From NCBI RefSeq assembly GCF_900890425.1, contig NZ_CAAHFG010000001.1:3596001-3660000 (forward strand): DNA of 64,000 nt, given 5' to 3'. How positions within the stretch are numbered: the first letter of the stretch is position 1; each line of letters begins with the position of its first letter. Both the position numbers and the translations under genes were made by a program. Source of the stretch: Pontiella desulfatans. Its GTDB lineage: Bacteria; Verrucomicrobiota; Kiritimatiellia; Kiritimatiellales; Pontiellaceae. The notes under the pieces are model-generated. The model saw only the letters and a program-made list of their open reading frames with translations. It did not search any database and had not been told where the DNA came from. This document shows positions 1 to 64,000 of the stretch, piece after piece.

Positions 1-909
1 ACCGAAGGGTCGGATCGCAAAAGCTTCTTCGCTGTGGCGGAGAGTGATAACGGCGCAGACAACTTCCGTTTTTGGGACAAGCCGGTCGTCATGCCGGAAA
101 CAGACCGACCCGACACGAATGTATATGATATGCGCCTGATCAAGCACGAAGACGGCTGGATCTACGGCCTGTTCTGCACCGAACGAAAAGATCCCTCTGC
201 ACCGGAACACGACACCTCCATCGCTGAAGCGCAGAACGCCATTGCCCGTACCAAAGATCTCGTCAACTGGGAACGCCTCGACGACCTGAAAACCCCGTCG
301 CCCCAGCAGCGAAACTGCGTCCTGCACCCCGAATTTGTGGACGGGAAATATGCCTTCTACACCCGCCCGCAGGACGGCTTTATCGACTGCGGATCCGGCG
401 GCGGAATCGGCTGGGGGCTGGCCGATGATATTGAACACGCCGTGATCCCCGAAGAGACCATCATTGATGAAAAAGTGTATCACACCATCAAAGAGGTCAA
501 GAACGGCGCCGGCTGTGTGCCGATTAAAACCGACGAAGGCTGGCTGCATATCGTCCATGGCGTGCGCGGCTGCGCGGCCGGCCTGCGCTATATCATTTAT
601 GCCTTTATGACCGAGCTGGAACGCCCTTGGGTTCCCAAATATACACCGGGCGGAGCCCTGATTGTACCGGAGGGAGAAGAGCGCGTCGGCGATGTATCCA
701 ACGTGGTCTTCACCAACGGCGCGGTCGTGCGCGGCGACGAGGTCTTCATCTACTATGCGTCCAGCGACACCCGCTGTCACGTGGCCACCAGCACCCTTGC
801 CCAGTTGGTCGACTACTGCAAAAACGCACCCGTCGACCCCCTCCGCAGTGCTGCCTGCGTGCAGCAACGCATGGAACTAATTGATCGCAATCTTAAACTC
901 ATGAAGTAA
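1..909 (+). CDS. GH130-like glycoside phosphorylase/hydrolase, 5' end cut by window edge
   Basis: The reading frame is open from base 1, so the true start lies outside the window; a GTG at 34 is only an internal candidate. The visible 302 residues look like a five-bladed beta-propeller of the GH130 type (beta-mannoside phosphorylases and relatives). The segment [20 protein letters not shown] matches the conserved GH130 phosphate/substrate-site region (typically GAGxxPIKTxxGWLxIYHG). No signal peptide can be judged because the N-terminus is missing. In this family the enzymes act on beta-mannosides in the cytoplasm or periplasm; the substrate here is unknown. It precedes a sulfatase on the same strand, separated by a GC-rich hairpin, and so may belong to the same degradative locus. 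Confidence 0.75.
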
Positions 910-917
910 ACTGGAAA

Positions 918-945
918 GCCCGGTCGCCGGTGCAGGCGGCCGGGC
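918..945 (+). terminator. GC-rich hairpin after GH130-like gene
   Basis: GCCCGGTCGCC and GGCGGCCGGGC form an 11-bp stem (one G-T pair) around the loop GGTGCA, 8 bp after the stop codon. There is no T tract after it, so it may be a weak terminator or an mRNA-stabilising hairpin. Confidence 0.4.
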
Positions 946-987
946 CATTCGCATCAGATGTTGATAACACAAAGAAGGATCATCGAA

Positions 988-2529
988 ATGAAATCTAAAA
1001 CCACCACTCTTTTCGCCGCGCTCTTCTGTTTCACGATGGCTGCTGCCAGTGGCCGGGCCGCAGAACAACCCAACATCCTCTATCTGGTCGTCGACGATCT
1101 GGACCGGGCCGATCTGGGCTGTTACGGCGGAAGCATTCCGACTCCTCATATCGACCAGCTCGCCCGCGAAGGCGTCCGCTTTACCTCCTGCTATGCCACC
1201 TCGGCCGTCTGCACCCCCTCTCGCTACAACCTCCTCACCGGTCAGTATGCCTCCCGCTCGAAATGGTTGCGCGAAAACGAATGTCCCGACACGACGAACG
1301 CGTTCATCCGCTGGAACACCAATCTGGAGCCGGGCGACGAAACGCTGGCTACTTTCCTCAACGACTACCACACCGGGTATGTCGGCAAATGGCATAACGG
1401 CCTGCCGATTCTTCGCCACATCCCGGCCGTCTCCGAACCCCAGGATCCGGAAATGGCAGCTCACTACATCGAAAACCAGAAAACCGCCTGCCGGTTCATT
1501 GAAAAAACAGCCGGATTCGACGAGGCCCGCGCCGTGTACCTGACCAACATCTTCTGGCTTCCGCTTTCACAGCGACTGATGACCCATCATCAGCACTGGC
1601 TGACCCATCAGGCCGTTTCCTATCTCAAAAGCACACCCCCCGCCAAACCGTTCCTGCTCTACATGGCCACGACCCTGCCGCATGTCCCCAGTGCCATGGG
1701 GGCCCTCAACGGTGATCCGCGCGCCTCCCTTCTGGGCTATCGCGATGAACATCTCAACATCCAGCCCTCTTACGCCAACCTCAAAGAACGGGTCGCCCAG
1801 GCCGGACCGTTTCAGGACGAAGAAGCCGAAGGCATCTATGCGGCAACCATCTGGCTGGACGATGCCGTAGGCCGGATCCTTCAGGAACTGGAGGAAAACG
1901 GACAGGCCGACAACACAATCGTTGTGCTGGTCAGCGATCATGAGCGACATGAAAAAATGACCTGTAACATGGGAAAAACCACGCTGATCATCCGGGCTCC
2001 CGGCATTAAGCCGGCCGTTGTAGACACGCTGGTCAGCACAGTCGACATTGTCCCGACCCTCATGGATTTATGCGGAAAAAAAGTTGCCCCCAAACAGTTT
2101 GACGGACGCAGCTTTTCCGCCGCACTGCACGGCAATCCCGCAGAAATACAGGATGCCGTTTATCAGGAAATCACCTACACCCGGGCCGTGACCACAAAAC
2201 AGTGGAAATACATCGCCACCCGCTTCCCGGAAGAGATTCAGGCAAAAATAACGCCGGACAACCGGCGCGACTTTAATCAGGAAGGAACCACCTATTCGGT
2301 CGGGGACAGCAATCTTGCTCGGGTTCGATACAACTCAGACAAAAAATTTCCGGGCTACTACGACGACGATCAGCTCTACAACCTGACTGAGGATCCAAAC
2401 GAACAAACCAATCTGGCCCAGAAACCGGAATACGCCGGAGTCCTTGCCGAAATGAAGAAAAAACTTCGCACCTACAGCCTAGATCTTCCCCATCAGTTTG
2501 CAGAGTTCACAGACTCAGACTTGCAGTAA
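988..2529 (+). CDS. Secreted S1-family sulfatase
   Basis: A type I sulfatase of 513 residues that would hydrolyse sulfate esters outside the cytoplasm. The ATG at 988 is chosen because AAGGA lies 8-13 bp upstream and gives a clean signal peptide (MKSKTTTLFAALFCFTMAAA, cleavage near SGRAA); an in-frame TTG at 958 would add ten charged residues before it. The metal-binding start of the fold is NILYLVVDDLDRADLGCYGG. The formylglycine motif is CTPSR with Cys at about residue 75. The usual second metal motif SDHG reads SDHERHEKMTCNMGK, so the Gly is replaced by Glu, which is unusual. The C-terminal QLYNLTEDPNEQTNLA motif is typical. Substrate unknown. Confidence 0.9.
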   Translation: MKSKTTTLFAALFCFTMAAASGRAAEQPNILYLVVDDLDRADLGCYGGSIPTPHIDQLAREGVRFTSCYATSAVCTPSRYNLLTGQYASRSKWLRENECPDTTNAFIRWNTNLEPGDETLATFLNDYHTGYVGKWHNGLPILRHIPAVSEPQDPEMAAHYIENQKTACRFIEKTAGFDEARAVYLTNIFWLPLSQRLMTHHQHWLTHQAVSYLKSTPPAKPFLLYMATTLPHVPSAMGALNGDPRASLLGYRDEHLNIQPSYANLKERVAQAGPFQDEEAEGIYAATIWLDDAVGRILQELEENGQADNTIVVLVSDHERHEKMTCNMGKTTLIIRAPGIKPAVVDTLVSTVDIVPTLMDLCGKKVAPKQFDGRSFSAALHGNPAEIQDAVYQEITYTRAVTTKQWKYIATRFPEEIQAKITPDNRRDFNQEGTTYSVGDSNLARVRYNSDKKFPGYYDDDQLYNLTEDPNEQTNLAQKPEYAGVLAEMKKKLRTYSLDLPHQFAEFTDSDLQ

Positions 2530-2678
2530 CGGAAGTGGTCGGCCTGATGACAGGCCGAAATACAGGCTCAACATCCCCAACTGGAAAACGCTGCTAACGG
2601 GCGTTGAACCTCAACTTCCCACGGAATCGACACCAGCTTTTTAAATCCAGGGTCCTCCCTCTATAGTGGTGATAACAA

Positions 2679-2852
2679 ATGTCAACACGAGAACTTATTG
2701 GATTCAGGTGCAATGACACCGACAAGTTAATTTACAATCATGCTGATTCTCAGCCAGATACACTGGGGCTGAAGGTCTTGCGGGAACTAGGGGACGTTGA
2801 TAACTGGAACGTGGTATTGGACCGCGTAGAAAGCCTCCTCATGGTGTCATGA
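2679..2852 (+). CDS. Small protein, MSTRELIGF type, probably truncated
   Basis: An ATG frame of 57 residues beginning MSTRELIGFRCNDTDKLIYN and ending TGA. The opening resembles phage- or plasmid-associated proteins that begin M(S/G)TR.LIGF followed by YNH.DS.P..LG. Those are usually considerably longer (from memory), so this is likely an N-terminal piece with the rest lost by frameshift. GTGGTGA sits about 5 bp upstream as a weak ribosome site. It lies in the decayed mobile region next to the tRNA fragments, which fits former cargo of an integrated element. Function unknown. Confidence 0.4.
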   Translation: MSTRELIGFRCNDTDKLIYNHADSQPDTLGLKVLRELGDVDNWNVVLDRVESLLMVS

Positions 2853-2904
2853 ACAGCGATGACTGGGTGAAAATGCCTACATGACTGAGGCAGAAATCAG
2901 AAGA

Positions 2905-2954
2905 TGGTCGGCCTCACCGGATTCGAACCAGCGACCTCTACACTCCCAGTGCAG
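2905..2954 (-). tRNA. tRNA 3'-half fragment, Pro-like
   Basis: On the minus strand the segment contains an anticodon-type stem-loop (CTGCA, loop CTGGGAG, TGTAG), a T-arm with GGTTCGAATCC, and a 3' end GGCCGACCA with encoded CCA. The GCCGACCA end and GGG in the loop suggest tRNA-Pro(GGG). No D-arm or matching 5' acceptor strand (expected CGGCCTC) is found upstream, so this is a 3' fragment, not a functional gene. Integrase attachment sites commonly lie in tRNA 3' ends, so it may be an att relic. Confidence 0.55.
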
Positions 2955-3148
2955 AACTCAAATGACTCCCAGCAACACTTCGTAGGTTCTCCGCAAAAGA
3001 CAGGGCAGACCCTATAGCGACCGCGAAATAAATGATGTATTTCAGATGTACTTCAGGAGGTTTGACAGTTGGATCAGGAGTAGTCCGGAAGTAACTGTTT
3101 GAAACTATGGATTATGCTTATACTCATAGATAACAGCATAAAAGACAA

Positions 3149-3234
3149 TGGTGCCGGAGGACGGACTCGAACCGTCATACCCGAAGGTGCGGGATTTTGA
3201 ATCCCGTGCGTTAGCTTTCACCGTTGCATTCCGC
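3149..3234 (-). tRNA. tRNA-Leu(CAA) 3' fragment
   Basis: On the minus strand there is an anticodon arm CGGGA-TTCAAAA-TCCCG (anticodon CAA), a long variable arm as in class II tRNAs, a T-arm GACGG-TTCGAGT-CCGTC, and an acceptor end CTCCGGCACCA with CCA encoded. D-stem bases GCG/CGC can be traced but the D-loop is abnormally long, and the 5' acceptor strand expected (GCCGGAG) is absent. It is therefore a 3' fragment, probably an attachment-site relic rather than a working tRNA. Confidence 0.65.
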
Positions 3235-3676
3235 GACAGGAAAAAGCGAAACACCCTTCCCGGTAGCACATATTCTTAACCAAAAGAGCGCGGATTATAG
3301 CAGGAGTAAAAGTCGTGGAAACATTATATAGAATGATGGGATGGGTGCATGGGACATACCCGCAAAAAAACGGACCGATTCGGGAATAGGTTGCGGACGA
3401 TCCGGGAAATATCTCAACCCACCGACACCTTCACCAAGGGACTTACATGCATTGGAAGCCAATGGGCAGGATTGCGCGGAATACCTTAACAGTACGCGTA
3501 GCGGCCTGTTCCGTAATTGGATAGCTTACAGTCCCCCTACCCTCATGTCTTGGTTTTCCTGTAGTTTGTGTAGCTACTTGTTGTGCCTGACACCGGTTGA
3601 AGTGTTCAGCCAGTAACCCGTGGCAGTTCGCTGAGTTCTTGGATGTTGCATCCCCTAAAAACGACCTTCAAAATAT

Positions 3677-3689
3677 TGAAGTAAAGGCA
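3677..3689. repeat. Left target-site duplication of IS4-type element
   Basis: TGAAGTAAAGGCA here recurs exactly at 5143-5155 on the far side of the transposase gene, directly outside the terminal inverted repeats. Confidence 0.8.
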
Positions 3690-5142
3690 TTGTCATCCCA
3701 TAGATATTGAAAAAAAAGGCTGGCATGTGCCGTTGAAATCCTCCACTCGGAGGGTATGAAAAAACAACATAAACACAAGCCAGCCGGACATAGGTATACA
3801 ACCTTGAAACAATTGTGCAATCTGATTCCCGGACACATGGTGTCGAGCCTTGCGCAGAAGCATGGCGTGGACATTCAAAGCCGGACGTACACGCCGTGGA
3901 GCCATGTGGTTTCTTTGCTGTACGCCCACTTCTCCCATGCACTCGGACTCAACGATGTGTGCGACGCGCTCCAGATGAACGCGGCGGCGCTCTCTACCAT
4001 CCGCGGCGCGGTTCCTCCGTCGCGTAACAACCTGAGCCACGCGAACAAGATCCGCAACGCGGACATGGCCGAAGAGCTCTACTGGTGCATGATGAAGCAT
4101 CTGATGGATACAGTCCCGGGCTTCGCGAAGGGCAAGGTTCGGCGCGGATACCTCCGGCGCTTCAGCAAGACGATCCATGCGCTGGACTCGACCACGATCC
4201 AGCTCGTCGCCAACTGCATGGACTGGGCGAAGCATCGCCGCCGCAAGGCTGCGGCCAAGTGCCACCTGCGCCTCGACCTGCAAAGCTTCCTGCCCCGGTG
4301 CGCCATCATCGACACGGCGAAGCACCATGACAGCACGATGACCCAAAGCCTGTGCGCCGAGCTCAAACCCGGTGAAATCGCCGTGTTCGACAAGGCCTAC
4401 AACAAGTTCAAGCATCTTTTCGAGCTGACGGTGCGCGGTGTCTGGTGGGTTGGCCGGGCGAAGGACAACATGCAGTACAAGGTGGTGCGCACCCTCGAAA
4501 CCACCGGGCACAAGCGCATCCTGCGCGACGAGGTCATCGAGATGGTGGTCGAAGCATCGAAGAAAGCCTATCCGTGCGAGTTGCGCCGGGTCGTGGCGCT
4601 GGTCGAGATTAACGGCAAGGATGTCGAAATCGCCTTCATCACCAATCACCTGGAGTGGAGCGCGTGGACGGTCGCCGAACTCTACCGTTGCCGCTGGGAC
4701 ATCGAGGTGTTCTTCAAGGAGATCAAGCAGACGCTCCAACTCTCCGACTTCCTGGGCTACAGCGCCAACGCCGTGCGCTGGCAGATCTGGATGGGGCTGC
4801 TGGTCCACCTGCTGATGCGCTGCCTCGCGTTCATGCACGGATGGGAGCACAGCTTCAAGCGGCAGTTCACTGTTGTGCGCGCGGTGCTTTGGCGCCGGTG
4901 GAACCTGCCCGCCTTGCTGGATTCCTATGGGACAGCCAAACCGCCCGGCCGCATACGGGGTGCGCCGGAACAGGCGTATCTGCCGGGGTTTGTCTAAGAG
5001 CTGTGGGACAGCCATATGCACAAAGCGCGGAACCATGGTTAACCTTCAACAAAAAATCGGAATTGACTAAATGAATCGGACATCAGAAACCTTAACAAAA
5101 ACGGGGTTTTACTCTCCGTCAGCACCACCTATGGGATGAATG
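3690..5142 (+). mobile_element. Complete IS4-family insertion sequence
   Basis: An element of about 1.45 kb carrying one transposase gene. The ends share an inverted TCATCCCATAG: 3693-3703 on the left, and its complement CTATGGGATGA at 5129-5139 on the right (exact to within 1 bp). Both sides are flanked by the 13-bp direct repeat TGAAGTAAAGGCA. Long duplications of 10-13 bp are known in IS4/IS231-type elements. Matched ends, an intact target duplication and an undamaged transposase point to a recent insertion into an already decayed region. Confidence 0.8.
3756..4997 (+). CDS. IS4-family DDE transposase
   Basis: An intact 413-residue transposase. The catalytic signature YRCRWDIEVFFKEIK fits the IS4 pattern Y-x2-R-x3-E-x6-K. 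The two upstream Asp residues are plausibly in HALDSTTIQL (about 147) and AVFDKAYNKF (about 213). An N-terminal helical region precedes the RNase H-like core, as in the family. The start MKKQHKHKPAGHRYTTLKQL follows a GGAGGG at 3750-3755 that is too close to be ideal. It would catalyse cut-and-paste movement of the surrounding element. Long frames on the opposite strand are shadows of this gene. Confidence 0.92.
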   Translation: MKKQHKHKPAGHRYTTLKQLCNLIPGHMVSSLAQKHGVDIQSRTYTPWSHVVSLLYAHFSHALGLNDVCDALQMNAAALSTIRGAVPPSRNNLSHANKIRNADMAEELYWCMMKHLMDTVPGFAKGKVRRGYLRRFSKTIHALDSTTIQLVANCMDWAKHRRRKAAAKCHLRLDLQSFLPRCAIIDTAKHHDSTMTQSLCAELKPGEIAVFDKAYNKFKHLFELTVRGVWWVGRAKDNMQYKVVRTLETTGHKRILRDEVIEMVVEASKKAYPCELRRVVALVEINGKDVEIAFITNHLEWSAWTVAELYRCRWDIEVFFKEIKQTLQLSDFLGYSANAVRWQIWMGLLVHLLMRCLAFMHGWEHSFKRQFTVVRAVLWRRWNLPALLDSYGTAKPPGRIRGAPEQAYLPGFV

Positions 5143-5155
5143 TGAAGTAAAGGCA
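5143..5155. repeat. Right target-site duplication of IS4-type element
   Basis: Exact copy of the 13-bp sequence at 3677-3689, immediately outside the right inverted repeat. Confidence 0.8.
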
Positions 5156-5222
5156 AAAATGCTATTGACGATCTAAAGACTCCTCTGATATCCAAGGTAG
5201 TATGGAAAGGAGGTGATAAATA

Positions 5223-5459
5223 ATGGACGAAAAAGACATATTCACAAGAGCAGTCGATGCGTATTTCCAAAAATTTGGGGAACATGCACCTGCCCCGTCA
5301 GACCCTACGACCATCAACGAAGGCGGAAAGGACTATGTAGTGTTGGAAAACACTTACGGACTCCTCGCTGTCTACGAGATCGTGGATGACAACACCCTGA
5401 AATGGTCGGATTATCTTCCGGAAGGATATTCGGAAGATGACGATCAGCGTAATGGTTAG
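5223..5459 (+). CDS. Small acidic hypothetical protein
   Basis: 78 residues, MDEKDIFTRAVDAYFQKFGE onward, ending in a run of acidic residues (EGYSEDDDQRNG). A strong ribosome site, AAAGGAGGTGATAA, lies 6-8 bp before the ATG, which is the main reason to accept it as real. A TTGACG at 5165 could be a -35 element but no good -10 follows at the right distance. The protein is soluble, with alternating helix and strand and no signal peptide. I do not recognise the family. It sits between the IS element and other mobile relics, so cargo of a former integrated element is likely. Confidence 0.6.
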   Translation: MDEKDIFTRAVDAYFQKFGEHAPAPSDPTTINEGGKDYVVLENTYGLLAVYEIVDDNTLKWSDYLPEGYSEDDDQRNG

Positions 5460-6433
5460 TTGCGCTGATTCTTGGAAACAGCCCCTCCTCAAAGCAAAGC
5501 GAAGCAATATCGGAAGGCGCTGTCGGAACGACAGAAATTTGTTATTTCTCCCGCTTGGATCGTAGATGGAACCAAGTCCCAACGAAGTTATGACCGCATA
5601 TAATGCAGGCTTAATTTGGGCATCCCTACGCCATTAATTTGATCAGAGACATTTAGATGTAATGTATAGGGAGTGTTAGGACAATGGGTGCATGTCACGA
5701 CCAGGGCAAAGTGGATGAAGAGGTCCTCGGTTGGGGTTCGAAAAAGAACTCGAAGCACTCAAGGTCGAACAGCAAAAGAACGACAGGACCGCCTAGCGAC
5801 TAACCCTCGCTGATGTAAAGGCTATCCTGCAGGATGACCTTATGTTGTCGCCTTCAAATCCTCGGCGATGGCGGCAGGCGGCCTCCAGGTCTTTGGTGAT
5901 TTCGAGGGCGAGGATATCCGGCAACGAAGTATTCTTTTTTCTAGGCATCCGGTATTTATCCAAAAAATGTGCGAAAAAGAAAAGAATTCAATCATCATAG
6001 ATGCCCATGATGCCCACATGCAACAGCCAAGAAAGAATGCAACCGAAATGCAACGCACAAGCGACTTTTATGGCCATTTCATGCCGCTAATGCATCATTT
6101 ATCATAAAATCATGTAGGCACAAAAAAACCTCCAACCCGTTAAGGATCAGAGGTTAAAGGTGGTGGCGACTCCCAGAATCGCCTCACAAAACCGATTTTA
6201 ACCTGTCACATCACACTTATAGCTAACACGTTACGTTGTTTTTCCGATCACCATAAAACGATCTAACAACACCGAATGTGTATCATGTGTGTGTCCCACT
6301 CGAAAGCCTAAACTGAGACACCAAACGTACAATCAACCGCCTCATAATTATCGATGGTGATATGCCTGGTAAAGTTGGAGCCGCGTATCGAACTCCTGCT
6401 GATTCCTGCCACAGCAGGCGTTGACGGTTGGCA
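5460..6433. other. Gene-poor stretch with relics
   Basis: No convincing complete gene. Bases near 5730-5850 translate as a short helical peptide (ELEALKVEQQKNDRT) broken by a stop, possibly a gene remnant. Near 6150-6185 and 6365-6430 there are tRNA-like pieces (for example TCGCCACC read on the minus strand) too degenerate to name. Confidence 0.4.
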
Positions 6434-7012
6434 TTAAGCTACCTGACTCAGCTGCCGACGTCTCCTTTCCCGCTCTGCCCTCTTCTTATCCTGACCCTCC
6501 ATCCTCTTCCGAAGTCTCAGATCAACTTTATGAGGATTATCCGGAAAACCGTCGCAGTCTTGCAACTCCCCCTTACAGAACCGATCCCAGATTTTTGAAT
6601 ACCAGTAGTCCACCGCCGTAATCGCCAGGTCCAGGTCATACCTTTCCTTCAGCCAGACCTGTATGCTTTCATGTCCTTTACCCCCGCTTATCAGGCCCGC
6701 TGTCAGATGCTCGACTAAATCGACTATCATTTCCTCGGTAAGTGCAGGTTGGCGGGTAGGCCTGTAGTTGTTTTTCTCCAATGCCCAAGTACCACCCTCC
6801 CGCCAGCGCCTTACCCAGTTTGTTACACTCGCCCGGCTACACCCGACTAGCTCTGCGATTTCATCGGTAGTGTACTTTCCTGACAAGGCATAAAGGATGA
6901 CCTGGTACCGACGCTTTGCCTTCCAGTTTTTCTGGAAATGAGCATCGTCGATATGATCAAGAAGGTCTTCACGGGAGTAGGTACTGGAGGTGATTTTAAG
7001 TTTCGGTCTCAT
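6434..7012 (-). CDS. Helix-turn-helix transposase subunit, IS630-like N-terminal part
   Basis: 192 residues. Residues 30-80 form a homeodomain-like HTH: RYQVILYALSGKYTTDEIAE then LVGCSRASVTNWVRRWREGG. This is followed by a second winged-helix region (LTEEMIVDLVEHL, WLKERYDLDLAITAVDYW) and a basic tail (KKRAERERRRRQ). This layout is the DNA-binding half of IS630/Tc1-type transposases, but no DDE domain follows, so it is either the first frame of a split transposase whose partner is lost, or a solo DNA-binding relic. A decayed integrase catalytic domain lies close by on the other strand. Confidence 0.6.
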   Translation of the reverse strand: MRPKLKITSSTYSREDLLDHIDDAHFQKNWKAKRRYQVILYALSGKYTTDEIAELVGCSRASVTNWVRRWREGGTWALEKNNYRPTRQPALTEEMIVDLVEHLTAGLISGGKGHESIQVWLKERYDLDLAITAVDYWYSKIWDRFCKGELQDCDGFPDNPHKVDLRLRKRMEGQDKKRAERERRRRQLSQVA

Positions 7013-7110
7013 AATGATGAATTATAGTAAAACAGCATGCTACGAGCACACAATCTCTACAGAGAAATTCGCCGTTATCGCCTCTTATAGGTCGTTCATT
7101 GCTACTTTAA

Positions 7111-7389
7111 CGTTCGATATATACTCATCAAGTAAACGAATACGCGGAAGCCAGCATAGGTATCGTTAAGAAACAATGCCTTAACCACTTCATCTGCTTC
7201 AGTCTGGATCATCTAAATCACATTAACAAAGAGTGGCTTAATTACTATAACAACCACCGTCCTCATCAGGGAGTAGATATCGGAAACAAGATTCTCCGTC
7301 CTGATTTCCAACCAACCGACAAAGGTGTGATTAAGCGAGAACAACGCCTCGGTGGAGTAATCTCGTATTGCTACCGCGAAGCTGCCTAG
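7111..7389 (+). pseudogene. Decayed rve-type integrase/transposase, C-terminal end
   Basis: A frame without a start encodes NEYAEASIGIVKKQCLNHFI, then DHLNHINKEWLNYYNNHRPH and QG, ending at TAG 7387-7389. This matches the end of DDE integrase-core (rve) transposases, which typically read N.YAER.V.S.K.ECL..F then Y...RPHQGL. The frame hits a stop at 7108 and the catalytic N-terminal part is not found upstream, so this is a relic. Confidence 0.7.
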
Positions 7390-7891
7390 CCCTGCCCTTC
7401 CAACACCACCAGCGCAACACCTCTCGTTCAGATTGAACGGATTTTTCGTCATACCCTGACGGCATAAATCCGGTCATTTTCCATCGTATTGTCACCAGCT
7501 TCAACCAACTCACTCGCTCTGAGCGGATATCTTTTCGAACCAACTCCCAAACTTTGGCCAATGTTTTCTGGCATTATCGCTACGGATTAGTTTTCGGGGG
7601 GTGCAATTCCAGACATCTTTCGCTGGATTTTTTCGTATTCTAATCCGGCTTTAGAGTGGCTCAGAATCCTCCACTTCGATACGTTTACGAATTCTTTGAG
7701 TTTCCGAGGGGCCGGAAACACATCCGACGCCTTAACCGCTTTATCGGATTCAAACGGATATCTTTTCACCCAACTAATTCAACTTCACTCTATATCACCA
7801 GTCATTCTTGACGTGGATTAATTTTCGGCGAGACCACGTATTACCATTGCTGCTGGTTGGCTAGTGATTCAATCTCGGGAGTCATGATCGA
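7390..7891. repeat. Diverged direct repeat in non-coding relic DNA
   Basis: No gene is seen here. Two segments about 233 bp apart share CGGATATCTTTTC (7524 and 7757) followed, at the same 60-bp distance, by GGATTARTTTTCGG (7584 and 7817). The matching spacing shows that they are old copies of one roughly 80-bp unit. Confidence 0.5.
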
Positions 7892-8182
7892 TCAGCTTAC
7901 CGGAGGTTCTTCATAAGCCACGGACAGGCGTCGCTTTACCGAGCGGTATCTGCGGATCCCGATGAGCAGAACGATTCCGCCCATACTGAAAACAGCAATA
8001 CCGAGTGACAGCATTAAAACTTCCTGATGCAGGAATTTAATTAATGTTCCTCCGGCAATGATCAAGGTAATCGAAGTTCGCGCATAGGACAGAAAAGTTC
8101 GTTCATTAGCCAGAACGGTTCGGTCATAGGCCAGATGATCGCGAAGAATCATGTCGTCCGGATGAATTTTTGAATATGGCAT
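7892..8182 (-). CDS. DUF202 (YidH-like) small membrane protein
   Basis: 96 residues. The conserved N-terminal motif DRTVLANERTFLSYARTSIT (about residues 20-39) and two hydrophobic segments (about 40-52 and 57-75) followed by a basic cytosolic stretch (RRYRSVKRRL) identify the DUF202 family of inner-membrane proteins. The biochemical role is not established. It starts 10 bp after the stop of the sulfatase gene 8193-9992 and so is probably the last gene of that transcript; a functional link to sulfatases is not obvious. Confidence 0.8.
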   Translation of the reverse strand: MPYSKIHPDDMILRDHLAYDRTVLANERTFLSYARTSITLIIAGGTLIKFLHQEVLMLSLGIAVFSMGGIVLLIGIRRYRSVKRRLSVAYEEPPVS

Positions 8183-8192
8183 GATCTATCCT

Positions 8193-9992
8193 TTAATTTT
8201 TTAATCCTGAGTTACCCTTCAAAATCAGTTCACTCGCCGGAATCGTCCAGTCATTAATCTCCATCGTGGTCGCGCCGCCCTTCCAGCCGAACAGGACTTT
8301 CGCCTCGGAGTTGATCGGAGGTTTTATCCACATTACTTCGACACTTCCATCCAGACGGTTCTCGACCGAAACCCACTCCGCCCCTTCCAGCACCAGCGCA
8401 TGGGTTTTACGCGGACGATCCTTTTCATCCAATAATTGGAAATCCTGTTTTCCGGCTATTGCGGTCCGGATTTCAGTTTCCGCCAGTCGCAGTGCTGCAG
8501 GCCGATCCGGCGCCTGCTTCGGGTTATGCCGACGTTTGATCGGGTTGCCCTTAAAGTCAGGATTGGGAATCGGCAGCAAGGCATCCGAATCCTTTAAATG
8601 TTCCTCAATCAACTGGTCCAACTTAGCGACTTTTTCCGGCATATAGCCTGCGAGGTTGATGGCCTCCGCCGGATCCAGCTTCAGGTTGAACAATTCAAAC
8701 GCGTCCGATTTTGCATCCATACCCGCATGGTGGAACCGGATCAGTTTCCAGTCGCCCACCCGCACACAGCTGCTTGGCGCGCACATGGCGCCAAAGACAT
8801 GCTGGAAATCGGTGAAAATCGGCTGATGTTCCATCGGCTTACCCGCCAACAGAGGAACAATGCTCTGGCCATCCAGTTTCGCCTGCGGTTTCACGCGAGC
8901 CAGTTCCAGCAGGGTCGGATAAATATCGGTGGTCTGCACCGGCGTTTCATTCACACGGCCCGCCTCAATTTTCCCGGGCCAGCTCACGATCCACGGCACC
9001 TTGAACCCGCCTTCATAGGTATTGGCTTTTCCGCCACGCAGCGGGCGATTCGAGGTCCACGTGTCACCCGCCTTGGTCTTCTTATGCGTCACCCCGCCAT
9101 TATCGGAAGTTAGCAAAATCAACGTATTCTTTTTCAGCTCACGGTTTTCCGGACGGTCCATCCAGTCGAGCAGCAGGCCGATACTGTTGTCCATGCTTTC
9201 GAGCATGGTCCCCATTTCCGGACAGCGCTGATCAGCATCCGGATTGCGCAGCTCAGCATATTTCGGCAACAGATCCTTTTTGGCGATGATCGGCCCGTGC
9301 ACCGCATAGTGCCAAAAGTTGAGATAAAACGGCTTATCCTGATCCTTAACGGATTCGATCCACATTATGGATTCCTCCGCCAGGCGCTCATTCAGGTATT
9401 CGCCCTTCAGCCCAGCCTTCAGGTTCGGGATACTGTTTTTATACGGCGAATAATAATCCGGTGGCCCCGGCAGGGAACCGCCGCCGATCACAAAATCAAA
9501 CCCCTGATGCTCCGCGCGAAATTCATCCATCCCCCGTTCCGTCAGGTGCCACTTTCCGATATGCGCCGTATTATACCCGCTTTCTTTCAACGCCTCGGCG
9601 AGGGTAAAAACCTCTAGGGGCAAATGGCTCTTACTCTGCACCTTTCCACAATAGGCATTCCCCTCCGGAAGCAAGGCCTCTGGCTCCGCCACGCTCTTGG
9701 GCGTAATCGCAACGGTCATTCGGAGACGAGCGGGGTGCTGCCCCGCCATGATGCTCGCACGCGTTGGCGAGCAGAGCGGACTCGATGCATACGCATCGGT
9801 AAAGAGCATCCCCTCCTCCGCCAAGCGCGTCAGATTCGGCGTCTGATAATAGTCCGACCCATAGGTCGAACTGTCCGCCCAGCCCATATCATCGACCAGG
9901 ATCACGATAAAATTGGGCTGTGCCGCCTGCAGCGACATCCCCGTCCATAAAGCCAGCCCGAAGATCGTTTTTTTCATCCAGCGCAACATCAT
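8193..9992 (-). CDS. Secreted S1-family sulfatase, tandem copy A
   Basis: 599 residues with a signal peptide (KKTIFGLALWTGMSLQA, cleaved before AQPN). An alternative ATG at 9977 would start directly at this signal. The fold opens with NFIVILVDDMGWADSSTYGS; the formylglycine motif is CSPTR with Cys about 74; GKWHL and TSDNGG follow as expected. After the sulfatase fold (about residue 500) there is an extra C-terminal beta domain ending near WTIPASELILKGN, shared with the next gene. The two are about as similar as a tandem duplication would give, and the stop of the upstream copy overlaps this start (ATGA at 9989-9992), implying coupled translation. Confidence 0.9.
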   Translation of the reverse strand: MMLRWMKKTIFGLALWTGMSLQAAQPNFIVILVDDMGWADSSTYGSDYYQTPNLTRLAEEGMLFTDAYASSPLCSPTRASIMAGQHPARLRMTVAITPKSVAEPEALLPEGNAYCGKVQSKSHLPLEVFTLAEALKESGYNTAHIGKWHLTERGMDEFRAEHQGFDFVIGGGSLPGPPDYYSPYKNSIPNLKAGLKGEYLNERLAEESIMWIESVKDQDKPFYLNFWHYAVHGPIIAKKDLLPKYAELRNPDADQRCPEMGTMLESMDNSIGLLLDWMDRPENRELKKNTLILLTSDNGGVTHKKTKAGDTWTSNRPLRGGKANTYEGGFKVPWIVSWPGKIEAGRVNETPVQTTDIYPTLLELARVKPQAKLDGQSIVPLLAGKPMEHQPIFTDFQHVFGAMCAPSSCVRVGDWKLIRFHHAGMDAKSDAFELFNLKLDPAEAINLAGYMPEKVAKLDQLIEEHLKDSDALLPIPNPDFKGNPIKRRHNPKQAPDRPAALRLAETEIRTAIAGKQDFQLLDEKDRPRKTHALVLEGAEWVSVENRLDGSVEVMWIKPPINSEAKVLFGWKGGATTMEINDWTIPASELILKGNSGLKN

Positions 9993-11797
9993 TGTATCAC
10001 CATTTTATAAGGACCCAGCGTCCAGTCATCGACCTCTGTAGCCGTAGATCCGCCGCACCATCCAAACAGGATTTCAGCCGGGCCGTTCTTTTTTGCGACA
10101 TCCCATGAAACCTTTACCGAACCATCCGGACGGTTTTCAACCGATATCCAGTCAGCTCCTTTATAAATAACAGCAGTACTTTTCCGTTTCACGCCTTTTT
10201 CGTCCATCAGCTGGATGATCCTGGATCCGTTTTCCAACGGTTGGAACTTTTCGAGCGCAAGTTTCAAGGTTTCCGGACGACGGGAGGCTTTTGAAAGCGT
10301 TGAGTTACGGGACTTGCGGGGCGGCGGGAATTCCGTTCCGGCATAGTCGGGATTCGGAAGCGGGGTCAATGCCCCCGTTTCCTGTAAAAATGCTTCCAGC
10401 AAGGCGTCTAACGCCCTCACCTTGCCCGGATAGTGTCCGGCAAGGTTGACCGCCTCCTGCGGATCGTCCCGCAGGTTGAACAATTCATAATGATGGTGGT
10501 CCGGTCCGGCGGCCCAATAATACCGAATCAGTTTCCAGCCGTCGTCGCGCACAAAGGAAGACGCCGCATTCAGCATGCCCATATCGTGCGGAAAATGAAC
10601 AAAAACAGGTTCGGTCTTCTGCGATTCCCCATTCAGCAACGGGGCAATGCTTCTTCCATCCAGCTCGGTATTCGGCTCCAAACCGGCCAGATCCAGTACC
10701 GTTGGATAAATATCGGTACTCACCACCGGCGTATTGCATTCTGTTCCCGCAGGTGTATCCCGCCAGCGGACAATCCAGGGCACGCGCGAGCCGCCTTCAT
10801 AGATGTTGGCTTTTCCGCCGCGTAGCGGGCGATTCGCGCTCCACGGATTTCCATTCACCTCATTGTGAATCACCGCGCCGTTATCAGAACTAAGCAGAAT
10901 AAAGGTGTTGGCTTTCAGCTCCGCATTTTCCGGACGATCCAGCCAGTCGAGCAGCATACCGATACTGGTGTCCATACTCTCAATCATAGTCGCAAATTCG
11001 GGGCATCGCTGCCCGGCGTCAGGATCGCGCGATTCAATATATTTTGGAAGCAGGTCTTTCTTCGCCACCACCGGTCCATGGATCGCGTAGTGCCAGAAGT
11101 TCAGATAGAACGGCTTCCCGGAATCCTTAACGGATGAAATCCACTTTATGCTCTCTTCCGCCAACCGCTCATTCAGGTATTCCCCCTCCGGCCCCGGCTC
11201 CAGATTCCGGATCGTATATCCCGGTCGGCCATCGGAATAAGGAGAATAATAATCCGGTGGCCCCGGCAGGTGCGCCCCGCCGATCACAAAATCAAATCCC
11301 TGGTGCTCCGCATTATACGTGTGGTCCTCGCTACTCCATTCCCGGTCGATCGGTCCCAGGTGCCATTTACCGATATGCGCGGTGTGATATCCACCCAGCT
11401 TAAGTGCCTCCGCCAGCGTCGTGATGTCCAAATCCATATGATCCCGGTTCTGCACCCGGCCGACATATTCATTCTTGCGCGGCGGCAGGGCTTTCGGGTC
11501 GGATACAGCGCTCGGCACAATCGCCTGCGTCATCCTCAAACGTGCGGGATGAAGCCCCGACATAATGCTGGCCCGCGTCGGTGAACAGAGCGGTGCCGCC
11601 GCATAGGCATCCGTGAAAAGCATACCCTCTTCCGCCAACCGCGTCAGGTTCGGCGTCTGATAATACTCCGACCCATAGGTCGAGCTGTCCGCCCAGCCCA
11701 TATCATCGATCAGGATTATGACAAAGTTCGGTTGAGCCGCTCGAACAGCACCGCACGCAACCAAAGGAAGCATAAGGCTAAGAAAGATAGTTTTCAT
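9989..11797 (-). CDS. Secreted S1-family sulfatase, tandem copy B
   Basis: 602 residues from the ATG at 11797, chosen because it begins the signal peptide MKTIFLSLMLPLVACGAVRA; an upstream ATG would add 20 residues with no ribosome site. LVAC could be a lipobox, but cleavage at VRA-AQPN is also possible, so secreted versus lipoprotein is unresolved. The formylglycine motif is CSPTR (Cys about 71); IGKWHLG and SSDNGA are present. It shares the C-terminal extension (RIIQLMDEKGVKRKSTAVIY to DDWTLGPYKMVIQ) with the downstream copy. Substrate unknown, probably close to that of its paralogue. Confidence 0.9.
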   Translation of the reverse strand: MKTIFLSLMLPLVACGAVRAAQPNFVIILIDDMGWADSSTYGSEYYQTPNLTRLAEEGMLFTDAYAAAPLCSPTRASIMSGLHPARLRMTQAIVPSAVSDPKALPPRKNEYVGRVQNRDHMDLDITTLAEALKLGGYHTAHIGKWHLGPIDREWSSEDHTYNAEHQGFDFVIGGAHLPGPPDYYSPYSDGRPGYTIRNLEPGPEGEYLNERLAEESIKWISSVKDSGKPFYLNFWHYAIHGPVVAKKDLLPKYIESRDPDAGQRCPEFATMIESMDTSIGMLLDWLDRPENAELKANTFILLSSDNGAVIHNEVNGNPWSANRPLRGGKANIYEGGSRVPWIVRWRDTPAGTECNTPVVSTDIYPTVLDLAGLEPNTELDGRSIAPLLNGESQKTEPVFVHFPHDMGMLNAASSFVRDDGWKLIRYYWAAGPDHHHYELFNLRDDPQEAVNLAGHYPGKVRALDALLEAFLQETGALTPLPNPDYAGTEFPPPRKSRNSTLSKASRRPETLKLALEKFQPLENGSRIIQLMDEKGVKRKSTAVIYKGADWISVENRPDGSVKVSWDVAKKNGPAEILFGWCGGSTATEVDDWTLGPYKMVIQ

Positions 11798-11850
11798 CCA
11801 TACACCGTATGGAATCGTCTTTCCTTCGAATAGTAGAATCCCGCCAATGA

Positions 11851-12015
11851 ACGGCACTCTTCCGCCATCGCTGCACCGGCGATAAGGTCGTCACCATCTA
11901 CCACGACTGCGGCTTCTCGGATATTTCCAACGTTAACCGAACCTTCCGCAACGCCTTCGGCACCACTCCCTCCAATTACCGAAGGACAGCAGTACAGCTA
12001 CATCCTTCCGCGTGA
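11851..12015 (+). pseudogene. AraC-family regulator, C-terminal HTH remnant
   Basis: A start-less frame encodes YHDCGFSDISNVNRTFRNAF then GTTPSNYRR and ends at TGA 12013-12015. This is the second HTH of an AraC regulator (consensus A..CGF.d.s.F.r.Frk..G.tPs.yR). The frame is closed by TGA at 11848, and no upstream AraC segment exists because the sulfatase gene on the other strand begins at 11797. It is a remnant on the opposite strand from the flanking sulfatases. Confidence 0.8.
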
Positions 12016-13437
12016 TCAGCGCCTGGCCTCGGTAGCATTGAAGGCCTTGTGACCGGTGGAGTTACCTTCCAGAGCAGGATGATAGGTGGATGGCAGTTGC
12101 GCACGGTGTTTTTTGAGCACCGTTTTCTTTTCCGGATTCTCTGCCAGGTTATGCCACTCGTGCGGATCAGCTTTGCGGTCATAGAGTTCTTCAGAGCCAT
12201 CGTTATAACGAATGTAGCGATAGCCTTCCGAAATAATGGCGACATTGCCGGGACCAAAGCTTGAACGTGCCATATGCGGCCAATCGGCCTTTGGATTTTC
12301 GAGCAACGGCTTCAGCGAGTTTCCTTCGTGCATTGGATCCGCTTTCAGGCCCGTAAGATCCAGCAGCGTCGGATAGATATCGAGCAGTTGCACCGGCAGG
12401 TCGCAGACCGCGCCTTTCTTAATCCCGGGGCCTACGATAATCATCGGAGTTCCCGCCCCGTCCTGCCAGATGGTGCGCTTGGCAAAATGGCGTTTCTCTC
12501 CGAGATGGAACCCGTGGTCGGTGTAGAGCACGATGATGGTATTGTCCGCATCTTCCCGCTCATCCAGCGCATCGAGCACACGCCCCACCTGATGATCCAC
12601 AAAGCTTACGCAGGCGAGATAGCTCTGAACCAATGGTTTCCACTCGTCGTTTTCCTCCACCCACTCCATGGTTGGCGAGACATGCTCCAGCGTGGTCAGA
12701 TTGACGGCATATTCCGAAAGATCCTCCAGATCATTTTCCAGCGTCTTCGGTAATTGCAAGGTTTCCATCGGATACAGATCAAACCATTTCTGCGGCGCAT
12801 ACTGCGGCACATGCGGACGGAAAAAGCCGATGCCCAGCCAAAGCGGCTTTTCAACATCCTCGGATAGGCGTTCAATCGCCCAGCTCGCGCATTTATAATC
12901 CGGCATCTGTTCATCTTTTTCAGGAAACGCACCCCAGTCCCAGAGCGGATGACCGGGATAAGGGCTGATCTTTTTCTTCGGCATGGGACCGAAACCGCCG
13001 AAGTTGCCGCCAAAGTTTGGAATATATTTTTCGTTCTGTTGGCCGCCATTATGGAACAGCTTACCCGCGCCGGTCACATAATACCCTTCGTCCTGGAAAC
13101 GCTGCGGCATAAAGGTCGATTTCATCAGCACCGGCGATTCCGCCGGCGGCGGGCTGAGAAAATAAAGTCCGCTGGTTTCCGGATAAATCCCGCTCATCAT
13201 GCTGGCGCGCGACGGGTTGCAGACGGGCGACTGGCAATGGGCGTTCGTAAACAGCACCCCGCGTTTGGCGAGCCGATCCATGTTCGGCGTCTGCGCCTGC
13301 GGATGCCCGCCCATGCAACCGATCCAGTCATTCAGATCATCAATCGCAATCAGCACCACATTCGGTTTCGCGACCGCGGATAAAGCAAGCGTGGAACACA
13401 CGGAAATAATCGAAAGGTTTTTCTGCAACGACATCAT
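12016..13437 (-). CDS. Secreted sulfatase, iduronate-2-sulfatase-like
   Basis: 473 residues with a signal peptide (about 1-23, ending ALSAVA before KPNVVLIAID). DDLNDWIGCMGGHPQAQTPN and the formylglycine motif CNPSR (Cys about 73) are typical of the iduronate-2-sulfatase branch of S1 sulfatases, as are GAGKLFH, GFFRPHVPQYAP and YTDHGFHLGE. The start codon ATG-ATG follows AGGGGGCTTGA, a plausible ribosome site. It is divergent from the AraC pair across a 266-bp spacer holding two copies of the recurrent operator-like motif, so it may be controlled by these regulators. Uronic-acid or other 2-sulfate substrates are possible but not shown. Confidence 0.9.
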   Translation of the reverse strand: MMSLQKNLSIISVCSTLALSAVAKPNVVLIAIDDLNDWIGCMGGHPQAQTPNMDRLAKRGVLFTNAHCQSPVCNPSRASMMSGIYPETSGLYFLSPPPAESPVLMKSTFMPQRFQDEGYYVTGAGKLFHNGGQQNEKYIPNFGGNFGGFGPMPKKKISPYPGHPLWDWGAFPEKDEQMPDYKCASWAIERLSEDVEKPLWLGIGFFRPHVPQYAPQKWFDLYPMETLQLPKTLENDLEDLSEYAVNLTTLEHVSPTMEWVEENDEWKPLVQSYLACVSFVDHQVGRVLDALDEREDADNTIIVLYTDHGFHLGEKRHFAKRTIWQDGAGTPMIIVGPGIKKGAVCDLPVQLLDIYPTLLDLTGLKADPMHEGNSLKPLLENPKADWPHMARSSFGPGNVAIISEGYRYIRYNDGSEELYDRKADPHEWHNLAENPEKKTVLKKHRAQLPSTYHPALEGNSTGHKAFNATEARR

Positions 13438-13640
13438 TCAAGCCCCCTGTAAATTATTGGAATGTAGATTTATAAATCAGTTTCACTTCGGGATCAACAT
13501 CAGGACATGAACGGGCTGTAGCAATTACCGAATCGCTGGCTGAAAAATGGATCCCTGCTCCCTCAACATCCCGAAACCACCGCCATGTAAACGCCTGAGA
13601 TAATTAGAAAGCATTTAACCATAAAATCCGAATAATTACC

Positions 13641-13674
13641 ATGACAACCCTGCATGTATCATGACAATCCTGCC
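13641..13674 (+). promoter_or_regulatory. Operator-like direct repeat, site A
   Basis: ATGACAACCCTGC (13641) and ATGACAATCCTGCC (13661) are direct repeats exactly 20 bp apart, 30-63 bp before the GTG start of the first AraC gene and about 200 bp before the divergent sulfatase. This spacing fits AraC-type half-sites on one DNA face. Related motifs occur at sites B to F. Confidence 0.6.
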
Positions 13675-13703
13675 AACAAAAATATGGCCTCGAGAGGCTT
13701 TCC

Positions 13704-14609
13704 GTGTATTATCACCTTTCACTCAAACCGGGACCCCGTGTGGAACAGGAAACCTACAACCATTTGACCAAGGAGATGCTGTTTTATGGCTACAGCATCG
13801 CTATCTGGGAAGAGACCCAACAGTTGGAACGAGCCGAACACTCGCACGACTACACCGAATTGGTAGTCGTCTACGAAGGCAACGGCATCAATACTGTCGA
13901 TGGATACGACTACCCGGTCTCTGCAGGCGAGGTGTTCGTGATTCATGAAGGCATAAAGCACTCCTATCGGAACACCAAAAACCTGCACCTGTGCAATGTG
14001 ATGTTCGACAGCCCGCTGCTCGAAACCTGCGGCGTCGACATCAGCCACCTGCCCGGCTTTCACGCCCTGTTCCGGCTGGAACCGAAAATGCGTAAAACCG
14101 ACTTTAACAGCCGGTTGCACCTGCCGCAAAAAGAGCTGATGGAAGCACGGGGCATCATCGAACGACTGACGAAGGAATTAGCAGCAAGAACCCCGGGGTT
14201 CAGGTTGATCACCCAGAGCCTGCTTTTCCTGCTGATCGGGAAACTCGCGCGCTGGTTCGACCTGTGCCAAAACGAAAACACGGCCCGGTTGATGCAGATC
14301 GCCCAGCCTATCGCCTACATGGAACAACACTACTATGAGCCGCTCGCCATTGAAAAACTGGCTGCCATGGCCGGCATATCGGAACGCGCCTTCTTCCGCA
14401 TTTTCCAGCAGGCTACCGGCGCGTCCCCTAATCAGTACCAGAACAACCTGCGTCTGATCCAGGTTGCCGAACTGCTCCGGCATTCGGATATGCCCGTTGC
14501 CGATATCGCCGATGAATGCGGTTTTCTCAACAGCAGCTACATGGCCAAGCAATTCAGGAAACAGATGAACATGACCCCGCGGGAATTCCGAAACCTCCAC
14601 CAGTCCTAA
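13704..14609 (+). CDS. AraC-family transcriptional regulator, tandem copy 1
   Basis: 301 residues from a GTG start with GAGAGG about 6 bp upstream. The N-terminal cupin-like sensing domain (about 35-110) contains HSHDYTELVVVYEGNGINTV and SAGEVFVIHEGIKHSY. A linker helix region follows, then a C-terminal double HTH (about 205-295): LAIEKLAAMAGISERAFFRI, TGASPNQYQNN, and IADECGFLNSSYMAKQFRKQ ending MTPREFRNL. It would bind DNA and respond to a sugar ligand. It lies 6 bp before a close paralogue on the same strand and just after the operator-like repeats, so autoregulation and control of neighbouring sulfatases are likely. Confidence 0.9.
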   Translation: MYYHLSLKPGPRVEQETYNHLTKEMLFYGYSIAIWEETQQLERAEHSHDYTELVVVYEGNGINTVDGYDYPVSAGEVFVIHEGIKHSYRNTKNLHLCNVMFDSPLLETCGVDISHLPGFHALFRLEPKMRKTDFNSRLHLPQKELMEARGIIERLTKELAARTPGFRLITQSLLFLLIGKLARWFDLCQNENTARLMQIAQPIAYMEQHYYEPLAIEKLAAMAGISERAFFRIFQQATGASPNQYQNNLRLIQVAELLRHSDMPVADIADECGFLNSSYMAKQFRKQMNMTPREFRNLHQS

Positions 14610-14615
14610 GGCCCG

Positions 14616-15491
14616 ATGAAATACGATTCCTTCAAAATAAAAAGCGGAAGGCTGCGCAAAAGCTGGTTGCAGGATTTCCTTATCCAAATCACCGATGTGC
14701 CTGAACACCCGGACTATCCCGAGCATACCCATGAATTCACCGAACTGGTTGTGGTCTATGCGGGAAGCGGTATCAACTGCGTGGACGGGGTTGACTATCC
14801 GATCTCTGAAGGCGATGTCTTCGTCATCCACGAAAGCTCCAGCCACTCCTATCGTGAAACCCGCCACCTGCACCTGTGCAACGTGCTGTTCGACAGCACC
14901 CTGCTCGACATCAAGGGCATCGATATGAGCCACCTGCCCGGCTTCCACGCCCTGTTCCTTCTGGAACCGAAACTGCGCAACAAACCCTTCAGCACCCGCC
15001 TCCGCCTTGACAGCAAAGAGCTACATAAAGCCAAGGCCATGATCCAGGAACTGGAAATGGAGGTGGACAAAAAACAGCCGGGCTTCAGGCTGGTTTCCCA
15101 AAGCCTGTTGTTGCTGCTCATCGGCGAGCTTTCGCGATGGTACGACCAATCCGCAGAAAACAAACCAGGAAAACTGATGCAGATCGCGCATTGCATGGCC
15201 CACATGGAACGGAACTATAACGAACCGCTCGCCATCGGAGAACTGGCCCGAATGGCCAATATGTCGGAGCGCGGCTTCTACCGGGTTTTCCAGGAAGCCA
15301 CCGGCACCACCCCCAACCAATACCTGACGAACCTGCGCATCGCCACGGCCTCAGAACTACTCAGTAAGAGCGAACAATCCATCACCGACATCGCCTACGA
15401 ATGCGGCTTCCAGGACAGCAGCTATATGGCCAAGCAGTTCAAAAAACACATGGGCGTCACTCCGCGCGAATTCCGCAACAGCTTCAGGTAG
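14616..15491 (+). CDS. AraC-family transcriptional regulator, tandem copy 2
   Basis: 291 residues, ATG 6 bp after the stop of copy 1 with AAGG in between. Clearly a duplicate: HTHEFTELVVVYAGSGINCV, SEGDVFVIHESSSHSY, MSHLPGFHALFLLEPKLR all have direct counterparts in copy 1. The C-terminal HTH pair (LAIGELARMANMSERGFYRV; IAYECGFQDSSYMAKQFKKH) is intact. It probably forms one transcript with copy 1. The two may sense related oligosaccharides or bind as heterodimers; neither is shown. A third relative is at 38118-38996. Confidence 0.9.
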   Translation: MKYDSFKIKSGRLRKSWLQDFLIQITDVPEHPDYPEHTHEFTELVVVYAGSGINCVDGVDYPISEGDVFVIHESSSHSYRETRHLHLCNVLFDSTLLDIKGIDMSHLPGFHALFLLEPKLRNKPFSTRLRLDSKELHKAKAMIQELEMEVDKKQPGFRLVSQSLLLLLIGELSRWYDQSAENKPGKLMQIAHCMAHMERNYNEPLAIGELARMANMSERGFYRVFQEATGTTPNQYLTNLRIATASELLSKSEQSITDIAYECGFQDSSYMAKQFKKHMGVTPREFRNSFR

Positions 15492-15495
15492 GGCA

Positions 15496-15562
15496 GGGTT
15501 CGACGAACCCGCCGCATAGCAGATCGGCTCTTCGGACGGGCGGACGCTTCATCGATGCGTCC
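15496..15562. terminator. Hairpins between convergent genes
   Basis: GGGTTC-GAC-GAACCC (15496-15510) and GGACGC..GCGTCC (15542-15562) lie between the AraC pair and the convergent sulfatase fusion. Neither has a T tract, so termination is only suggested. Confidence 0.3.
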
Positions 15563-15574
15563 CCCACCCCTACC

Positions 15575-18500
15575 TCACGGATATTCGACTTCCACCCGAT
15601 AGAAGCCGGAGGTTGGGGAATGAGGCAACGACAGCTCAATGAGCTGGTTGGTTGCAAGCACACCGATGTTGGTGGCGTTGGACCAGTCCGGCGGGACGAG
15701 TTCCGGCGATTGCCAAACCGTGTAGCTGCGTCCGGCTTTACCGTTCCACTTAAAATCGCCGGATTCGTCAGGCACCAGCGTGAAGATTGAACCGGCATCG
15801 GCCGCATCGGTTCCGGCCACCGCTTCCTCGACATCGGACATGGCATCCCCATCCAGATTGCCCGCGGAGGCACTGATATAATCGACCTCAAAATCAGCCG
15901 TCGCATTCACTGGATTAAACCGCAGCTGGGTAATCGTACGACCGTCCCATTCGGCATCCCCGGCCATGGGCATGATGATGGTCTCGGTCAGATTACTGTT
16001 ATAGGTAGAGTAAAACAGGCGCGAACCGGCAAACGAGTCGTCATCCGTATGTGCCCAATAGAAGCGGAATGCGGTCGCCTGCGGTGAACGCATTCGCACG
16101 AGAAGGTACGGCACCTCGTCGGCGGAAAAACCCAATGCGTTATGAACAAAACGCCCCCCGTTAGAAGCCTGCCCGACCAGCAGGCCATTGGTCGTCGAAG
16201 GATCGGTAACAGAGGTCGGCTTCCACCCTTCGAAATCGCCTTCGGAATAGAAACGAAACTCGCCGGGCTCATTAAATTCAAAAGCAAGATCGCCTGCATG
16301 GTTCGGATTGCGACCCATAGCGGTTTCATCCACATCCGTCATTCCGTCGCCATCAGAGTCGGTCGTATCCGGCGCGTCGGGCGAAGCTATGGCCGAGATA
16401 TGGGGCGGCGCGCCATAAATATATGCCAGATCGCCGGCGGTATCGCCCATAAAGGCGCGCCCGTTTGAAGGCAGCGTCGCCTGCCAGGCCATCAGGTCGG
16501 CTTCGAGCTCCTCCTGTTTTGCCGGAAGCTGGAAAACCAGATTGGTCAATTCGTTGGGATCATCCTCAATGTTGAACAGATAATCGCCTGCACCGGAACG
16601 GCGCATTTTCCAGTCGCCCTTGCGAATGGCAAGCTCGCCCTCGCCCGGATTACCCCAGTCCCAGAAGAGCGGCTCAACCCGCTCGACCGCACCGGTCATG
16701 CCACTGAGACGCGGCAGCAGGTCCACCCCATCATATTCAGCCGGAACGGCTCCGCGGGCCAGCTTCAGTGCCGTCGCCGCAAAGTCGAGTGTAATGACCG
16801 GATCGTTGATGACCTGTCCGCCGGGAATGGTCCCCTTCCAGTAGGCCCACATCGGCACATTGATGCCGCCTTCCCAGAGGCTTCCCTTTTCGCCGCGGCG
16901 CGGAATGTTTTCCGACCCCGTCCACTTCTCAAGAGTATCTGCCCCCGGGACCGTCTCCCAGAACTTGGGGTTCGATCCATTGTCACTCGCAAACAAAATC
17001 AGGGTATCTTCTTCAATGCCGAGATCGCGCAGTTTCTGCATCACGCCGTCGACGGCATCGTCCATCGCCTTGATCAACGCCAAGCCCTGCCGACGCACAT
17101 CGTCGAGGTCATCGCCATAGTCGGGATAGTCGAGTTCCGGAAATGCGGTATAGTAGACATCATTGGTATCAATGCGCGGAATGTGTGGACCAAACAGCGC
17201 AAGGTGCAGATAGAACGGCTCATCCGCATGGCGACCGATAAAGGCCTCGGCGGCTTCGCCCTGCACCGTGATTCGATTGCGAGCATCGGTGACCACCTGA
17301 TGCGAAACCGAGGCTCCGCTCAAATCATAGTTCACCGTGTAGGGCGAACGCTTGCCGGTCCAGTAATCATCGAATCCGCGTTGCGACGGTTCATATTCCG
17401 AGTCGGGGCGCGGATATTCCACATCCGACGGGCTGACGTGCCACTTGCCCACAAAACCGGTGGCATATCCGCTGTCGCGCAGGCGTTCAGCATTCAGCGT
17501 TTCGCTCAGCGGCAGCGGTGTATCATTGTTCGTACGGAATCCAAAGCGGTTCTGGTATTGCCCGGTCAAGAGCCCGGCGCGCGAAGGCGAGCACTGCGGT
17601 GCGGAAGAATAGCCGTCCGTCATCAACGCCCCGTTTGCCACCAGCGTATCCATCGCCGGGGTGTCCACATTCGAATCGATGCCATGGATGCCCAGATCGG
17701 TGTAGCCTTGATCGTCCGTCAGGATCACAATCACATTAGGAACGCGCGCGAGCTGCTCGCCGGAGCTGATCTCAACCCGGTCGATGGCCACAAAAACCGA
17801 TGCACCGGCATCGAGCGTACCAAAGGTGCTTTCGCCCCCGCCGTTCAGCGAACGCACAACGGCACCGGAATCGGCCACGGTATAAAGGTCGTTGGAATTG
17901 ACCACCGTGATGTCCACCGCATTGCTGCTGAAGTTCCCCTGAAAAACCTTCGCGTCGGGACCATAAACATAGCCATCGTCGCGCAGCGCATAATAGCCGT
18001 TGCCGGATTCGCTGGCGATCGCGGCTGCCCCGCCGTTGTTACTGAAGTTGAAGTACGTATCATCCTGATCCCGCGTCCAGACATAGACTCCGCCGTTGTT
18101 ATACAACCCACGAAAAGCGACGGACGACTGCGCGGCAATATCCACAAAACCGCTGCCGCTCAGCGTAATCTCCGGGGTGGAGCTGAAGTTTTTATAAACC
18201 CGTCCGGTATCGTCCACCGCATAGACCGCCCCGCCCTTCACATCCAGTCCGGTCAACGAGCCGACCGCGCCGCTGAACGTGCCGATCATCTGCACATCCG
18301 GAAAATACCCGCCCAGCAGATCTGCGCGCACTACGCCGTTGTTGTCGAGCAGGCCATAGACAAAGCGGTCGTCCGACGCCGCGGAAATCACCAAATCTTC
18401 GCCAGCGGTCAGATCAAATGCAAAGACCGGATCGAAACTGCCCGTTGATGTGCGGTACACTGCGCCGTCTTCGCGCACACAAACCAGCACCGATTCCTTT

Positions 18501-20629
18501 GGCAGTTCATAGGCGTTCACGGCCGCGCCCACTTCATCGAGACGGCGGGAATCAGGCAGGTCATAGTTGCCGTTGGTGTTCATGAGCGGACACAGGAATC
18601 CACCCTCGGAATGCTCGTTCCAGGAATACATGGAAAAGGTGTTGGCCTCGCACTCCACCGGGTTTTCAACCACATAGTCCATCACCCGATTCATCAATTC
18701 GGTCAGGTCGCCTGGTTCCGGCTCCTGATAGTGTGTGTTTCCGCCATGTCCCTTTTCCGTGCGAGGCTCCGAGTTGACGCCGCAAGGCGCCGCTGGAATC
18801 AGCGCAGCGGAAAGGCTGCTTGCATTCTGGTCCCAATACGGCTCGATGTTGTCCGCCAAATCTGAAAACGGAGTTCCCGGCGGGGCCGTGCCGCCATATC
18901 CGCCGCGATAATCATTGCCCGCATCGAACCCGCCGCCGTCGATCCAATTGCTTTCATTACGCGCATGTGCCGGAACGGCCGATGCCACCAGATAAGGATC
19001 CGGGAGCCCGTCCGCAATAAAGGCATCGCGGATCACTTGAACCGCTGCGGCCAGATTGGTCACGGTCGATCCATCCGCCGGGTCGCCAAGCGTAACGGAA
19101 AGGTCTTTGTAGCTGATGAAGTAAATGATCGGTCGTCCATCGAGTACCGTCTGGTAGTTGGGTTGCTTCGCCTGCCAGACCATCTCTTCAACAGCGAGTT
19201 CAAACTCCGGCCAGTCATCGATCGAATCCAGCCGATACATCATCGCATAATTGATTTCCAACCGCCGCTCACTTTCGAGGAAGGCATCCAGGTTCCAGGT
19301 CAGCCCCCAACCGTTTCCGCCGGCCGAGGCCGGAGCCGTTCCGAAAATCCAATAATCGAGTTTTGCCCCTGCAGTTCCTGCAAAAGCGATCTCCTGCTCG
19401 GTGGCCTCCTGAGTCAGCGAAAACTCCTGCTCGGAATTAAACCAAACGGGGCCGACCGCCCCGTTGGCGGCGTGGTCGATCCATGGAACATCGTTGGTGT
19501 AGCGGCAGAAAAACGGAGCGCGCCAATTCCACTTTGCCGGAGCCAGGAACCCGTAATCGCCCGGCAAATAGCCCAGCTCCTGCGCCTGCGTAGCAGCCAT
19601 ACCGGAATACATATCCCAGCGGATCACGCCGATGGTCGGGCGGTTGACACCGGGGTTGTCGGTGCGGAAGCTCCAGATTTCGCCCCGGTTTGTGGTGGAG
19701 CCGGTCACTTCGTCCACCCGCCAATAATAGACCGTATTCGGTTGCAATACGCCGCTGTTAAAATCTGTCGCGGTTTGGTTTCCCTGAAAAGCCAGATTCT
19801 CAGCATCTGAGCTGAAGTAAACATTGTGGCTGCTCGCCCCTGTTCCGGCTGTCCAGCTCAGTTGATTCGAGCTGCCGGATGCAACCTGCGTGGTCAGGTC
19901 GGCCGGGCTCGGCGATTTGGCCAGAGCAGTATTAAGCTCTGCCGTCAGCACCAGATCCGTTCCGACGCTTCCGAAAAGAATCCGCCCTGCTCCGCCGAAG
20001 GCCGTGATCTTTCCCTGATCAATCAGCAGGCGAACCGCCATACGAGAGGAAGGATTGGTAATGGTCAACTGACCGTTCCCTATATCCAGCAGTCCCCCAT
20101 CCCCGAATTGCAGTGTGGAACAGACTGCCGCGCCGCCGTACAGATAAGCCGTGCCCACCGTATTGCTGTCAGCACCGATCTTCAGCGCGCTGCAGGAAAG
20201 CGTTCCGCCGGTCATGGTAAAATCGCCGCCGGCGGAGGAAAGGCCCACCTCCAGATGGCCGGAGAGCGTCACCGACCCATCGCGCACCAGCAGGTTGCCC
20301 GTGTGCGCAGCACTGGATGACCCGCAATAGATCGCCCAGGCATTCAGCGAACCGCCATCAACCGTCAGCGTAACCGACCCGGCATCCTGCCACCCTGCCG
20401 GCAGATAGACATTCCTGCAGACATGGCCGCCCGACACAACTTCAGGATCGTTCGACGTCAGGTAGACGTAGGCATGATCCCCGGATCCGGGCTCACTTCC
20501 GCCCTGCCAGTTTCCGCCGTTCGACCAGTCACGATCCTGCGTCCCCCGCCAGTTCGATGCATGCACCGGAAGCGTCAGAGCCAAAACGCACACTGCCAAT
20601 ATCCAACCCTTCAAAAAAACCGTCATCAC
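15575..20629 (-). CDS. Giant secreted multidomain sulfatase fusion
   Basis: 1684 residues. Signal peptide 1-24 (MMTVFLKGWILAVCVLALTL). 25-240: repetitive beta-structure typical of passenger-like or pectin-lyase-like regions (WRGTQDRDWSNGGNW; TMTGGTLSCSALKIG). 245-322: fibronectin-III-like (LSWTAGTGASSHNVYFSS; NTVYYWRVDEV). 327-705: a TIM-barrel-like region (TIGVIRWDMYSGM; DYWIFGTAP; IIYFISYKDLS; MYSWNEHSEGG) recalling GH99/WbsX-like proteins, assigned tentatively. 707-955: propeller-like repeats (DGAVYRTS, TGRVYKNF, DGYVYGPD). 963-1395: full S1 sulfatase with CSPSR, Cys about 1013, and FASDNGSNP. 1423-1437 and about 1590: TSP3-type DSDGDGMTDVDE and NLDGDAMSDVEE, then a closing beta domain. 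Such a chain could bind, cleave and desulfate one glycan. Site B lies just upstream. Confidence 0.88.
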   Translation of the reverse strand: MMTVFLKGWILAVCVLALTLPVHASNWRGTQDRDWSNGGNWQGGSEPGSGDHAYVYLTSNDPEVVSGGHVCRNVYLPAGWQDAGSVTLTVDGGSLNAWAIYCGSSSAAHTGNLLVRDGSVTLSGHLEVGLSSAGGDFTMTGGTLSCSALKIGADSNTVGTAYLYGGAAVCSTLQFGDGGLLDIGNGQLTITNPSSRMAVRLLIDQGKITAFGGAGRILFGSVGTDLVLTAELNTALAKSPSPADLTTQVASGSSNQLSWTAGTGASSHNVYFSSDAENLAFQGNQTATDFNSGVLQPNTVYYWRVDEVTGSTTNRGEIWSFRTDNPGVNRPTIGVIRWDMYSGMAATQAQELGYLPGDYGFLAPAKWNWRAPFFCRYTNDVPWIDHAANGAVGPVWFNSEQEFSLTQEATEQEIAFAGTAGAKLDYWIFGTAPASAGGNGWGLTWNLDAFLESERRLEINYAMMYRLDSIDDWPEFELAVEEMVWQAKQPNYQTVLDGRPIIYFISYKDLSVTLGDPADGSTVTNLAAAVQVIRDAFIADGLPDPYLVASAVPAHARNESNWIDGGGFDAGNDYRGGYGGTAPPGTPFSDLADNIEPYWDQNASSLSAALIPAAPCGVNSEPRTEKGHGGNTHYQEPEPGDLTELMNRVMDYVVENPVECEANTFSMYSWNEHSEGGFLCPLMNTNGNYDLPDSRRLDEVGAAVNAYELPKESVLVCVREDGAVYRTSTGSFDPVFAFDLTAGEDLVISAASDDRFVYGLLDNNGVVRADLLGGYFPDVQMIGTFSGAVGSLTGLDVKGGAVYAVDDTGRVYKNFSSTPEITLSGSGFVDIAAQSSVAFRGLYNNGGVYVWTRDQDDTYFNFSNNGGAAAIASESGNGYYALRDDGYVYGPDAKVFQGNFSSNAVDITVVNSNDLYTVADSGAVVRSLNGGGESTFGTLDAGASVFVAIDRVEISSGEQLARVPNVIVILTDDQGYTDLGIHGIDSNVDTPAMDTLVANGALMTDGYSSAPQCSPSRAGLLTGQYQNRFGFRTNNDTPLPLSETLNAERLRDSGYATGFVGKWHVSPSDVEYPRPDSEYEPSQRGFDDYWTGKRSPYTVNYDLSGASVSHQVVTDARNRITVQGEAAEAFIGRHADEPFYLHLALFGPHIPRIDTNDVYYTAFPELDYPDYGDDLDDVRRQGLALIKAMDDAVDGVMQKLRDLGIEEDTLILFASDNGSNPKFWETVPGADTLEKWTGSENIPRRGEKGSLWEGGINVPMWAYWKGTIPGGQVINDPVITLDFAATALKLARGAVPAEYDGVDLLPRLSGMTGAVERVEPLFWDWGNPGEGELAIRKGDWKMRRSGAGDYLFNIEDDPNELTNLVFQLPAKQEELEADLMAWQATLPSNGRAFMGDTAGDLAYIYGAPPHISAIASPDAPDTTDSDGDGMTDVDETAMGRNPNHAGDLAFEFNEPGEFRFYSEGDFEGWKPTSVTDPSTTNGLLVGQASNGGRFVHNALGFSADEVPYLLVRMRSPQATAFRFYWAHTDDDSFAGSRLFYSTYNSNLTETIIMPMAGDAEWDGRTITQLRFNPVNATADFEVDYISASAGNLDGDAMSDVEEAVAGTDAADAGSIFTLVPDESGDFKWNGKAGRSYTVWQSPELVPPDWSNATNIGVLATNQLIELSLPHSPTSGFYRVEVEYP

Positions 20630-20681
20630 AAAATCCTCTAATAATTACCGACCATCCGACCACGATTCCTGTTCAATTACC

Positions 20682-20716
20682 ATGACATCCCTGCCAGAAA
20701 TCAGGAGATTCCTGCC
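20682..20716 (+). promoter_or_regulatory. Operator-like direct repeat, site B
   Basis: ATGACATCCCTGCC (20682-20695) and GAGATTCCTGCC (20705-20716) place two CCTGCC cores 21 bp apart, 53-87 bp upstream of the giant sulfatase fusion start at 20629. Confidence 0.6.
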
Positions 20717-20780
20717 AGCAAAGAACACCGCATAAAACCTGCAACTTGAGCTCTACAATCATTTATGACAAAGTTTTTTC

Positions 20781-21026
20781 ATGGTCAAAAACCGTTACAA
20801 TCCAGACATCCACCACCGGCGCTCCATCCGGCTGAAAGGGCACAACTATGCCGACGGCGGGCTCTATTTTGTGACGCTCTGTGCGGATAAACGCCAGGAG
20901 TTGTTCGGACACATGAAAGCAACCGGCCAAGTGGCCGAAGAGTACTGGAAAATGCCGATCAACTCTGGCGGCCCCACATCACCCCGGGCGGCATGCTTGA
21001 CCATCTGGTGCAGAATGCAAATGTGA
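20781..21026 (+). pseudogene. REP-associated tyrosine transposase (RAYT/Y1), N-terminal relic
   Basis: NPDIHHRRSIRLKGHNYADG then GLYFVTLCADKRQELFG matches the start of TnpA-REP/Y1 transposases (consensus HHR.SIRLKGYDY...G.YFVT.C...R..LFG). After about residue 50 the reading changes to unrelated sequence, and the HUH motif and catalytic Tyr of a complete RAYT are missing. It is thus a truncated, frameshifted relic. A REP-like palindrome lies directly downstream. Confidence 0.75.
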
Positions 21027-21112
21027 AAGCGAAGGTGTTGAAAAGATCTGCCTGAAGTTTTCCAATGCCTGGAAAACCCCAAGGGGTAGCGTTCGCCTAC
21101 CCGAAGAATGAT

Positions 21113-21200
21113 TTGGAGTGCGCAAGTTCACTTGTGCTTTTCAAAACGCTCCGATTCACCGACCCGTTTTGAAAAGCTGAACTGAAGTTCAGTACTCCAA
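21113..21200. repeat. REP-like long imperfect palindrome
   Basis: Nested inverted repeats TTGGAGT...ACTCCAA (21113/21194), AGTTCA...TGAACT (21125/21178) and CTTTTCAAAACG...CGTTTTGAAAAG (21137-21148/21165-21176) make one 88-bp hairpin. It follows the RAYT relic, and RAYT enzymes are known to mobilise this kind of hairpin. Confidence 0.65.
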
Positions 21201-21201
21201 A

Positions 21202-21239
21202 AACTGAAAAGCCCCGGCGGGTACCGGGGCTTTTCAGTT
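21202..21239 (-). terminator. Strong intrinsic terminator of the PEP-CTERM gene
   Basis: AACTGAAAAGCCCCGG and CCGGGGCTTTTCAGTT form a perfect 16-bp stem with a 6-base loop, 22 bp after the stop of the gene 21262-21951. On the minus strand the stem runs into TTTTT, giving a classical intrinsic terminator. Confidence 0.8.
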
Positions 21240-21261
21240 CCAGCAGGAACATACTGAACCA

Positions 21262-21951
21262 TCAGATCATAAAACGGCGGCGGATGAACAGAACAGTGCC
21301 TCCAAACGCGGCAACCATCCCCAGCGTGGCCGGCTCAGGAATTGCGGTTACCTGCCAGTTGTCGCTCAGCAGCTGCGTGAGCGTGCCGACATCGTGTTCG
21401 TCCACAATGCGGATCCGAACCAGGATATCCTTCCCGACATCTCCGGCCACCGTCGTATAATCAAAGGTCAACTGTCCCAGATTATTGGCGGATTGGCTCG
21501 AAGCGAGATCACCGAACACAAAGTTGGAGGAAGGCCCGCTGACTTTCGTTCCGTCGATCCGAAATCCAGATTGATTCGCGTGAACCGCCAGATCGGATGC
21601 CGCGGCCACGCTTCCGAAACGCCAACCGAAATCGCCGGAAAAGGTGTAGGTTACCCCGGCCTCAGCCACAGCACCCAGACTGATGTCCATGCCGCTGAGA
21701 ATGGATGCCACACCATTAACATTCGTCTGGCTGGAATTGGCCGAAGCGAATCCATCGCCTTCGATACCCGCCAACGAACCATCGGTCTGAATGCCGGGCC
21801 CCGTTGAGCCGAACACAGGAGCCCCAAAGCTGGCGGAGTAGGGAGAACTGAAACCAGAATTGAACCCCTCGCTCCAGATCACCGAGGCCGAGGCGGATCC
21901 CGCAACAAGTATCAAGGCCGTAATGCCATGGTATAATATTCGTTTTCGCAT
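21262..21951 (-). CDS. PEP-CTERM secreted protein with EGFNSGFSSP domain
   Basis: 229 residues. Signal peptide 1-22 (MRKRILYHGITALILVAGSA). 25-200: a beta-rich domain beginning SEGFNSGFSSPYSASFGAPV, with FSGDFGWRFG in the middle and LLSDNWQVT at the end, shared with two other proteins in this region. C-terminus: IPEPATLGMVAAFGG, a hydrophobic stretch and RRR, which is a classic PEP-CTERM sorting signal processed by an exosortase (none in this window). It is probably exported and attached to, or released into, extracellular matrix. The domain function is unknown; a carbohydrate-binding role would fit but is only inferred. A strong terminator follows. Confidence 0.85.
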   Translation of the reverse strand: MRKRILYHGITALILVAGSASASVIWSEGFNSGFSSPYSASFGAPVFGSTGPGIQTDGSLAGIEGDGFASANSSQTNVNGVASILSGMDISLGAVAEAGVTYTFSGDFGWRFGSVAAASDLAVHANQSGFRIDGTKVSGPSSNFVFGDLASSQSANNLGQLTFDYTTVAGDVGKDILVRIRIVDEHDVGTLTQLLSDNWQVTAIPEPATLGMVAAFGGTVLFIRRRFMI

Positions 21952-22006
21952 TTTGGTTCCTTTTTAAATGACAAGAGGGGGTTGCTTAAACAACCCCATT
22001 TCCAAC

Positions 22007-23890
22007 CTAAAGCTGATTGATCTTAAACCGGAAGAACAGTTCGTCCTGACCCGAAACCTCATATTCCACAGCATCAAAATTCACATCGATCGTGATGTTG
22101 GTTGTCACCGCGCTCCAATTGGCATTGGTCCACTCTGTATTAACCAGATCCGGAGTCTGCTCAACGGTATAGATGATATCGGCATTGGGATCGGTGAGCT
22201 GGACATGAGTATAACGGGCGACACCGTTTGAGACCGACAGGGTCGGCAGCGTGCCCTGGTCGGCAGCATTGGTCGGGTTGCCCCCCAGACCATATTCATA
22301 GATGTTGGACAGCTCATCGCCGTCATCATCGTCATCCGCCCCGCCGACCAGGCCATAACCGACACTCCACTCTGCGTAACCCGCCTGCAGAACCGCAACA
22401 TCAACTACCGCCAGCCCGACAAATCCGCTGCCGTTAAGTGTCGCCAGTTGCGCAATCGCATTCTCCTTGGCGACATCCCGGAGATAAACCGCACCGGACG
22501 TATTGATTTGCAGATAGCTGTTCACCTCCGCAACCAAACCGAGCGCGGAATCTGTTGGCGATCCGCCCCACTGTCCGCTGTTTCCAAAATAATCCTGCCC
22601 GGATGATACTTCGTAAACCAGCCCGTCCGTCCGCGAAACGAAAACGAATCCTGACATATCACCGGCGACTTGCGTAATGCCATTGCTTACTGCTCCGCCC
22701 CCTTGAGACCAAAGGGTGGAGAATGCACCGGAGTCATATGTCACGACGCGAGAGAGCCCGCTGTCCGTGGTCACACCTGCAACCAGCTTACTTTCCTGGA
22801 AACTTAATGAATGATAGACTCCAGCCACCGTATTGCTGAACGTAAACGCGGCATTGGTGGAACTGTTCTGATAAACCCCTCCGTCATCGGCCAAAAACCA
22901 GAAGTCCGCTCCATCATGCGCAAAATCGATCAAGTCAGCATCTGCGGCATTCGTTAGAATATTCCGGGTAAAGTCAGAACCACCGATATTTCCATCCACC
23001 GTATGGTAGACATTGGTCAGCGGAATGTGGTTGACGCGGTATTCGCCCAGTACCGCGGTGTTTGTTGAGCTGGTGACCTGCCCGAAGGAGTAGAAGCTGC
23101 CGCCATACCCCAGCGCGCCAATCACATCGCCGACTTTAGTATTATCCTCCTCAACAATTGCGCCGTTATTCACATACGCCGAGGCTCCGTTCTGCGGATT
23201 ATAATAATAAGAAAGTCCATCCGCCCGCACACCGACCACCAGCGTTGCATTGGTTGGTCCCGGCTCCGGCTCAGGGACCCCAACGTCCACCAGCCAGTTA
23301 TCGGTCAGCAGCTGAGTGAGATTAGCCACGGCATTGGCATCTGCATGACGAACTCTGAGCGTAACGGTCTCTCCGACATCATCCTCAACCGTCGTATAAC
23401 TGAAGGTGACCGCATTCAGCGTTCCCGCAGCCTGTGCGCCATAATTAAAAGTAATCGGAGCATCGGTTACCCCGGTCTTGGCACCGATATTAAAACCGCT
23501 TTGACCGTTGTGAATGGACAGATCGCTCGCGGTGGTTGCATTACCATACCGCCAGCCGAAATCCCCCGTAAACGTGATGACCTCCCCGGCCTGTTGAATG
23601 GCATATCCCGTATCCACATCCATGCTGCCGATAATGACAACAGTCCCGTTGGTAGCTGATTGATTTACATTTGCCGCAGCAAATCCATCGCCTTCGATTC
23701 CGGCAATGGAACCGTCCGTAATGATACCCGGGTTGGTGTCTCCAAACACTGGAGTCCCCCAGGTTGCGGAATAAGGACTCGAAAATCCCGAATTAAATCC
23801 TTCCGCAAAAATATTTGAGCTCTGCGCCGAAGCCGATCCCGCGGCCAGCGCCAACGTTGGAATGATACTGAATAACGTACGTTTTCTCAT
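22007..23890 (-). CDS. Secreted EGFNSGFSSP-domain protein with propeller and TSP3 tail
   Basis: 627 residues from the ATG at 23890, preceded by AGGAGGCAGGAA; an upstream in-frame ATG lacks this. Signal peptide MRKRTLFSIIPTLALAAGSA. 20-205: EGFNSGFSSP domain (AEGFNSGFSSPYSATWGTPV; FTGDFGWRYG; LLTDNWLVD) ending in VPEPEPGP, which looks like a vestige of a PEP-CTERM junction. 210-500: propeller-like repeats (VVGVRADGLSYYY; DGLVYEVS; SGAVYLRD) like those in the giant sulfatase fusion. About 520-545: DDDDDGDELSNIYEYGLGGN, a TSP3-type calcium segment. C-terminal beta domain with YTVEQTPDLVNTEW. No enzyme motif is recognised; a surface binding or scaffold protein is likely. Confidence 0.8.
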   Translation of the reverse strand: MRKRTLFSIIPTLALAAGSASAQSSNIFAEGFNSGFSSPYSATWGTPVFGDTNPGIITDGSIAGIEGDGFAAANVNQSATNGTVVIIGSMDVDTGYAIQQAGEVITFTGDFGWRYGNATTASDLSIHNGQSGFNIGAKTGVTDAPITFNYGAQAAGTLNAVTFSYTTVEDDVGETVTLRVRHADANAVANLTQLLTDNWLVDVGVPEPEPGPTNATLVVGVRADGLSYYYNPQNGASAYVNNGAIVEEDNTKVGDVIGALGYGGSFYSFGQVTSSTNTAVLGEYRVNHIPLTNVYHTVDGNIGGSDFTRNILTNAADADLIDFAHDGADFWFLADDGGVYQNSSTNAAFTFSNTVAGVYHSLSFQESKLVAGVTTDSGLSRVVTYDSGAFSTLWSQGGGAVSNGITQVAGDMSGFVFVSRTDGLVYEVSSGQDYFGNSGQWGGSPTDSALGLVAEVNSYLQINTSGAVYLRDVAKENAIAQLATLNGSGFVGLAVVDVAVLQAGYAEWSVGYGLVGGADDDDDGDELSNIYEYGLGGNPTNAADQGTLPTLSVSNGVARYTHVQLTDPNADIIYTVEQTPDLVNTEWTNANWSAVTTNITIDVNFDAVEYEVSGQDELFFRFKINQL

Positions 23891-23990
23891 TTCCTGCCTC
23901 CTGTATTGATTCACAACATCCGGGACATCCCGAGCGTCCCCTCTTCCTAGCTATACCCAATAAACCATAGCGAAAAGAAGCGTTCCGGTA

Positions 23991-24021
23991 ATTCCCTGCC
24001 AAATTTCCCGACGATTCTGCC
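23991..24021 (+). promoter_or_regulatory. Operator-like direct repeat, site C
   Basis: ATTCCCTGCC (23991-24000) and GATTCTGCC (24013-24021) put two CTGCC cores 21 bp apart, about 100-130 bp upstream of the 22007-23890 gene. Confidence 0.5.
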
Positions 24022-24111
24022 AAGCCAGCCCGCTTGGATGTTTGGAATTTCAATCTCCCCGAGGCGTAACTACTCAGGTCGAAAAAGTGCCAATGGCACT
24101 ACATATTTTAG

Positions 24112-24214
24112 CCTTGGACGCAGTCCAAGGATTGCGCAGCCCCGATCCATTTGCCCTGAAGGGGCAAAACAATCCAGAGAGGCGCCAGTTGCCTGTGTTG
24201 CCCCTTCAGGGCAA
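24112..24214. repeat. Composite hairpin repeat
   Basis: CCTTGGAC-GCA-GTCCAAGG (24112-24130) is followed by TTGCCCTGAAGGGGCAA (24151-24167) and its exact reverse complement TTGCCCCTTCAGGGCAA (24198-24214). Each unit is a dyad and the last two also pair with each other. It fills the spacer between a sulfatase 3' end and the upstream control region of the 22007-23890 gene. No gene is seen in 23891-24303. Confidence 0.7.
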
Positions 24215-24303
24215 AAGCACGACCATTGCCAATACTATACGACAGAGTAAGGGTGCAAATGTTCAGTGCAGTCGCGCGGCTCGCTCGGCGATCGAGCCCT
24301 ACC

Positions 24304-25845
24304 TTACCTCTCCCGAAAACCCCAGCGCTTTTCGGCGAATTCGATCAGGCTGCTATGGAACCCGCCGTCATACTCCGGTACCGGAAGCTCGTTTTTCCAA
24401 TCGAGCAGCGCTTTGCGCAGCTCTGCGGCTTTTTCGGGCATTTCGCTGATAAGATTGTGGGTCTCATGGAATTCCTTGTCGGTATTATGCGCGCCCGGCT
24501 GTTCGAGCGACACATCAAACAGCAGTTCCTCGCCGTTTTCGTGCATCATGAATTTATACTTTCCGCTGATCACGGCGGCGGTGTTCATATAGCGCTGATA
24601 GATGTATCGGCTCGGTTCGCCTTTCTTTTTCCCCGTCAGGAACGGCATCAGGTTCACGCCGTCGAGCATGGAATCCTTTGCCGGATCGCTTCCTGCCAGC
24701 GCCACGGCAGTCGCCCCGGCATCGAGCGTGTTTACCGGCTTATCAAACACCTGCGGTTTAATGACATCTTTCCAATACACAAAATAAGGAACCCGCGCGC
24801 CGCCCTCGAAGATAATCCCTTTTGAGCCATGCCAGGGATCGTTCACCGACCCATCCCACGATTTTGTTCCCAACGGCGCGCCGTTGTCGCCCATGAAAAA
24901 GATGATGGTGTTGTCCAGCTCGCCTGTTTTTTCCAAGGTCTGGATGAGCTCGCCGACCCCGTTATCGATGCCTTTGAGTAAGGCCAATCCCTGTTGCCGC
25001 ACTTCGGCCTCCGTATAAGGCCGCGCATAATTGATTCGATTTTTATACGGCTTTTTGGTGTTGTCGTATCCCTTCGCCACCAGCTCTTCCACTGACAGCA
25101 CCTGATCCGTCAGTGAAGCCGGTGCATCCAGCGGTGAGTGCGGTCCGTAATAGGCGAGATACAGGAAAAACGGCTCCGCACCCTTCGCATGCCGTTCAAC
25201 AAAACGCTGCGCCAGCTCGGTCTGGAGCTGAAGGCGGAATTTATCCGCGTGGGATTTCTTCTCATAAATCTTGTAGTTGATTTCCTGCGGTTCGACCTCT
25301 TTACCGCTCACATCAAAGTTCGACCAGTATTTGTTTCCGGTTCCCTGCGCATATTCATCATAGCCGAAGCCCTGCGGCCGGTGCGCGTTAACCGCCTCGA
25401 CCGGCGCATCGGCCATGCTAGTGCAGCCGACCTGCTCAAACCATTTTTTCGTCTGACGGTTCGGCTCCAGGTGCCATTTGCCGACGTGGCCGGTTTTATA
25501 CCCCAGCTTCTTCAGGCGCGAAGCGATAGACGTCTCACTCTTCGGCAACGGCCCTTCGCCGTTGGCCTCCATCGCAAACTTTTGCTGGTACCGCCCCGTC
25601 ACAATGCCCGCCCGCGACGGCACGCACTGCGGCGCCGTGCAGTAGGCCTGCGTCATCAGCGCACCGCCGGACGTCAGCTTATGGATGTTCGGCATATCGA
25701 CCTCATCGCGCATATCCGTTGCTTCGAGATCGTTAAAACCATGGTCATCCGTAACAATAAAAATGATGTTCGGTTGTTTCGCCGCCACAAGGCCGGTCGC
25801 CATCAACCCCAATGAGAGCACTACCCACTTCAGTCTATTTTTCAT
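24304..25845 (-). CDS. Secreted S1-family sulfatase
   Basis: 513 residues from the ATG at 25845, which opens the signal peptide MKNRLKWVVLSLGLMATGLV (cleaved near AA-KQPN). Fold start NIIFIVTDDHGFNDLEATD; formylglycine motif CVPSR, Cys about 74; VGKWHLEPN and FFMGDNGAPLG follow. This pattern (TGRYQQKF, LEPNR, GDNGAPLG) is shared with the truncated sulfatase at the right edge of the window, so the two are probably the same subfamily. Site D, a single operator-like motif, lies 36-51 bp upstream. Confidence 0.9.
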   Translation of the reverse strand: MKNRLKWVVLSLGLMATGLVAAKQPNIIFIVTDDHGFNDLEATDMRDEVDMPNIHKLTSGGALMTQAYCTAPQCVPSRAGIVTGRYQQKFAMEANGEGPLPKSETSIASRLKKLGYKTGHVGKWHLEPNRQTKKWFEQVGCTSMADAPVEAVNAHRPQGFGYDEYAQGTGNKYWSNFDVSGKEVEPQEINYKIYEKKSHADKFRLQLQTELAQRFVERHAKGAEPFFLYLAYYGPHSPLDAPASLTDQVLSVEELVAKGYDNTKKPYKNRINYARPYTEAEVRQQGLALLKGIDNGVGELIQTLEKTGELDNTIIFFMGDNGAPLGTKSWDGSVNDPWHGSKGIIFEGGARVPYFVYWKDVIKPQVFDKPVNTLDAGATAVALAGSDPAKDSMLDGVNLMPFLTGKKKGEPSRYIYQRYMNTAAVISGKYKFMMHENGEELLFDVSLEQPGAHNTDKEFHETHNLISEMPEKAAELRKALLDWKNELPVPEYDGGFHSSLIEFAEKRWGFRER

Positions 25846-25880
25846 CCGAACAAAATAGAACATTCATCCGGCATAGGCTA

Positions 25881-25896
25881 GGACATCCCCGCCACG
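25881..25896 (+). promoter_or_regulatory. Operator-like motif, site D
   Basis: GGACATCCCCGCCACG reads CGTGGCGGGGATGTCC towards the sulfatase start at 25845, a one-base variant of the TGGCAGGRWTGTC consensus. No second copy is clear at the 20-21 bp position. Confidence 0.4.
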
Positions 25897-25928
25897 AAAT
25901 GGAACTAAACCGCCATTGCGACAGCCAT

Positions 25929-26633
25929 CTAGTTCAACAGAAGCCCTAAAGCCTTTGAATTTGCTTCCAACCCGTCACGTCGATGTTGTGGAAGAGTTGC
26001 GCCGGCCGTTCCTGTGACGGTGACGTTCCAGTTATCGGTCAACAGTTCCACCGAGCCGTCTACCGAGTTTTCTCCATGCAGCGTCAGGGAAAGCTGGATC
26101 GGTTTTCCGATATCCTGCTTAACCGTCGTATACGAGAACGACAATGGGGTAAACCGGTGCTCCCCATCCGTGCGCTCCCCAAAATTAAAAGGATAGGAAC
26201 TCCCGAATACCTGGCCATCCACACCCACCTTGAAACCGTTTTTGTTGGGTTTAAATGAATAATCTGACTGCGCGCCCTCCCGGCTCGCATTGCGCCACCC
26301 GAAATCTCCGGTAAAGGAATAGGTCACACCGGCCTCAGTGACCTCACCCAGGTTTACATTGTGACAGCAAACCAGCTTGGGTGTGCCCACGGGCTTCGCT
26401 GTGACCTTCATCACGCAGAACCCGTCTCCTTCGGTTCCGGCAGTTCCTCCATCCCCGGCCGGCCGGATTTCTGAACGGGTTACCCCCCAAACACCCCGGC
26501 CCCAGGAATCGTCCGTCCATGGGCTCGAAAATCCGGAATTAAACCCCTCGAAAAAAAAGTCAACCCCGCCCGCTTCCACCTGAGCTCCCGCTAAGGCAGA
26601 CAGCAATACGATCACACAACAGCCATTCCGCAT
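25929..26633 (-). CDS. Secreted EGFNSGFSSP-domain protein without anchor
   Basis: 234 residues from the ATG at 26633 (MRNGCCVIVLLSALAGAQVE, signal peptide); an upstream in-frame start adds 12 polar residues. Nearly the whole mature chain is the EGFNSGFSSP domain: FFFEGFNSGFSSPWTDDSWG, TGDFGWRNAS, FSYTTVKQDIG, LLTDNWNVTV. It lacks the PEP-CTERM signal of its paralogue and ends with an unrelated polar tail; I checked for a frame-shifted PEP-CTERM and found none. It lies between two sulfatase genes on the same strand. Function unknown. Confidence 0.75.
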   Translation of the reverse strand: MRNGCCVIVLLSALAGAQVEAGGVDFFFEGFNSGFSSPWTDDSWGRGVWGVTRSEIRPAGDGGTAGTEGDGFCVMKVTAKPVGTPKLVCCHNVNLGEVTEAGVTYSFTGDFGWRNASREGAQSDYSFKPNKNGFKVGVDGQVFGSSYPFNFGERTDGEHRFTPLSFSYTTVKQDIGKPIQLSLTLHGENSVDGSVELLTDNWNVTVTGTAGATLPQHRRDGLEANSKALGLLLN

Positions 26634-26728
26634 CTGATTCGTCCTTATTTGGACAGCTGACCGGCACACAACGGCTGATCAACTGAGACGGTTTCCAACT
26701 AAGCACACCGATGGTGGTATTGATTGTA

Positions 26729-26740
26729 TATTCCTGCCAG
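26729..26740 (+). promoter_or_regulatory. Operator-like motif, site E
   Basis: TATTCCTGCCAG, reading CTGGCAGGAATA towards the 26633 start about 95 bp away. A single copy that matches sites B and F in the core. Confidence 0.4.
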
Positions 26741-26794
26741 TATATAGAAGGATTCAGCCACAACGTGAGTTCAGGGCACTGTTTTCCTGCGGCC

Positions 26795-27065
26795 TGGTGT
26801 CCTGATTCATAAATAGGTTTATATTTGACGGAATGATTTTGGATGCGCAGGGGACTAAAAAACGTAAGGCGATGCGAGCATCGTTGTCGATTTTTAGTCT
26901 GTTGAGCACCAAAAGCATCCGCCCCGGAGGGGTTCGCCCCCTTTGGCCCAGAATATTACCGAAGTTTTCGTCACATACTTCAGTATGCTTCCGCAACTTC
27001 GGAAATATTCTGCATCCAAATGGAACAAATCAAATGTAAATCTATTTCTGAATCAGGACACTAGT
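26795..27065. mobile_element. MITE-like element with about 50-bp inverted ends
   Basis: Left end: GTGTCCTGATTCATAAATAG at 26798. The right end read in reverse, GTGTCCTGATTCAGAAATAG, ends at 27061. The similarity continues inward for about 50 bp to TTTGGATGC on both arms. The centre holds further dyads: GACTAAAAAACG with CGATTTTTAGTC, and AGAATATTACCGAAG with CTTCGGAAATATTCT. It has no coding capacity, so it would be non-autonomous. The right end overlaps the stop codon of the sulfatase gene 27061-28383. No clear target duplication is visible. Confidence 0.65.
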
Positions 27066-28383
27066 TACTGCGCCATACTTCAATCTTCGTCTTCAGCCGT
27101 GCAACGGTTTTCGGATGCGCAGCCGCGAGATCGTTCTTTTCATGCGGATCGTTTTTCACGTTGTACAAACGTAGGGGTGCTTTGTCCCAGGCATGGAGTT
27201 TTCTATACGGGCTTGTATCCCTCCCCGGGTAACGCAGGATCAGCTTCCAATCCCCCTCGATACACCAGAGATACTGCAGTGTATCATCGGGATCAGTGAC
27301 ACTCATCTGCATCACCGTATTACACACACCGAATACCGTCTGGCGTGAACGTACCGCATCTTCATCCAGCAAGTTGATGCCCGGCAGCCCGGCCGGAGCT
27401 TCGACCCCCGCCGCGGCGGCGATGGTCGGAAAAAAATCGATGGCGTGGGCGAGGTCCGGGCTCCGCCCGACCTCCGCGTGCCCCGGCCATGAAACCATGA
27501 TGGGAGAACGTATGCCCATTTCAAACGGCGATCCCTTGGAACGCAGGGCAAATCCTTTCCATGTCTTCTGGTTCGGGTCGTCCAGGTTGCTGCTGTATGG
27601 CGCCCAGCCATTATCGCAGATATAGAGAATGAGCGTATTCTCGCGCAGTCCCCTTTCATCCAGAGCGTCCAACAGCGTACCGCAGGTTTCATCAAACCAT
27701 TCACACATGGCGTAATATTTTGCAATATCGGCCGACCGTCCCTCCTCGCTGTATTTATCCAGCAGCCGTTTGGGCGGATTGTGCGGCGTATGCGGCAGGA
27801 AAGGCGCATACCACAAGAGGAATGGTTTTTCCTCCTCAACGGCCCTATCGATAAATTCCGTCACCGGCGTCATGTTGTCGCGCCCGATCCTCAACCCCAC
27901 ATCGCCATGCCTTCCCTTTCGCGCCGGATCGCCATGGGTCATGCCATGCGTAAAACCGCCATCCTGAAATGAGCCTTCCCACCACTTGCCGGACTGATGC
28001 GTCAGATATCCATTCTCCGAAAGCAATTTTACGAAACTTGGAAACGTATGAAAGCGATCCTTCACCGGCTGATCCAACTCCGCACGGTTGTTTTTTCCAT
28101 CCACATCGTTGCCCACCACACCGTGTTCAAAGGGATAGCGCCCGGTGGCCAGCGAGGCCAGCGAAGGCCGGCACAACGGTGATGCCACATAACCGCGATC
28201 AAAGACCAGGCTGCTGTCCGCCAGCTTATCCAGCGCGGGGGTTTGGATGGTTTCATGACCCATAAAGCCATAGTCCCGCCAGCCCTGGTCATCGCTTAGG
28301 ATAAATACAATATTCGGCTGATCCGCCGCGAGGGCCAGGCCCGCCCATAGCAGACCGAATAAACAAACTGTTTTTTTCATCAT
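27061..28383 (-). CDS. Secreted sulfatase with CRPSL instead of CxPSR
   Basis: 440 residues. The start at 28383 (ATG-ATG) gives the signal peptide MMKKTVCLFGLLWAGLALAA with AGGGA upstream; an ATG at 28398 is an alternative, and longer frames to 28635 have no support. The fold is intact: NIVFILSDDQGWRDYGFMGH, GKWWEGSF, ICDNGW. The formylglycine site reads CRPSLASLATGRYP (Cys about 71): the nearly invariant Arg of CxPSR is Leu. Such CxPSL proteins occur in sulfatase families, but recognition by the maturation enzyme may differ. The stop codon lies in the end of the MITE-like element. Confidence 0.85.
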   Translation of the reverse strand: MMKKTVCLFGLLWAGLALAADQPNIVFILSDDQGWRDYGFMGHETIQTPALDKLADSSLVFDRGYVASPLCRPSLASLATGRYPFEHGVVGNDVDGKNNRAELDQPVKDRFHTFPSFVKLLSENGYLTHQSGKWWEGSFQDGGFTHGMTHGDPARKGRHGDVGLRIGRDNMTPVTEFIDRAVEEEKPFLLWYAPFLPHTPHNPPKRLLDKYSEEGRSADIAKYYAMCEWFDETCGTLLDALDERGLRENTLILYICDNGWAPYSSNLDDPNQKTWKGFALRSKGSPFEMGIRSPIMVSWPGHAEVGRSPDLAHAIDFFPTIAAAAGVEAPAGLPGINLLDEDAVRSRQTVFGVCNTVMQMSVTDPDDTLQYLWCIEGDWKLILRYPGRDTSPYRKLHAWDKAPLRLYNVKNDPHEKNDLAAAHPKTVARLKTKIEVWRSN

Positions 28384-28556
28384 TTCATTTCCCTTCATAC
28401 TATCGATTACGCGGACGGCAAACGTTCGAATGTATCGCTTCCGGTGGACACCGGATACGTGAGCAACCAGGGGGCCCGTTGTCCACGGACGATGAGGACA
28501 TCGTCCCTCCAGAAAACCTACAGCACTGCTTCTCCGCATATAACAATGCCCGTACA

Positions 28557-31500
28557 TCATCGAACCTGCTTCAACTGCACCGGACCCAGCAGGCCGGATG
28601 GCAGCAGCGGCTCGTCGATGGTATGCAGATCCCACAGTACCCAGGTGGTGCGGCCGACCGGACTTTTCCCGCCATTGCGCACCCAGTCCGGAATAAATTT
28701 CTGGACGCTGCGCCGACCGGCATTCCGATATTCCAGACCCGGGTCGGGATGCAGGATATGATCACCGATCAGACGGTTCGGCCACAGGTTGGTCACCTTG
28801 ACTTCCAGCGTATTTTCGCCCTCCACCAGCGCACCACTCACATCCACCTTAAACGGCGGTTTCCAGAGTGTGCCCAGATCCTTTCCATTCAGGATCACTT
28901 CCGCAATGTTTTCCACCGCGCCGAGATCCAGCAAAACAGCCCCCATGCCGCCCTTCCCGTTCCGGTTAAAGGTCTTGGTATACGTTGCAGTGCCTGAGAA
29001 ATATTTCACGCCGTCGTCCGAATGCGTCGACCAGTCCACCAACTCCGGAAGCTCAACGCTCGCCGGCGCCTGACGGTTCGGCGGGAAGGTAATGGCCCAC
29101 GGCCCTTTCAACGTCGTCACAACGGTTTCAGAAGGAATCGAGAAATCCGAATCTGCCGGAGCCTTTGCCGGTTTACGGAATACCACGAACCATGATCCGG
29201 CCGGATCAAAATGAACCGGAAGCTCCGTAATACCGTCGCGCTCGCGCCAGGCTTCCACCGGCTTCATTGCCCCGGTTGAGGGGTCCCACAGCTCCGGTTG
29301 TTTTCCGCTCACCCGGAAACGCAGGATGGTATCCGCCGCCGCGTCGGGGTTTTCGTTCGCGACAAAATAGAGGTCGGCCTCATCGGTATAGCGGTGGATA
29401 TAGTTCAGCTTAACATCTTCCGGTGCGTCATAGTCAAAGTCCGGCGGCGCGATATGGTTGAGCACGGTTTCCAGCGGCTCATCCGACACCTTCTTCCAAA
29501 CCCTGGAAACGATCTGCGCCAGCTCGGCATCCTTTTTCTCCCAGTCGTGCAACCCCGGTGTGCGCAGCGGCTTTTTACCCACCACAACGGCGCCGGCGTT
29601 TACCAGCCGTTCCACTTCGCGGGCGGCTTCGATCGTCATGTGCTCGCGGCCGGGCAGCAGCAGCACGCGGTAGCGCATCCCGCTCGGCAGCGTCAATGTG
29701 CCGTCTTTTTCCACGTCCAGCCGTTGGAGGATTTCCAGGTTGCAGCCATCAAAATCATAACCGGCCGGAATCGGATTCCAGATTTCATCGCGGAACCCGA
29801 GATAGTTCGGCGCGTCATGCCCGATGTAATGAATCACATCCGCCGCAAACGTTCCGGTCTGCAACAACGACTGACAACGCGTTGCATAGTCGCAGAATGC
29901 CTTCGCTCCGTTTTCCCACCACGTCTGCCCGCGGTCAAAAATTATCCCGTACGGTCCGAAGGTCATGCCAGGTTCCACATTATTGAACGGCTGCATGCAG
30001 TAGCGATGAATAATGTAGCGGTTGACGCCTGCGCAGAAAGCGAGATCGCCCAGCACCTTGAAATCAAACAGATCCTGACCATAGGTTCCGAACCCGGCGG
30101 TAAATGACTCTGCAGCGGCAAAGGGTCGCCCATAGGTGTGCGCCGTGGAAGCCCCCACTTTGCAGTCGGGCCGCAGATAGTGCCCCGGATGGCGTTTCCA
30201 GAATTCGCCGACATAGATATCGGTCTTCGCGGCATAGTTCAGCGGATCATAGACCAGCATCTGCATACCGGCCGCCTCACTCTGGAACAGCACCCCGTTC
30301 TCATGGCATTTTTCACGCAGCGCGCCATAAAAGTTGTCGGCGATTAGGTCCGCCATCGTGCGGCGCAGATCCCAGAGAAAACGTTCCGACTCCTTCGAAC
30401 CACCCACCACAACCCCGGCGGAAAGGACCGGCAGATACGGCAGCATGGAATAGCCCCGCCGTTTTTCAAACTCCTGCATAAACTCATGCGTCCAGGTCTG
30501 GGTATCACATTCCCAGCTGTCGGAATGCACGGAAAAGATCGGGTGCCCCTTTTCCTTATTGTTCTCGGCAATCATGCCTTTGGCAAAGGAATCGAAATGG
30601 AAGTTCAGCGCTTCCGCACTCATTTTATCCACTTCCAGTCCCAGTCCGGCATTGGTTTCCGGCTGCACATATTTTCCATTGGTCGACATGCCCAGGCGAT
30701 AGACCATCCAGCGCCCCGCAGGGGCCTTCCAATCCAGCGTTCCGTCCGCTGACAGCTTGTCCGTGAGGTTGATAACGTTCTTGCGATCCAGTCCCGGCAA
30801 ACTGAGGTCGGGATTCTGGGCATCGAACCAGAAGGTCTCGCCACCATGCTCACCGCGCTCGCGGGCAAACTGGCATTTGGCCTCCCACAGGTGAACCCGC
30901 GGACCGGAAAACAGTTCGATGCCTTCCACTTTCCCGAAGGTCGGTTTTTTACACTTGATGCGGATAACTTTGGCCTGCACCGGCGTAAATGAAGCAGTCA
31001 CCGTCAACTGAGGCGCGCGGCGGTTACAGACATTTAAATCAAAGTCCACCACGGGCGTGAACGTCTTGCCGTCTTCCGAAACCAACACCGTGGTCGGCGT
31101 ATCCTGAAGCTTCACATGAAAATCATATTCCATCAGGAACTGAACCGTGGAAAGGGTCTGGGCTTCACCCAGATCGATTTCTATTTCGCTGACTTCCTCA
31201 ATCGCAGTCGCTCCATCGCCGTCCGTCAGTTCGGTTCGCGCTTCCCCGTTCACCTGAATTTCTTTTGGCAAAGTAAGCGAATCGTCCGCCGCAGGAACGG
31301 CGTACACAGCCACATCCTCATAATAATCGAGTTTGGCTTCGGGCTGCTTCAACTGAATGGTTTCGGCATCGGACCCATCCACCGTAGTGGAACTCCATAC
31401 CAGCACTTTCATGGAGCGGTCCGGTGTAATCCATGGCCCGCCGGAGGTCGCCCAGCCATCGCACTGATGCAGCGTAATCTGCATACCGAGACGGCGGGCT

Positions 31501-31835
31501 TCATCACCGACATGCCGGTAGAGCTCGCGCCATTCCGGTGAATTAAAATCGGCCGGGCCCGGCGGGGTATTCAGACCGACGCCCATAATCAGGGCACCCT
31601 CAATCCCTACCCGATCCATGGCTTCCAGGTCGGCGGTGATTCCCTCTTTGGTGATATTGCCGTCCATCCAGAACCAATACACCCACGGCTTCGCCTCATC
31701 CGACGGATGGGTAAAGCGCTCTTCGAGCGAAACGTTGCTCCGTTCAGAATCATCAACGTCGGCCGTATTCACACAACCCGCAACACACCCCAACGCACAC
31801 AACAAGAAAACAATACTATTCAGTCTATTTTTCAT
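28557..31835 (-). CDS. GH106-like alpha-L-rhamnosidase, lipoprotein
   Basis: 1092 residues from the ATG at 31835. The lipoprotein signal MKNRLNSIVFLLCALGCVAG ends at Cys21 (VAGC). Near residue 50, PWVYWFWMDGNITKEGITAD then LEAMDRVGIEGALIMGVG is the hallmark opening of GH106-type catalytic domains; PDRSMKVLVWSS and the long C-terminal beta region ending VILNGKDLGTLWKPPFKVD, TNLWPNRLIGD also match the family. Known members release alpha-L-rhamnose. Membrane anchoring suggests action in the periplasm or at the cell surface. It is the last gene after a sugar symporter and isomerase on the same strand, which supports a rhamnose pathway. Confidence 0.85.
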   Translation of the reverse strand: MKNRLNSIVFLLCALGCVAGCVNTADVDDSERSNVSLEERFTHPSDEAKPWVYWFWMDGNITKEGITADLEAMDRVGIEGALIMGVGLNTPPGPADFNSPEWRELYRHVGDEARRLGMQITLHQCDGWATSGGPWITPDRSMKVLVWSSTTVDGSDAETIQLKQPEAKLDYYEDVAVYAVPAADDSLTLPKEIQVNGEARTELTDGDGATAIEEVSEIEIDLGEAQTLSTVQFLMEYDFHVKLQDTPTTVLVSEDGKTFTPVVDFDLNVCNRRAPQLTVTASFTPVQAKVIRIKCKKPTFGKVEGIELFSGPRVHLWEAKCQFARERGEHGGETFWFDAQNPDLSLPGLDRKNVINLTDKLSADGTLDWKAPAGRWMVYRLGMSTNGKYVQPETNAGLGLEVDKMSAEALNFHFDSFAKGMIAENNKEKGHPIFSVHSDSWECDTQTWTHEFMQEFEKRRGYSMLPYLPVLSAGVVVGGSKESERFLWDLRRTMADLIADNFYGALREKCHENGVLFQSEAAGMQMLVYDPLNYAAKTDIYVGEFWKRHPGHYLRPDCKVGASTAHTYGRPFAAAESFTAGFGTYGQDLFDFKVLGDLAFCAGVNRYIIHRYCMQPFNNVEPGMTFGPYGIIFDRGQTWWENGAKAFCDYATRCQSLLQTGTFAADVIHYIGHDAPNYLGFRDEIWNPIPAGYDFDGCNLEILQRLDVEKDGTLTLPSGMRYRVLLLPGREHMTIEAAREVERLVNAGAVVVGKKPLRTPGLHDWEKKDAELAQIVSRVWKKVSDEPLETVLNHIAPPDFDYDAPEDVKLNYIHRYTDEADLYFVANENPDAAADTILRFRVSGKQPELWDPSTGAMKPVEAWRERDGITELPVHFDPAGSWFVVFRKPAKAPADSDFSIPSETVVTTLKGPWAITFPPNRQAPASVELPELVDWSTHSDDGVKYFSGTATYTKTFNRNGKGGMGAVLLDLGAVENIAEVILNGKDLGTLWKPPFKVDVSGALVEGENTLEVKVTNLWPNRLIGDHILHPDPGLEYRNAGRRSVQKFIPDWVRNGGKSPVGRTTWVLWDLHTIDEPLLPSGLLGPVQLKQVR

Positions 31836-31922
31836 GTCCCTAACATAGTGAATCGTTAGGTTTATAGAATAGCACTTTACTGCCCAAGAATTGAAGTCCA
31901 GCGCCATCCTCTTGGTGCAAAA

Positions 31923-33329
31923 TCAGCAAACCCGATTCACCTCGATGCCCAGCAGCGCGCCGAGTTTTTCAATCTTGTCGCCGATGTGGCCGACGCCGAT
32001 CGCACAATGATGCGCAGGGCCGCCTTTGGACCAATCGTTCATGAAGCCTTTGGCACCGATGCTGAATTGATACCGGCTGTTGGTATTGCCGATCTGCAGC
32101 ACCGGTCCCGGAACCGATTCGCCCTCAGCCACCTGGAGGAAGACGGAGCCGTCGCGGCGCGTTACCACGGAAAGAATGGTGACCGGCCCATGCTGGACGG
32201 TCATCTGGATCGACAGCCCTTTACCCGGCTTGCCGTGATAGACCGACAGCGGCACGAGACCGACCCGTCCTTCGGCAATCGCAAAATGCGCGGGGCCGTC
32301 GTGGCCGAGATAAACCACGTCATCGACAAAGTCGGAAAGGTAGAATTCGGAAAACGAACCTCCGACGCCGAACAGGTCCATAATCTTCATGGCCTGTACA
32401 TTCTTTACTTCGCATTCACCGGCCACCGGAACATTGCGGCCGGTCAGCAGCGTGTTGCCCGCGATGACGGAGGTGACGATGTTTTCATATTCGCCCTGCC
32501 CTTCGTAGTAATAGGCCATGGAACCGAGCTTGTGTTTTTCGATCAGTTTATCGAGGGCCACCGAAGTTTTCGCCGCACGCTCGATTTCGGAGGGTTCACA
32601 CTCTTCCGATACCTGGAACTTTTCGTTGAATTCAGCAATTTTGGCAATGACCTCTTCGTTCGTGACCGCGTTGCGCAGCTCAAACACCTCGCACATTTCC
32701 AACAGTTGGAAATGGTTGCCGAACGTGGCCGACTGCTGGGTCAGGTCGGAATAGACATCGAGCATACCGCAGTAGTAGTGGCCGAGAATCCCGACGCGGT
32801 TTTCGCGCATGCCTGCGGCGACCTTGGCGGCATCCACCCAGTCGCGAATTTCCTGCCAGGCTTCCTCTTCCTGCAGGTAGCCGGTCACGACGTGATAGTC
32901 GATTCCCGTGCGGTTAAAGACGCAGGCCAGCTCCGGCACGGAGCAGGACTGGCAATGTTCCAGCCAGACCCCGGTCATGACACCACGGTCGCCCAACGCA
33001 TTAAACTTCTCGTAATCGAGCTGCGCCACCGGCTGGAGATTGAGCATCACCACCGGCACTTTGGTTTTCTGTACCACCGGCAATACGGTCGACGAGAGCG
33101 CATAGGTGGAGATAAAGAGAAAGATCACCTCGACGTCCTCTTTCTTGAACAGCGCTGAAACCTCGTGTGCCTTTTCCACATTATCCACCATGCCGCCATC
33201 CACCAACTCGGTGCCCATGCCCGCGATGCGGTCGCGGATCTCGGCATGATAGCCGTTCAGGTTGTCGAGCAGCCCGTCAAACTGCGGCCAGTAGGTATCG
33301 AGTCCAATTGAAAATATTCCTGCTTTCAT
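31923..33329 (-). CDS. L-fucose/L-arabinose isomerase-fold protein
   Basis: 468 residues from the ATG at 33329 with AAAGGAGAAGAAT just upstream. No signal peptide, so cytosolic. The chain has the fucose/arabinose-isomerase-type architecture: an N-terminal Rossmann-like domain (MKAGIFSIGLDTYWPQFDGL; VEVIFLFISTYALSSTVLPV), a middle domain (RVGILGHYYCGMLDVYSDLT) and a C-terminal beta barrel (VPVAGECEVKNVQAMKIM; GHIGDKIEKLGALLGI). It would interconvert an aldose and a ketose. Position between a RhaT-type symporter (25 bp gap) and a GH106 gene (87 bp gap) suggests L-rhamnose or a related deoxysugar as substrate; the sequence alone does not settle this. Confidence 0.8.
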   Translation of the reverse strand: MKAGIFSIGLDTYWPQFDGLLDNLNGYHAEIRDRIAGMGTELVDGGMVDNVEKAHEVSALFKKEDVEVIFLFISTYALSSTVLPVVQKTKVPVVMLNLQPVAQLDYEKFNALGDRGVMTGVWLEHCQSCSVPELACVFNRTGIDYHVVTGYLQEEEAWQEIRDWVDAAKVAAGMRENRVGILGHYYCGMLDVYSDLTQQSATFGNHFQLLEMCEVFELRNAVTNEEVIAKIAEFNEKFQVSEECEPSEIERAAKTSVALDKLIEKHKLGSMAYYYEGQGEYENIVTSVIAGNTLLTGRNVPVAGECEVKNVQAMKIMDLFGVGGSFSEFYLSDFVDDVVYLGHDGPAHFAIAEGRVGLVPLSVYHGKPGKGLSIQMTVQHGPVTILSVVTRRDGSVFLQVAEGESVPGPVLQIGNTNSRYQFSIGAKGFMNDWSKGGPAHHCAIGVGHIGDKIEKLGALLGIEVNRVC

Positions 33330-33354
33330 AATATTCTTCTCCTTTAAGAAATGA

Positions 33355-34398
33355 TCAGTGAGCGGCCGACGCACCCTGCATCCAGTTGCCGAGACCAATG
33401 AGTACGGTGGAAAAGGCGATAACGAGAATCCCGGCCACCAGCGTTCCGATGGTCTTGCGACCGGTGCCCTCCCACTCTTTAAGATAGAGACTCCACAGAT
33501 TGCTCGCCATGATCACGAACGACATATGCAGCGTCCAGCTGGTGAAGTCATATTCGCCCATTTTGGTCGACCCCATGCCGTAAAACATAAACTGCAGATA
33601 CCAGGTAACGCCTGCGAGCGCAGCGAAACTGAAGTTTTTCGTGCGCGGCGCGCCATTATCGGCAAAGTCTTTCCAGCTGCCTTTTGAGCGCAGCAGATAG
33701 CCGCACCACACCGCATTCGTCGTGAACCCACCAAGCAGAATCACCACCAGCGCGGCATTGTTGACCCACAGTGCGCCGGTGCCCGAAACGGCCGCCGCCT
33801 CGGCAATGGGTTTACCCGCCGCAAAGGCGAACGCCATACAGGCACTCATCAGCCCGGCAAAACCGGCCACCAGCAACCCGCGCCCAAGATGGAAGTCCTG
33901 TTTATCCTCCTCCTCTTTGGTCAGCGCGGATTCCTTGAGGTGCCCAGCATAGCCGCAGATACCAATACCGATCAGGCAGACCAGAATACCGGACAGGACC
34001 ACCCAGCCCGGGCCGGTTGTGAGCAGGCGAATGATGCTTCCGTCATAGATCGCCGGAACCAGCGTGCCAAATGCCGCGCAGAATCCCAGCGCGACCCCGT
34101 AGCCGAGCGACATGCCCAGATAACGAACCGACAGCCCGAACGTCAGCCCGCCGATGCCCCAGAGCAGGCCGAACAAAAACGTCCACCCCAACGCTGCGGG
34201 CGGCGCGGACAAAATGGCACCAAAGAGCTCAGGCACCGTCAGCAATGCCATGACAATTGGCGCAATGATCCAGGAAAAGAACCCGTTCACCAGCCAGCCG
34301 CTCTCCCACGACCACTCGCGAACCTTCTTCAACGGAAGATAAAAACTCCCCGCGGCAAAACCGCCCACCGCATGCAAAAAAACACCCAACGCAACCAT
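33355..34398 (-). CDS. rhaT: RhaT-family L-rhamnose:proton symporter
   Basis: 347 residues from the ATG at 34398 (GTGAGGTTGCA upstream), matching the usual length of about 344. Around ten hydrophobic segments fit an inner-membrane drug/metabolite-type transporter. Family marks include ALGVFLHAVGGFAAGSFYLP, PLKKVREWSWESGWLV, FFSWIIAPI, GLLWGIGGLTFGLSVRYLGM, SLGYGVALGFCAAFGTL, and the C-terminal WYLQFMFYGMGSTKMG. It would import L-rhamnose with protons. It is the first gene before the isomerase and the GH106 gene, and is divergent from an AraC regulator 104 bp away. Confidence 0.88.
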   Translation of the reverse strand: MVALGVFLHAVGGFAAGSFYLPLKKVREWSWESGWLVNGFFSWIIAPIVMALLTVPELFGAILSAPPAALGWTFLFGLLWGIGGLTFGLSVRYLGMSLGYGVALGFCAAFGTLVPAIYDGSIIRLLTTGPGWVVLSGILVCLIGIGICGYAGHLKESALTKEEEDKQDFHLGRGLLVAGFAGLMSACMAFAFAAGKPIAEAAAVSGTGALWVNNAALVVILLGGFTTNAVWCGYLLRSKGSWKDFADNGAPRTKNFSFAALAGVTWYLQFMFYGMGSTKMGEYDFTSWTLHMSFVIMASNLWSLYLKEWEGTGRKTIGTLVAGILVIAFSTVLIGLGNWMQGASAAH

Positions 34399-34501
34399 TG
34401 CAACCTCACTGTTTTTCAATTCTGACGAATACAAAAAATAGCAAGCCACACTCATTTCACAATGGACAGAATGGCATCATTTTTGCACATTATGACTTTT
34501 C

Positions 34502-35410
34502 ATGAACAAACTTGAAAAATCCTGGTCCTGTTACCTCCCGCAATCGCCCGAAGCGGAGGAATGGGGACTGTTTGTCCTCGATGCCGGCTACACGGTCATT
34601 CCACCGAACACTCCATATCCTCCCGGCCAGCATCCTGATGACCACATGTCAGTAACCACCGACAGAACGCTCGACAGCTGTACGTTGGTTTATATCACGC
34701 GCGGCGGCGGCATCTTTGAATCCCGTTCCGGCGGAAAACACACCATCCGGGAAGGCGACCTGTTTGTTCTTCATCCCGGAGAGTGGCACCGCTACCAGCC
34801 TAACCCGGAAACAGGATGGGACGAATACTGGGTGGAATTCGATGGAGAGCAGGCCCGGCGCATCATGGGTCATGACGAGTTTTCACTGAAAAAGCCAGTG
34901 CTTTCAATCGGCGACGACGACCAGATTCTGCGGCTGTTCATCGAGATCGCCGAAGCCACGCAGACCCAGTCGCCCGGATTCGAACACATTATCGCGGCGC
35001 AAACCTCGCAGATTGTGGCGAGAATCCTGGCGAACCTTCGTTGCAGCAGTGCCGAAGCCCGCGAAATGGAAGCCCTCATCCGCCGGGCCCGTTTGCACAT
35101 CCTGAAAAACGCCGAACAGACCATCGGCATTCCGGATCTCGCCCGCAAACTCGGCATCAGTTATTCCGCATTCCGGCAGCGCTTCAAGCAGATTACCGGC
35201 CTGCCCCCGGGACAGTTCCAAATTCAGATCCGGCTCAACAAAGCCCGCAACCTCCTGCGCAACAGCCCGCTCTCCGTCGCCGACATCGCCGAACAGCTCG
35301 GCTTTGAATCGATCTACTATTTTTCCCGCCTCTTCAAAAAAAAGACCGGATGCTCCCCACTCGCTTACCGCAAGCAGGCGGACGCCCCAAAAGCCCGCAG
35401 CTCCGCATAG
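34502..35410 (+). CDS. AraC-family regulator of the rhamnose-type locus
   Basis: 302 residues. Residues 60-120 are a cupin sensing domain (TLVYITRGGGIFESRSGGKH; EGDLFVLHPGEWHRYQPN). The C-terminal double HTH (about 190-295) reads IPDLARKLGISYSAFRQRFK, ITGLPPGQFQ, IAEQLGFESIYYFSRLFKKK and CSPLAYRK. It is less similar to the tandem AraC pair than they are to each other. It is divergent from the rhaT-isomerase-GH106 group over a 103-bp spacer and upstream of the convergent GH78 gene, which strongly suggests it controls sugar uptake and cleavage here. The ligand is presumably rhamnose (inferred). Confidence 0.9.
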   Translation: MNKLEKSWSCYLPQSPEAEEWGLFVLDAGYTVIPPNTPYPPGQHPDDHMSVTTDRTLDSCTLVYITRGGGIFESRSGGKHTIREGDLFVLHPGEWHRYQPNPETGWDEYWVEFDGEQARRIMGHDEFSLKKPVLSIGDDDQILRLFIEIAEATQTQSPGFEHIIAAQTSQIVARILANLRCSSAEAREMEALIRRARLHILKNAEQTIGIPDLARKLGISYSAFRQRFKQITGLPPGQFQIQIRLNKARNLLRNSPLSVADIAEQLGFESIYYFSRLFKKKTGCSPLAYRKQADAPKARSSA

Positions 35411-35518
35411 GCGTTTCCAATCCTTGGAACGTTTGATTCTGTTTTCCAGGATTTTGAACTAATCCTCCAATGGAATATGTGTAGTGTAGCGACAGCGGGC
35501 ATGCATCCTTTTAAAAAT

Positions 35519-37936
35519 CTACCGGCTCACGTCCAGATTCCATTCGCCGGCGGCGAGGTTCAACCCGTCGGCTCCGACCGTTTTTCCGTTCACCAAAACG
35601 CCTGCCGGGAGTTCTACCCGGGCAGATGAATTCTTCGGAACGGCTACTCTCCAGACCACATTATCGCCCCGCCGTTTCCAATGACTGGAAATTTTTCCTT
35701 TGGGGGATTCATATTCCGCTTTCGCCCATTCGAGTCCCGGCTGGAAGCAGGGTTTCAAAACGAACCGTTCATAACCAGGAAAGTCCGGATTCGGGCGAAT
35801 ACCGCAAATGCTTTCATGGAATGTCACCGCAAACCCGCTTTGCATCGGATGATTGAAGGACTGTCCGCTGTAGCGCTCCCCTTCGATCCATAAGGAGTTG
35901 ACTTCCGGCCAGGTCGTCAATTCGTGAGTCTCCGTCATATAGGCCAGACCGGGGAAGTCGGTCTTCTGCCACAGCATCGCCGTGGTTTCTTCGAAGCCAT
36001 GATCATTCAATGCCGTGTAGAGATGGCGATGCCCCATGATGCCGGTGGTGTACCCTCCCTTCTCGATAATCAGGTGATTCAGTCCCGCCGCTACTGCCAT
36101 TTCCTTACCGTCCGGCGCCAGCCCCGCAGTCAATGCCATGGCCGTACCGGTCTGCGAGCCGTAATGGTTATCCTCCGGGTTGAAATATTTCCGGTTGATC
36201 GCCGCTTTTATCCTTTCCGCCCGTTCCAAATACGGCTTCACTTCACCCTGTTTCCCTAGCAGTTTCGCCATGTGAGCCATCAGAATATTAGAGCGATAAT
36301 ACAAAATGCTGGCCGACAGTTGCGGCGGGGTATCAATCATGTCCTTGCCACCCGGCGGGCACCAGTCGCCATACGCGTACCCTTCTTTGATCAGATGATT
36401 ATGCACGGTGGTTTCCGCGAGGAATTCCATATAGTCCGTCATCATCGGCCACGCATCCTCAACCGTTTCCTGATCGCCGTAATACAGCCAATTGAACCAG
36501 GGTATCAGCACCACGGCCATACCCCAGTCGGGGCGCGCCTGACCGCACAGCCGTTTTCCGCAGGCAATGTTCGGTGGTGAACGCGGATCTTTTTCCGGTT
36601 GCTGCCCCTCGGGATAATGCTGGGCCACGGTTTTTTCCACGCCGAGCACCGTTTTAAAATCCTTCACATGCTTCCGCCACAGGTTGTTGGCTGCGTAGTT
36701 CATGTTAATCGTCTCGGCCGTCACATGCATGTCGCCTAACCATGCGCAGCGTTCGCGGTGCGGGCAATCGCTCAAGAGTCCGTGCAGATTGCCTTCGATC
36801 GTTCGCAGCGAAACCTCATAGTACGTGTTAATCCGCGGTTCCGAGCATTCAAACGAACCCGTACGCTTCAGGTCGGTGTGCACAAACCAGCCGGTAAAAT
36901 CATCGAGGTCGGGCTTCTTCGATAGACCTTTGATCTGTACATAACGGAACCCGTGGTAGGTAAAGCGCGGTTCCCAGGTTTCGCCCCCGCCTTTACAGAT
37001 ATAAATGTCCCGTTGCTCGACCCCGGTTGCGTGAACCCCGGTCGACGCAGTATCAATCGCCTTGCGCCCCGGCATGAGCAACTCGGCAAAACGCAGTTCG
37101 ATTTCCGTGCCGCGTGGCTCATCCAGATTCAGCTCTATCCATCCCGCCATGTTTTCACCGAGATCCAGAATCCAGTCGCCATTATCGGCTGCCCAAGCCG
37201 AAACAGGCTGAACCGCGCGCATTTTCCGGATCGGTTCAAGCTCCTGTTTCAGCACCGTATCCGTCGGCGGACCCATTTGCTCGACGGGGTTCCATGCCGC
37301 ATCATCAAAGCCCGGTTCGCTCCAACAAGGAATTTCGTTCCGGGCATCATAGGTTTCACCGGCGTAGAGATTATCAAAAACAATCGGGCTCTGCGCGGCC
37401 TTCCATGTGAGATCCGATAGTACCTCCATTCTACTGCCATCCGTATACTCAACCGTCAACAGCAGCTTTGCCCTCGGTGCGCCATACAGCAGGCGCGGCG
37501 CAGCAAATGCAAAATCCTGACCATAAAAGCCGTTGCCCAGCCAAAGCCCCAGCGCGTTATTTCCCTGAAGCAGATGTTCGGTGACATCGTACACAGTATA
37601 AAACGAACGGCGGTCATACGACGTGGGTGCAGGTACCAACACCTGATCCCCTACTCGCTCACCATTCAGATACAACTCGTGCAGCCCCAGTCCGCAAACC
37701 TTGACGCTCGCGGAGCGAACAGGCTTGTCCACCGTGAATCCTTTGCGCAACAGGGGCGAAACATACACCCGGCGGGATTCCGGTTCTTTCATGCGTTTAG
37801 GATGCACCAACCGCTCGGCAGACGAACCAGTCCGGGTATCGTTCGTATAGCCTATCCATTCGGCCGTCCCCCATTCCGCGCGAGCCGGTGCAATCAGCAA
37901 CAGCACTGCAGTAATCCAAATAGGTTTTTTCATCAT
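35519..37936 (-). CDS. GH78 alpha-L-rhamnosidase, secreted
   Basis: 805 residues from ATG 37936 with AAAGGATCT before it; signal peptide MMKKPIWITAVLLLIAPARA. N-terminal carbohydrate-binding domains (KVCGLGLHELYLNGERVGDQ; SYDRRSFYTVYDVTEHL), then DLGENMAGWIELNL, a GH78 mark. The catalytic (alpha/alpha)6 barrel begins around residue 380 with LLSDCPHRERCAWLGDMHVT, the active-site region that supplies the acid Glu in GH78 (usual form DCPQRDERLGWTGD). W.EVNSLWIEG.RYSGQSFNHP and a closing beta domain follow. It would release alpha-L-rhamnose from glycans in the periplasm or outside. Confidence 0.92.
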   Translation of the reverse strand: MMKKPIWITAVLLLIAPARAEWGTAEWIGYTNDTRTGSSAERLVHPKRMKEPESRRVYVSPLLRKGFTVDKPVRSASVKVCGLGLHELYLNGERVGDQVLVPAPTSYDRRSFYTVYDVTEHLLQGNNALGLWLGNGFYGQDFAFAAPRLLYGAPRAKLLLTVEYTDGSRMEVLSDLTWKAAQSPIVFDNLYAGETYDARNEIPCWSEPGFDDAAWNPVEQMGPPTDTVLKQELEPIRKMRAVQPVSAWAADNGDWILDLGENMAGWIELNLDEPRGTEIELRFAELLMPGRKAIDTASTGVHATGVEQRDIYICKGGGETWEPRFTYHGFRYVQIKGLSKKPDLDDFTGWFVHTDLKRTGSFECSEPRINTYYEVSLRTIEGNLHGLLSDCPHRERCAWLGDMHVTAETINMNYAANNLWRKHVKDFKTVLGVEKTVAQHYPEGQQPEKDPRSPPNIACGKRLCGQARPDWGMAVVLIPWFNWLYYGDQETVEDAWPMMTDYMEFLAETTVHNHLIKEGYAYGDWCPPGGKDMIDTPPQLSASILYYRSNILMAHMAKLLGKQGEVKPYLERAERIKAAINRKYFNPEDNHYGSQTGTAMALTAGLAPDGKEMAVAAGLNHLIIEKGGYTTGIMGHRHLYTALNDHGFEETTAMLWQKTDFPGLAYMTETHELTTWPEVNSLWIEGERYSGQSFNHPMQSGFAVTFHESICGIRPNPDFPGYERFVLKPCFQPGLEWAKAEYESPKGKISSHWKRRGDNVVWRVAVPKNSSARVELPAGVLVNGKTVGADGLNLAAGEWNLDVSR

Positions 37937-38117
37937 AGATCCTTTCAGCGGCGCAGCCGCCCTGGAGTGCGGTGGCAACGAGGTACGAGGCGACACCGCT
38001 CTTTGCGGATAAAAAGCGGTGTGGCGCTTCGCTTCCCACCGCACTCCAAAGCGCTTCGCGCACGTCTCTCATAAATCGCGTTTTTTCAGTCCCCGCAAAA
38101 CGTCCCCCATCACTCAA

Positions 38118-38996
38118 CTACACCTTATTCATCTTTCGATAGGACAGCGGCGTGATATCCAGATGTTTTTTAAACAGGCGGTTCATATAACTACCGCTTT
38201 GAAAGCCGCACTCGAGTGCCACTTCCGTGACCGACATCCGGGAATGTTTGAGTAATTCACACGCCTGCGACAACCGCAGGCTGTTGAGATATTGGTTCGG
38301 CGAAACGCCGGTGGCTTTCTGAAAGGCCCGGTAATACGCCCGCTCCGACATATTCGACTTCTGCGCCAGCTCTTCAACCGTAAGAGCTTCATAGAACTCT
38401 TGTTCCATATAGCGTATGGATCGCGTGATCCGCGGGTCGGATTCCGGATGGTTGCGGTTAATCTGGTTATACCACCGCCCGAGTTTGCCGATCAGAAACA
38501 ACAGCAGGTGCTGCGTCACCATCTTAAACCCCGGATTCTGTTTTATGAGTTCCCGCTGCAGCTCATCAATCAGTTCCCGCGTGCGCCTGAGCTGTTTTTC
38601 CCCCAGATGCAGCAGACTGTCCATACCTGCGTTCGGCGAATCATCGGGATCCAGAATAAACAGCGCATAAAAACCGGGGAAATGGGTAATATTGAGACTG
38701 TCCAGCCCAAGCTGTTCACGATCAAACAGGACCCGACGCAGGTAAAGTTTCCGGGTTTCCCGATATGCATAGCGCTGCCCGGCATGAATGACGATAACGT
38801 CCCCGGCTGCAACCGGATATTCATCGCCATCGCAGCAATAAATCCCCTGCCCTTCGCAGATAACGGCCAGTTCTGTAAACGCATGTGCGCGGGCCGGCAC
38901 ATCAGGCTGGTCCGGCACATCGCACACGTCGATATAGAACCCCTGAAGGAACGGTTCCCGGGTCCTCACCCCTGCATCTGCATCATTTGTCCTCAT
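38118..38996 (-). CDS. AraC-family transcriptional regulator, relative of the tandem pair
   Basis: 292 residues. The sensing domain (RAHAFTELAVICEGQGIYCC; VAAGDVIVIHAGQRYAYRET; ITHFPGFYALFILDP) matches that of the two tandem AraC proteins at 13704-15491 segment by segment. The C-terminal HTH pair is intact: LTVEELAQKSNMSERAYYRA, TGVSPNQYLNSLRL, VALECGFQSGSYMNRLFKKH, ITPLSYRK. The upstream spacer (38997-39253) contains TTTTCTGCCAG at 39039 and GGCAGGAAAC at 39012, weak matches to the recurrent operator-like motif in opposite orientations. No other gene is seen in that spacer. Confidence 0.9.
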   Translation of the reverse strand: MRTNDADAGVRTREPFLQGFYIDVCDVPDQPDVPARAHAFTELAVICEGQGIYCCDGDEYPVAAGDVIVIHAGQRYAYRETRKLYLRRVLFDREQLGLDSLNITHFPGFYALFILDPDDSPNAGMDSLLHLGEKQLRRTRELIDELQRELIKQNPGFKMVTQHLLLFLIGKLGRWYNQINRNHPESDPRITRSIRYMEQEFYEALTVEELAQKSNMSERAYYRAFQKATGVSPNQYLNSLRLSQACELLKHSRMSVTEVALECGFQSGSYMNRLFKKHLDITPLSYRKMNKV

Positions 38997-39253
38997 CCGA
39001 TCCAGAATAGAGGCAGGAAACCCATTTCAGCTTGTAGTTTTCTGCCAGCATTTAGCATTACACCGCCATGCAGCAACACAACACGGTGTAGCACACGCCT
39101 CTTTTCGGGACAAAAGGGCGTGGCAGCAAAATAGCTACCATTAAAAAAGAGGGGTATAAGAATGAAGTGATTAGTGTCAAAGGGGGGCGGAGAAAAGCGA
39201 AGCAATATGCTGTAGAACTGGAAAAGGTTCAATAGCGCTGCTCTCATACGTTA

Positions 39254-40693
39254 TTACTTCCCCACGGTCAGACCGGTATGGGGATGATTCGGAAAATAAT
39301 CGGGATGCCAGGTTTCCGGCTGATCAAGAGGACGCAGCGGACCGCAGACCAACCGTTCGTCGCCCTGCGATTCCATCCACGCTTCCAGTTTCTTTTTCAT
39401 GGTGGCAATCCGTTCGGCATGCTCCGGATTGTTCGCAAGGTTCTTCATTTCCCACGGATCTTCCGTTACATGATAGAGTTCGATTTCGGGACGTTTAAAA
39501 TAGCGGTCGAGCTGCTTCTTCACCTTGGCGTCCGTTTTCATCAGCTCCGCCCATTCGTTCCAGTATTCTGCGCGCCCGGGCTTACGGTAAATGTCGCTCC
39601 AGCAGGTAAAGGCCGCTTCCGGATTCAGGTTGTAGATCAATTTCCATTCGCGATTTCGGATGGAGCGCGATGGATAAATGTTGGTGGCCACGATACCGGT
39701 TTTCCGACGCAGGCAATCCCCCGCATGTGTTGTATAGATTACATCCCGATGGTCTTTCTTTTTTCCCATCAGCACCGGCAGAAAAGACGCGCCATCCAGA
39801 TCGGCCGGCACGGTTCCCCCGGCCGCGTCGATCACCGTGGGCAGGAGATCCACCCAGCTCACCATGGCATCTGACTTGGTGCCGGGTTTGATTTTACCCG
39901 GCCAGGTGGCAATGAACGGTACGCGAATTCCATAATCATATAGGTTCCATTTCCCGAACGACCAGTTGGCTCCGTGATCGCTGGAATGGATGAAGAGTAC
40001 GTCATCTCCCAGCTTCTCGTCTGCAATGGCCCGCAGCTCGCCCAGGAGAATATCCAAATCGACCACCTCCTGCACATAGGCCGCCATGTGCTCCCTGGTC
40101 TGCATCGTATCAGGAAACATCGGCGGAATGCGCACCGAATCCGGAGCCACGGGATTTTCCATCGGCCATGGCGTGTGCGGGTTTGAGGTCCCGACAAAGA
40201 TCGCCAACGGCTGACCGTCCGGTTCAGACGCAATAAAATCCAGCACCCCTTTTTTCATGACTTCGTGGCTGACATCACGGTCAACCAAATCAAAGCCGTA
40301 CGTATCCTTGCCTTTCTGATGCGCCACCTTACCGAAGCTTGCGGTTTTATAGCCTGCTGCTCTGATATCCAGAATGAGCGAATGAAAGCCTTTTTTCGGC
40401 TGCGTGTGGTTCGGTTCGGCCCCATTGCGTGAAGGCATTAGGCCCGTCATGAAGGCAGCTCGGCTCGGTCCGCAGCTCGGCGAGGCCACGTAGCAGTGAT
40501 TTAAAACCATGCCCTCGGCGGCCATCTTTTCCATTTCCGGTGTCGGCACGGCGGGCTCGTCATACAGACTGGAATCCACCATGGAATGGTCGTCGGACAA
40601 GTACACCACGATATGGGGTTTACGCGCTTTTACCGAAACCGATGTAAAAACTAAGACGATAGCCAGGACTAACTTTAAATGGAGGGACTTCAT
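39254..40693 (-). CDS. Secreted sulfatase, heparan-N-sulfatase-like branch
   Basis: 479 residues with a signal peptide (MKSLHLKLVLAIVLVFTSVS, cleaved near VKA). HIVVYLSDDHSMVDSSLYDE; formylglycine motif CGPSR within SPSCGPSRAAFMTGLMPSRN (Cys about 74); GKVAHQKGKDTYGFD replaces the common GKWH. HSSDHGANWSFGKWNLYD is typical of the sulfamidase-like S1 branch. The ATG overlaps the stop of an upstream gene remnant (ATGA at 40690-40693), which suggests it was once the second gene of a coupled pair. Substrate unknown. Confidence 0.9.
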   Translation of the reverse strand: MKSLHLKLVLAIVLVFTSVSVKARKPHIVVYLSDDHSMVDSSLYDEPAVPTPEMEKMAAEGMVLNHCYVASPSCGPSRAAFMTGLMPSRNGAEPNHTQPKKGFHSLILDIRAAGYKTASFGKVAHQKGKDTYGFDLVDRDVSHEVMKKGVLDFIASEPDGQPLAIFVGTSNPHTPWPMENPVAPDSVRIPPMFPDTMQTREHMAAYVQEVVDLDILLGELRAIADEKLGDDVLFIHSSDHGANWSFGKWNLYDYGIRVPFIATWPGKIKPGTKSDAMVSWVDLLPTVIDAAGGTVPADLDGASFLPVLMGKKKDHRDVIYTTHAGDCLRRKTGIVATNIYPSRSIRNREWKLIYNLNPEAAFTCWSDIYRKPGRAEYWNEWAELMKTDAKVKKQLDRYFKRPEIELYHVTEDPWEMKNLANNPEHAERIATMKKKLEAWMESQGDERLVCGPLRPLDQPETWHPDYFPNHPHTGLTVGK

Positions 40694-40890
40694 GGATTCT
40701 TTCCCTTTGGCATGAGCGTGTAATCCACCAGACGGATCGATCCATCATCATTGAAATACAGCTTATCATTATACGCAACTTTCATGGCCGACTGATTCCT
40801 TTGGTAATTAGTGTAACAGCAGAAAATATACAAACCCGCGGCTCTTAATGGATTGTACGATTCCGCCAACCGATCGCACTTCCCCGCCAG
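40690..40890 (-). pseudogene. 3' remnant of an unidentified (possibly glycosidase) gene
   Basis: A frame without a start after TAG (40891-40893) encodes CDRLAESYNPLRAAGLYIFC, then CYTNYQRNQSAMKVAYNDKL, YFNDDGSIRLVDYT and ends MPKGKNP. It reads like the end of a beta-propeller glycosidase (GH43-like proteins commonly end with ....YFN.DGSI..V), but I cannot name it with certainty. An internal ATG at 40785 could permit a 31-residue peptide. The stop overlaps the downstream sulfatase start, so the parent gene was probably translationally coupled to it and its 5' part has been deleted. Confidence 0.55.
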
Positions 40891-40937
40891 CTATAAAGCG
40901 TCAACTTAGACCGGTTTAAATCGGATGTAAGCCGGTA

Positions 40938-41969
40938 TTAACACAGCGGAACACGGAGAACAGCCTCGCAGCCCTTCCCCGGTGCCGTATTCACTTCAAA
41001 CGAACCGCCTAACTGGTTCATGCGTTCACGAATACTGAATAAGCCAAGTCCATTACACTCCTCCCCTACGTGCTGTATCGGAAAACCAACACCATCATCC
41101 TTGACCATGATACAAAGCTGGCCCACCTCCCAAAGCAGTTTTACCATGAGCAGATCGGCCTGACTGTGTTTTACGGCATTGGTCACCAGTTCCCTCACAC
41201 TGCGGAACAAAAGTGTCTCGATATCCGCATCAAGCGAACGTTGCTCCCCCTCAGACACAAGCTCGGTTCGGAATGGACTGCTGTCTTCAACCCGTCTGGC
41301 CAACCACTGCTCAACAGCCCCTTCAAGCCCCCGCTCCTGGAGTTCAGGAGCACTTAAATCCAATATGAGCGAACGGATGTCATCCTGAATTTCCCCCAGC
41401 ATTTCATTTGCCTTATTCAAACAGGGGGCTTCATCCGCGCCATCGGCCTTTTCCCCGGCCTTTTCCAGCAAAATATTAAGATAGGTGAGGTTCTGGCAAA
41501 TCCCGTCATGCAGCAGTGTTCCGATGCGCTTCCGCTCTTTTTCTTCAGCCAGTACGAGCTCTGAAGCCAATGCCTGCAACTGCTTTTTACTATTCAAGAG
41601 CGCCTCTTCTGCAAGATGACGTTTCGTCGTATCAATGGAAACGACGTTAAAAGATTCCACCTCTCCATTAGCACCTCGAATCGGCGCGATACTCGACTGA
41701 TACCATCGCACTTCACCGTCCAGATTCTTCACCGCCCCCTCCATAAGGTCCGGCTCTCCGGTTTCGCCCGCCCGCTGAAGCCTGCTGATCATTTCTGTGC
41801 GAAAATCATCCGGATAAAATTCGAGCGGATAGGGCTTCCCATAAAATTCAGTGATATCATCAATACTGAGCCCTTCGATCCCGGCCTTGCTCATATACAT
41901 CAGTTTTAAATCGCGGCTCACCACCTTGGCGCAGATCGGCACATGCTCCAATAATTTTAAATCATCCAT
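40938..41969 (-). CDS. Orphan PAS-domain sensor histidine kinase (HisKA_3 type)
   Basis: 343 residues, no membrane segment. PAS domain about 5-125 (VVSRDLKLMYMSKAGIEGLS; VRWYQSSIAPIRGANGEVES). Dimerisation/phosphoacceptor helix about 137-165: ERKRIGTLLHDGICQNLTYL, His in LLHDG, as in NarL-partner kinases. ATP-binding domain: N-box RELVTNAVKHS, G1 DDGVGF, G2 GLGLFSIRERM. It would autophosphorylate on His and signal to a LuxR/NarL-type response regulator, but none lies in this window. The input to the cytosolic PAS domain is unknown. Confidence 0.9.
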   Translation of the reverse strand: MDDLKLLEHVPICAKVVSRDLKLMYMSKAGIEGLSIDDITEFYGKPYPLEFYPDDFRTEMISRLQRAGETGEPDLMEGAVKNLDGEVRWYQSSIAPIRGANGEVESFNVVSIDTTKRHLAEEALLNSKKQLQALASELVLAEEKERKRIGTLLHDGICQNLTYLNILLEKAGEKADGADEAPCLNKANEMLGEIQDDIRSLILDLSAPELQERGLEGAVEQWLARRVEDSSPFRTELVSEGEQRSLDADIETLLFRSVRELVTNAVKHSQADLLMVKLLWEVGQLCIMVKDDGVGFPIQHVGEECNGLGLFSIRERMNQLGGSFEVNTAPGKGCEAVLRVPLC

Positions 41970-42048
41970 TAGCGCTAAACCCTTAATAATATCCCCTACC
42001 TCGTTTCAAACTCCGAAGAGGTGTTCACGAAACTAGCATGTTAGAGGT

Positions 42049-42783
42049 TTATAAGGACGCAGCCCAGCCCGTTCCCTGTTTTAAAAATTTCCGGAAGGCA
42101 TCCTGATTCATTTTTTCAGCATCATGCCCCAGCAGAATCGTAAAACAACGCCCCTGCCCGAACGTGCCGACCAACACCGACGGCTCCCACTGCTCCGTTG
42201 TTTTTGAAAAGCTTTCTGCAAGCACCTTCGCTCCGGAATGAACCTTGGCATTATACCAGAGTTCATCGGTGATCAACTGACGCTCCACACCCTGAGTAAC
42301 CGGATGTTTCGTATCCACAACACGGAGTTCAAATGCATGAGCTTGTTTGTGGCGCGTCTGTCCGGGCTTCCACGTAGCCAGGCCGATGGCGAGGTAATCT
42401 TCCCATTCGTTGAAGGAAGAAGATCCCCCATGCACCACCACATGGCCCCCGCCGTTGCGCACGAATTCAACATAGTTTTTCTTCAGTTCTTCTGACCACG
42501 GCGGTGGATTATTGTTTTTGCCCGCCGTGTTCCAGTTACTGACCAACACCTCATAATCAGCAAGAAATTCAGCGGTCAGCCGTTCGGGGTCCGTTATGAC
42601 ATCCACCTGCATGGCACCGCCCTCTTCCAGCATTTGTTTCAGGAGCGGCGTTGTTTCCTGCCACTGATGATTATTTGCACCGGTCAGTATCACCACCCGC
42701 GCGGGAGCGGCCGACGATAGCCCCGCCGACAGCATCCCCAGAACCGCAGCCAGCCACGTTATCCTATGGAATGACCGTTTCAT
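42049..42783 (-). CDS. Secreted ThuA-like protein
   Basis: 244 residues, signal peptide 1-25 (MKRSFHRITWLAAVLGMLSA). The mature chain is a ThuA/glutamine-amidotransferase-like fold: ARVVILTGANNHQWQETTPL, then DYEVLVSNWN, NYVEFVRNGGGHVVVHGGSS, HPVTQGV and GRCFTILLGHDAEKM. ThuA-like proteins are frequent next to Gfo/Idh/MocA oxidoreductases and sugar epimerases in PVC bacteria; their reaction is not settled, though some participate in oxidation-dependent glycoside cleavage systems. It starts 3 bp after the stop of the split oxidoreductase gene, so the IS insertion is probably polar on it. Confidence 0.85.
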   Translation of the reverse strand: MKRSFHRITWLAAVLGMLSAGLSSAAPARVVILTGANNHQWQETTPLLKQMLEEGGAMQVDVITDPERLTAEFLADYEVLVSNWNTAGKNNNPPPWSEELKKNYVEFVRNGGGHVVVHGGSSSFNEWEDYLAIGLATWKPGQTRHKQAHAFELRVVDTKHPVTQGVERQLITDELWYNAKVHSGAKVLAESFSKTTEQWEPSVLVGTFGQGRCFTILLGHDAEKMNQDAFRKFLKQGTGWAASL

Positions 42784-43387
42784 TTTCTACAGGCTCCACG
42801 GCGCACGCATCGGGCGGTGCATCATTTTTATGGCATCAACACTGCCAACAAGCATTTCTTTCACTGGATCCCAACGCAGTGACTCTCCGGTACGCACCCC
42901 GATATCGCCCATGTGGCAGATAAGGTCGGACTGTATCGCCGATTCAAGTGTACCGACCGGTTGCTCGCGCGTCAGCACGGCGTCGGCAAAGCCCAACATA
43001 TGGCGCTTACTCTGCGACAGCCGGATCTCTCCGGGATCTTTGGCCTTTCTGCGCAACTCTTCCGAGGAAGTCACTAACCCGGATCGGGAAATGGCCACCC
43101 AGCCTTTTTCACCCACAAACTGCGTGCAGTTTGCAAACTTCTGAAGCTGTTCAATTCCGGGCGCGGCCTGCTTTTTGAAGGCCGTTTGGCTATCGGTAAA
43201 CCAAAGACGGGTTCCATCGGCATACGTGGCTTCCATATCCCAGTGCGTTACGGTGTCAAACAGACCTTCCGTCGGCAGTACACCGGTTGTTTTATAGGTT
43301 GCAGGAATGCCCTTTCCGGCGGCATCGGCCCACCACTGCAGCTGATCGATGGGATGAGCCCCCCATCCGGCAATGAAGCCGATGGCA

Positions 43388-43399
43388 TAATCATAAATA
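43388..43399. repeat. Left direct repeat of IS1595-type element
   Basis: TAATCATAAATA directly left of the IS, repeated exactly at 44410-44421 on its right side. Confidence 0.85.
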
Positions 43400-44409
43400 G
43401 GGGTATTCACTTCGATGGACTAGACCCACATGTTGTGGTACACACGTTTCATGGAAGCGTATCCAAAGGATCTGGAAGAATTGGAACTGAACTTTTCAAG
43501 TGAAGAAGCATGTCGCGACTATCTTGCATCATTGCGATGGCCGAACGGCTTCCTTTGCCCGGCCTGTGGCCATGGGGAGTCGTGGCGACTGTCAGACGGC
43601 CTTTTCAAGTGCAAGACGTGCAGTCGTTAAACATCTGTAACCTCGGGTACGATCTTTGAGGGCACCCGCAAACCGCTGGCGTCCTGGTTCAGGGCGATCT
43701 GGTGGGTGACAAGCCAGAAGAACGGAGCCAGCGCCTTGGGACTGATGCGCGTTCTCGGCCTCGGAAGCTACAAGACCGCATGGACGTGGCTGCACAAGCT
43801 CCGCCGGGCGATGGTACGTCCGGGACGGGAAAGACTGGCCGGAACCGTGCAGGTGGATGAAACCTTCATAGGCGGCACAAGGCCCGGGAAACGGGGGCGC
43901 GGAGCCGAAGGCAAGACCCTTGTGCTGATCGTGGCGCAGGAGAATGGTAAGGCCGTCGGTCGCATTCGCCTTGTAAAAATACCCGATGCCTCATCCAAAA
44001 GCCTTGAAGGGGCCATCCGAGAAACGGTTGATCCGGGTACGCAGGTGAAGACGGACGGGTGGAAGGGGTACAATGGTTTGGGAGCTTTGGGCTACGACCA
44101 TAAAGTCGTTCGGAAATCCGAGGATGTTGGCGCGAACCTGCTCCCCCTTTGCCATCGAGTCGCCAGTTTGCTTAAGCGGTGGCTTGGCGGAACACATCAG
44201 GGCGCAGTAAGTCACGAGCATTTGGCATACTATCTCGACGAATACACGTTCCGCTTCAACCGGCGCACTTCCCGCTCGCGGGGAATGCTGCTTTACCGTC
44301 TGCTACAAAATGCAGTCGCTATGGAACCCGTTCGGTTCAAGGAAATATCCCTGTCGGTCAGGGGAAGAAACCACAAGATACAGACTTAGTCCAGCGAAGT
44401 GAATACCCC
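43400..44409 (+). mobile_element. IS1595-type insertion sequence
   Basis: A 1010-bp element. Terminal inverted repeats: GGGGTATTCACTTCG then TGGACTA at the left, and the same with one mismatch read inward from 44409. Flanked by the exact 12-bp direct repeat TAATCATAAATA, and its removal restores the host reading frame precisely. It carries one ISXO2/IS1595-type transposase gene with a premature stop, so this copy is probably not self-mobile now. Confidence 0.9.
43430..44389 (+). pseudogene. IS1595-family transposase with a premature TAA
   Basis: In one frame the product is an N-terminal region with a zinc ribbon (CPACGHGE ... CKTC), then a TAA at 43628-43630, then the catalytic part. TVQVDETFIGGTRPG and VKTDGWKGYNGL carry the DDE-type Asp residues, and HLAYYLDEYTFRFNRRTSRS is the typical C-terminal end of ISXO2-like proteins. 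The family normally has Gln at the stop position (CRQTSVTSGT), so a CAA-to-TAA change explains it. ATG codons at 43430 and 43451 are both possible starts. Confidence 0.88.
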
Positions 44410-44421
44410 TAATCATAAATA
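44410..44421. repeat. Right direct repeat of IS1595-type element
   Basis: TAATCATAAATA, an exact copy of 43388-43399. Confidence 0.85.
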
Positions 44422-45133
44422 TACCAGGAGCCCCGGTTAGACGTGCGCTCTTCAGAAAACGGTGCTTTCGGAGCCGGCCCCAGCCATAGATCATAATCCA
44501 CGTTTTCCGGCACCGGCTGGGCTTCCGTGGAGCCCCCCGACTGACCGGCCGGTGCCCAAGCATAAATATCCTTCACCTCACCGATATGTCCATTCAGCAC
44601 CAGCTCAATACCCATACGAAGGTGCTGCATGGAACGCTGCTGGGCTCCGTACTGGAAAATCCGGTTATGCTTTTCCGTAATGGCCCGTGCGGCCAGGTTC
44701 TGTTCAATACTCAACCCCAGCGGTTTTTCGCAATAGACATCCTTGCCCGCACGCGCGGCCATCAAAGAAATCGGCACATGCCAGTGATCAGGAGTCACCA
44801 CATGTACCGCATCAATATCCTTTCGAGCCAGTACCTCCCGGAAGTCCGCATACTGATCCTGCACGTTCCACTCTTTTGCTCTGGTTTGACGGCGACTGAG
44901 GAACGGATCGCATACCGCCACGATTTCAGCATTATCGCCCTGCAGATATTCCCCGCAGGATCGCGACCGGGAGCCGCATCCGATAATGCCGATTGTCGCC
45001 CGGTTACTCGGCAACGTTGTTCCACCCTGACCCAAAACGGTTGACGGAACAATCGACGGGAACGCAGCGGCTGCACCCAGCACGGCAGACGATTTTAAAA
45101 AATTATGGCGCGTTGTATTCAAGATGACTCTCC

Positions 45134-45976
45134 TTATCCAATCCAGGTGCGCAGACGTTCGATGGATATTTTCACGTTTTCCTCGCCGGCAATCTCAAGT
45201 GTGGTTGCTCCATTGAAGCCAACGGATTTCAATTCATTGACAATCGCCGGGATGTCGACAACGCCATCACCCAATGGAATGACCGCCATACCGCACCCAT
45301 ACATAGTACCACGTTTCTCAACCCACACTTCGGACATATCTTTCCAATGCACATGCTGAATCCGGGTACCGAAGCGTTTCACATAGTCAATCGGTTCCGC
45401 CCCGCCCAGCCAGCTGTTTCCGGTATCCAGGCAGATTCCTACGGTCTCTTCGTGCCCCAGTTTATCGAGCAGCTTTTCCATCTGGTCGACGCTGTCGGTC
45501 ACAATGCCATGCGGTTCGATCAGCAGTTTAACCCCCAGCTCTTCCGCCCACTGAATGGGAACATGCAGACGTTCGGTAATCGCGAAAATCCGCTCTTCCG
45601 GACTCAGGTTATGCCCGAATTCGGTTTTTGGATCACCTTCGGTTGTAATCACGTGGTCGATCCCGGACTCGGCGGCCAAACGAACTGCCTTGATAATCTG
45701 GTGCGTGGAATAGACGTCGGGTGAAACGGGATCGAGCAGATTCGCATGGGCACAGAAGGCCGTCAGCTCGACTCCGGCCTCAGCCGCCATCGCTTTAATT
45801 TTAGCCGGATGACTATCCAGACTCACCGTTTCAGCAAATCCATATTCCGCCCCCAGACTTCCCCCATCATGATTATCGGTCACATCCGCATAGTCGATGC
45901 CCATTTCCTTAATCAGCTTCAATTGTTCGGCAACCGGTAAAAACGGCTGAACCAATGCAAAACATCCAATCTTCAT
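45134..45976 (-). CDS. Sugar phosphate isomerase/epimerase (xylose-isomerase-like TIM barrel)
   Basis: 280 residues, no signal peptide. The AP-endonuclease-2/xylose-isomerase-like barrel is visible as alternating strands with metal ligands: [73 protein letters not shown], and [19 protein letters not shown] with [10 protein letters not shown] at the end. The Glu in LLIEPHG, Asp in CLDTGN, His in HVHWKD and Glu in LEIAGE are the expected metal-binding set. It probably epimerises or isomerises a keto-sugar. The next gene, the split oxidoreductase, starts 11 bp after its stop, so they form one transcript with the ThuA-like gene. Confidence 0.88.
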
Positions 45977-46103
45977 TTCAGACTCCTTTTAAATTCAGCC
46001 TGCATCGTAGCGCACGGGCAACACCATTTCGTCCCAAACCTTTCAGTGAAGGATTTTAAACATTTTCCTTTTGTCTACAAAACGGAGGAGCCACTATGGC
46101 TGT

Positions 46104-47099
46104 ATGCATCAGCAGCGCGTACCCATTTACAAAGAACAGGGTAAAACCTATCATGCCGACTCCTGTGAACCGCTGATTAAGGCGGTTGAACAGGGAGCAC
46201 TTGAACTATCGGCCCTGGGCCGGGCCTCCTACCCGGGCGAACCAATTCCCGACACCCTGCTTCCCGGCCTCCAGTCAGTAGGCTACTGGGATGCCCAACA
46301 GGAACAAAACTGGGGCCTGCCCTGGCATCGTAATGAGGGCATTGAGCTGACCTTTCTCGAAACCGGCACCCTCTCCTTTTCCGTGGGAGAAACCACCCTG
46401 CAGCTCCAGCCGGATGCACTGGCCATCACCCGACCCTGGCAACCCCACCAACTCGGCGCGCCGAATATTGATATCGGACGTCTACACTGGATCATCATCG
46501 ACGTCGGCGTCCGGCAACCCCATCAGGATTGGACCTGGCCCGACTGGCTCGTCATTACACCCCATGATCTCGAAGAACTGACCACCATCCTGCGCGAAAA
46601 TGAACAACCGGTCTGGCCGGCAACAGAGGAGATCCGAACCTGCTTCCGGGAAATCGGTAAAACCATCCGTAAAAAACAGAGCCTGTCCCGTATTGCCATT
46701 TATACGAATGAACTCCTGATTCACCTGCTCGAACTTTTCCGCACACAGGAGGTCCGGCTGAGTAAATCGCTGATTGATGCCCGCCGCAGTGTACAGCTCT
46801 TTCTGGATTCACTCGGTAGTACCTATGCGGAACCGTGGACGCTCGACAGTATGGCGGAAAGCTGCGGACTCGGGGTGACGCGGTTTACTCATTATTGCCG
46901 AAAACTCACCAACCAGACACCGGTCCAGTACCTCAACCGGCTCCGCGTGGATGCCGCGGCCGGACAGCTGAAAAACCATCCCGCAAAAAAAATCATCGAT
47001 ATTGCTTTCGATTGTGGGTTTTCCAGCAGCCAGTACTTTGCCACGGCCTTCAGAAAACAACACGGCATGACCCCGAAGAGCTTCCGGAAACAGACCTGA
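46104..47099 (+). CDS. AraC-family transcriptional regulator
   Basis: 331 residues from the ATG at 46104; GGAGGAG at 46085 is somewhat far, and an in-frame TTG at 46071 is an alternative. Cupin sensing domain about 70-140 (NEGIELTFLETGTLSFSVGE; LAITRPWQPHQLGAPN). The C-terminal HTH pair (about 235-330): LDSMAESCGLGVTRFTHYCR, LTNQTPVQYLNRLR, IAFDCGFSSSQYFATAFRKQ, MTPKSFRK. It is divergent from the epimerase-oxidoreductase-ThuA group across about 127 bp and may regulate it. It is distinct in sequence from the other AraC proteins of the window. Confidence 0.88.
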   Translation: MHQQRVPIYKEQGKTYHADSCEPLIKAVEQGALELSALGRASYPGEPIPDTLLPGLQSVGYWDAQQEQNWGLPWHRNEGIELTFLETGTLSFSVGETTLQLQPDALAITRPWQPHQLGAPNIDIGRLHWIIIDVGVRQPHQDWTWPDWLVITPHDLEELTTILRENEQPVWPATEEIRTCFREIGKTIRKKQSLSRIAIYTNELLIHLLELFRTQEVRLSKSLIDARRSVQLFLDSLGSTYAEPWTLDSMAESCGLGVTRFTHYCRKLTNQTPVQYLNRLRVDAAAGQLKNHPAKKIIDIAFDCGFSSSQYFATAFRKQHGMTPKSFRKQT

Positions 47100-47138
47100 A
47101 GAATAAACCGGACGGTGCTCTGATGATGCCTTAAATCG

Positions 47139-48563
47139 TTACCTTCCTTTACCTGCCGCCGTGCTGTTCGGCGGGAGCGGAGGAAAATAGTCCGGCGGAT
47201 CTTCGATGGGTAGGACACCGCCGACGTGGCCGGGCTGGTATTTATCGCTGACGGTGTCACCGTCGTCGAACGGATCATTCGTACGCTCCAGCCATCCGCG
47301 CAGTTTTTTGTGCAACTCCTGCTGGAGCGCCGCCACATCCGGATTGTCCCGATTTGCCCAGCTGATCAGATTGTTTTTCTGGAAGGGATCGGCTTTATCG
47401 TCATACAGCACCCACGGACCTTCCGGAGTTTCGGCGTAGGTGTGCGTGCGCGTCACCACGCCACGGAACGGCGGAGCGGGAATGCAGTGCACATCGACGG
47501 CAAAATTGATGAATACGGAATCCGGCGCGGCCGTTTCATCGCCCAGGATCAATGCAGAAAGATCATCGCCCTGCATGGCTTCGGGAATTTCAGTTCCGGT
47601 CAGCGTAATCAGGGAAGAGGTGAGCTCGATCAAACTGATCGGCGCATCGGTCACCCGCCCTTCCGGAATGTTTCCGGGCCAGCGCATCAGCAGTGGAATA
47701 CCGACCGACTCGCGCCACGGCTGGCTTTTATAGTACTGCTCATGATTGCCGAGCATGTCGCCATGGTCGGCGGTGAACACCACAATGGTGTCCTCATAGA
47801 GTCCCTGCTCTTTCAAGGTCTGCTCCAAGCGTCCCACCTGATCATCGAGCGCCATGACATGGGCATAATACCCCGCAAGGATTTCTTTCTTCGCCTGCAT
47901 GATTTCGCCGGGCACATAAATACTGTTGGTCTCCATCAATTCCACATCATCTGCCGGATAGCGTTCCAGCAGCTCCGGCGGCATTTCGCGGTAGGGATCA
48001 TGCGGCGTTCCGATGGAGAGCATCAGGAAGAAGGGATCATCCGCCTTGGCCTTTTCTTTCATGTAGTCAATAGCCAGATCGGTCTGGTGAATCGGTTCAT
48101 AACCTTCAATAAAATGTGGTTTCGGCTCTTCGGTATAATAGAACGAACTCATGTAATCATGCGTACAGTTCGCCACCGCCCAGTAATCATTGAAGCCCAG
48201 TCGCCGCCGTCCAGGCGGTGTGAAACCGGTGCGCGGTCCACCATCCAGATGCCACTTGCCGATGTAGCCGCATTTATATCCGCTCTTCGTTAAGGCACCT
48301 GCAAAGGTCGGTCCGTCATTCTTACACTGGATTTCATTATTCACCACGCCATGCGAGAGCGTATGCAAACCGGTCAGCATCGTACCGCGCGACGGTGCGC
48401 ATGACGGCGTATTCGCCACCGCATTGGTAAAGCGCGTGCCCTGCGCTGCCAGGCGGTCAATGTTCGGGGTTTTAACTTTTTCCACGCCCGCGCACCCCAT
48501 CGCCGTCGAGCGCATCTGATCGGTTAAAATATAAAGTATGTTTGGTCTGCTTCTTCGATTCAT
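47139..48563 (-). CDS. S1-family sulfatase without a signal peptide
   Basis: 474 residues. The ATG at 48563 is preferred because GGAGAAC lies 6-12 bp upstream; the in-frame ATG at 48578 has no such site. The chain begins directly with MNRRSRPNILYILTDQMRST, so there is no export signal and a cytosolic location is likely, unlike every other complete sulfatase here. Formylglycine motif CAPSR, Cys about 55; IGKWHLDGG; FTADHGDMLGNHEQYYKS, a motif of the choline-sulfatase/arylsulfatase branch. It may act on sulfated oligo- or monosaccharides after import by the neighbouring GPH symporters. Confidence 0.88.
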   Translation of the reverse strand: MNRRSRPNILYILTDQMRSTAMGCAGVEKVKTPNIDRLAAQGTRFTNAVANTPSCAPSRGTMLTGLHTLSHGVVNNEIQCKNDGPTFAGALTKSGYKCGYIGKWHLDGGPRTGFTPPGRRRLGFNDYWAVANCTHDYMSSFYYTEEPKPHFIEGYEPIHQTDLAIDYMKEKAKADDPFFLMLSIGTPHDPYREMPPELLERYPADDVELMETNSIYVPGEIMQAKKEILAGYYAHVMALDDQVGRLEQTLKEQGLYEDTIVVFTADHGDMLGNHEQYYKSQPWRESVGIPLLMRWPGNIPEGRVTDAPISLIELTSSLITLTGTEIPEAMQGDDLSALILGDETAAPDSVFINFAVDVHCIPAPPFRGVVTRTHTYAETPEGPWVLYDDKADPFQKNNLISWANRDNPDVAALQQELHKKLRGWLERTNDPFDDGDTVSDKYQPGHVGGVLPIEDPPDYFPPLPPNSTAAGKGR

Positions 48564-48590
48564 CAGTTTGTTCTCCATGTAACAATTTTA

Positions 48591-48660
48591 ACGCAAAGTC
48601 GCCAAGATCGCTAAGTACCGCAAAGCTTTGCGCGCCTCTGATTTCTTTGCACCTTTGCGT
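48591..48660. repeat. Hairpin repeat between sulfatase genes
   Basis: ACGCAAAG (48591) and CTTTGCGT (48653-48660) pair across a loop that holds the palindrome CGCAAAGCTTTGCG (48619-48632). The right arm ends exactly at the stop codon of the 48661-50070 gene. Similar CGCAAAG/CGCAGAG arms occur at 55293 and 61270. Confidence 0.6.
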
Positions 48661-50070
48661 TTATTCTGTCTCATGAAACCATTCTGGATAAGGTTTTTTA
48701 ACCTGCTGGTAAACTTTTCCACCCTCTGGATAAAACACGCCGTAGTTCTTTATTTTTCCAGGCGGGCGTTCCGCATCCCACCCCGGATTGGGGCGCATGC
48801 GCTGCGCGCCGGAAGACTGCAAATGGTTCTCCAGCATGTTGACCAGCCGTTCCAACCGCTCGGGATACCTTGCAGCCAGATCGTTCAACTCTCCGGGATC
48901 GTCCTTCAGGTTATACAACGCCTGATCGCCACTCAAAATATGACGAACCAGTTTCCAGTCGCCCACCGCAATTGCGGAGGCGGGATGGTCTCGATGTGGA
49001 AAATGCCAAACTAAAGTTCGTGGATCAGCGTCCTTTCCTTTCAGAAACGGAAGCATGCTCGCGCCATCCACATGGGCTTTCGTCATCGGCTTCACACCGG
49101 CCATCTCCAGAAAGGTCGGAAAATAATCGGTGCTGATTACCGCCGCATCACTAACGGCTTCCGCCGCAACCCGCCCCGGCCAGCGCACCAGTAGCGGAAC
49201 GCGGATTCCACCTTCATACACATCCCCTTTGCCGCCGCGGAACGGCTTGTTGCTGGTCAAATTTTTCAGGCCGCCATTGTCGGAGGTAAAAATCACAACG
49301 GTATTTCTATCGAGCTCCAGTTCGGCCAGTTTATCCATCACGGTTTTGATGGACTGATCAAGATGCGAAACCATGCCGGCATATTTTTTATTCTTCTGGA
49401 ATTTTCCTTTCGGCACATCGTCATACAGCGCCTCCGCTTCCGGCGGGCAGGCCATCGGAACGTGAGGCACATGATGCATCAGGCACACCATGAAAGGATC
49501 GTCTTTATGTTCTTCCAGAAAACGAACCGTCAGGTCGGTCAATTCATCCACGCCCTTATCGCGCCTTTTCTCCTGCCCCGAACAGTCAGCCGCTTCATCA
49601 AAGCCATAGGCCTTGTGTTCGCCTTCGTTGAAAAACGTTTCCTCGTTACCCAGATGCCACTTCCCGAACAGCGCGGTGCGATAACCGGCCTGTTGCAACG
49701 CTTTTCCAAAGGTTGGAAGATTAGATGGCAGTTCCTTGAGATGATTCGGCGGAATCATTTTCGGATTTTCCGCCAGCCGATCCCAGGGCAGCGCATCGGT
49801 TAACTGCACGCGGTGCGGAGTTCGACCCGTCAGGATCGCCGCCCGCGTGGGTGAACAGACATTGCACGCCGCATAGGCGCGCGAGAAGCGCATGCCCTCT
49901 TCCGCGAGTTGGTCCAGATTCGGCGTTCGGTAATAGTCGCTCCCGTAACAACCCAGATCCTTTACCCCGAGATCATCCGCCATGATGAACAGAATATTGG
50001 GGCGCTCCGAAGCTGAAGCAATCCCGGCCGTGGCAAACAATACACATAGCACTAACGTTCTGTTAATCAT
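48661..50070 (-). CDS. Secreted S1-family sulfatase, coupled to a symporter gene
   Basis: 469 residues; signal peptide MINRTLVLCVLFATAGIASA before SERPN. NILFIMADDLGVKDLGCYGS; formylglycine motif CSPTR (Cys about 72); FGKWHLGNE; FTSDNGGLKNL. The start overlaps the stop of the upstream GPH symporter by 8 bp (ATGATTAA, 50063-50070), showing translational coupling. Together with the GH106-like gene upstream, this makes a three-gene unit of glycosidase, importer and sulfatase. Confidence 0.92.
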   Translation of the reverse strand: MINRTLVLCVLFATAGIASASERPNILFIMADDLGVKDLGCYGSDYYRTPNLDQLAEEGMRFSRAYAACNVCSPTRAAILTGRTPHRVQLTDALPWDRLAENPKMIPPNHLKELPSNLPTFGKALQQAGYRTALFGKWHLGNEETFFNEGEHKAYGFDEAADCSGQEKRRDKGVDELTDLTVRFLEEHKDDPFMVCLMHHVPHVPMACPPEAEALYDDVPKGKFQKNKKYAGMVSHLDQSIKTVMDKLAELELDRNTVVIFTSDNGGLKNLTSNKPFRGGKGDVYEGGIRVPLLVRWPGRVAAEAVSDAAVISTDYFPTFLEMAGVKPMTKAHVDGASMLPFLKGKDADPRTLVWHFPHRDHPASAIAVGDWKLVRHILSGDQALYNLKDDPGELNDLAARYPERLERLVNMLENHLQSSGAQRMRPNPGWDAERPPGKIKNYGVFYPEGGKVYQQVKKPYPEWFHETE

Positions 50071-51538
50071 TGGAGATAAGCTCCTGTCGTTTGCTCAGCT
50101 CCGCCTGAATCTCGTGGATACGTTCACGGGTCAGCGGATAAAATTTCATAATAACAGCCGCTCCCGCGAGACAGGCCGTCGGGAAGAGGACGAGGAACCA
50201 GCGTAAACGCCGAATCGTTTCCGGGGTCATAGTATCTGCGCCGGCCTCATAACCCGCAGCTGCAATCAGATAGCCCAACGCCACCCCGATCACCGTGAAG
50301 GCCAGCTTGACAATAAAACCGAACGATGCGGAAAACATGCCTTCGCGGCGATAGCCGAATTCAAGTTCGTCTGCATCGCAGACATCGGCAATAAAGGCCC
50401 CATTAAGCAGCCAGCAGCAATTCATTCCGAATCCGAGCATGGCGGCGGAGATCAGCTGCAGTTTCGGATAGTTCGGATTCACCAGAAATAGATTGAGCAG
50501 GGTTGCCGATGCGCCGGTAAAAAGTCCGATCATAAGCACTTTCTTTTTGTCCAGCAGCTGCACCAGATAGGGAACAATAAATGAACTGATGAGCATCGAA
50601 ATTGCCTGCACACTTCCGAACAGGCCCATCAAGGTTGCACCGGCGTCTTTATCCCCATCGAACACATGGAAAATATTCAGATACATCAAGAGCGGATTCA
50701 CAAAATACATTCCGGTAATCACCAGCAGGATCATGCCCAGCAGGAAAGCGAAGGGCCTGTTTTTGGAAACCAGTTTTGCCGAGCTCAACAATCCGATCTT
50801 TTCCTTCCCGGTGATCTTCCCGCGCTCTTTAACAAGAAATGAGGTCGGCAGAATGGCCAGAATGATAAATAACGCACAGGCCCAGGCCACATAGCGCGAA
50901 CCCAGCACCTCTATCTTAACGGATGCATCCGCCGCGAGGCCGGGAAACAACGTGAGCGGTTTTTCATACCATGCAACCTGTTCCTGCGCGGCCAGTGCCC
51001 GCGCCTTTTCACCGGCCATCAGGCAGACCTTATAGATCCAGGGGATGGTGAAGGTAGCGACCGAGCTGAAGATCAGTCGATATTTCTGTATATGGGCGCG
51101 CTCATCATAGTCATCGGTCAGTTCCAGGCCGAGCGCGGTATAGGGAACCGAATAGACGGTATAGGCGAGATAGAAAAGAATGCAGGCCACCGCCGCATAA
51201 GCAAACATGGCCCACTGCCCCATGTAGGGTGAAGCCATATAAGTCAGCCCGAAGATCAACGCCATAAAAATGCCGCCGATCAGAATAAACGGCCGGCGGC
51301 GCCCAAAGCGGCTCCGGCTGTTATCGGACATGTTCCCGATCAGCGGATCGGAGATCATATCGAAGAACCGCGGAATGGTAATCGCCCAGCCAATGAGTTT
51401 TGAATCGAGCCCGAACCCCATATTGAACACGGGCATGAACATGCTGTTGAGTCCATTCACCGCAATCTGCTCGCTGAAGCCGCCGAGGCCCCACGCGAGC
51501 TTTTCTTTCATAGCCGGTTTGTCTTTTATTTTTTCCAT
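50063..51538 (-). CDS. GPH-family sugar:cation symporter (MFS)
   Basis: 491 residues with about 12 hydrophobic segments. GPH-family marks: GLGGFSEQIAVNGLNSMFMP at the start, RFFDMISDPLIGNMSDNSRS then RFGRRRPFILIGGI (the MelB-like D..GR..D region), and a second-half QAISMLISSFIVPYL. ATG at 51538 with AAGGAGAAC upstream. It would import a glycoside, pentoside or uronide with a cation. It starts 9 bp after the GH gene stop and overlaps the sulfatase gene downstream, so it probably takes up the products of those enzymes. Paralogue: 61412-62803. Confidence 0.9.
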   Translation of the reverse strand: MEKIKDKPAMKEKLAWGLGGFSEQIAVNGLNSMFMPVFNMGFGLDSKLIGWAITIPRFFDMISDPLIGNMSDNSRSRFGRRRPFILIGGIFMALIFGLTYMASPYMGQWAMFAYAAVACILFYLAYTVYSVPYTALGLELTDDYDERAHIQKYRLIFSSVATFTIPWIYKVCLMAGEKARALAAQEQVAWYEKPLTLFPGLAADASVKIEVLGSRYVAWACALFIILAILPTSFLVKERGKITGKEKIGLLSSAKLVSKNRPFAFLLGMILLVITGMYFVNPLLMYLNIFHVFDGDKDAGATLMGLFGSVQAISMLISSFIVPYLVQLLDKKKVLMIGLFTGASATLLNLFLVNPNYPKLQLISAAMLGFGMNCCWLLNGAFIADVCDADELEFGYRREGMFSASFGFIVKLAFTVIGVALGYLIAAAGYEAGADTMTPETIRRLRWFLVLFPTACLAGAAVIMKFYPLTRERIHEIQAELSKRQELISND

Positions 51539-51547
51539 ACGTTCTCC

Positions 51548-53695
51548 TTAGGGCATGACGATCAGGGACCGAACCGCACCCAGTTTGCGTTTGGCCGGCA
51601 ACCGAACCGAACTGATTTCACCGGTAGAAGGGTCGAGCAGTTTCACCTGTCCCTCCCCTATGATTTTTATCGGAAGCTCATCCTGCATCCGGTTGACCAG
51701 AAAATAGACCGGCTTATTTTTTTGATGGAATCGCCCCACCACCAGCTGATCGCTTCCCGGCGAAAACGTCAGATTAAAATCGTCAGAGAATGAATTTCCA
51801 ATGGCTGGAACCACACCCTTCATATCCGTAGCCGAAACCTGCTCCAGCAGCGCTTTCACCTCAGCATCATGTTTTGCATGTTCCGCGGCATAGGGCACCG
51901 AATCCACCCAGATAATTTTTCCACCTGACTCCTGAAAACGGGACAGTTGCTGCGCCACATCCAGCGGCAGGAATTCCATCGCCGGCATCACCAGCGTGTG
52001 ATACGACCCGTAGCCGATCTTCAAATGGCCACCAGCGATTTCCGCGTCGGCCACCGCTTCCGGATGCACGATCATATAGCTGACGTCGCCGTTGATCAGC
52101 GTCAGCTCGGTTGCATCCCAGGCTTCCTGTTTGTCCTGATGCAGCTGATTGATTTTCCCCCATCCCATATCCGAAGCCAGCAGATCGGCCTGGAACATCG
52201 CAATGGGATAATAGAGGGCTACGCCGGCATCGCGTTTCGCGCCGCGCAGCACCTGCGTAATACGCCCGGTGTATTCGTTCACAAAGCGAAATTCTTCCGC
52301 CGTATACCCCTTGGCCGCTTCTTGACGACCCGTTTCTCCTTCTCCGCTGCGCGCTTCAAAAGGGAGATAGGACGTAAAAAGGGTAACGCCATGAAATGAG
52401 GCCATATTGATCGAGTTCAGCAGCAGCGGGAGATCCGGAGAAAGACGCGTCAGGCCATATCCTCCAATGATGGGGTCCAGCAACATGATCACCTGATCCT
52501 TTTCCTTCCATGCCGCGACCGAACTGAAAAAACGTGACTGCTGATAGCGGAAATCCAGAAACTGATCCGGATTGGGGATGGGAATATCCAGAGCGGGAAC
52601 ATCGAACTCGGACACAAATTTCATCAAATCGCCGTAGCCCTGCACATGCTGGGTCAGATAATCGTTCAGCAGGTAATGGCCGCTGGATTTGATTCCCCGC
52701 TCGTTGCACCACTCGCGGATCTGGCGCGAAAAGCTATCGGTCAGCAGATCCCCCACCGCCTGCCGATAATGAATGCGTGCCCGGCGGGCATCATCGTCTT
52801 CGCCCTCAAAAACGGCAGGCAATACGCTGAACAGGTCATAGCCGTGCATGGTCTTAAACCGGGCCGGCAGTGCATCGCTCCACGGCGCACAGGCATACGG
52901 CGCTTTTGTTTTCCCATTCCAATGCGTCTGCATGAGATTGGGCTCATTGCAGTAAAACCCTTCTACCTTGCTGGCCGGATCATCAATCTGCGCCAGAATC
53001 GGCTCATGCATATTCGCAAGAAACCGCGACATCGCCTCGCGGTTCATCAAATCGGGATACCGACCCGCATGACCGAACTGCCGAACCGTGGACTGTCCCT
53101 GCGTATCTTTATTCCGGGTATACCGGGCGAATACCCGAAGTTTCCAATCCCCGGAAACCCCTTTGCCCGAGAGACTCCGGCTCCCGGTTTCAACCGGCAC
53201 TTGTACCGCACCATTACTTACAGAGTTTAGTGAGGCATAGATTATGTCATGCAGATCATCCGGCAGGGAAAAATCGATCGTTTCTTCCCCCTGCCCTTTC
53301 TGGGTCAGCATCACCAGACTGCGCACTTCAAAATCAGGATTTTCCGCTACAACGCGTCCACCGGCCATGCCGCTGGGATAGCCCCAGTCATCCGCCAGCC
53401 ACACCTTATAGTCAATCGCCCGCGCGGCATCCACCAGCTCGCCAATGATCTCCGGCCCGTTTTCGCCCATCTTATATTGCTGTTTTCCACACTCCGGATA
53501 GAGGATGCTGTAGAAAAACCCCATCACGCCACCTACGCCATATTGCGGATATTTTTCCAGCGTCTGGGACGTCAACTGGTATTGGGTGATGCGGTAATCG
53601 TTCGGCGGATTTTTAAACGTCTCTTCCGTCACAGCCATCCCCCCGGAAGACATTCCGAGGCCGCACAAAACCGTCCATATGAACTTTTTTTTCAT
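51548..53695 (-). CDS. Secreted GH106-like glycoside hydrolase
   Basis: 715 residues; signal peptide about 1-22 (MKKKFIWTVLCGLGMSSGGM). The N-terminal catalytic region resembles the GH106 fold: GVGGVMGFFYSILYPECGKQ, then DYKVWLADDWGYPSGMAGGR, VEGFYCNEPNLMQTHW and GIKSSGHYLLND. A later glutamine-amidotransferase-like segment (GYGSYHTLVMPAMEFLPLDV) and short beta tail are usual in these multidomain enzymes. It lacks the long C-terminal lectin-like part of the 1092-residue GH106 protein. Likely removes rhamnose or a similar sugar; the exact specificity is open. It is first in a unit with a symporter and a sulfatase. Confidence 0.75.
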   Translation of the reverse strand: MKKKFIWTVLCGLGMSSGGMAVTEETFKNPPNDYRITQYQLTSQTLEKYPQYGVGGVMGFFYSILYPECGKQQYKMGENGPEIIGELVDAARAIDYKVWLADDWGYPSGMAGGRVVAENPDFEVRSLVMLTQKGQGEETIDFSLPDDLHDIIYASLNSVSNGAVQVPVETGSRSLSGKGVSGDWKLRVFARYTRNKDTQGQSTVRQFGHAGRYPDLMNREAMSRFLANMHEPILAQIDDPASKVEGFYCNEPNLMQTHWNGKTKAPYACAPWSDALPARFKTMHGYDLFSVLPAVFEGEDDDARRARIHYRQAVGDLLTDSFSRQIREWCNERGIKSSGHYLLNDYLTQHVQGYGDLMKFVSEFDVPALDIPIPNPDQFLDFRYQQSRFFSSVAAWKEKDQVIMLLDPIIGGYGLTRLSPDLPLLLNSINMASFHGVTLFTSYLPFEARSGEGETGRQEAAKGYTAEEFRFVNEYTGRITQVLRGAKRDAGVALYYPIAMFQADLLASDMGWGKINQLHQDKQEAWDATELTLINGDVSYMIVHPEAVADAEIAGGHLKIGYGSYHTLVMPAMEFLPLDVAQQLSRFQESGGKIIWVDSVPYAAEHAKHDAEVKALLEQVSATDMKGVVPAIGNSFSDDFNLTFSPGSDQLVVGRFHQKNKPVYFLVNRMQDELPIKIIGEGQVKLLDPSTGEISSVRLPAKRKLGAVRSLIVMP

Positions 53696-53733
53696 TAATC
53701 AACTACTCCAATAATCCATTATTCCAACATCCA

Positions 53734-55131
53734 TTATTTCAGATAGGGCGGCACATACGGGTCGACAAACTTTTTACTGTTCAACCACTGCTTTTTCCAT
53801 TGGCCGGCCAGCTCCGGATCGTTGAAGTCCGGCGCGGGCAGTTGCTCTAAAACCTTCTCCAGCTCCTTGCGCACATGGACTACGCGTTCATCGCGCGATT
53901 CCGTCACATCGGTATAGGCGCCTTTAACCCATTCATTGCGGTTATCCCCGCAATCATACAGTCGTCCGCGCCCATCAATCAGCCATTGTTTGGTACGCAG
54001 CCAACGGCAACCGTACCACTGCGAAAAGATCCACTCACGCCCTTCGAAGGGTGTGCCGAGAATCAGCGGCGCAAAGCTGTGCCCATCGAAGACATCATCC
54101 TTCGGCATCGTGCCGCCTGCCAGTTCCACACAGGTGGGAATCACATCGGTCAGATCGACCAGCTCCGGATTGGCGCCGGTCGGCTTCAGGTAGCCCGGGG
54201 CATAAACTACAAACGGAATACGCGGCCCTTTTTCGGAATCCGGATTGGATTTTCCATAGAGGTTCGTTCCGTTGTCCCCCGCATACATGATGATGGTGTT
54301 CTCCAGCTGACCCGTCTTTTTCAGATGCTCCACGAACCGGCCAACCTTATAGTCGATGTAGCGCACACACGCCTCAAAATCATTCTGCACCATCTCCCCC
54401 GTCTTTTTCCAATCTTCATCCAGCACCGGCACCCACGGCGGCCCCCACTTGGTGGGATTCTCCGGGTTGCGCACCGAGTGCGGAAGATTCATCGGCATAT
54501 AAACAAACCAGGGATCCTCTGATTTTTCCGCGGTGAAACGGTGGAGGTATTCAAATAAAGCATCCGTGCTGTGGACATGTTCACGATCAACAATGGTTCC
54601 ATCCTCATCCATTCTCGCATGGCGCATGTCGAACACCTTAAACTTGCCGACCCGCTTATCCGCATCGTGATCCACCGTGCACCAGCGCGTGAAGCCATAA
54701 CTTTTCACATCGCCGGTCTGGAGCTTGCCAACCATCGCCGATCGGTATCCATTCGCAGTCATCAGCGATCCCAGTGTATTCGGGAACCGCTCGCCCAGCG
54801 GCTTGATGCGACCATCCTCCCCGCGCGGATTGACCTGATTCTCAAAAACCTTCTGCCGAAAGGCATACTTTCCGGTCAGCAGCATGGCGCGGGTCGGCAT
54901 GCAGCGCGGCGTCGCCCAGGCCGTTTCAAAATAGAGCCCTTCGGCCGCCATCTTTTCGAGCACCGGCGATTCGATTTTACCGCCATAGAGCGCGTAATCC
55001 CGCGGTGAAATATCATCCGTCAGGATAAAAATGATATTCGGTCGCTCGCTCGGTTTATCGGCTAGGCTCGCTCCTGCAGTTAAACTGAGAGCCATGGCAA
55101 GGAACAATATGGAGTGCGATTTGATAGACAT
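53734..55131 (-). CDS. Secreted S1-family sulfatase
   Basis: 465 residues from the ATG at 55131 (MSIKSHSILFLAMALSLTAG, signal peptide); an in-frame ATG at 55182 would add 17 hydrophobic residues and cannot be excluded. NIIFILTDDISPRDYALYGG; formylglycine motif CMPTR in TPRCMPTRAMLLTGKYAFRQ (Cys about 77); VGKLQTGD replaces GKWH; YAGDNGTNLYGKSN. Site F, one copy of the operator-like motif, lies about 40-50 bp upstream. The GH106-like gene begins 38 bp after the stop, so read-through is possible. Confidence 0.88.
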   Translation of the reverse strand: MSIKSHSILFLAMALSLTAGASLADKPSERPNIIFILTDDISPRDYALYGGKIESPVLEKMAAEGLYFETAWATPRCMPTRAMLLTGKYAFRQKVFENQVNPRGEDGRIKPLGERFPNTLGSLMTANGYRSAMVGKLQTGDVKSYGFTRWCTVDHDADKRVGKFKVFDMRHARMDEDGTIVDREHVHSTDALFEYLHRFTAEKSEDPWFVYMPMNLPHSVRNPENPTKWGPPWVPVLDEDWKKTGEMVQNDFEACVRYIDYKVGRFVEHLKKTGQLENTIIMYAGDNGTNLYGKSNPDSEKGPRIPFVVYAPGYLKPTGANPELVDLTDVIPTCVELAGGTMPKDDVFDGHSFAPLILGTPFEGREWIFSQWYGCRWLRTKQWLIDGRGRLYDCGDNRNEWVKGAYTDVTESRDERVVHVRKELEKVLEQLPAPDFNDPELAGQWKKQWLNSKKFVDPYVPPYLK

Positions 55132-55169
55132 ACCACACAATATACCGAGGGCCAAAAAGAGCCAATAGT

Positions 55170-55181
55170 ACATTCCTGCCA
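55170..55181 (+). promoter_or_regulatory. Operator-like motif, site F
   Basis: ACATTCCTGCCA, reading TGGCAGGAATGT towards the sulfatase start at 55131. One of the best matches to the consensus; a possible degenerate partner (CACGCC) lies about 20 bp further upstream. Confidence 0.45.
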
Positions 55182-55292
55182 ATCTATGGCATTTTCACGC
55201 CATACACTGGAATTATGGATAAGTAACTTCCTCCCGATAGAAGCGGTTGAAAGTGATTTAACCCAACCCGGCAGAGCCGGAACCATTTTTTA

Positions 55293-55348
55293 ACAGAAGG
55301 CCGCAAAGAACGCGAAGTATGGAAACCTTTTCCTTTGCGTGCTTCTGT
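55293..55348. repeat. Hairpin repeat
   Basis: ACAGAAGGCCGCAAAGAA (55293-55310) pairs imperfectly with TTCCTTTGCGTGCTTCTGT (55330-55348), in the spacer between two sulfatase genes. No gene is seen in 55182-55393. Confidence 0.6.
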
Positions 55349-55393
55349 GAAATATATCCGTCGCAAACATGATGGGATTTGAATAGAGAGGGA

Positions 55394-56998
55394 CTAATCC
55401 GTCCACAAATTTCTGAACGGATATGGGCGGTGGTCCTGCGCCGCGTCGTAGTCGGGGTTCGGTGTTGGAAAATAGTGGGGCTCAACATTTTCTTCCAACC
55501 ACTCCTTGAGATCTTCAAACATCTCGTTCGCGCGGTCCGGCATAGCGTCTGCCAGATTGTTCTGCTCTGAAAGATCATCAGCCAGATTGTAGAGTTCCAG
55601 CTTACCGTGCCAGTCGAAAATCAGTTTCCAGTCGCCCTCCACCATGGAAGAACGTGGCGTCAGCGGCAGGCCGTGATCAACATCGTTCAGGCTGACGTTA
55701 AAGGGATAATGCCAATAGAAGGTATCGCGGTCGTAATGTCCTTCGGAGTTGTCCAGATCGTTCAGCAGCGGCAGCAGTGACTGACCATCGATTTCATGAT
55801 CCACACCGTAATCCGCGACCTCGGAAAGCGTTGGAAAGATGTCCGTACAATGCACCGCCACATCGCTCCACGCATCTGCAGGAACACGCCCCGGTGCCCA
55901 GACAATCAACGGCACGCGGGTGCCGCCTTCATTCAGCATCGCCTTGCCGCCCTTCAGCGGTGCGTTGCTGGTAATTTTTCCCTTCGGAACTTCCAGCAGC
56001 CCGCCGTTATCGGACATGAAGACCACCAGCGTATTTTTATCCAGCCCCGTTTCACGCAGTTTCTCCATCAATGCGCCGACCGAATCATCCAGGCTCTTCA
56101 GCATGCCCGCGTACGCCGCGTTGTCGTGCCCATTCCATCCTTTGGACGCTTTACCGTCAAAGTATTCCTGATAATCCGAACGCGACTGCCACGGGCCATG
56201 AACCGCAAAATGATTAAAATAGAGCAGGAATGGTTTGTCTTTTCCGGTGCGCTCATCCAGGTAGGTCAGGGCCTTCTGGGTCAGGTCATCGGTCAAATAG
56301 TCCTGCTCGGTATCGTCCCCTGCATCCCCGACCTGGAGTTCTTGCTGCGCCATCTTCGGTGAATAGGTCTTTGTATTGTTCCATCTAGCATGCCAATCGA
56401 AATAGGGCGACCCGCCGGCATCAAACCAGGCAATCGGGTCAAAGCCCTGATCGGCAGGCTGATAGCCTTCCGCTCCGTGCCCGCCCACATGCCATTTCCC
56501 CAGAAAGGCACTGTGATAACCGGGCAACTGCTCGGCAATAGTGATCTCCTCCGAACGCAGCGCGGTGATCGATCCGCCGTTTTTCCAGGCCTGCTGTTCC
56601 TTGATTTTGTCAAAATGATAAATCACATCCTGCGGGTGCAATCCGGCCGGCGGGGTCTGGCCTTCCATGTGATACGTGGGCATACCCGGCCATGAGGCCG
56701 TGGTAAACCCCAGCTTCGGCGCATAGCGCCCGGTCAGCAGGCTTGCACGCGTCGGCGAACAAAGCTGCGTGGCGTAGGCACGGGAAAAACTGAGCCCTTC
56801 CTTCATCAGGCGGTCGAGATTCGGCGTTTCGTAAAACTGGTCGGCCACGGGCGTTCCGGTCACATGTTCGGCATAGCCCCCCACATCCATATACCCCAGG
56901 TCATCCGCCAGAATAAAAATAATATTCGTTTGCTGCTCCTTGCATCCACTCATGCAAACCACCGTTGCCAACGCAACGCCCAGGTAAATAGAGTTCAT
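55394..56998 (-). CDS. S1-family sulfatase, lipoprotein
   Basis: 534 residues from ATG 56998 (GGAGAGATCGCC before it). Lipoprotein signal MNSIYLGVALATVVCMSGCK with lipobox MSGC, so anchored to a membrane. NIIFILADDLGYMDVGGYAE; formylglycine motif CSPTR (Cys about 80); LGKWHVGGHGAEGYQPADQG; FMSDNGGLLEVPKGK. About 60 residues longer than the smaller sulfatases here because of the loop around YHMEGQTPPAGLHPQDVIYH. It starts 43 bp after the large GH106-like gene, suggesting one transcript. Confidence 0.9.
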   Translation of the reverse strand: MNSIYLGVALATVVCMSGCKEQQTNIIFILADDLGYMDVGGYAEHVTGTPVADQFYETPNLDRLMKEGLSFSRAYATQLCSPTRASLLTGRYAPKLGFTTASWPGMPTYHMEGQTPPAGLHPQDVIYHFDKIKEQQAWKNGGSITALRSEEITIAEQLPGYHSAFLGKWHVGGHGAEGYQPADQGFDPIAWFDAGGSPYFDWHARWNNTKTYSPKMAQQELQVGDAGDDTEQDYLTDDLTQKALTYLDERTGKDKPFLLYFNHFAVHGPWQSRSDYQEYFDGKASKGWNGHDNAAYAGMLKSLDDSVGALMEKLRETGLDKNTLVVFMSDNGGLLEVPKGKITSNAPLKGGKAMLNEGGTRVPLIVWAPGRVPADAWSDVAVHCTDIFPTLSEVADYGVDHEIDGQSLLPLLNDLDNSEGHYDRDTFYWHYPFNVSLNDVDHGLPLTPRSSMVEGDWKLIFDWHGKLELYNLADDLSEQNNLADAMPDRANEMFEDLKEWLEENVEPHYFPTPNPDYDAAQDHRPYPFRNLWTD

Positions 56999-57041
56999 GG
57001 CGATCTCTCCAAAGTTGTTATTAGGTAAAAAGTAAAAGGGT

Positions 57042-60000
57042 CTAAAGGCACAACCCCACGGACTCGGCCGACTTTTGAGGTTCGACGTTCTGACAGTGAG
57101 ACCGAGGCGAAGCCACTGCAATCTCCACCGGCTTCAAGAGCCCCGATGGAACAAAAATGCATTCATCGCTCCACTCATCGCCTTCAGTGATGAAATGCTG
57201 AGGCCCCACCCAGTAGCGATCCTGAACCGCATCATGCAGCGGCCCGAAGGTGTTGCGACGCGTCAGTACAACCTCGACATTGACCTCTTCGTCCGACCCC
57301 GACAGTTCGGCCTCAAACGGGTCCCAGCCCAGTACCCGGCCGTTCACCTTCGCGCAGGCGCCACCGATTTCCGGCAGGCGGATTTTCCGCGCGTTTTCCG
57401 GAACGGGAACCTGATACGTAATGCCGCCGGAATAGAATGGGAAGCCCTGCGCACCGATATCGCCGACTTCCAGCGTTCCTGGCATGGGAACCAATGTTCG
57501 CAGGATGCCGCCCAACTGAACTCCGAACTCCCCGAGCAGATAGATTGCCTCCAGATTGCTGTTTTCCGTATAGCGCGTTTTCAGGACGATTTCATTTTTT
57601 CCAACCACTGGAATATCAGAAGAAATCCGGATGCGGTGCAAAGCGATGTCGATCCACGGTTCGGTTTGAGCAGTATCGATCGGTCGTCCATTCATTTCGA
57701 TGCTGAAATTTTCCGGCTCCTCAATAACGAGCTCCAGCCATTCCGGCATGGCTTCAATCTCAAAACTGAACCGGAGTTCCACATCGCACAGCTCCTCGAC
57801 CGGGTGCTGTGCCACAAACCAGGGCTGAAGCATTTGTCCGCCGCGCCGATACACCTCGTGGCGATCCCGTACCACCTGATCGACTTTTAAAACTTCTTTG
57901 GCCGGATTCCACTCCCCGTCACCCAGTCGATATTCCGCGAAATCCAGCACACAGATATTCGGCTCCGCCAGCGAAAATGTATACGGGCCTTCGATCGCAG
58001 AAGCCTTCGCGAGCATGCCTCGCGCCCCCTCGCTTTGCGGCTGTATGGAACGCGACGAGGGCATCGCGTCTACATTATTTGCCACCCAGAGCTTTTGTCC
58101 ACCCTTTGGAAAATCGGTCGTAAACGATTTCCAGCCCTTGGAAGATTCCGTTTCGACGGGAACGCGCTCGCCGGTTTCACAATTCCACTCCATGATTGGA
58201 TCATCGGTTTTGATTTGAACCGTCGCCCATTCCACCGGTTCTTCCCGGTTCACATTCAGCGCCGCAAAAATCAACCCATCGTCCGTTTCGCGTAGCTGAC
58301 CGAAAATATCGGGATCATCAACCGTGGCCCCCGCTTTCGGAACGCTGGCAAGAATGGCGTCTTTTGAGAATGCGATGCGTTCGTATTGCGTATTCCCTAT
58401 GGCGTATTGCTTTGCGTCAACATGCGTCGGGGCATCGCCCGCGATAACCACTTTTCCGCCAGCGGCCGCAAACTGATCCAATAGGTCCAGCGTGCTGCTC
58501 CGAATAGTTTCAACACCACTGATGAGTACGGTTCTGTATTTCGCACATCCCACCTTCAACGTCTGACCTTCCACCGATGCGAGCTCTGCAAGCATCGCCT
58601 CGTCGCCATAATCGAAATCAACCTGCGAGCCGAGCAGCCAGGTAAAGAGGGTTTGATAATGCTCTTCCAGCCCCTGGATATGCTCATCCTGCAACGCGAG
58701 CGTGTTCGACCAGCCGAGGTGAACCTGTGCCCAGACGCTTTCCACCGGATTGAGCACCAGCAGATCGCAGACGGGTTCGCCCTGCGCCATCATGAAACCG
58801 AAACGGGCAAAATAATCCTCCACCTGCTTATATTCTTTGTGCCAGGCCGACTGATGCAGAATGCTCGCCGGATAATCGCGTTTCGCCTCGCCGCGCATGG
58901 TGTACCACGATAGGTGGTGGCAGCGCAGGTTGATACCAAGCAACGCCTGCCAATCCCCGACGGCCTTGTGCCCCGCGAACGGCATCTGCCATCCCGTGCA
59001 ACCGTAAAGTTCGGAAAGCAGCTGCGTCTTACCGGTTTGCCGCGCCGCCGAAGCCAGCTGCTTGACGATCCAGTAATTCAGATTGTGCTCCCCCAGGACA
59101 TCCACGCCCGGCGAAGTCATGTGCTCATAATACCGCATCATAGAGCCCGACATCGCGGTCTGCGCGGTCAGATTATCTTCATGTAACACATGCCCGGTCA
59201 AAACGAGGTTGCGCTCTTCGCACCACGCCTTGCAGGGGATCGCAAAGTTTTCAAGAAACAGCTGTTGCAGCAGTTCAACATAGTGCCATTTTACCTGCGA
59301 GATCCGTTCGCCATCCACCTGCAGGAACAACTCGGGGAGACGCTCTTTCAAATCATAGCCGAAGCGCTTTTCAAATTCCACAAACAGCACCTGGGTGTAG
59401 GGTGCGCAATATGCGCCGTCATCGCGATACATGGAAAAGCCGTCCAACAGCGCACCGCGGTGGGGCTCGTCGGTAAAGATTCCCTTGATGGATTTTCCCA
59501 GCCGGTCACCGCATTTCGAAGCATATTTTTCATGCGTGGATTCCAGGAATGCGTCGGTTGCGTCGCGATTCATCGTATCGATATACGTATATCCGTTGTA
59601 GAACCCGTTTTTACCCTGCTCGACAATCGAAAAACGTAATCGCGTTCGTTTTTCCGTACCGCCGGCTTCCAGCCGGCCAGAAGAAAATGTACCGCCTGCA
59701 TCCTGCAGGCCCCGCGCATCGGATTCCACATCGCCTTGCGGACTGTCCGGGCCCGCAGGATGCGTGCGATACGTACCTTCCTGCCTGCCTTGCTCTACAT
59801 GGGTACAGACCACCCCATCCAGATCGCAGGTGAATTCCGCAACGACGTTCTCCCCTTCCCCTTCCGGATCGATTTCCAACAGAATCGCCTTCTGGCGGAA
59901 CTCCGGATGTTTCGATACGATGCCGCCCGCGAGACCGGATGGCCAGCGATCCTCATCATACAACCAGGCTTCCATACCGATGGATTCGCCATAGTCGGCG

Positions 60001-60212
60001 CAGGCGTTGATGAGTTCAAACCACTCATCACCAAGATATTCCGTTTCCAGACCGGTGCGGCTGTGCATGAAAAAGCCGCCCATGCCCATGTCCTTCATCA
60101 CATCGATCTGACGCAGCAGCTCGTCTTTTTCCAGTTTACCGTTCCAGCTCCAGAACGGCTTTCCGCGCCATTCCACACCGGGATTTTTAAATTCGCTCAA
60201 TTCCATGATCAT
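57042..60212 (-). CDS. Large GH106-like glycoside hydrolase without signal peptide
   Basis: 1056 residues. ATG at 60212 is preferred over 60206 because GAGG lies 6 bp upstream. The chain starts MIMELSEFKNPGVEWRGKPF, with no export signal. Opening catalytic motifs FWSWNGKLEKDELLRQIDVM, MGMGGFFMHSRTGLETEYLG and EAWLYDEDRWPSGLAGG are typical of GH106-like proteins; GIFTDEPHRGALLDGF probably carries an acidic catalytic or metal residue. Towards the end a beta-sandwich (VPVPENARKIRLPEIGGACA; KVNGRVLGWDPFEAELSG) resembles galactose-binding domains. A cytosolic rhamnosidase-like enzyme acting on imported oligosaccharides fits the two GPH symporters nearby, but substrate and location are inferred. 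Confidence 0.78.
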   Translation of the reverse strand: MIMELSEFKNPGVEWRGKPFWSWNGKLEKDELLRQIDVMKDMGMGGFFMHSRTGLETEYLGDEWFELINACADYGESIGMEAWLYDEDRWPSGLAGGIVSKHPEFRQKAILLEIDPEGEGENVVAEFTCDLDGVVCTHVEQGRQEGTYRTHPAGPDSPQGDVESDARGLQDAGGTFSSGRLEAGGTEKRTRLRFSIVEQGKNGFYNGYTYIDTMNRDATDAFLESTHEKYASKCGDRLGKSIKGIFTDEPHRGALLDGFSMYRDDGAYCAPYTQVLFVEFEKRFGYDLKERLPELFLQVDGERISQVKWHYVELLQQLFLENFAIPCKAWCEERNLVLTGHVLHEDNLTAQTAMSGSMMRYYEHMTSPGVDVLGEHNLNYWIVKQLASAARQTGKTQLLSELYGCTGWQMPFAGHKAVGDWQALLGINLRCHHLSWYTMRGEAKRDYPASILHQSAWHKEYKQVEDYFARFGFMMAQGEPVCDLLVLNPVESVWAQVHLGWSNTLALQDEHIQGLEEHYQTLFTWLLGSQVDFDYGDEAMLAELASVEGQTLKVGCAKYRTVLISGVETIRSSTLDLLDQFAAAGGKVVIAGDAPTHVDAKQYAIGNTQYERIAFSKDAILASVPKAGATVDDPDIFGQLRETDDGLIFAALNVNREEPVEWATVQIKTDDPIMEWNCETGERVPVETESSKGWKSFTTDFPKGGQKLWVANNVDAMPSSRSIQPQSEGARGMLAKASAIEGPYTFSLAEPNICVLDFAEYRLGDGEWNPAKEVLKVDQVVRDRHEVYRRGGQMLQPWFVAQHPVEELCDVELRFSFEIEAMPEWLELVIEEPENFSIEMNGRPIDTAQTEPWIDIALHRIRISSDIPVVGKNEIVLKTRYTENSNLEAIYLLGEFGVQLGGILRTLVPMPGTLEVGDIGAQGFPFYSGGITYQVPVPENARKIRLPEIGGACAKVNGRVLGWDPFEAELSGSDEEVNVEVVLTRRNTFGPLHDAVQDRYWVGPQHFITEGDEWSDECIFVPSGLLKPVEIAVASPRSHCQNVEPQKSAESVGLCL

Positions 60213-60258
60213 AAATTACCTCTTCATCACTATTTAAAAATAGTCGTTTTCCGCCAAC

Positions 60259-60280
60259 AAATGGCACATAAATGCCATTT
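60259..60280. promoter_or_regulatory. Palindromic operator-like site
   Basis: AAATGGCA-CATAAA-TGCCATTT, an 8-bp perfect dyad 47 bp upstream of the large GH106-like gene. The form suits a dimeric repressor (LacI/GntR type), different from the AraC-type direct repeats. Confidence 0.45.
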
Positions 60281-60293
60281 CAGCTGATATTCG

Positions 60294-60363
60294 ACCACGG
60301 AATACACTGAACACACGGAAAAATATCCTACGTAGTTTCGTGTTTACTGTGTATTCCGTGGTT
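60294..60363. repeat. Hairpin repeat
   Basis: ACCACGGAATACACTGAACA at 60294 pairs with the sequence ending at 60363 (TGTTTACTGTGTATTCCGTG and GT) with few mismatches. It lies between the GH106-like gene and the amber-containing gene. Confidence 0.65.
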
Positions 60364-60377
60364 CACCACTCATTCGG

Positions 60378-61415
60378 TTATTGCTTCAGCTTCTCAAAGC
60401 GGCCTTTGATTTCGTCGAGGGTGCCGATTGTGAGATAGACATCATATTTCACTTCCAACCCTTTGGTAAGCGAAAACGTGCGCAAGGGAGCGACGTACGA
60501 ACAGGCCGACCCCTTCTCCCCGGTGGTGCCATCACCGCGAGCGCGGTAGGCGGTGAATTCGGTGGTACCGGGCGTATAGATGCCGACGCCCCAGCCATCG
60601 TCATCCAGATAGGCCACCCATTCCGACGTCGAAGCCCCCAGACCCAACCCGTCAACACCCTCCCGCCCGTTTTCCGCAAGAATACGCGGAGCTTCGTTGG
60701 TTAACACCCCCGCTTTTTCATAGAAAAAATTCGGTAAAGCGCCATCAATAAAGACCGCCGGCAGTTCCTGATGCCGAGCTTCGCCCTGATCCTCCCCGGC
60801 ATAGCTCATCCGAAACGAAATCCGCGCAACGCTTCCGTCCAGCACAATCGCCTCTTCCATCACCATTTCCGGGCAGAGCTTTCCACTCGCCCAATGACGC
60901 GGCTCAATCTTCGCGTAGAGCTTTTTCGATGTCTTTTTAAAGTCGCGAACCTTGGCAGGAACCCGATCCCAGCTGCCGCCCTGAATCGGGTTATACACCC
61001 AGGGTTTCCCATTCCAGTCGGAACCGTCCGTCTGCCCATAATACGACTACTGTACAAAACGCCCCTCATCATAATGGTTCAGCAGGTTGCGCCCCGTCTT
61101 GCTTTCACCAAAATAGCCGATACACGCCCCGCGCGACCGATCCACCCCGATTTTCAGGGTTCCGTTATCCAGATATTCCCAGCCATCGTCCGACGACGCA
61201 CCGCATCCACAAACCAACATAACAGAGAAGCAACCGAATAAACTTCTCAACCGAGAAATACGATTTATTCCTCGCAGAGGCGCAGAGAACGCTGAGTATA
61301 GATATTCAGGCTGGCTCTGCGACCTCTGCGCCTCTGCGAGGGTTCCTTTCAGAAGATCGGATATCATCGCCTTCATATCCAGTTTAGATTTCTTATGGTC
61401 ATTTAGTTGAATCAT
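60378..61415 (-). pseudogene. Secreted hypothetical protein gene with premature TAG
   Basis: One frame, ATG at 61413-61415 overlapping the symporter stop (ATGA), broken by TAG at 61047-61049. Before the stop: a hydrophobic lipoprotein-like segment (RSLFGCFSVMLVCGCGASSD) and DNGTLKIGVDRSRGACIGYF ... YDEGRFVQ. After it: SYYGQTDGSDWNGKPWVYNP ... YNPIQGGSWDRVPAKVRDFK to the end. Restoring Gln (CAG) at the stop gives a continuous 345-residue product; FVQQSYYG is the natural reading. The leader is also odd: a perfect 18-bp inverted repeat (61270-61341) is inserted in frame between the start and the hydrophobic segment. I do not recognise the enzyme class; a secreted glycan-active beta-sandwich protein is likely. 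Confidence 0.8.
61270..61341. repeat. Perfect 18-bp inverted repeat inside a coding region
   Basis: CCTCGCAGAGGCGCAGAG (61270-61287) and CTCTGCGCCTCTGCGAGG (61324-61341) are exact reverse complements with a 36-bp loop. The element lies inside the leader of the amber-containing gene. Arms of the same CGCAGAG/CGCAAAG type occur at 48591 and 55293. Confidence 0.8.
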
Positions 61416-62803
61416 ATCGCTTTCCTTTGATCTAAGATCCGGCGCGTTTCTTCCGATTTCGCGCGGGTGATAGGGTAAAAAACAAAGACCAGAATACCGG
61501 CCACCAGGCCGACAGACTGGACCGACACAAAAAGGGTTTTCAGCGTCTGCGCCACCTCCGGCGAAACACCCTGCGCGGCGTCCGATGCACCGGCCAGCTT
61601 AATCACCAGTCCGCCGGTCAGCCCCGTCAGTGCCACCCCGGCTTTCAGCGCCAGACTTTTAACGGCTCCGAACATGCCTTCTCGGCGCAGGCCGGTTCGC
61701 AGTTCATCCTCGTCACATACATCGGCGGTCATGGAATCGATCATGAGCCAGCAAGCCTGCTGCCCCATGCCATAGAAGATAAACGAAAGAATCTGCGGGT
61801 GGAATTTGAAGCCCAGCACTTCGGTGACCTCGAACCCCGGCTGCATCGTATAGATCATGCTGCCGACAGAGAGCAGCGCGAGGCTGAGCCCGCCGATCAT
61901 GGTTTCGCGCTTGCCGGTTTTTGCGGAAATCCACCCGGCCAGCCGAACCCCTAGATAGGCCGCGACAACGCCGGCCATACCGCCGAGCGCCGACACCTCA
62001 GCCGCCAGCTTTTTATCGCCACCAAAGACATGATAGATGTTCACATACAGCGCAATGGCCCCCGAGGTCAGCAGTCCCGTAATAATGATGATGTAACCGC
62101 TCAGCAGCAGCCGGAAGGGTTTGTCCTTGATCGTTTCCAGGATCGCCTTCCCAAGTTTTATTTTCGGCTGCGGTTTCGCAATGACCTTTTCACGGCAAAG
62201 CAGCGCCGGCAGACAACCGGTGATCAGCACGGAAAGGCCGACCAGGGTGGTGACCCAGCGCGCGCCCGTCAGAATGTCGCCGCCGAAGAAATCGCTCTGA
62301 CACCAGACATAGAGGTTCGGAATGCACAGCCCGGCAATCAGGCCGATATACATACGCCAGCTCATCACTTTGGTGCGCTCGTCATAATCATCCGTCAGCT
62401 CAAAACCAAGTGCGGTATACGGGACCACAAACATCGTATAGGTCAGCGCATAGATGGTGCTGATGACGCCGAAATAAATAATAATTGCGACCTTATCCGA
62501 AAACGGAGGCATCCAGAGCAAGGGCAATAGAATGGCCGAAACCAGCGCACCGATAAAAATCCACGGGCGACGACGCCCCCATTTGCTGCGGGTGTTATCG
62601 GAAATATTGCCCATCAGCGGGTCAGTAATCGCATCAAACAGGCGCGGAACCATCAGCGCAACGCCGACCCAGACCGGATCAATGCCCAGCTCGATATTGT
62701 AAATCGGCAGCGCGAGGATGATGAGCACCTGGAAGATAAAATTATCCGCCCAGCCGCCCACACCCCACGCCACGCGTACCTTTAATGGAACCGTCCTCTC
62801 CAT
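61412..62803 (-). CDS. GPH-family sugar:cation symporter (MFS)
   Basis: 463 residues from ATG 62803, one base after the upstream sulfatase stop (TAGAATG) with GGAGTC about 10 bp before. Longer upstream frames overlap that gene and are not supported. About 12 membrane segments; GPH marks WGVGGWADNFIFQVLIILAL, PRLFDAITDPLMGNISDNTR then SKWGRRRPWIFIGA, LGFELTDDYDERTKVMSWRM. Clearly a paralogue of the 50063-51538 symporter. It would import a sugar or uronide released by the neighbouring enzymes. Its stop overlaps the next start, so sulfatase, symporter and the amber-containing gene form one coupled unit. Confidence 0.9.
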   Translation of the reverse strand: MERTVPLKVRVAWGVGGWADNFIFQVLIILALPIYNIELGIDPVWVGVALMVPRLFDAITDPLMGNISDNTRSKWGRRRPWIFIGALVSAILLPLLWMPPFSDKVAIIIYFGVISTIYALTYTMFVVPYTALGFELTDDYDERTKVMSWRMYIGLIAGLCIPNLYVWCQSDFFGGDILTGARWVTTLVGLSVLITGCLPALLCREKVIAKPQPKIKLGKAILETIKDKPFRLLLSGYIIIITGLLTSGAIALYVNIYHVFGGDKKLAAEVSALGGMAGVVAAYLGVRLAGWISAKTGKRETMIGGLSLALLSVGSMIYTMQPGFEVTEVLGFKFHPQILSFIFYGMGQQACWLMIDSMTADVCDEDELRTGLRREGMFGAVKSLALKAGVALTGLTGGLVIKLAGASDAAQGVSPEVAQTLKTLFVSVQSVGLVAGILVFVFYPITRAKSEETRRILDQRKAI

Positions 62804-62804
62804 T

Positions 62805-64000
62805 CTACTCGACTCCAAAGTAGTGCTTGTACCACGGGGCTTCCCGCCCGAACGTTTCGACAAAGCCCGGGCGCTGCTGCGCATCGCGCCAGATTGCCAA
62901 CTTCTTCTGAAGGCGGTCGGCCAGCTCCGGATGCTGATCAATCACATTCCGGTTTTCCTGCGCATCCGTTTCCATATCAAAAAGCATGCGCACGCCGTTT
63001 TCCAACTCATGGAACTTCCATTTCCCTTCACGAATGGCCGACTGTCCCCAGAAGCGCCAATAGAGCGCTTCATGAGGATCGTCTTTTTGCCCGTTCGCCA
63101 GATACGGCATCAGATTGACCCCATCAATTACGCCGGGCTTCGTTTTCACACCGGCCAGCGCCAACGCCGTGGCCCCGGCATCGAGGGAAATCACCGGGCG
63201 GTCATAGACCTGCGCCGGAATTTTATTTTTCCAATAGACCAGGTACGGCACTCGGATCCCGCCATCGGACAACATGCCCTTTTCGCCGACCATCGGCCCG
63301 TTAAGCGAACCATCCCAACCGGGTTTATCGAACGGATCATCCTTCATATGAATCTTGAGCGGTGCTCCGTTATCACCGAAATAGAAAATGATCGTGTCGT
63401 CTTCGATGCCGTACTTGCGTAAAGATTCAACGATCGCGCCGACGCCGTCATCAATGGCCGCAATGGAGGCCAGAGCCCAGCGGCGGCGTTCGGCCATTTC
63501 GCCGGGGAAACGGTCAAAATGTTTCTTTACAACTTCCATCGGCACATGCGGGGCAAAGTAAGCCAGGTGCAGGAAAAAGGGCTCATCTTTATGGCGCTTG
63601 ATGAACGCCAGCGCGGCTTCGCTTTGTTTGTCGACCCGGAAGGTTTTCTGATCCACCTCGCGCTCGTGCGGAATGTCGTTTCCATCCAGATCATAGTTGC
63701 GCAAATAGACGTTCATCGTGCCGTCGTAATAATCCGCGAACCCGCGGTTCATCGGCAGGTAGGGTTTGATCAACTCATCCGGCACCCGTGGGTTCTTCTG
63801 CTCCAGCCCTTCCGGCCAGGCACCTTCCATCCAGTGGCGGCTGTTGCGATTCGGTTCCAGATGCCATTTACCCACAAACCCCGTGGCATACCCGACATCG
63901 CGCAGGCGTTCGGCAATCGTGGTTTCGTTGATATCCATCGGCGCATAGTAATTTCCATCCAGCCCGAAGCGAGTCTGGTAGCGCCCGGTCACAACACCCG
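62805..64000 (-). CDS. S1-family sulfatase, 5' end cut by window edge
   Basis: The frame is open to the last base of the window; a GTG at 63992 is internal (GVVTGRYQTRFG follows the formylglycine loop in this subfamily). The catalytic Cys and signal peptide therefore lie outside. The visible 397 residues include GFVGKWHLEPNRNSRHWMEG, YFAPHVPMEVVKKH, IFYFGDNGAPLKIHM and LFDMETDAQENRNVID, all normal for a sulfatase and closest in pattern to the 24304-25845 protein. Its stop is one base before the start of the GPH symporter, so the two are translated in a coupled manner. Confidence 0.9.
   Translation of the reverse strand, partial: GVVTGRYQTRFGLDGNYYAPMDINETTIAERLRDVGYATGFVGKWHLEPNRNSRHWMEGAWPEGLEQKNPRVPDELIKPYLPMNRGFADYYDGTMNVYLRNYDLDGNDIPHEREVDQKTFRVDKQSEAALAFIKRHKDEPFFLHLAYFAPHVPMEVVKKHFDRFPGEMAERRRWALASIAAIDDGVGAIVESLRKYGIEDDTIIFYFGDNGAPLKIHMKDDPFDKPGWDGSLNGPMVGEKGMLSDGGIRVPYLVYWKNKIPAQVYDRPVISLDAGATALALAGVKTKPGVIDGVNLMPYLANGQKDDPHEALYWRFWGQSAIREGKWKFHELENGVRMLFDMETDAQENRNVIDQHPELADRLQKKLAIWRDAQQRPGFVETFGREAPWYKHYFGVE

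Follow-up and report, generated by a model that had tools for sequence, protein, structure and literature searches.

A secreted Pontiella protein joins a GH99-like barrel to an S1 sulfatase and is predicted to desulfate and cut one sulfated polysaccharide

In a window of 64,000 nucleotides from the genome of the marine anaerobe Pontiella desulfatans (the whole stretch of DNA analysed here, to which all positions refer unless another locus is named), one minus-strand gene at 15575..20626 joins a GH99-like (beta/alpha) barrel to a complete S1 sulfatase. Judging from the sequence, a structural model and the analogy with a characterised tandem enzyme, we consider it likely that the product is a secreted bifunctional enzyme which desulfates and cuts one sulfated polysaccharide, a rhamnose-containing polymer being favoured. 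The structures of many marine sulfated polysaccharides are unknown, and annotation of the enzymes that degrade them is poor. In this case, a predicted chain-cutting enzyme is hidden in a protein annotated as a sulfatase, and the fusion itself names the pair of bonds to act on.

The minus-strand frame at 15575-20629 is free of stops over 1684 codons. Translation most likely starts from the ATG at 20626, which has GAGGA 7 nt upstream and gives a protein of 1683 aa; residues are nevertheless numbered throughout from the GTG at 20629 (residue 1), and all features of the gene given below lie on the minus strand. The hydrophobic N-terminus suggests a signal peptide at residues 2-24 (20558..20626), for which we place the cleavage site after LALTLPVHA and before SN. 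A hydrophobic leader is also present in the own sequence of an orthologue, and the protein is predicted to be exported or secreted.

Full-length, collinear orthologues were found in two other genomes. The first (G032, 3.88 Mb in one contig, from the same order and another family) encodes a protein of 1700 aa with 79% identity over 1705 positions. The second (G247, from the same phylum and another class) encodes a protein of 1945 aa with the same module order and about 67% identity, in which a GH115_C-type module (PF17829, L135:9680-10183) is inserted between the propeller and the sulfatase. Three overlapping screens covered 388, 346 and 384 genomes, all from this phylum. Among the matches listed, the sulfatase fusion occurred only in Pontiella and in these two genomes; the other matches listed reached at most 43% identity, and a sulfatase was absent from the loci examined. 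An earlier note, made from the letters alone, had described a long frame of fused modules, with the caveat that it might be an assembly artefact, and had suggested a search for the same domain order elsewhere. The order does recur, in both orthologues, and together with the open frame they speak for a real gene. An assembly artefact is ruled out by these collinear sequences, one of which comes from a single-contig genome, and the wider idea that the frame is an artefact or a chance joining of genes is hardly worth entertaining, as dN/dS is well below 1 in every domain. Between the Pontiella and G032 sequences, dN/dS by the Nei-Gojobori method was lowest in the sulfatase (0.08) and the barrel (0.10) and lay at 0.11-0.24 in the other parts. 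Purifying selection thus acts on all domains, and most strongly on the barrel and the sulfatase.

The barrel comprises residues 329-708 (18506..19645). Pfam and NCBIfam gave no match at these residues of the 1683-aa protein, and its glycoside hydrolase assignment came through intermediate homologues, not through a direct profile match. Among 84,980 species genomes scanned, 132 relatives turned up, and 80 of them were kept; the homologues span Planctomycetota, Armatimonadota, Lentisphaerae, Verrucomicrobiota and other phyla, and most of them are annotated, if at all, as WbsX glycosyltransferases. Standalone-gene homologues match Pfam WbsX (PF14307) above the gathering score, and 53 of the 55 aligned homologues match that family, whereas the Pontiella protein itself gave no match to it. 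An exported protein fused to a sulfatase is more easily understood as a hydrolase than as a nucleotide-sugar transferase. The GH99 family model PF16317 gave no match to the barrel domain and a weak one in a single homologue of the 55.

In the 55-row alignment, which draws on many phyla, W670, N671, E672, E675 and G676 are invariant, and the putative catalytic dyad E672-x-x-E675 (WNEHSEG, 18605..18616) is kept in both orthologues as well. An AlphaFold2 model of the barrel built with this alignment reached a pLDDT of 86 and a pTM of 0.90. When the model was compared with the PDB by Foldseek, the best 36 matches were all GH99 proteins (OpGH99A at the top, BxGH99, BtGH99 and human MANEA), with E values of 5e-9 to 9e-6, TM scores of 0.42-0.57 and identities of 12-14%; by the last two measures, the barrel is far from characterised GH99. 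The profile of the 55 rows also placed OpGH99A first in the PDB, weakly (E 0.02), and aligned to a Pfam-GH99 protein with 95.6% probability, so that E672 and E675 fall on its WNEWPE. A phmmer search of the PDB with a standalone relative returned chance matches only. The dyad is E-x-x-E in GH99 and D-x-x-E in GH71, where the first residue is almost always Asp (PMC12394665). Since the dyad here begins with Glu672, the barrel is GH99-like and not GH71-like, and membership in GH71 was rejected. The earlier note had proposed a glycan-acting TIM barrel at residues 327-705, with paired catalytic Glu residues of the GH99 or GH71 kind. The predicted structure and the invariant E672/E675 pair bear out the barrel and the GH99 half of that guess and not the GH71 half. 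Thus, as far as model and alignment can tell, the fold is GH99-like with an ExxE dyad, and catalysis is predicted.

The S1 sulfatase domain occupies residues 961-1390 (16460..17749). PF00884 matches residues 964-1293 with E=8e-46 and 157 bits, against a cut-off of 25, and the formylglycine motif C/S-x-P-S/A-R is found at Cys1013 (CSPSR, 17591..17593). Also present are D972, D973, R1017, K1062, H1064, H1149, D1216, N1217 and K1248, to which we presumably may assign the metal and substrate roles known from arylsulfatases in general; all ten catalytic residues, Cys1013 included, are kept (10/10) across the three orthologues. The PF00884 match and the CSPSR motif confirm what had been proposed from the letters, a complete sulfatase with its Cys at 1013 embedded in one secreted chain. 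Pfam and NCBIfam report the whole protein as a sulfatase only. Judged from PDB structures alone, its subfamily neighbours are S1_16 and S1_19, and S1_51 is far: the closest solved structures are the kappa-carrageenan sulfatases 6prm, 9fo1 (S1_16) and 9hh3 (S1_19), single-module enzymes of 460-480 aa, with E values of about 1e-42 to 1e-47, while the S1_51 enzyme OpSulf1 (9FVT) gave 4e-14 against 1e-46 for the carrageenan sulfatases.

The remaining modules are less sharply defined. Ahead of the barrel lie an N-terminal glycine-rich beta region (residues 25-239, 19913..20557), which has no Pfam match and is 53-78% identical in the orthologues, and an Fn3-like domain (residues 240-328, 19646..19912), for which the Pfam fn3 match is weak both here (E=0.003) and in an orthologue (0.0018). 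Residues 710-955 (17765..18502) plausibly form a beta-propeller: about six repeats can be seen by eye, and the internal-repeat score was equalled by 1 of 60 shuffles, but an AlphaFold2 model made from the single sequence, without an alignment, reached a pLDDT of only 34 and did not confirm the fold. At strong E values this segment was found only in the 1683-aa protein and its two orthologues, and it had no further match in the Pontiella genome at E<=1. Behind the sulfatase follow a TSP3-like calcium repeat (residues 1424-1443, DSDGDG at 1424, 16301..16360), matched by PF18884 weakly here (E=0.008) and above the cut-off in an orthologue, a beta-rich module without a Pfam match (residues 1444-1592, 15854..16300), and a second DGD/TSP3-like stretch (DGD at 1593) with the C-terminal tail (residues 1593-1684, 15578..15853). 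Matches to the C-terminal part were found at 34 places in the Pontiella genome, which makes it a general secreted-protein module. Of the accessory segments named in the earlier note, TSP3 stands, Fn3 finds weak agreement and the propeller is plausible. The exchange of modules with the protein at 22007-23914, which that note also saw, did not fare as well. An hhalign comparison of the propeller with that protein gave E 0.024 at about 2% probability, and E 0.019, 2.5% probability and 25% identity, collinear over the full length, when an orthologue of the 22007-23914 protein was added. As this likeness is suggestive only, and the tail is common property of the genome, module exchange is not established.

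Proteins of this kind are already known, from PbSulf1-GH195 and from several Pontiella fusions. PbSulf1-GH195 of Polaribacter sp. Hel1_33_78 unites an S1_51 sulfatase with a GH99-related mannanase, both domains being active, and for the separated enzymes of Polaribacter and Ochrovirga desulfation must come before cutting (PMC13063451). The published Pontiella fusions, S1_7+GH10, S1_7+GH32 and S1_15+GH29 (PMC6388578), likewise combine a sulfatase and a glycoside hydrolase in one gene, but the hydrolase is of another clan; the term GH99 has 0 occurrences in that paper. Like PbSulf1-GH195, whose two domains work one after the other on sulfated alpha-1,3-mannan, the protein described here combines a GH99-related barrel and an S1 sulfatase in a single exported chain. 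Unlike it, it has a sulfatase distant from the S1_51 enzyme OpSulf1, its barrel comes first whereas the name PbSulf1-GH195 implies that the sulfatase does, and it carries beta, Fn3, propeller and TSP3 modules where the Polaribacter protein, from the phylum Bacteroidota and with mannan as its substrate, has a T9SS domain. With the GH99 endo-alpha-mannosidases and mannanases (BxGH99, BtGH99 and human MANEA) the barrel has the fold and the E-x-x-E dyad in common, but the low identity and the absence of a Pfam GH99 match set it apart. The novelty lies in the partner barrel, in the subgroup of the sulfatase, in how the modules are ordered and in the occurrence among PVC bacteria.

By our favoured reading, the exported protein would bind the polymer via its beta modules, and the sulfatase, with formylglycine formed from Cys1013, would remove sulfate esters. 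By analogy with PbSulf1-GH195, desulfation may turn the backbone into a productive substrate for the barrel, which would cut it by means of E672/E675, probably within the chain. The N-terminal beta region, the Fn3 domain, the probable propeller and the TSP3/beta tail could act as spacers, binding modules and anchor. The products would be taken up, and then finished by exo-sulfatases and by GH106/GH78 alpha-L-rhamnosidases of the locus.

The surroundings of the gene recur, in part, around its orthologues. It is adjoined by two AraC-family regulators (13704..15491, plus), one with a 63.5% counterpart near an orthologue. A PEP-CTERM-type protein (21262-21951) and a 635-aa secreted protein (22007-23914), together at 21262..23914 (minus), have counterparts at the orthologous loci, and a sulfatase at 24304..25863 (minus) shares 88% identity with a gene product encoded near the orthologue in G032. 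A further group at 47139..53695 (minus) has counterparts near the orthologues in both genomes: the sulfatases at 47139-48578 (91% in G032, 79% in G247) and 48661-50070 (74% and 66%), an MFS_2 sugar symporter at 50063-51538 (75% and 70-77%) and a GH106-like gene at 51548-53695 (63% and 62%). The same holds for the sulfatase at 8193-9992 (64% and 67%). GH106, GH78, RhaT and L-fucose-isomerase-like genes are also found in the window; the first three, with the many sulfatases nearby, suggest that the polymer contains rhamnose. The product of 21262-21951 is small and exported, with a PEP-CTERM-like sorting tail and an N-terminal domain common with the 22007-23914 protein, and its 51% counterpart adjoins the G247 orthologue. 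Elsewhere, a single frame of 1331 aa (G363, L138:4127-8119) combines a GH99-like domain with a GH106 alpha-L-rhamnosidase, and in relatives adjacent GH99-like/WbsX genes lie beside sulfatases as separate genes, not fusions (L022:5977-8272 and L023:4121-8836).

Between Pontiella and G247, the barrel is 78% and the sulfatase 77% identical, and the N-terminal and propeller modules 51-53%. RpoB identity is 81% between Pontiella and G032 and 63% between Pontiella and G247. Because secreted, fast-evolving enzymes are here more alike than RpoB, we infer that the block was probably transferred horizontally. An IS1595-type transposase at 43706-44389, within the locus, fits a mobile or rearranged region.

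Several other readings of the protein have to be weighed. The barrel might be a non-catalytic binding module, which would leave merely a sulfatase with adaptors, as for OpGH99A. The best fold match is indeed this protein, which going by the title of its report is GH99-related and without catalytic machinery (Protein Sci 2017, cited in PMC13063451); an ExxE dyad invariant in 55 homologues is, however, unlike a degenerate copy, and strong purifying selection with conservation equal to that of the sulfatase makes this reading improbable. Still a little less probable, in our view, is that the protein remodels a sulfated exopolymer of the cell's own instead of algal food. Pontiella strains do make sulfated glycosaminoglycan-like exopolymers (PMC7356697), but the locus, with its symporters, its AraC regulators and its exo-acting enzymes for sugars, points to sugar uptake and use, and the block, which a member of another class has in common with Pontiella, seems to have been transferred.

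A more serious rival grants the bifunctional enzyme and changes its substrate: in place of a rhamnose polymer, it would act on a sulfated alpha-mannan, as PbSulf1-GH195 does, or on a carrageenan-type galactan, which we regard as a real, if lesser, possibility. The GH99 and GH195 enzymes known to us act on mannan, and we know of no member of either family that cuts rhamnan. The nearest sulfatases act on the 4-sulfate of kappa-carrageenan, and a GH130 gene lies at 34-909; against this stand GH106, GH78 and RhaT in the locus and the GH106-like genes beside the two orthologues. The published substrates of P. desulfatans F1, probably the strain at hand, bear on both sides, as F1 grows on kappa-carrageenan, and the list, with L-rhamnose and fucoidans, does not contain D-mannose (PMC7356697). 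We therefore keep to the rhamnose-containing polymer as the favoured substrate. A bolder version, rather doubtful at present, would make the barrel the founder of a new family in the GH99 group which cleaves sulfated alpha-L-rhamnan or some other polymer than mannan; its union with an unrelated type of sulfatase would mean that the desulfate-then-cut tandem known from diatom mannan had arisen a second time, independently. The activity of this one protein would bear on the dozens of homologues in its GH99-related family, and would also tell whether the tandem design arose more than once.

The rarity of such a multi-domain sulfatase, implied in the earlier note, was overstated, given the fusions published for Pontiella and Polaribacter and the many multimodular sulfatases of the Pontiella genome, which occur in tandem or with pectate-lyase-like beta-helix, CBM96, LamG and Ig modules. 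P. desulfatans F1 (8.6 Mbp, 5 contigs) has 521 sulfatases (PMC6388578). The gene at G000:C1:3121001-3128000 (L021:3-4076, minus) encodes two sulfatase domains in at least 1358 aa, with the TSP3/beta module known from the 1683-aa protein between them, and the first of the two is the closest paralogue of the sulfatase domain in the window (53%). Tandem double sulfatases are encoded at L209:1668-5633 and L211:1624-5034 of the same genome, one of them with HEAT repeats in between, and at L214:2818-6711 and L215:1778-6343 a pectate-lyase-like beta-helix is fused to a sulfatase, which possibly combines cutting and desulfating.

Follow-up and report, generated by a model that had tools for sequence, protein, structure and literature searches.

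An IS1595-family insertion with an 8-bp duplication in a Gfo/Idh/MocA gene, and the probable spread in trans of its defective lineage

The split oxidoreductase gene and its surroundings

The window, a 64,000-nucleotide stretch of the genome of Pontiella desulfatans, carries on its minus strand a Gfo/Idh/MocA oxidoreductase gene that is split by an insertion sequence. The N-terminal part of the gene (44412-45122, TTG start) encodes 237 aa in place, its frame being terminated by a TAG (44409-44411) that the element's own end creates, and the C-terminal part lies at 42787-43397. Matches to the Rossmann NAD-binding domain (PF01408) and the C-terminal domain (PF19051) were found in the N-terminal fragment and a further PF19051 match in the C-terminal one, all above the cut-off. 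Excision of the insert and one repeat yields a single Gfo/Idh/MocA frame of 437 aa with no internal stop. The clean disruption described in the earlier note is therefore supported both by the domains in the two halves and by the restored frame.

The restored frame was compared with six fetched stretches, which are among the best matches (relatives of the gene were found in 15 of 29 genomes). It could be aligned nearly end to end, over about 435 residues with 60-68% identity, in five of them, of which four belong to relatives and one to a second cluster in this genome; the match to the sixth (L106, 65% over 320 residues) stops at the end of a contig. Because the alignments with the oxidoreductases of relatives are nearly complete, the gene had apparently been complete before the element inserted. 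A search of the genome for paralogues gave seven matches, including the query, at an E value of 1e-40 or below.

As had been noticed before, the oxidoreductase is the middle gene of a trio. It is preceded by a gene for a xylose-isomerase-like TIM barrel protein (epimerase/isomerase-like, PF01261, 45134-45976) and followed by a ThuA-like gene (PF06283, 244 aa, 42049-42783). All three genes lie on the minus strand and are closely packed, being separated by 11 and 3 bases, and the transposase gene of the insert is antisense to the trio. The split gene is probably involved in sugar processing. In the stretches from relatives, the epimerase-like and oxidoreductase genes are adjacent in five out of five, and a ThuA gene lies downstream in three (L104, L107, and L108); the contig of L106 ends at this point, and L109 has no ThuA match. 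With regard to the possible silencing of the third gene raised earlier, scanning of positions 43350-44450 gave no sigma-70-like promoter, against 0.4 in shuffled sequences, and two terminator-like sites on the minus strand against 1.1, which is near chance. Three sulfatase-like frames (39254-40693, 47139-48578, and 48661-50070, recognized by eye) lie around the cluster, suggesting the use of sulfated polysaccharides.

In the second cluster (L105, G000:C1, approximately 40-44 kb), the oxidoreductase frame is complete (442 aa), and the epimerase gene and a divergent AraC gene both lack their N-terminal parts. The remains of the AraC gene appear to be fused to the C-terminal portion of the epimerase-like gene (L105:4577-4935, approximately 40.6-40.9 kb of the contig), and the damage to both genes apparently resulted from one deletion. 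When the genome was searched at E 1e-20, the only epimerase matches were the full-length gene of the window and this remnant. Since the oxidoreductase is split in the window, and the second cluster has a truncated epimerase but a whole oxidoreductase, the two clusters appear to carry damage in complementary genes. The ThuA match of the second cluster falls in the C-terminal portion of a 548-aa frame (L105:6166-7812), which is longer than the 244-aa frame of the window.

Element ends and target duplication

The insert was previously recognized as IS1595-type, and matches to PF12760 and PF12762 as well as terminal inverted repeats agree with this. Its boundaries had been placed at 43400-44409, from a GGGG-like block to its complement, and the exact 12-mer TAATCATAAATA does flank the insert as reported (43388-43399 and 44410-44421). 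However, a comparison of copies across the whole genome (8.66 Mb in 6 contigs) shifts the ends. The genome contains 12 copies of the element (hereafter B) with 99-100% identity, together with two copies of a relative with 72% identity (hereafter A). The dinucleotide TA is present directly outside the GGGG...CCCC ends on both sides in all 12 B copies, and beyond it an exact 8-bp direct repeat was found in 11; the remaining copy is one half of a composite that has its own outer 8-bp duplication. Hence TA belongs to the element, each of the earlier ends is 2 bp short, the element occupies 43398-44411 (1014 bp, plus strand, with the TA at each end included), and the duplication in the window is the 8-bp ATCATAAA (43390-43397 and 44412-44419). 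The element has the ends TAGGGGTAT..., and the inverted repeats at the left (43398-43422) and right (44387-44411) ends are imperfect, agreeing at 24 of 25 bp. A scan of the genome with the end pattern gave 14 forward and 14 reverse matches, 26 of the 28 without mismatch, and the reversed control pattern gave none in either orientation. The A copies also end in TA.

The unusually long 12-bp duplication proposed earlier is thus not borne out: the flanks of most of the other copies gave 8 bp, the outcome that the earlier note had itself named as refuting its proposal, and passages of PMC8101967 and PMC12561309 present this length as usual for the family. That the element itself makes a 12-bp duplication is now scarcely credible: at the earlier boundaries all 12 bases match in three copies, the window's included (L004, L009, and L011), but the other nine lack such a match. 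Eight of the nine (L001, L002, L003, L005, L006, L008, L010, and L012) are exact over the central 8 bp, with mismatches confined to positions 1, 2, 11, and 12, the ninth (L007) is the half of the composite, and every one of the 12 copies has the inner TA regardless of the target. The 12-mer arose in the window because this target was flanked by TA before the insertion (TA-N8-TA), so that each 12-mer takes two bases (TA) from the element and two from a target that read this way by chance. Such a target is not required; outer TA on both sides occurs in only 3 of the 12 copies. A third IS1595-type element of the same genome (L043-L045) has 8-bp duplications in all three copies, as read by eye.

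Within the taxonomic family, matches to the element were detected in 6 of 29 genomes, its own included, and those longer than 41 bases outside its own genome have 69-86% identity. The ends were scanned in 25 of 31 related loci, a collection that may omit the window's own genome (L121, L132, L136, L138, L139, and L140 were left out), with the three best rows considered for each; no row was obtained for L122 or L137. In eight of the 25, the top row was an exact flanking repeat of at least 7 bp (L110, 8; L111, 10; L112, 9; L114, 7; L116, 8; L118, 10; L123, 7; and L127, 8), and the three best rows of each of the other 17 included no repeat of 7 bp or more. If the end is placed two bases outside the GGGG-like block, four of the eight (L110, L111, L116, and L127) have exactly 8 bp, and the values are 9 for L112, 10 for L118, and 7 for L114 and L123. 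Duplication length is less uniform in these distant relatives (7 to 10 bp) than in the window's own genome, and a 12-bp repeat was found in none of the 25 among the three best rows. TA at the ends is not general among relatives, because their outer two bases vary. Another genome has a remnant of a related element (L028:1495-1761, G028:C1) that was shortened by deletion to 267 bp but kept both ends, and no duplication could be seen around it by eye. A literature search for IS1595 with Kiritimatiellota found no report.

A nonsense codon in most copies and their spread

The transposase frame of the window copy, on the plus strand, is interrupted by an in-frame TAA at codon 67 (43628-43630), a feature absent from the earlier note. 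The part ahead of the stop (43430-43630, likely start at ATG 43451 by alignment to A) contains the zinc ribbon (PF12760, Zn_ribbon_IS1595, E 2.6e-16). The remainder (43631-44389) is open in the same frame, has GTG 43706 as its first ATG, GTG, or TTG, and contains the DDE domain (PF12762, DDE_Tnp_IS1595, E 6.6e-31, 107.8 bits against a cut-off of 27). The single intact transposase gene typical of the family is therefore lacking in this copy, which is taken as a defective member. TAA is found at codon 67 in 8 of the 12 copies (L001-L008), and the frame is intact in four (L009-L012), which have AAA (Lys) and encode 319 aa without interruption. Six of the stop copies are identical, including that of the window, and the two others differ by 1 and 2 bases; apart from the TAA, their frame has no further stop. 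The stop is derived, since all six aligned outgroups carry Lys or Gln at this codon. Seven stop copies each have an 8-bp duplication of their own, all of them different; the eighth sits in the composite. The stop lineage thus appears to have proliferated once its frame was lost.

Polarization by outgroups places three missense changes, one nonsense change, one change in the left terminal repeat, and no synonymous change on the stop branch. On the intact branch, a single synonymous change (element position 337) is fairly clear, and a missense (193) and a synonymous (603) change are less so; a synonymous difference at 627 lacks polarity, and position 513 varies synonymously within the intact group. 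Later changes within the stop group are two synonymous and one missense. These polarized changes are too few to establish relaxed selection and are suggestive at most.

Two tandem pairs, each consisting of an A copy and a stop copy 8 bp apart, were also identified (L013 and L014 with L005 and L007). At G000:C1, approximately 2.467 Mb, TTTTAAAA is present before, between, and after the two members. At G000:C3, approximately 1.273 Mb, the same pair has TTTTAAAA between the members and TAAAGATA on both outer sides, i.e., one 8-bp duplication for the unit, beyond the left end of A and the right end of B. The simplest account would be that the pair moved as one unit via the left end of A and the right end of the stop copy. 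Because the unit A-TTTTAAAA-B has a single duplication outside these two ends, it is suggested that one transposase may act on the ends of A and B alike. The tandem itself may first have arisen by a second insertion into the same 8-mer or by way of a circle. No difference separates the two A copies, and their transposase frame in the pair is intact (312 aa, 75% identity to the intact B protein). Possible helpers in the genome are thus four intact B copies (319-aa frame) and two A copies (312 aa).

These data show that a 1014-bp element inserted itself into the central gene of a sugar-metabolism-like cluster with the 8-bp duplication usual for the family, and that this copy belongs to a lineage with a nonsense codon in the zinc ribbon. 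We propose that the lineage rose to 8 of 12 copies after that mutation and was most likely mobilized in trans, by the transposase of its intact sisters or of the 72%-identical A. We assign a probability of roughly 0.78 to this reading, i.e., a defective IS1595 lineage in an ordinary 8-bp insertion, spread by transposase acting in trans, as judged from copy counts. Spread of defective copies is less expected because bacterial transposases often favour action in cis; passages of PMC11677980 describe this for IS5 of E. coli, whose mutant copies are reported to be immobile and whose transposase acts mainly in cis.

It is also conceivable, though unlikely, that the stop copies are self-sufficient, by means of either a 227-aa protein without the ribbon that starts at the internal GTG (43706) or a two-part transposase. 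The frame downstream of the TAA is open and retains both the DDE domain and what looks by eye like an HTH, and a passage of PMC8101967 gives an N-terminal zinc ribbon for all IS1595 groups except IS1016, so that one group of the family does without the zinc finger. If the TAA were no lesion, an active transposase of this kind would explain why stop copies outnumber intact ones, and the zinc ribbon would be dispensable or regulatory in this branch of the family. However, GTG 43706 has no good ribosome-binding site (AGGG lies 11 nt ahead, by eye), and codon 67 is sense in all 28 related loci that display the stretch (out of 31; L121, L139, and L140 are without it). L134 has a stop two codons earlier, and its frame has seven stops overall. 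Gene conversion, by which copies spread intact and the stop was later copied between sites, is quite improbable: it would also produce near-identical copies, but about five derived differences would have to be installed at eight scattered sites on three contigs, leaving four copies untouched. Readthrough of the TAA to give full-length transposase from the stop copies is less probable still. Although the frame runs on without other stops, no special context is seen around the TAA by eye, the codon is sense in the four sister copies and in A, and TAA is usually efficient as a stop.

Comparison with known systems

Taken together, both the IS1595-family insertion and its duplication are of the ordinary kind, and what mild interest there is lies in the composite and in the prevalence of defective copies. 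The atypical duplication was a false lead that is now removed, and the true ends of the element have been located. What is left is a compact natural example of copies that are full length but defective and that outnumber the intact ones, with likely helpers alongside. Among non-autonomous insertion sequences and MITEs, defective copies are probably moved by transposase from elsewhere, and the stop copies would resemble them in this respect; they differ in being full length and in having a nonsense codon instead of an internal deletion.

The IS1595 family, for which the reported reference is Siguier et al. 2009, provides the closest comparison. The window element shares with it the combination of zinc ribbon and DDE_Tnp_IS1595 domain, the terminal inverted repeats, and the 8-bp A/T-rich duplications given in passages of PMC8101967 and PMC12561309, but it departs from the family in the nonsense codon that interrupts its transposase frame, a defect common to 8 of the 12 copies in the genome. 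The pseudo-compound transposon Tn7560, as passages of PMC12561309 present it, also involves an IS1595-family element (ISApl4) with 8-bp repeats that is part of a larger unit. In Tn7560, two copies of one insertion sequence bound a unit with resistance genes, whereas the A-B composite consists of two different elements in tandem, 8 bp apart, with one outer duplication and without cargo. Finally, if the stop lineage was moved in trans, its situation would be the opposite of that described for IS5 in the same passages of PMC11677980, and the present case allows direct testing of how far an IS1595 transposase acts in trans.
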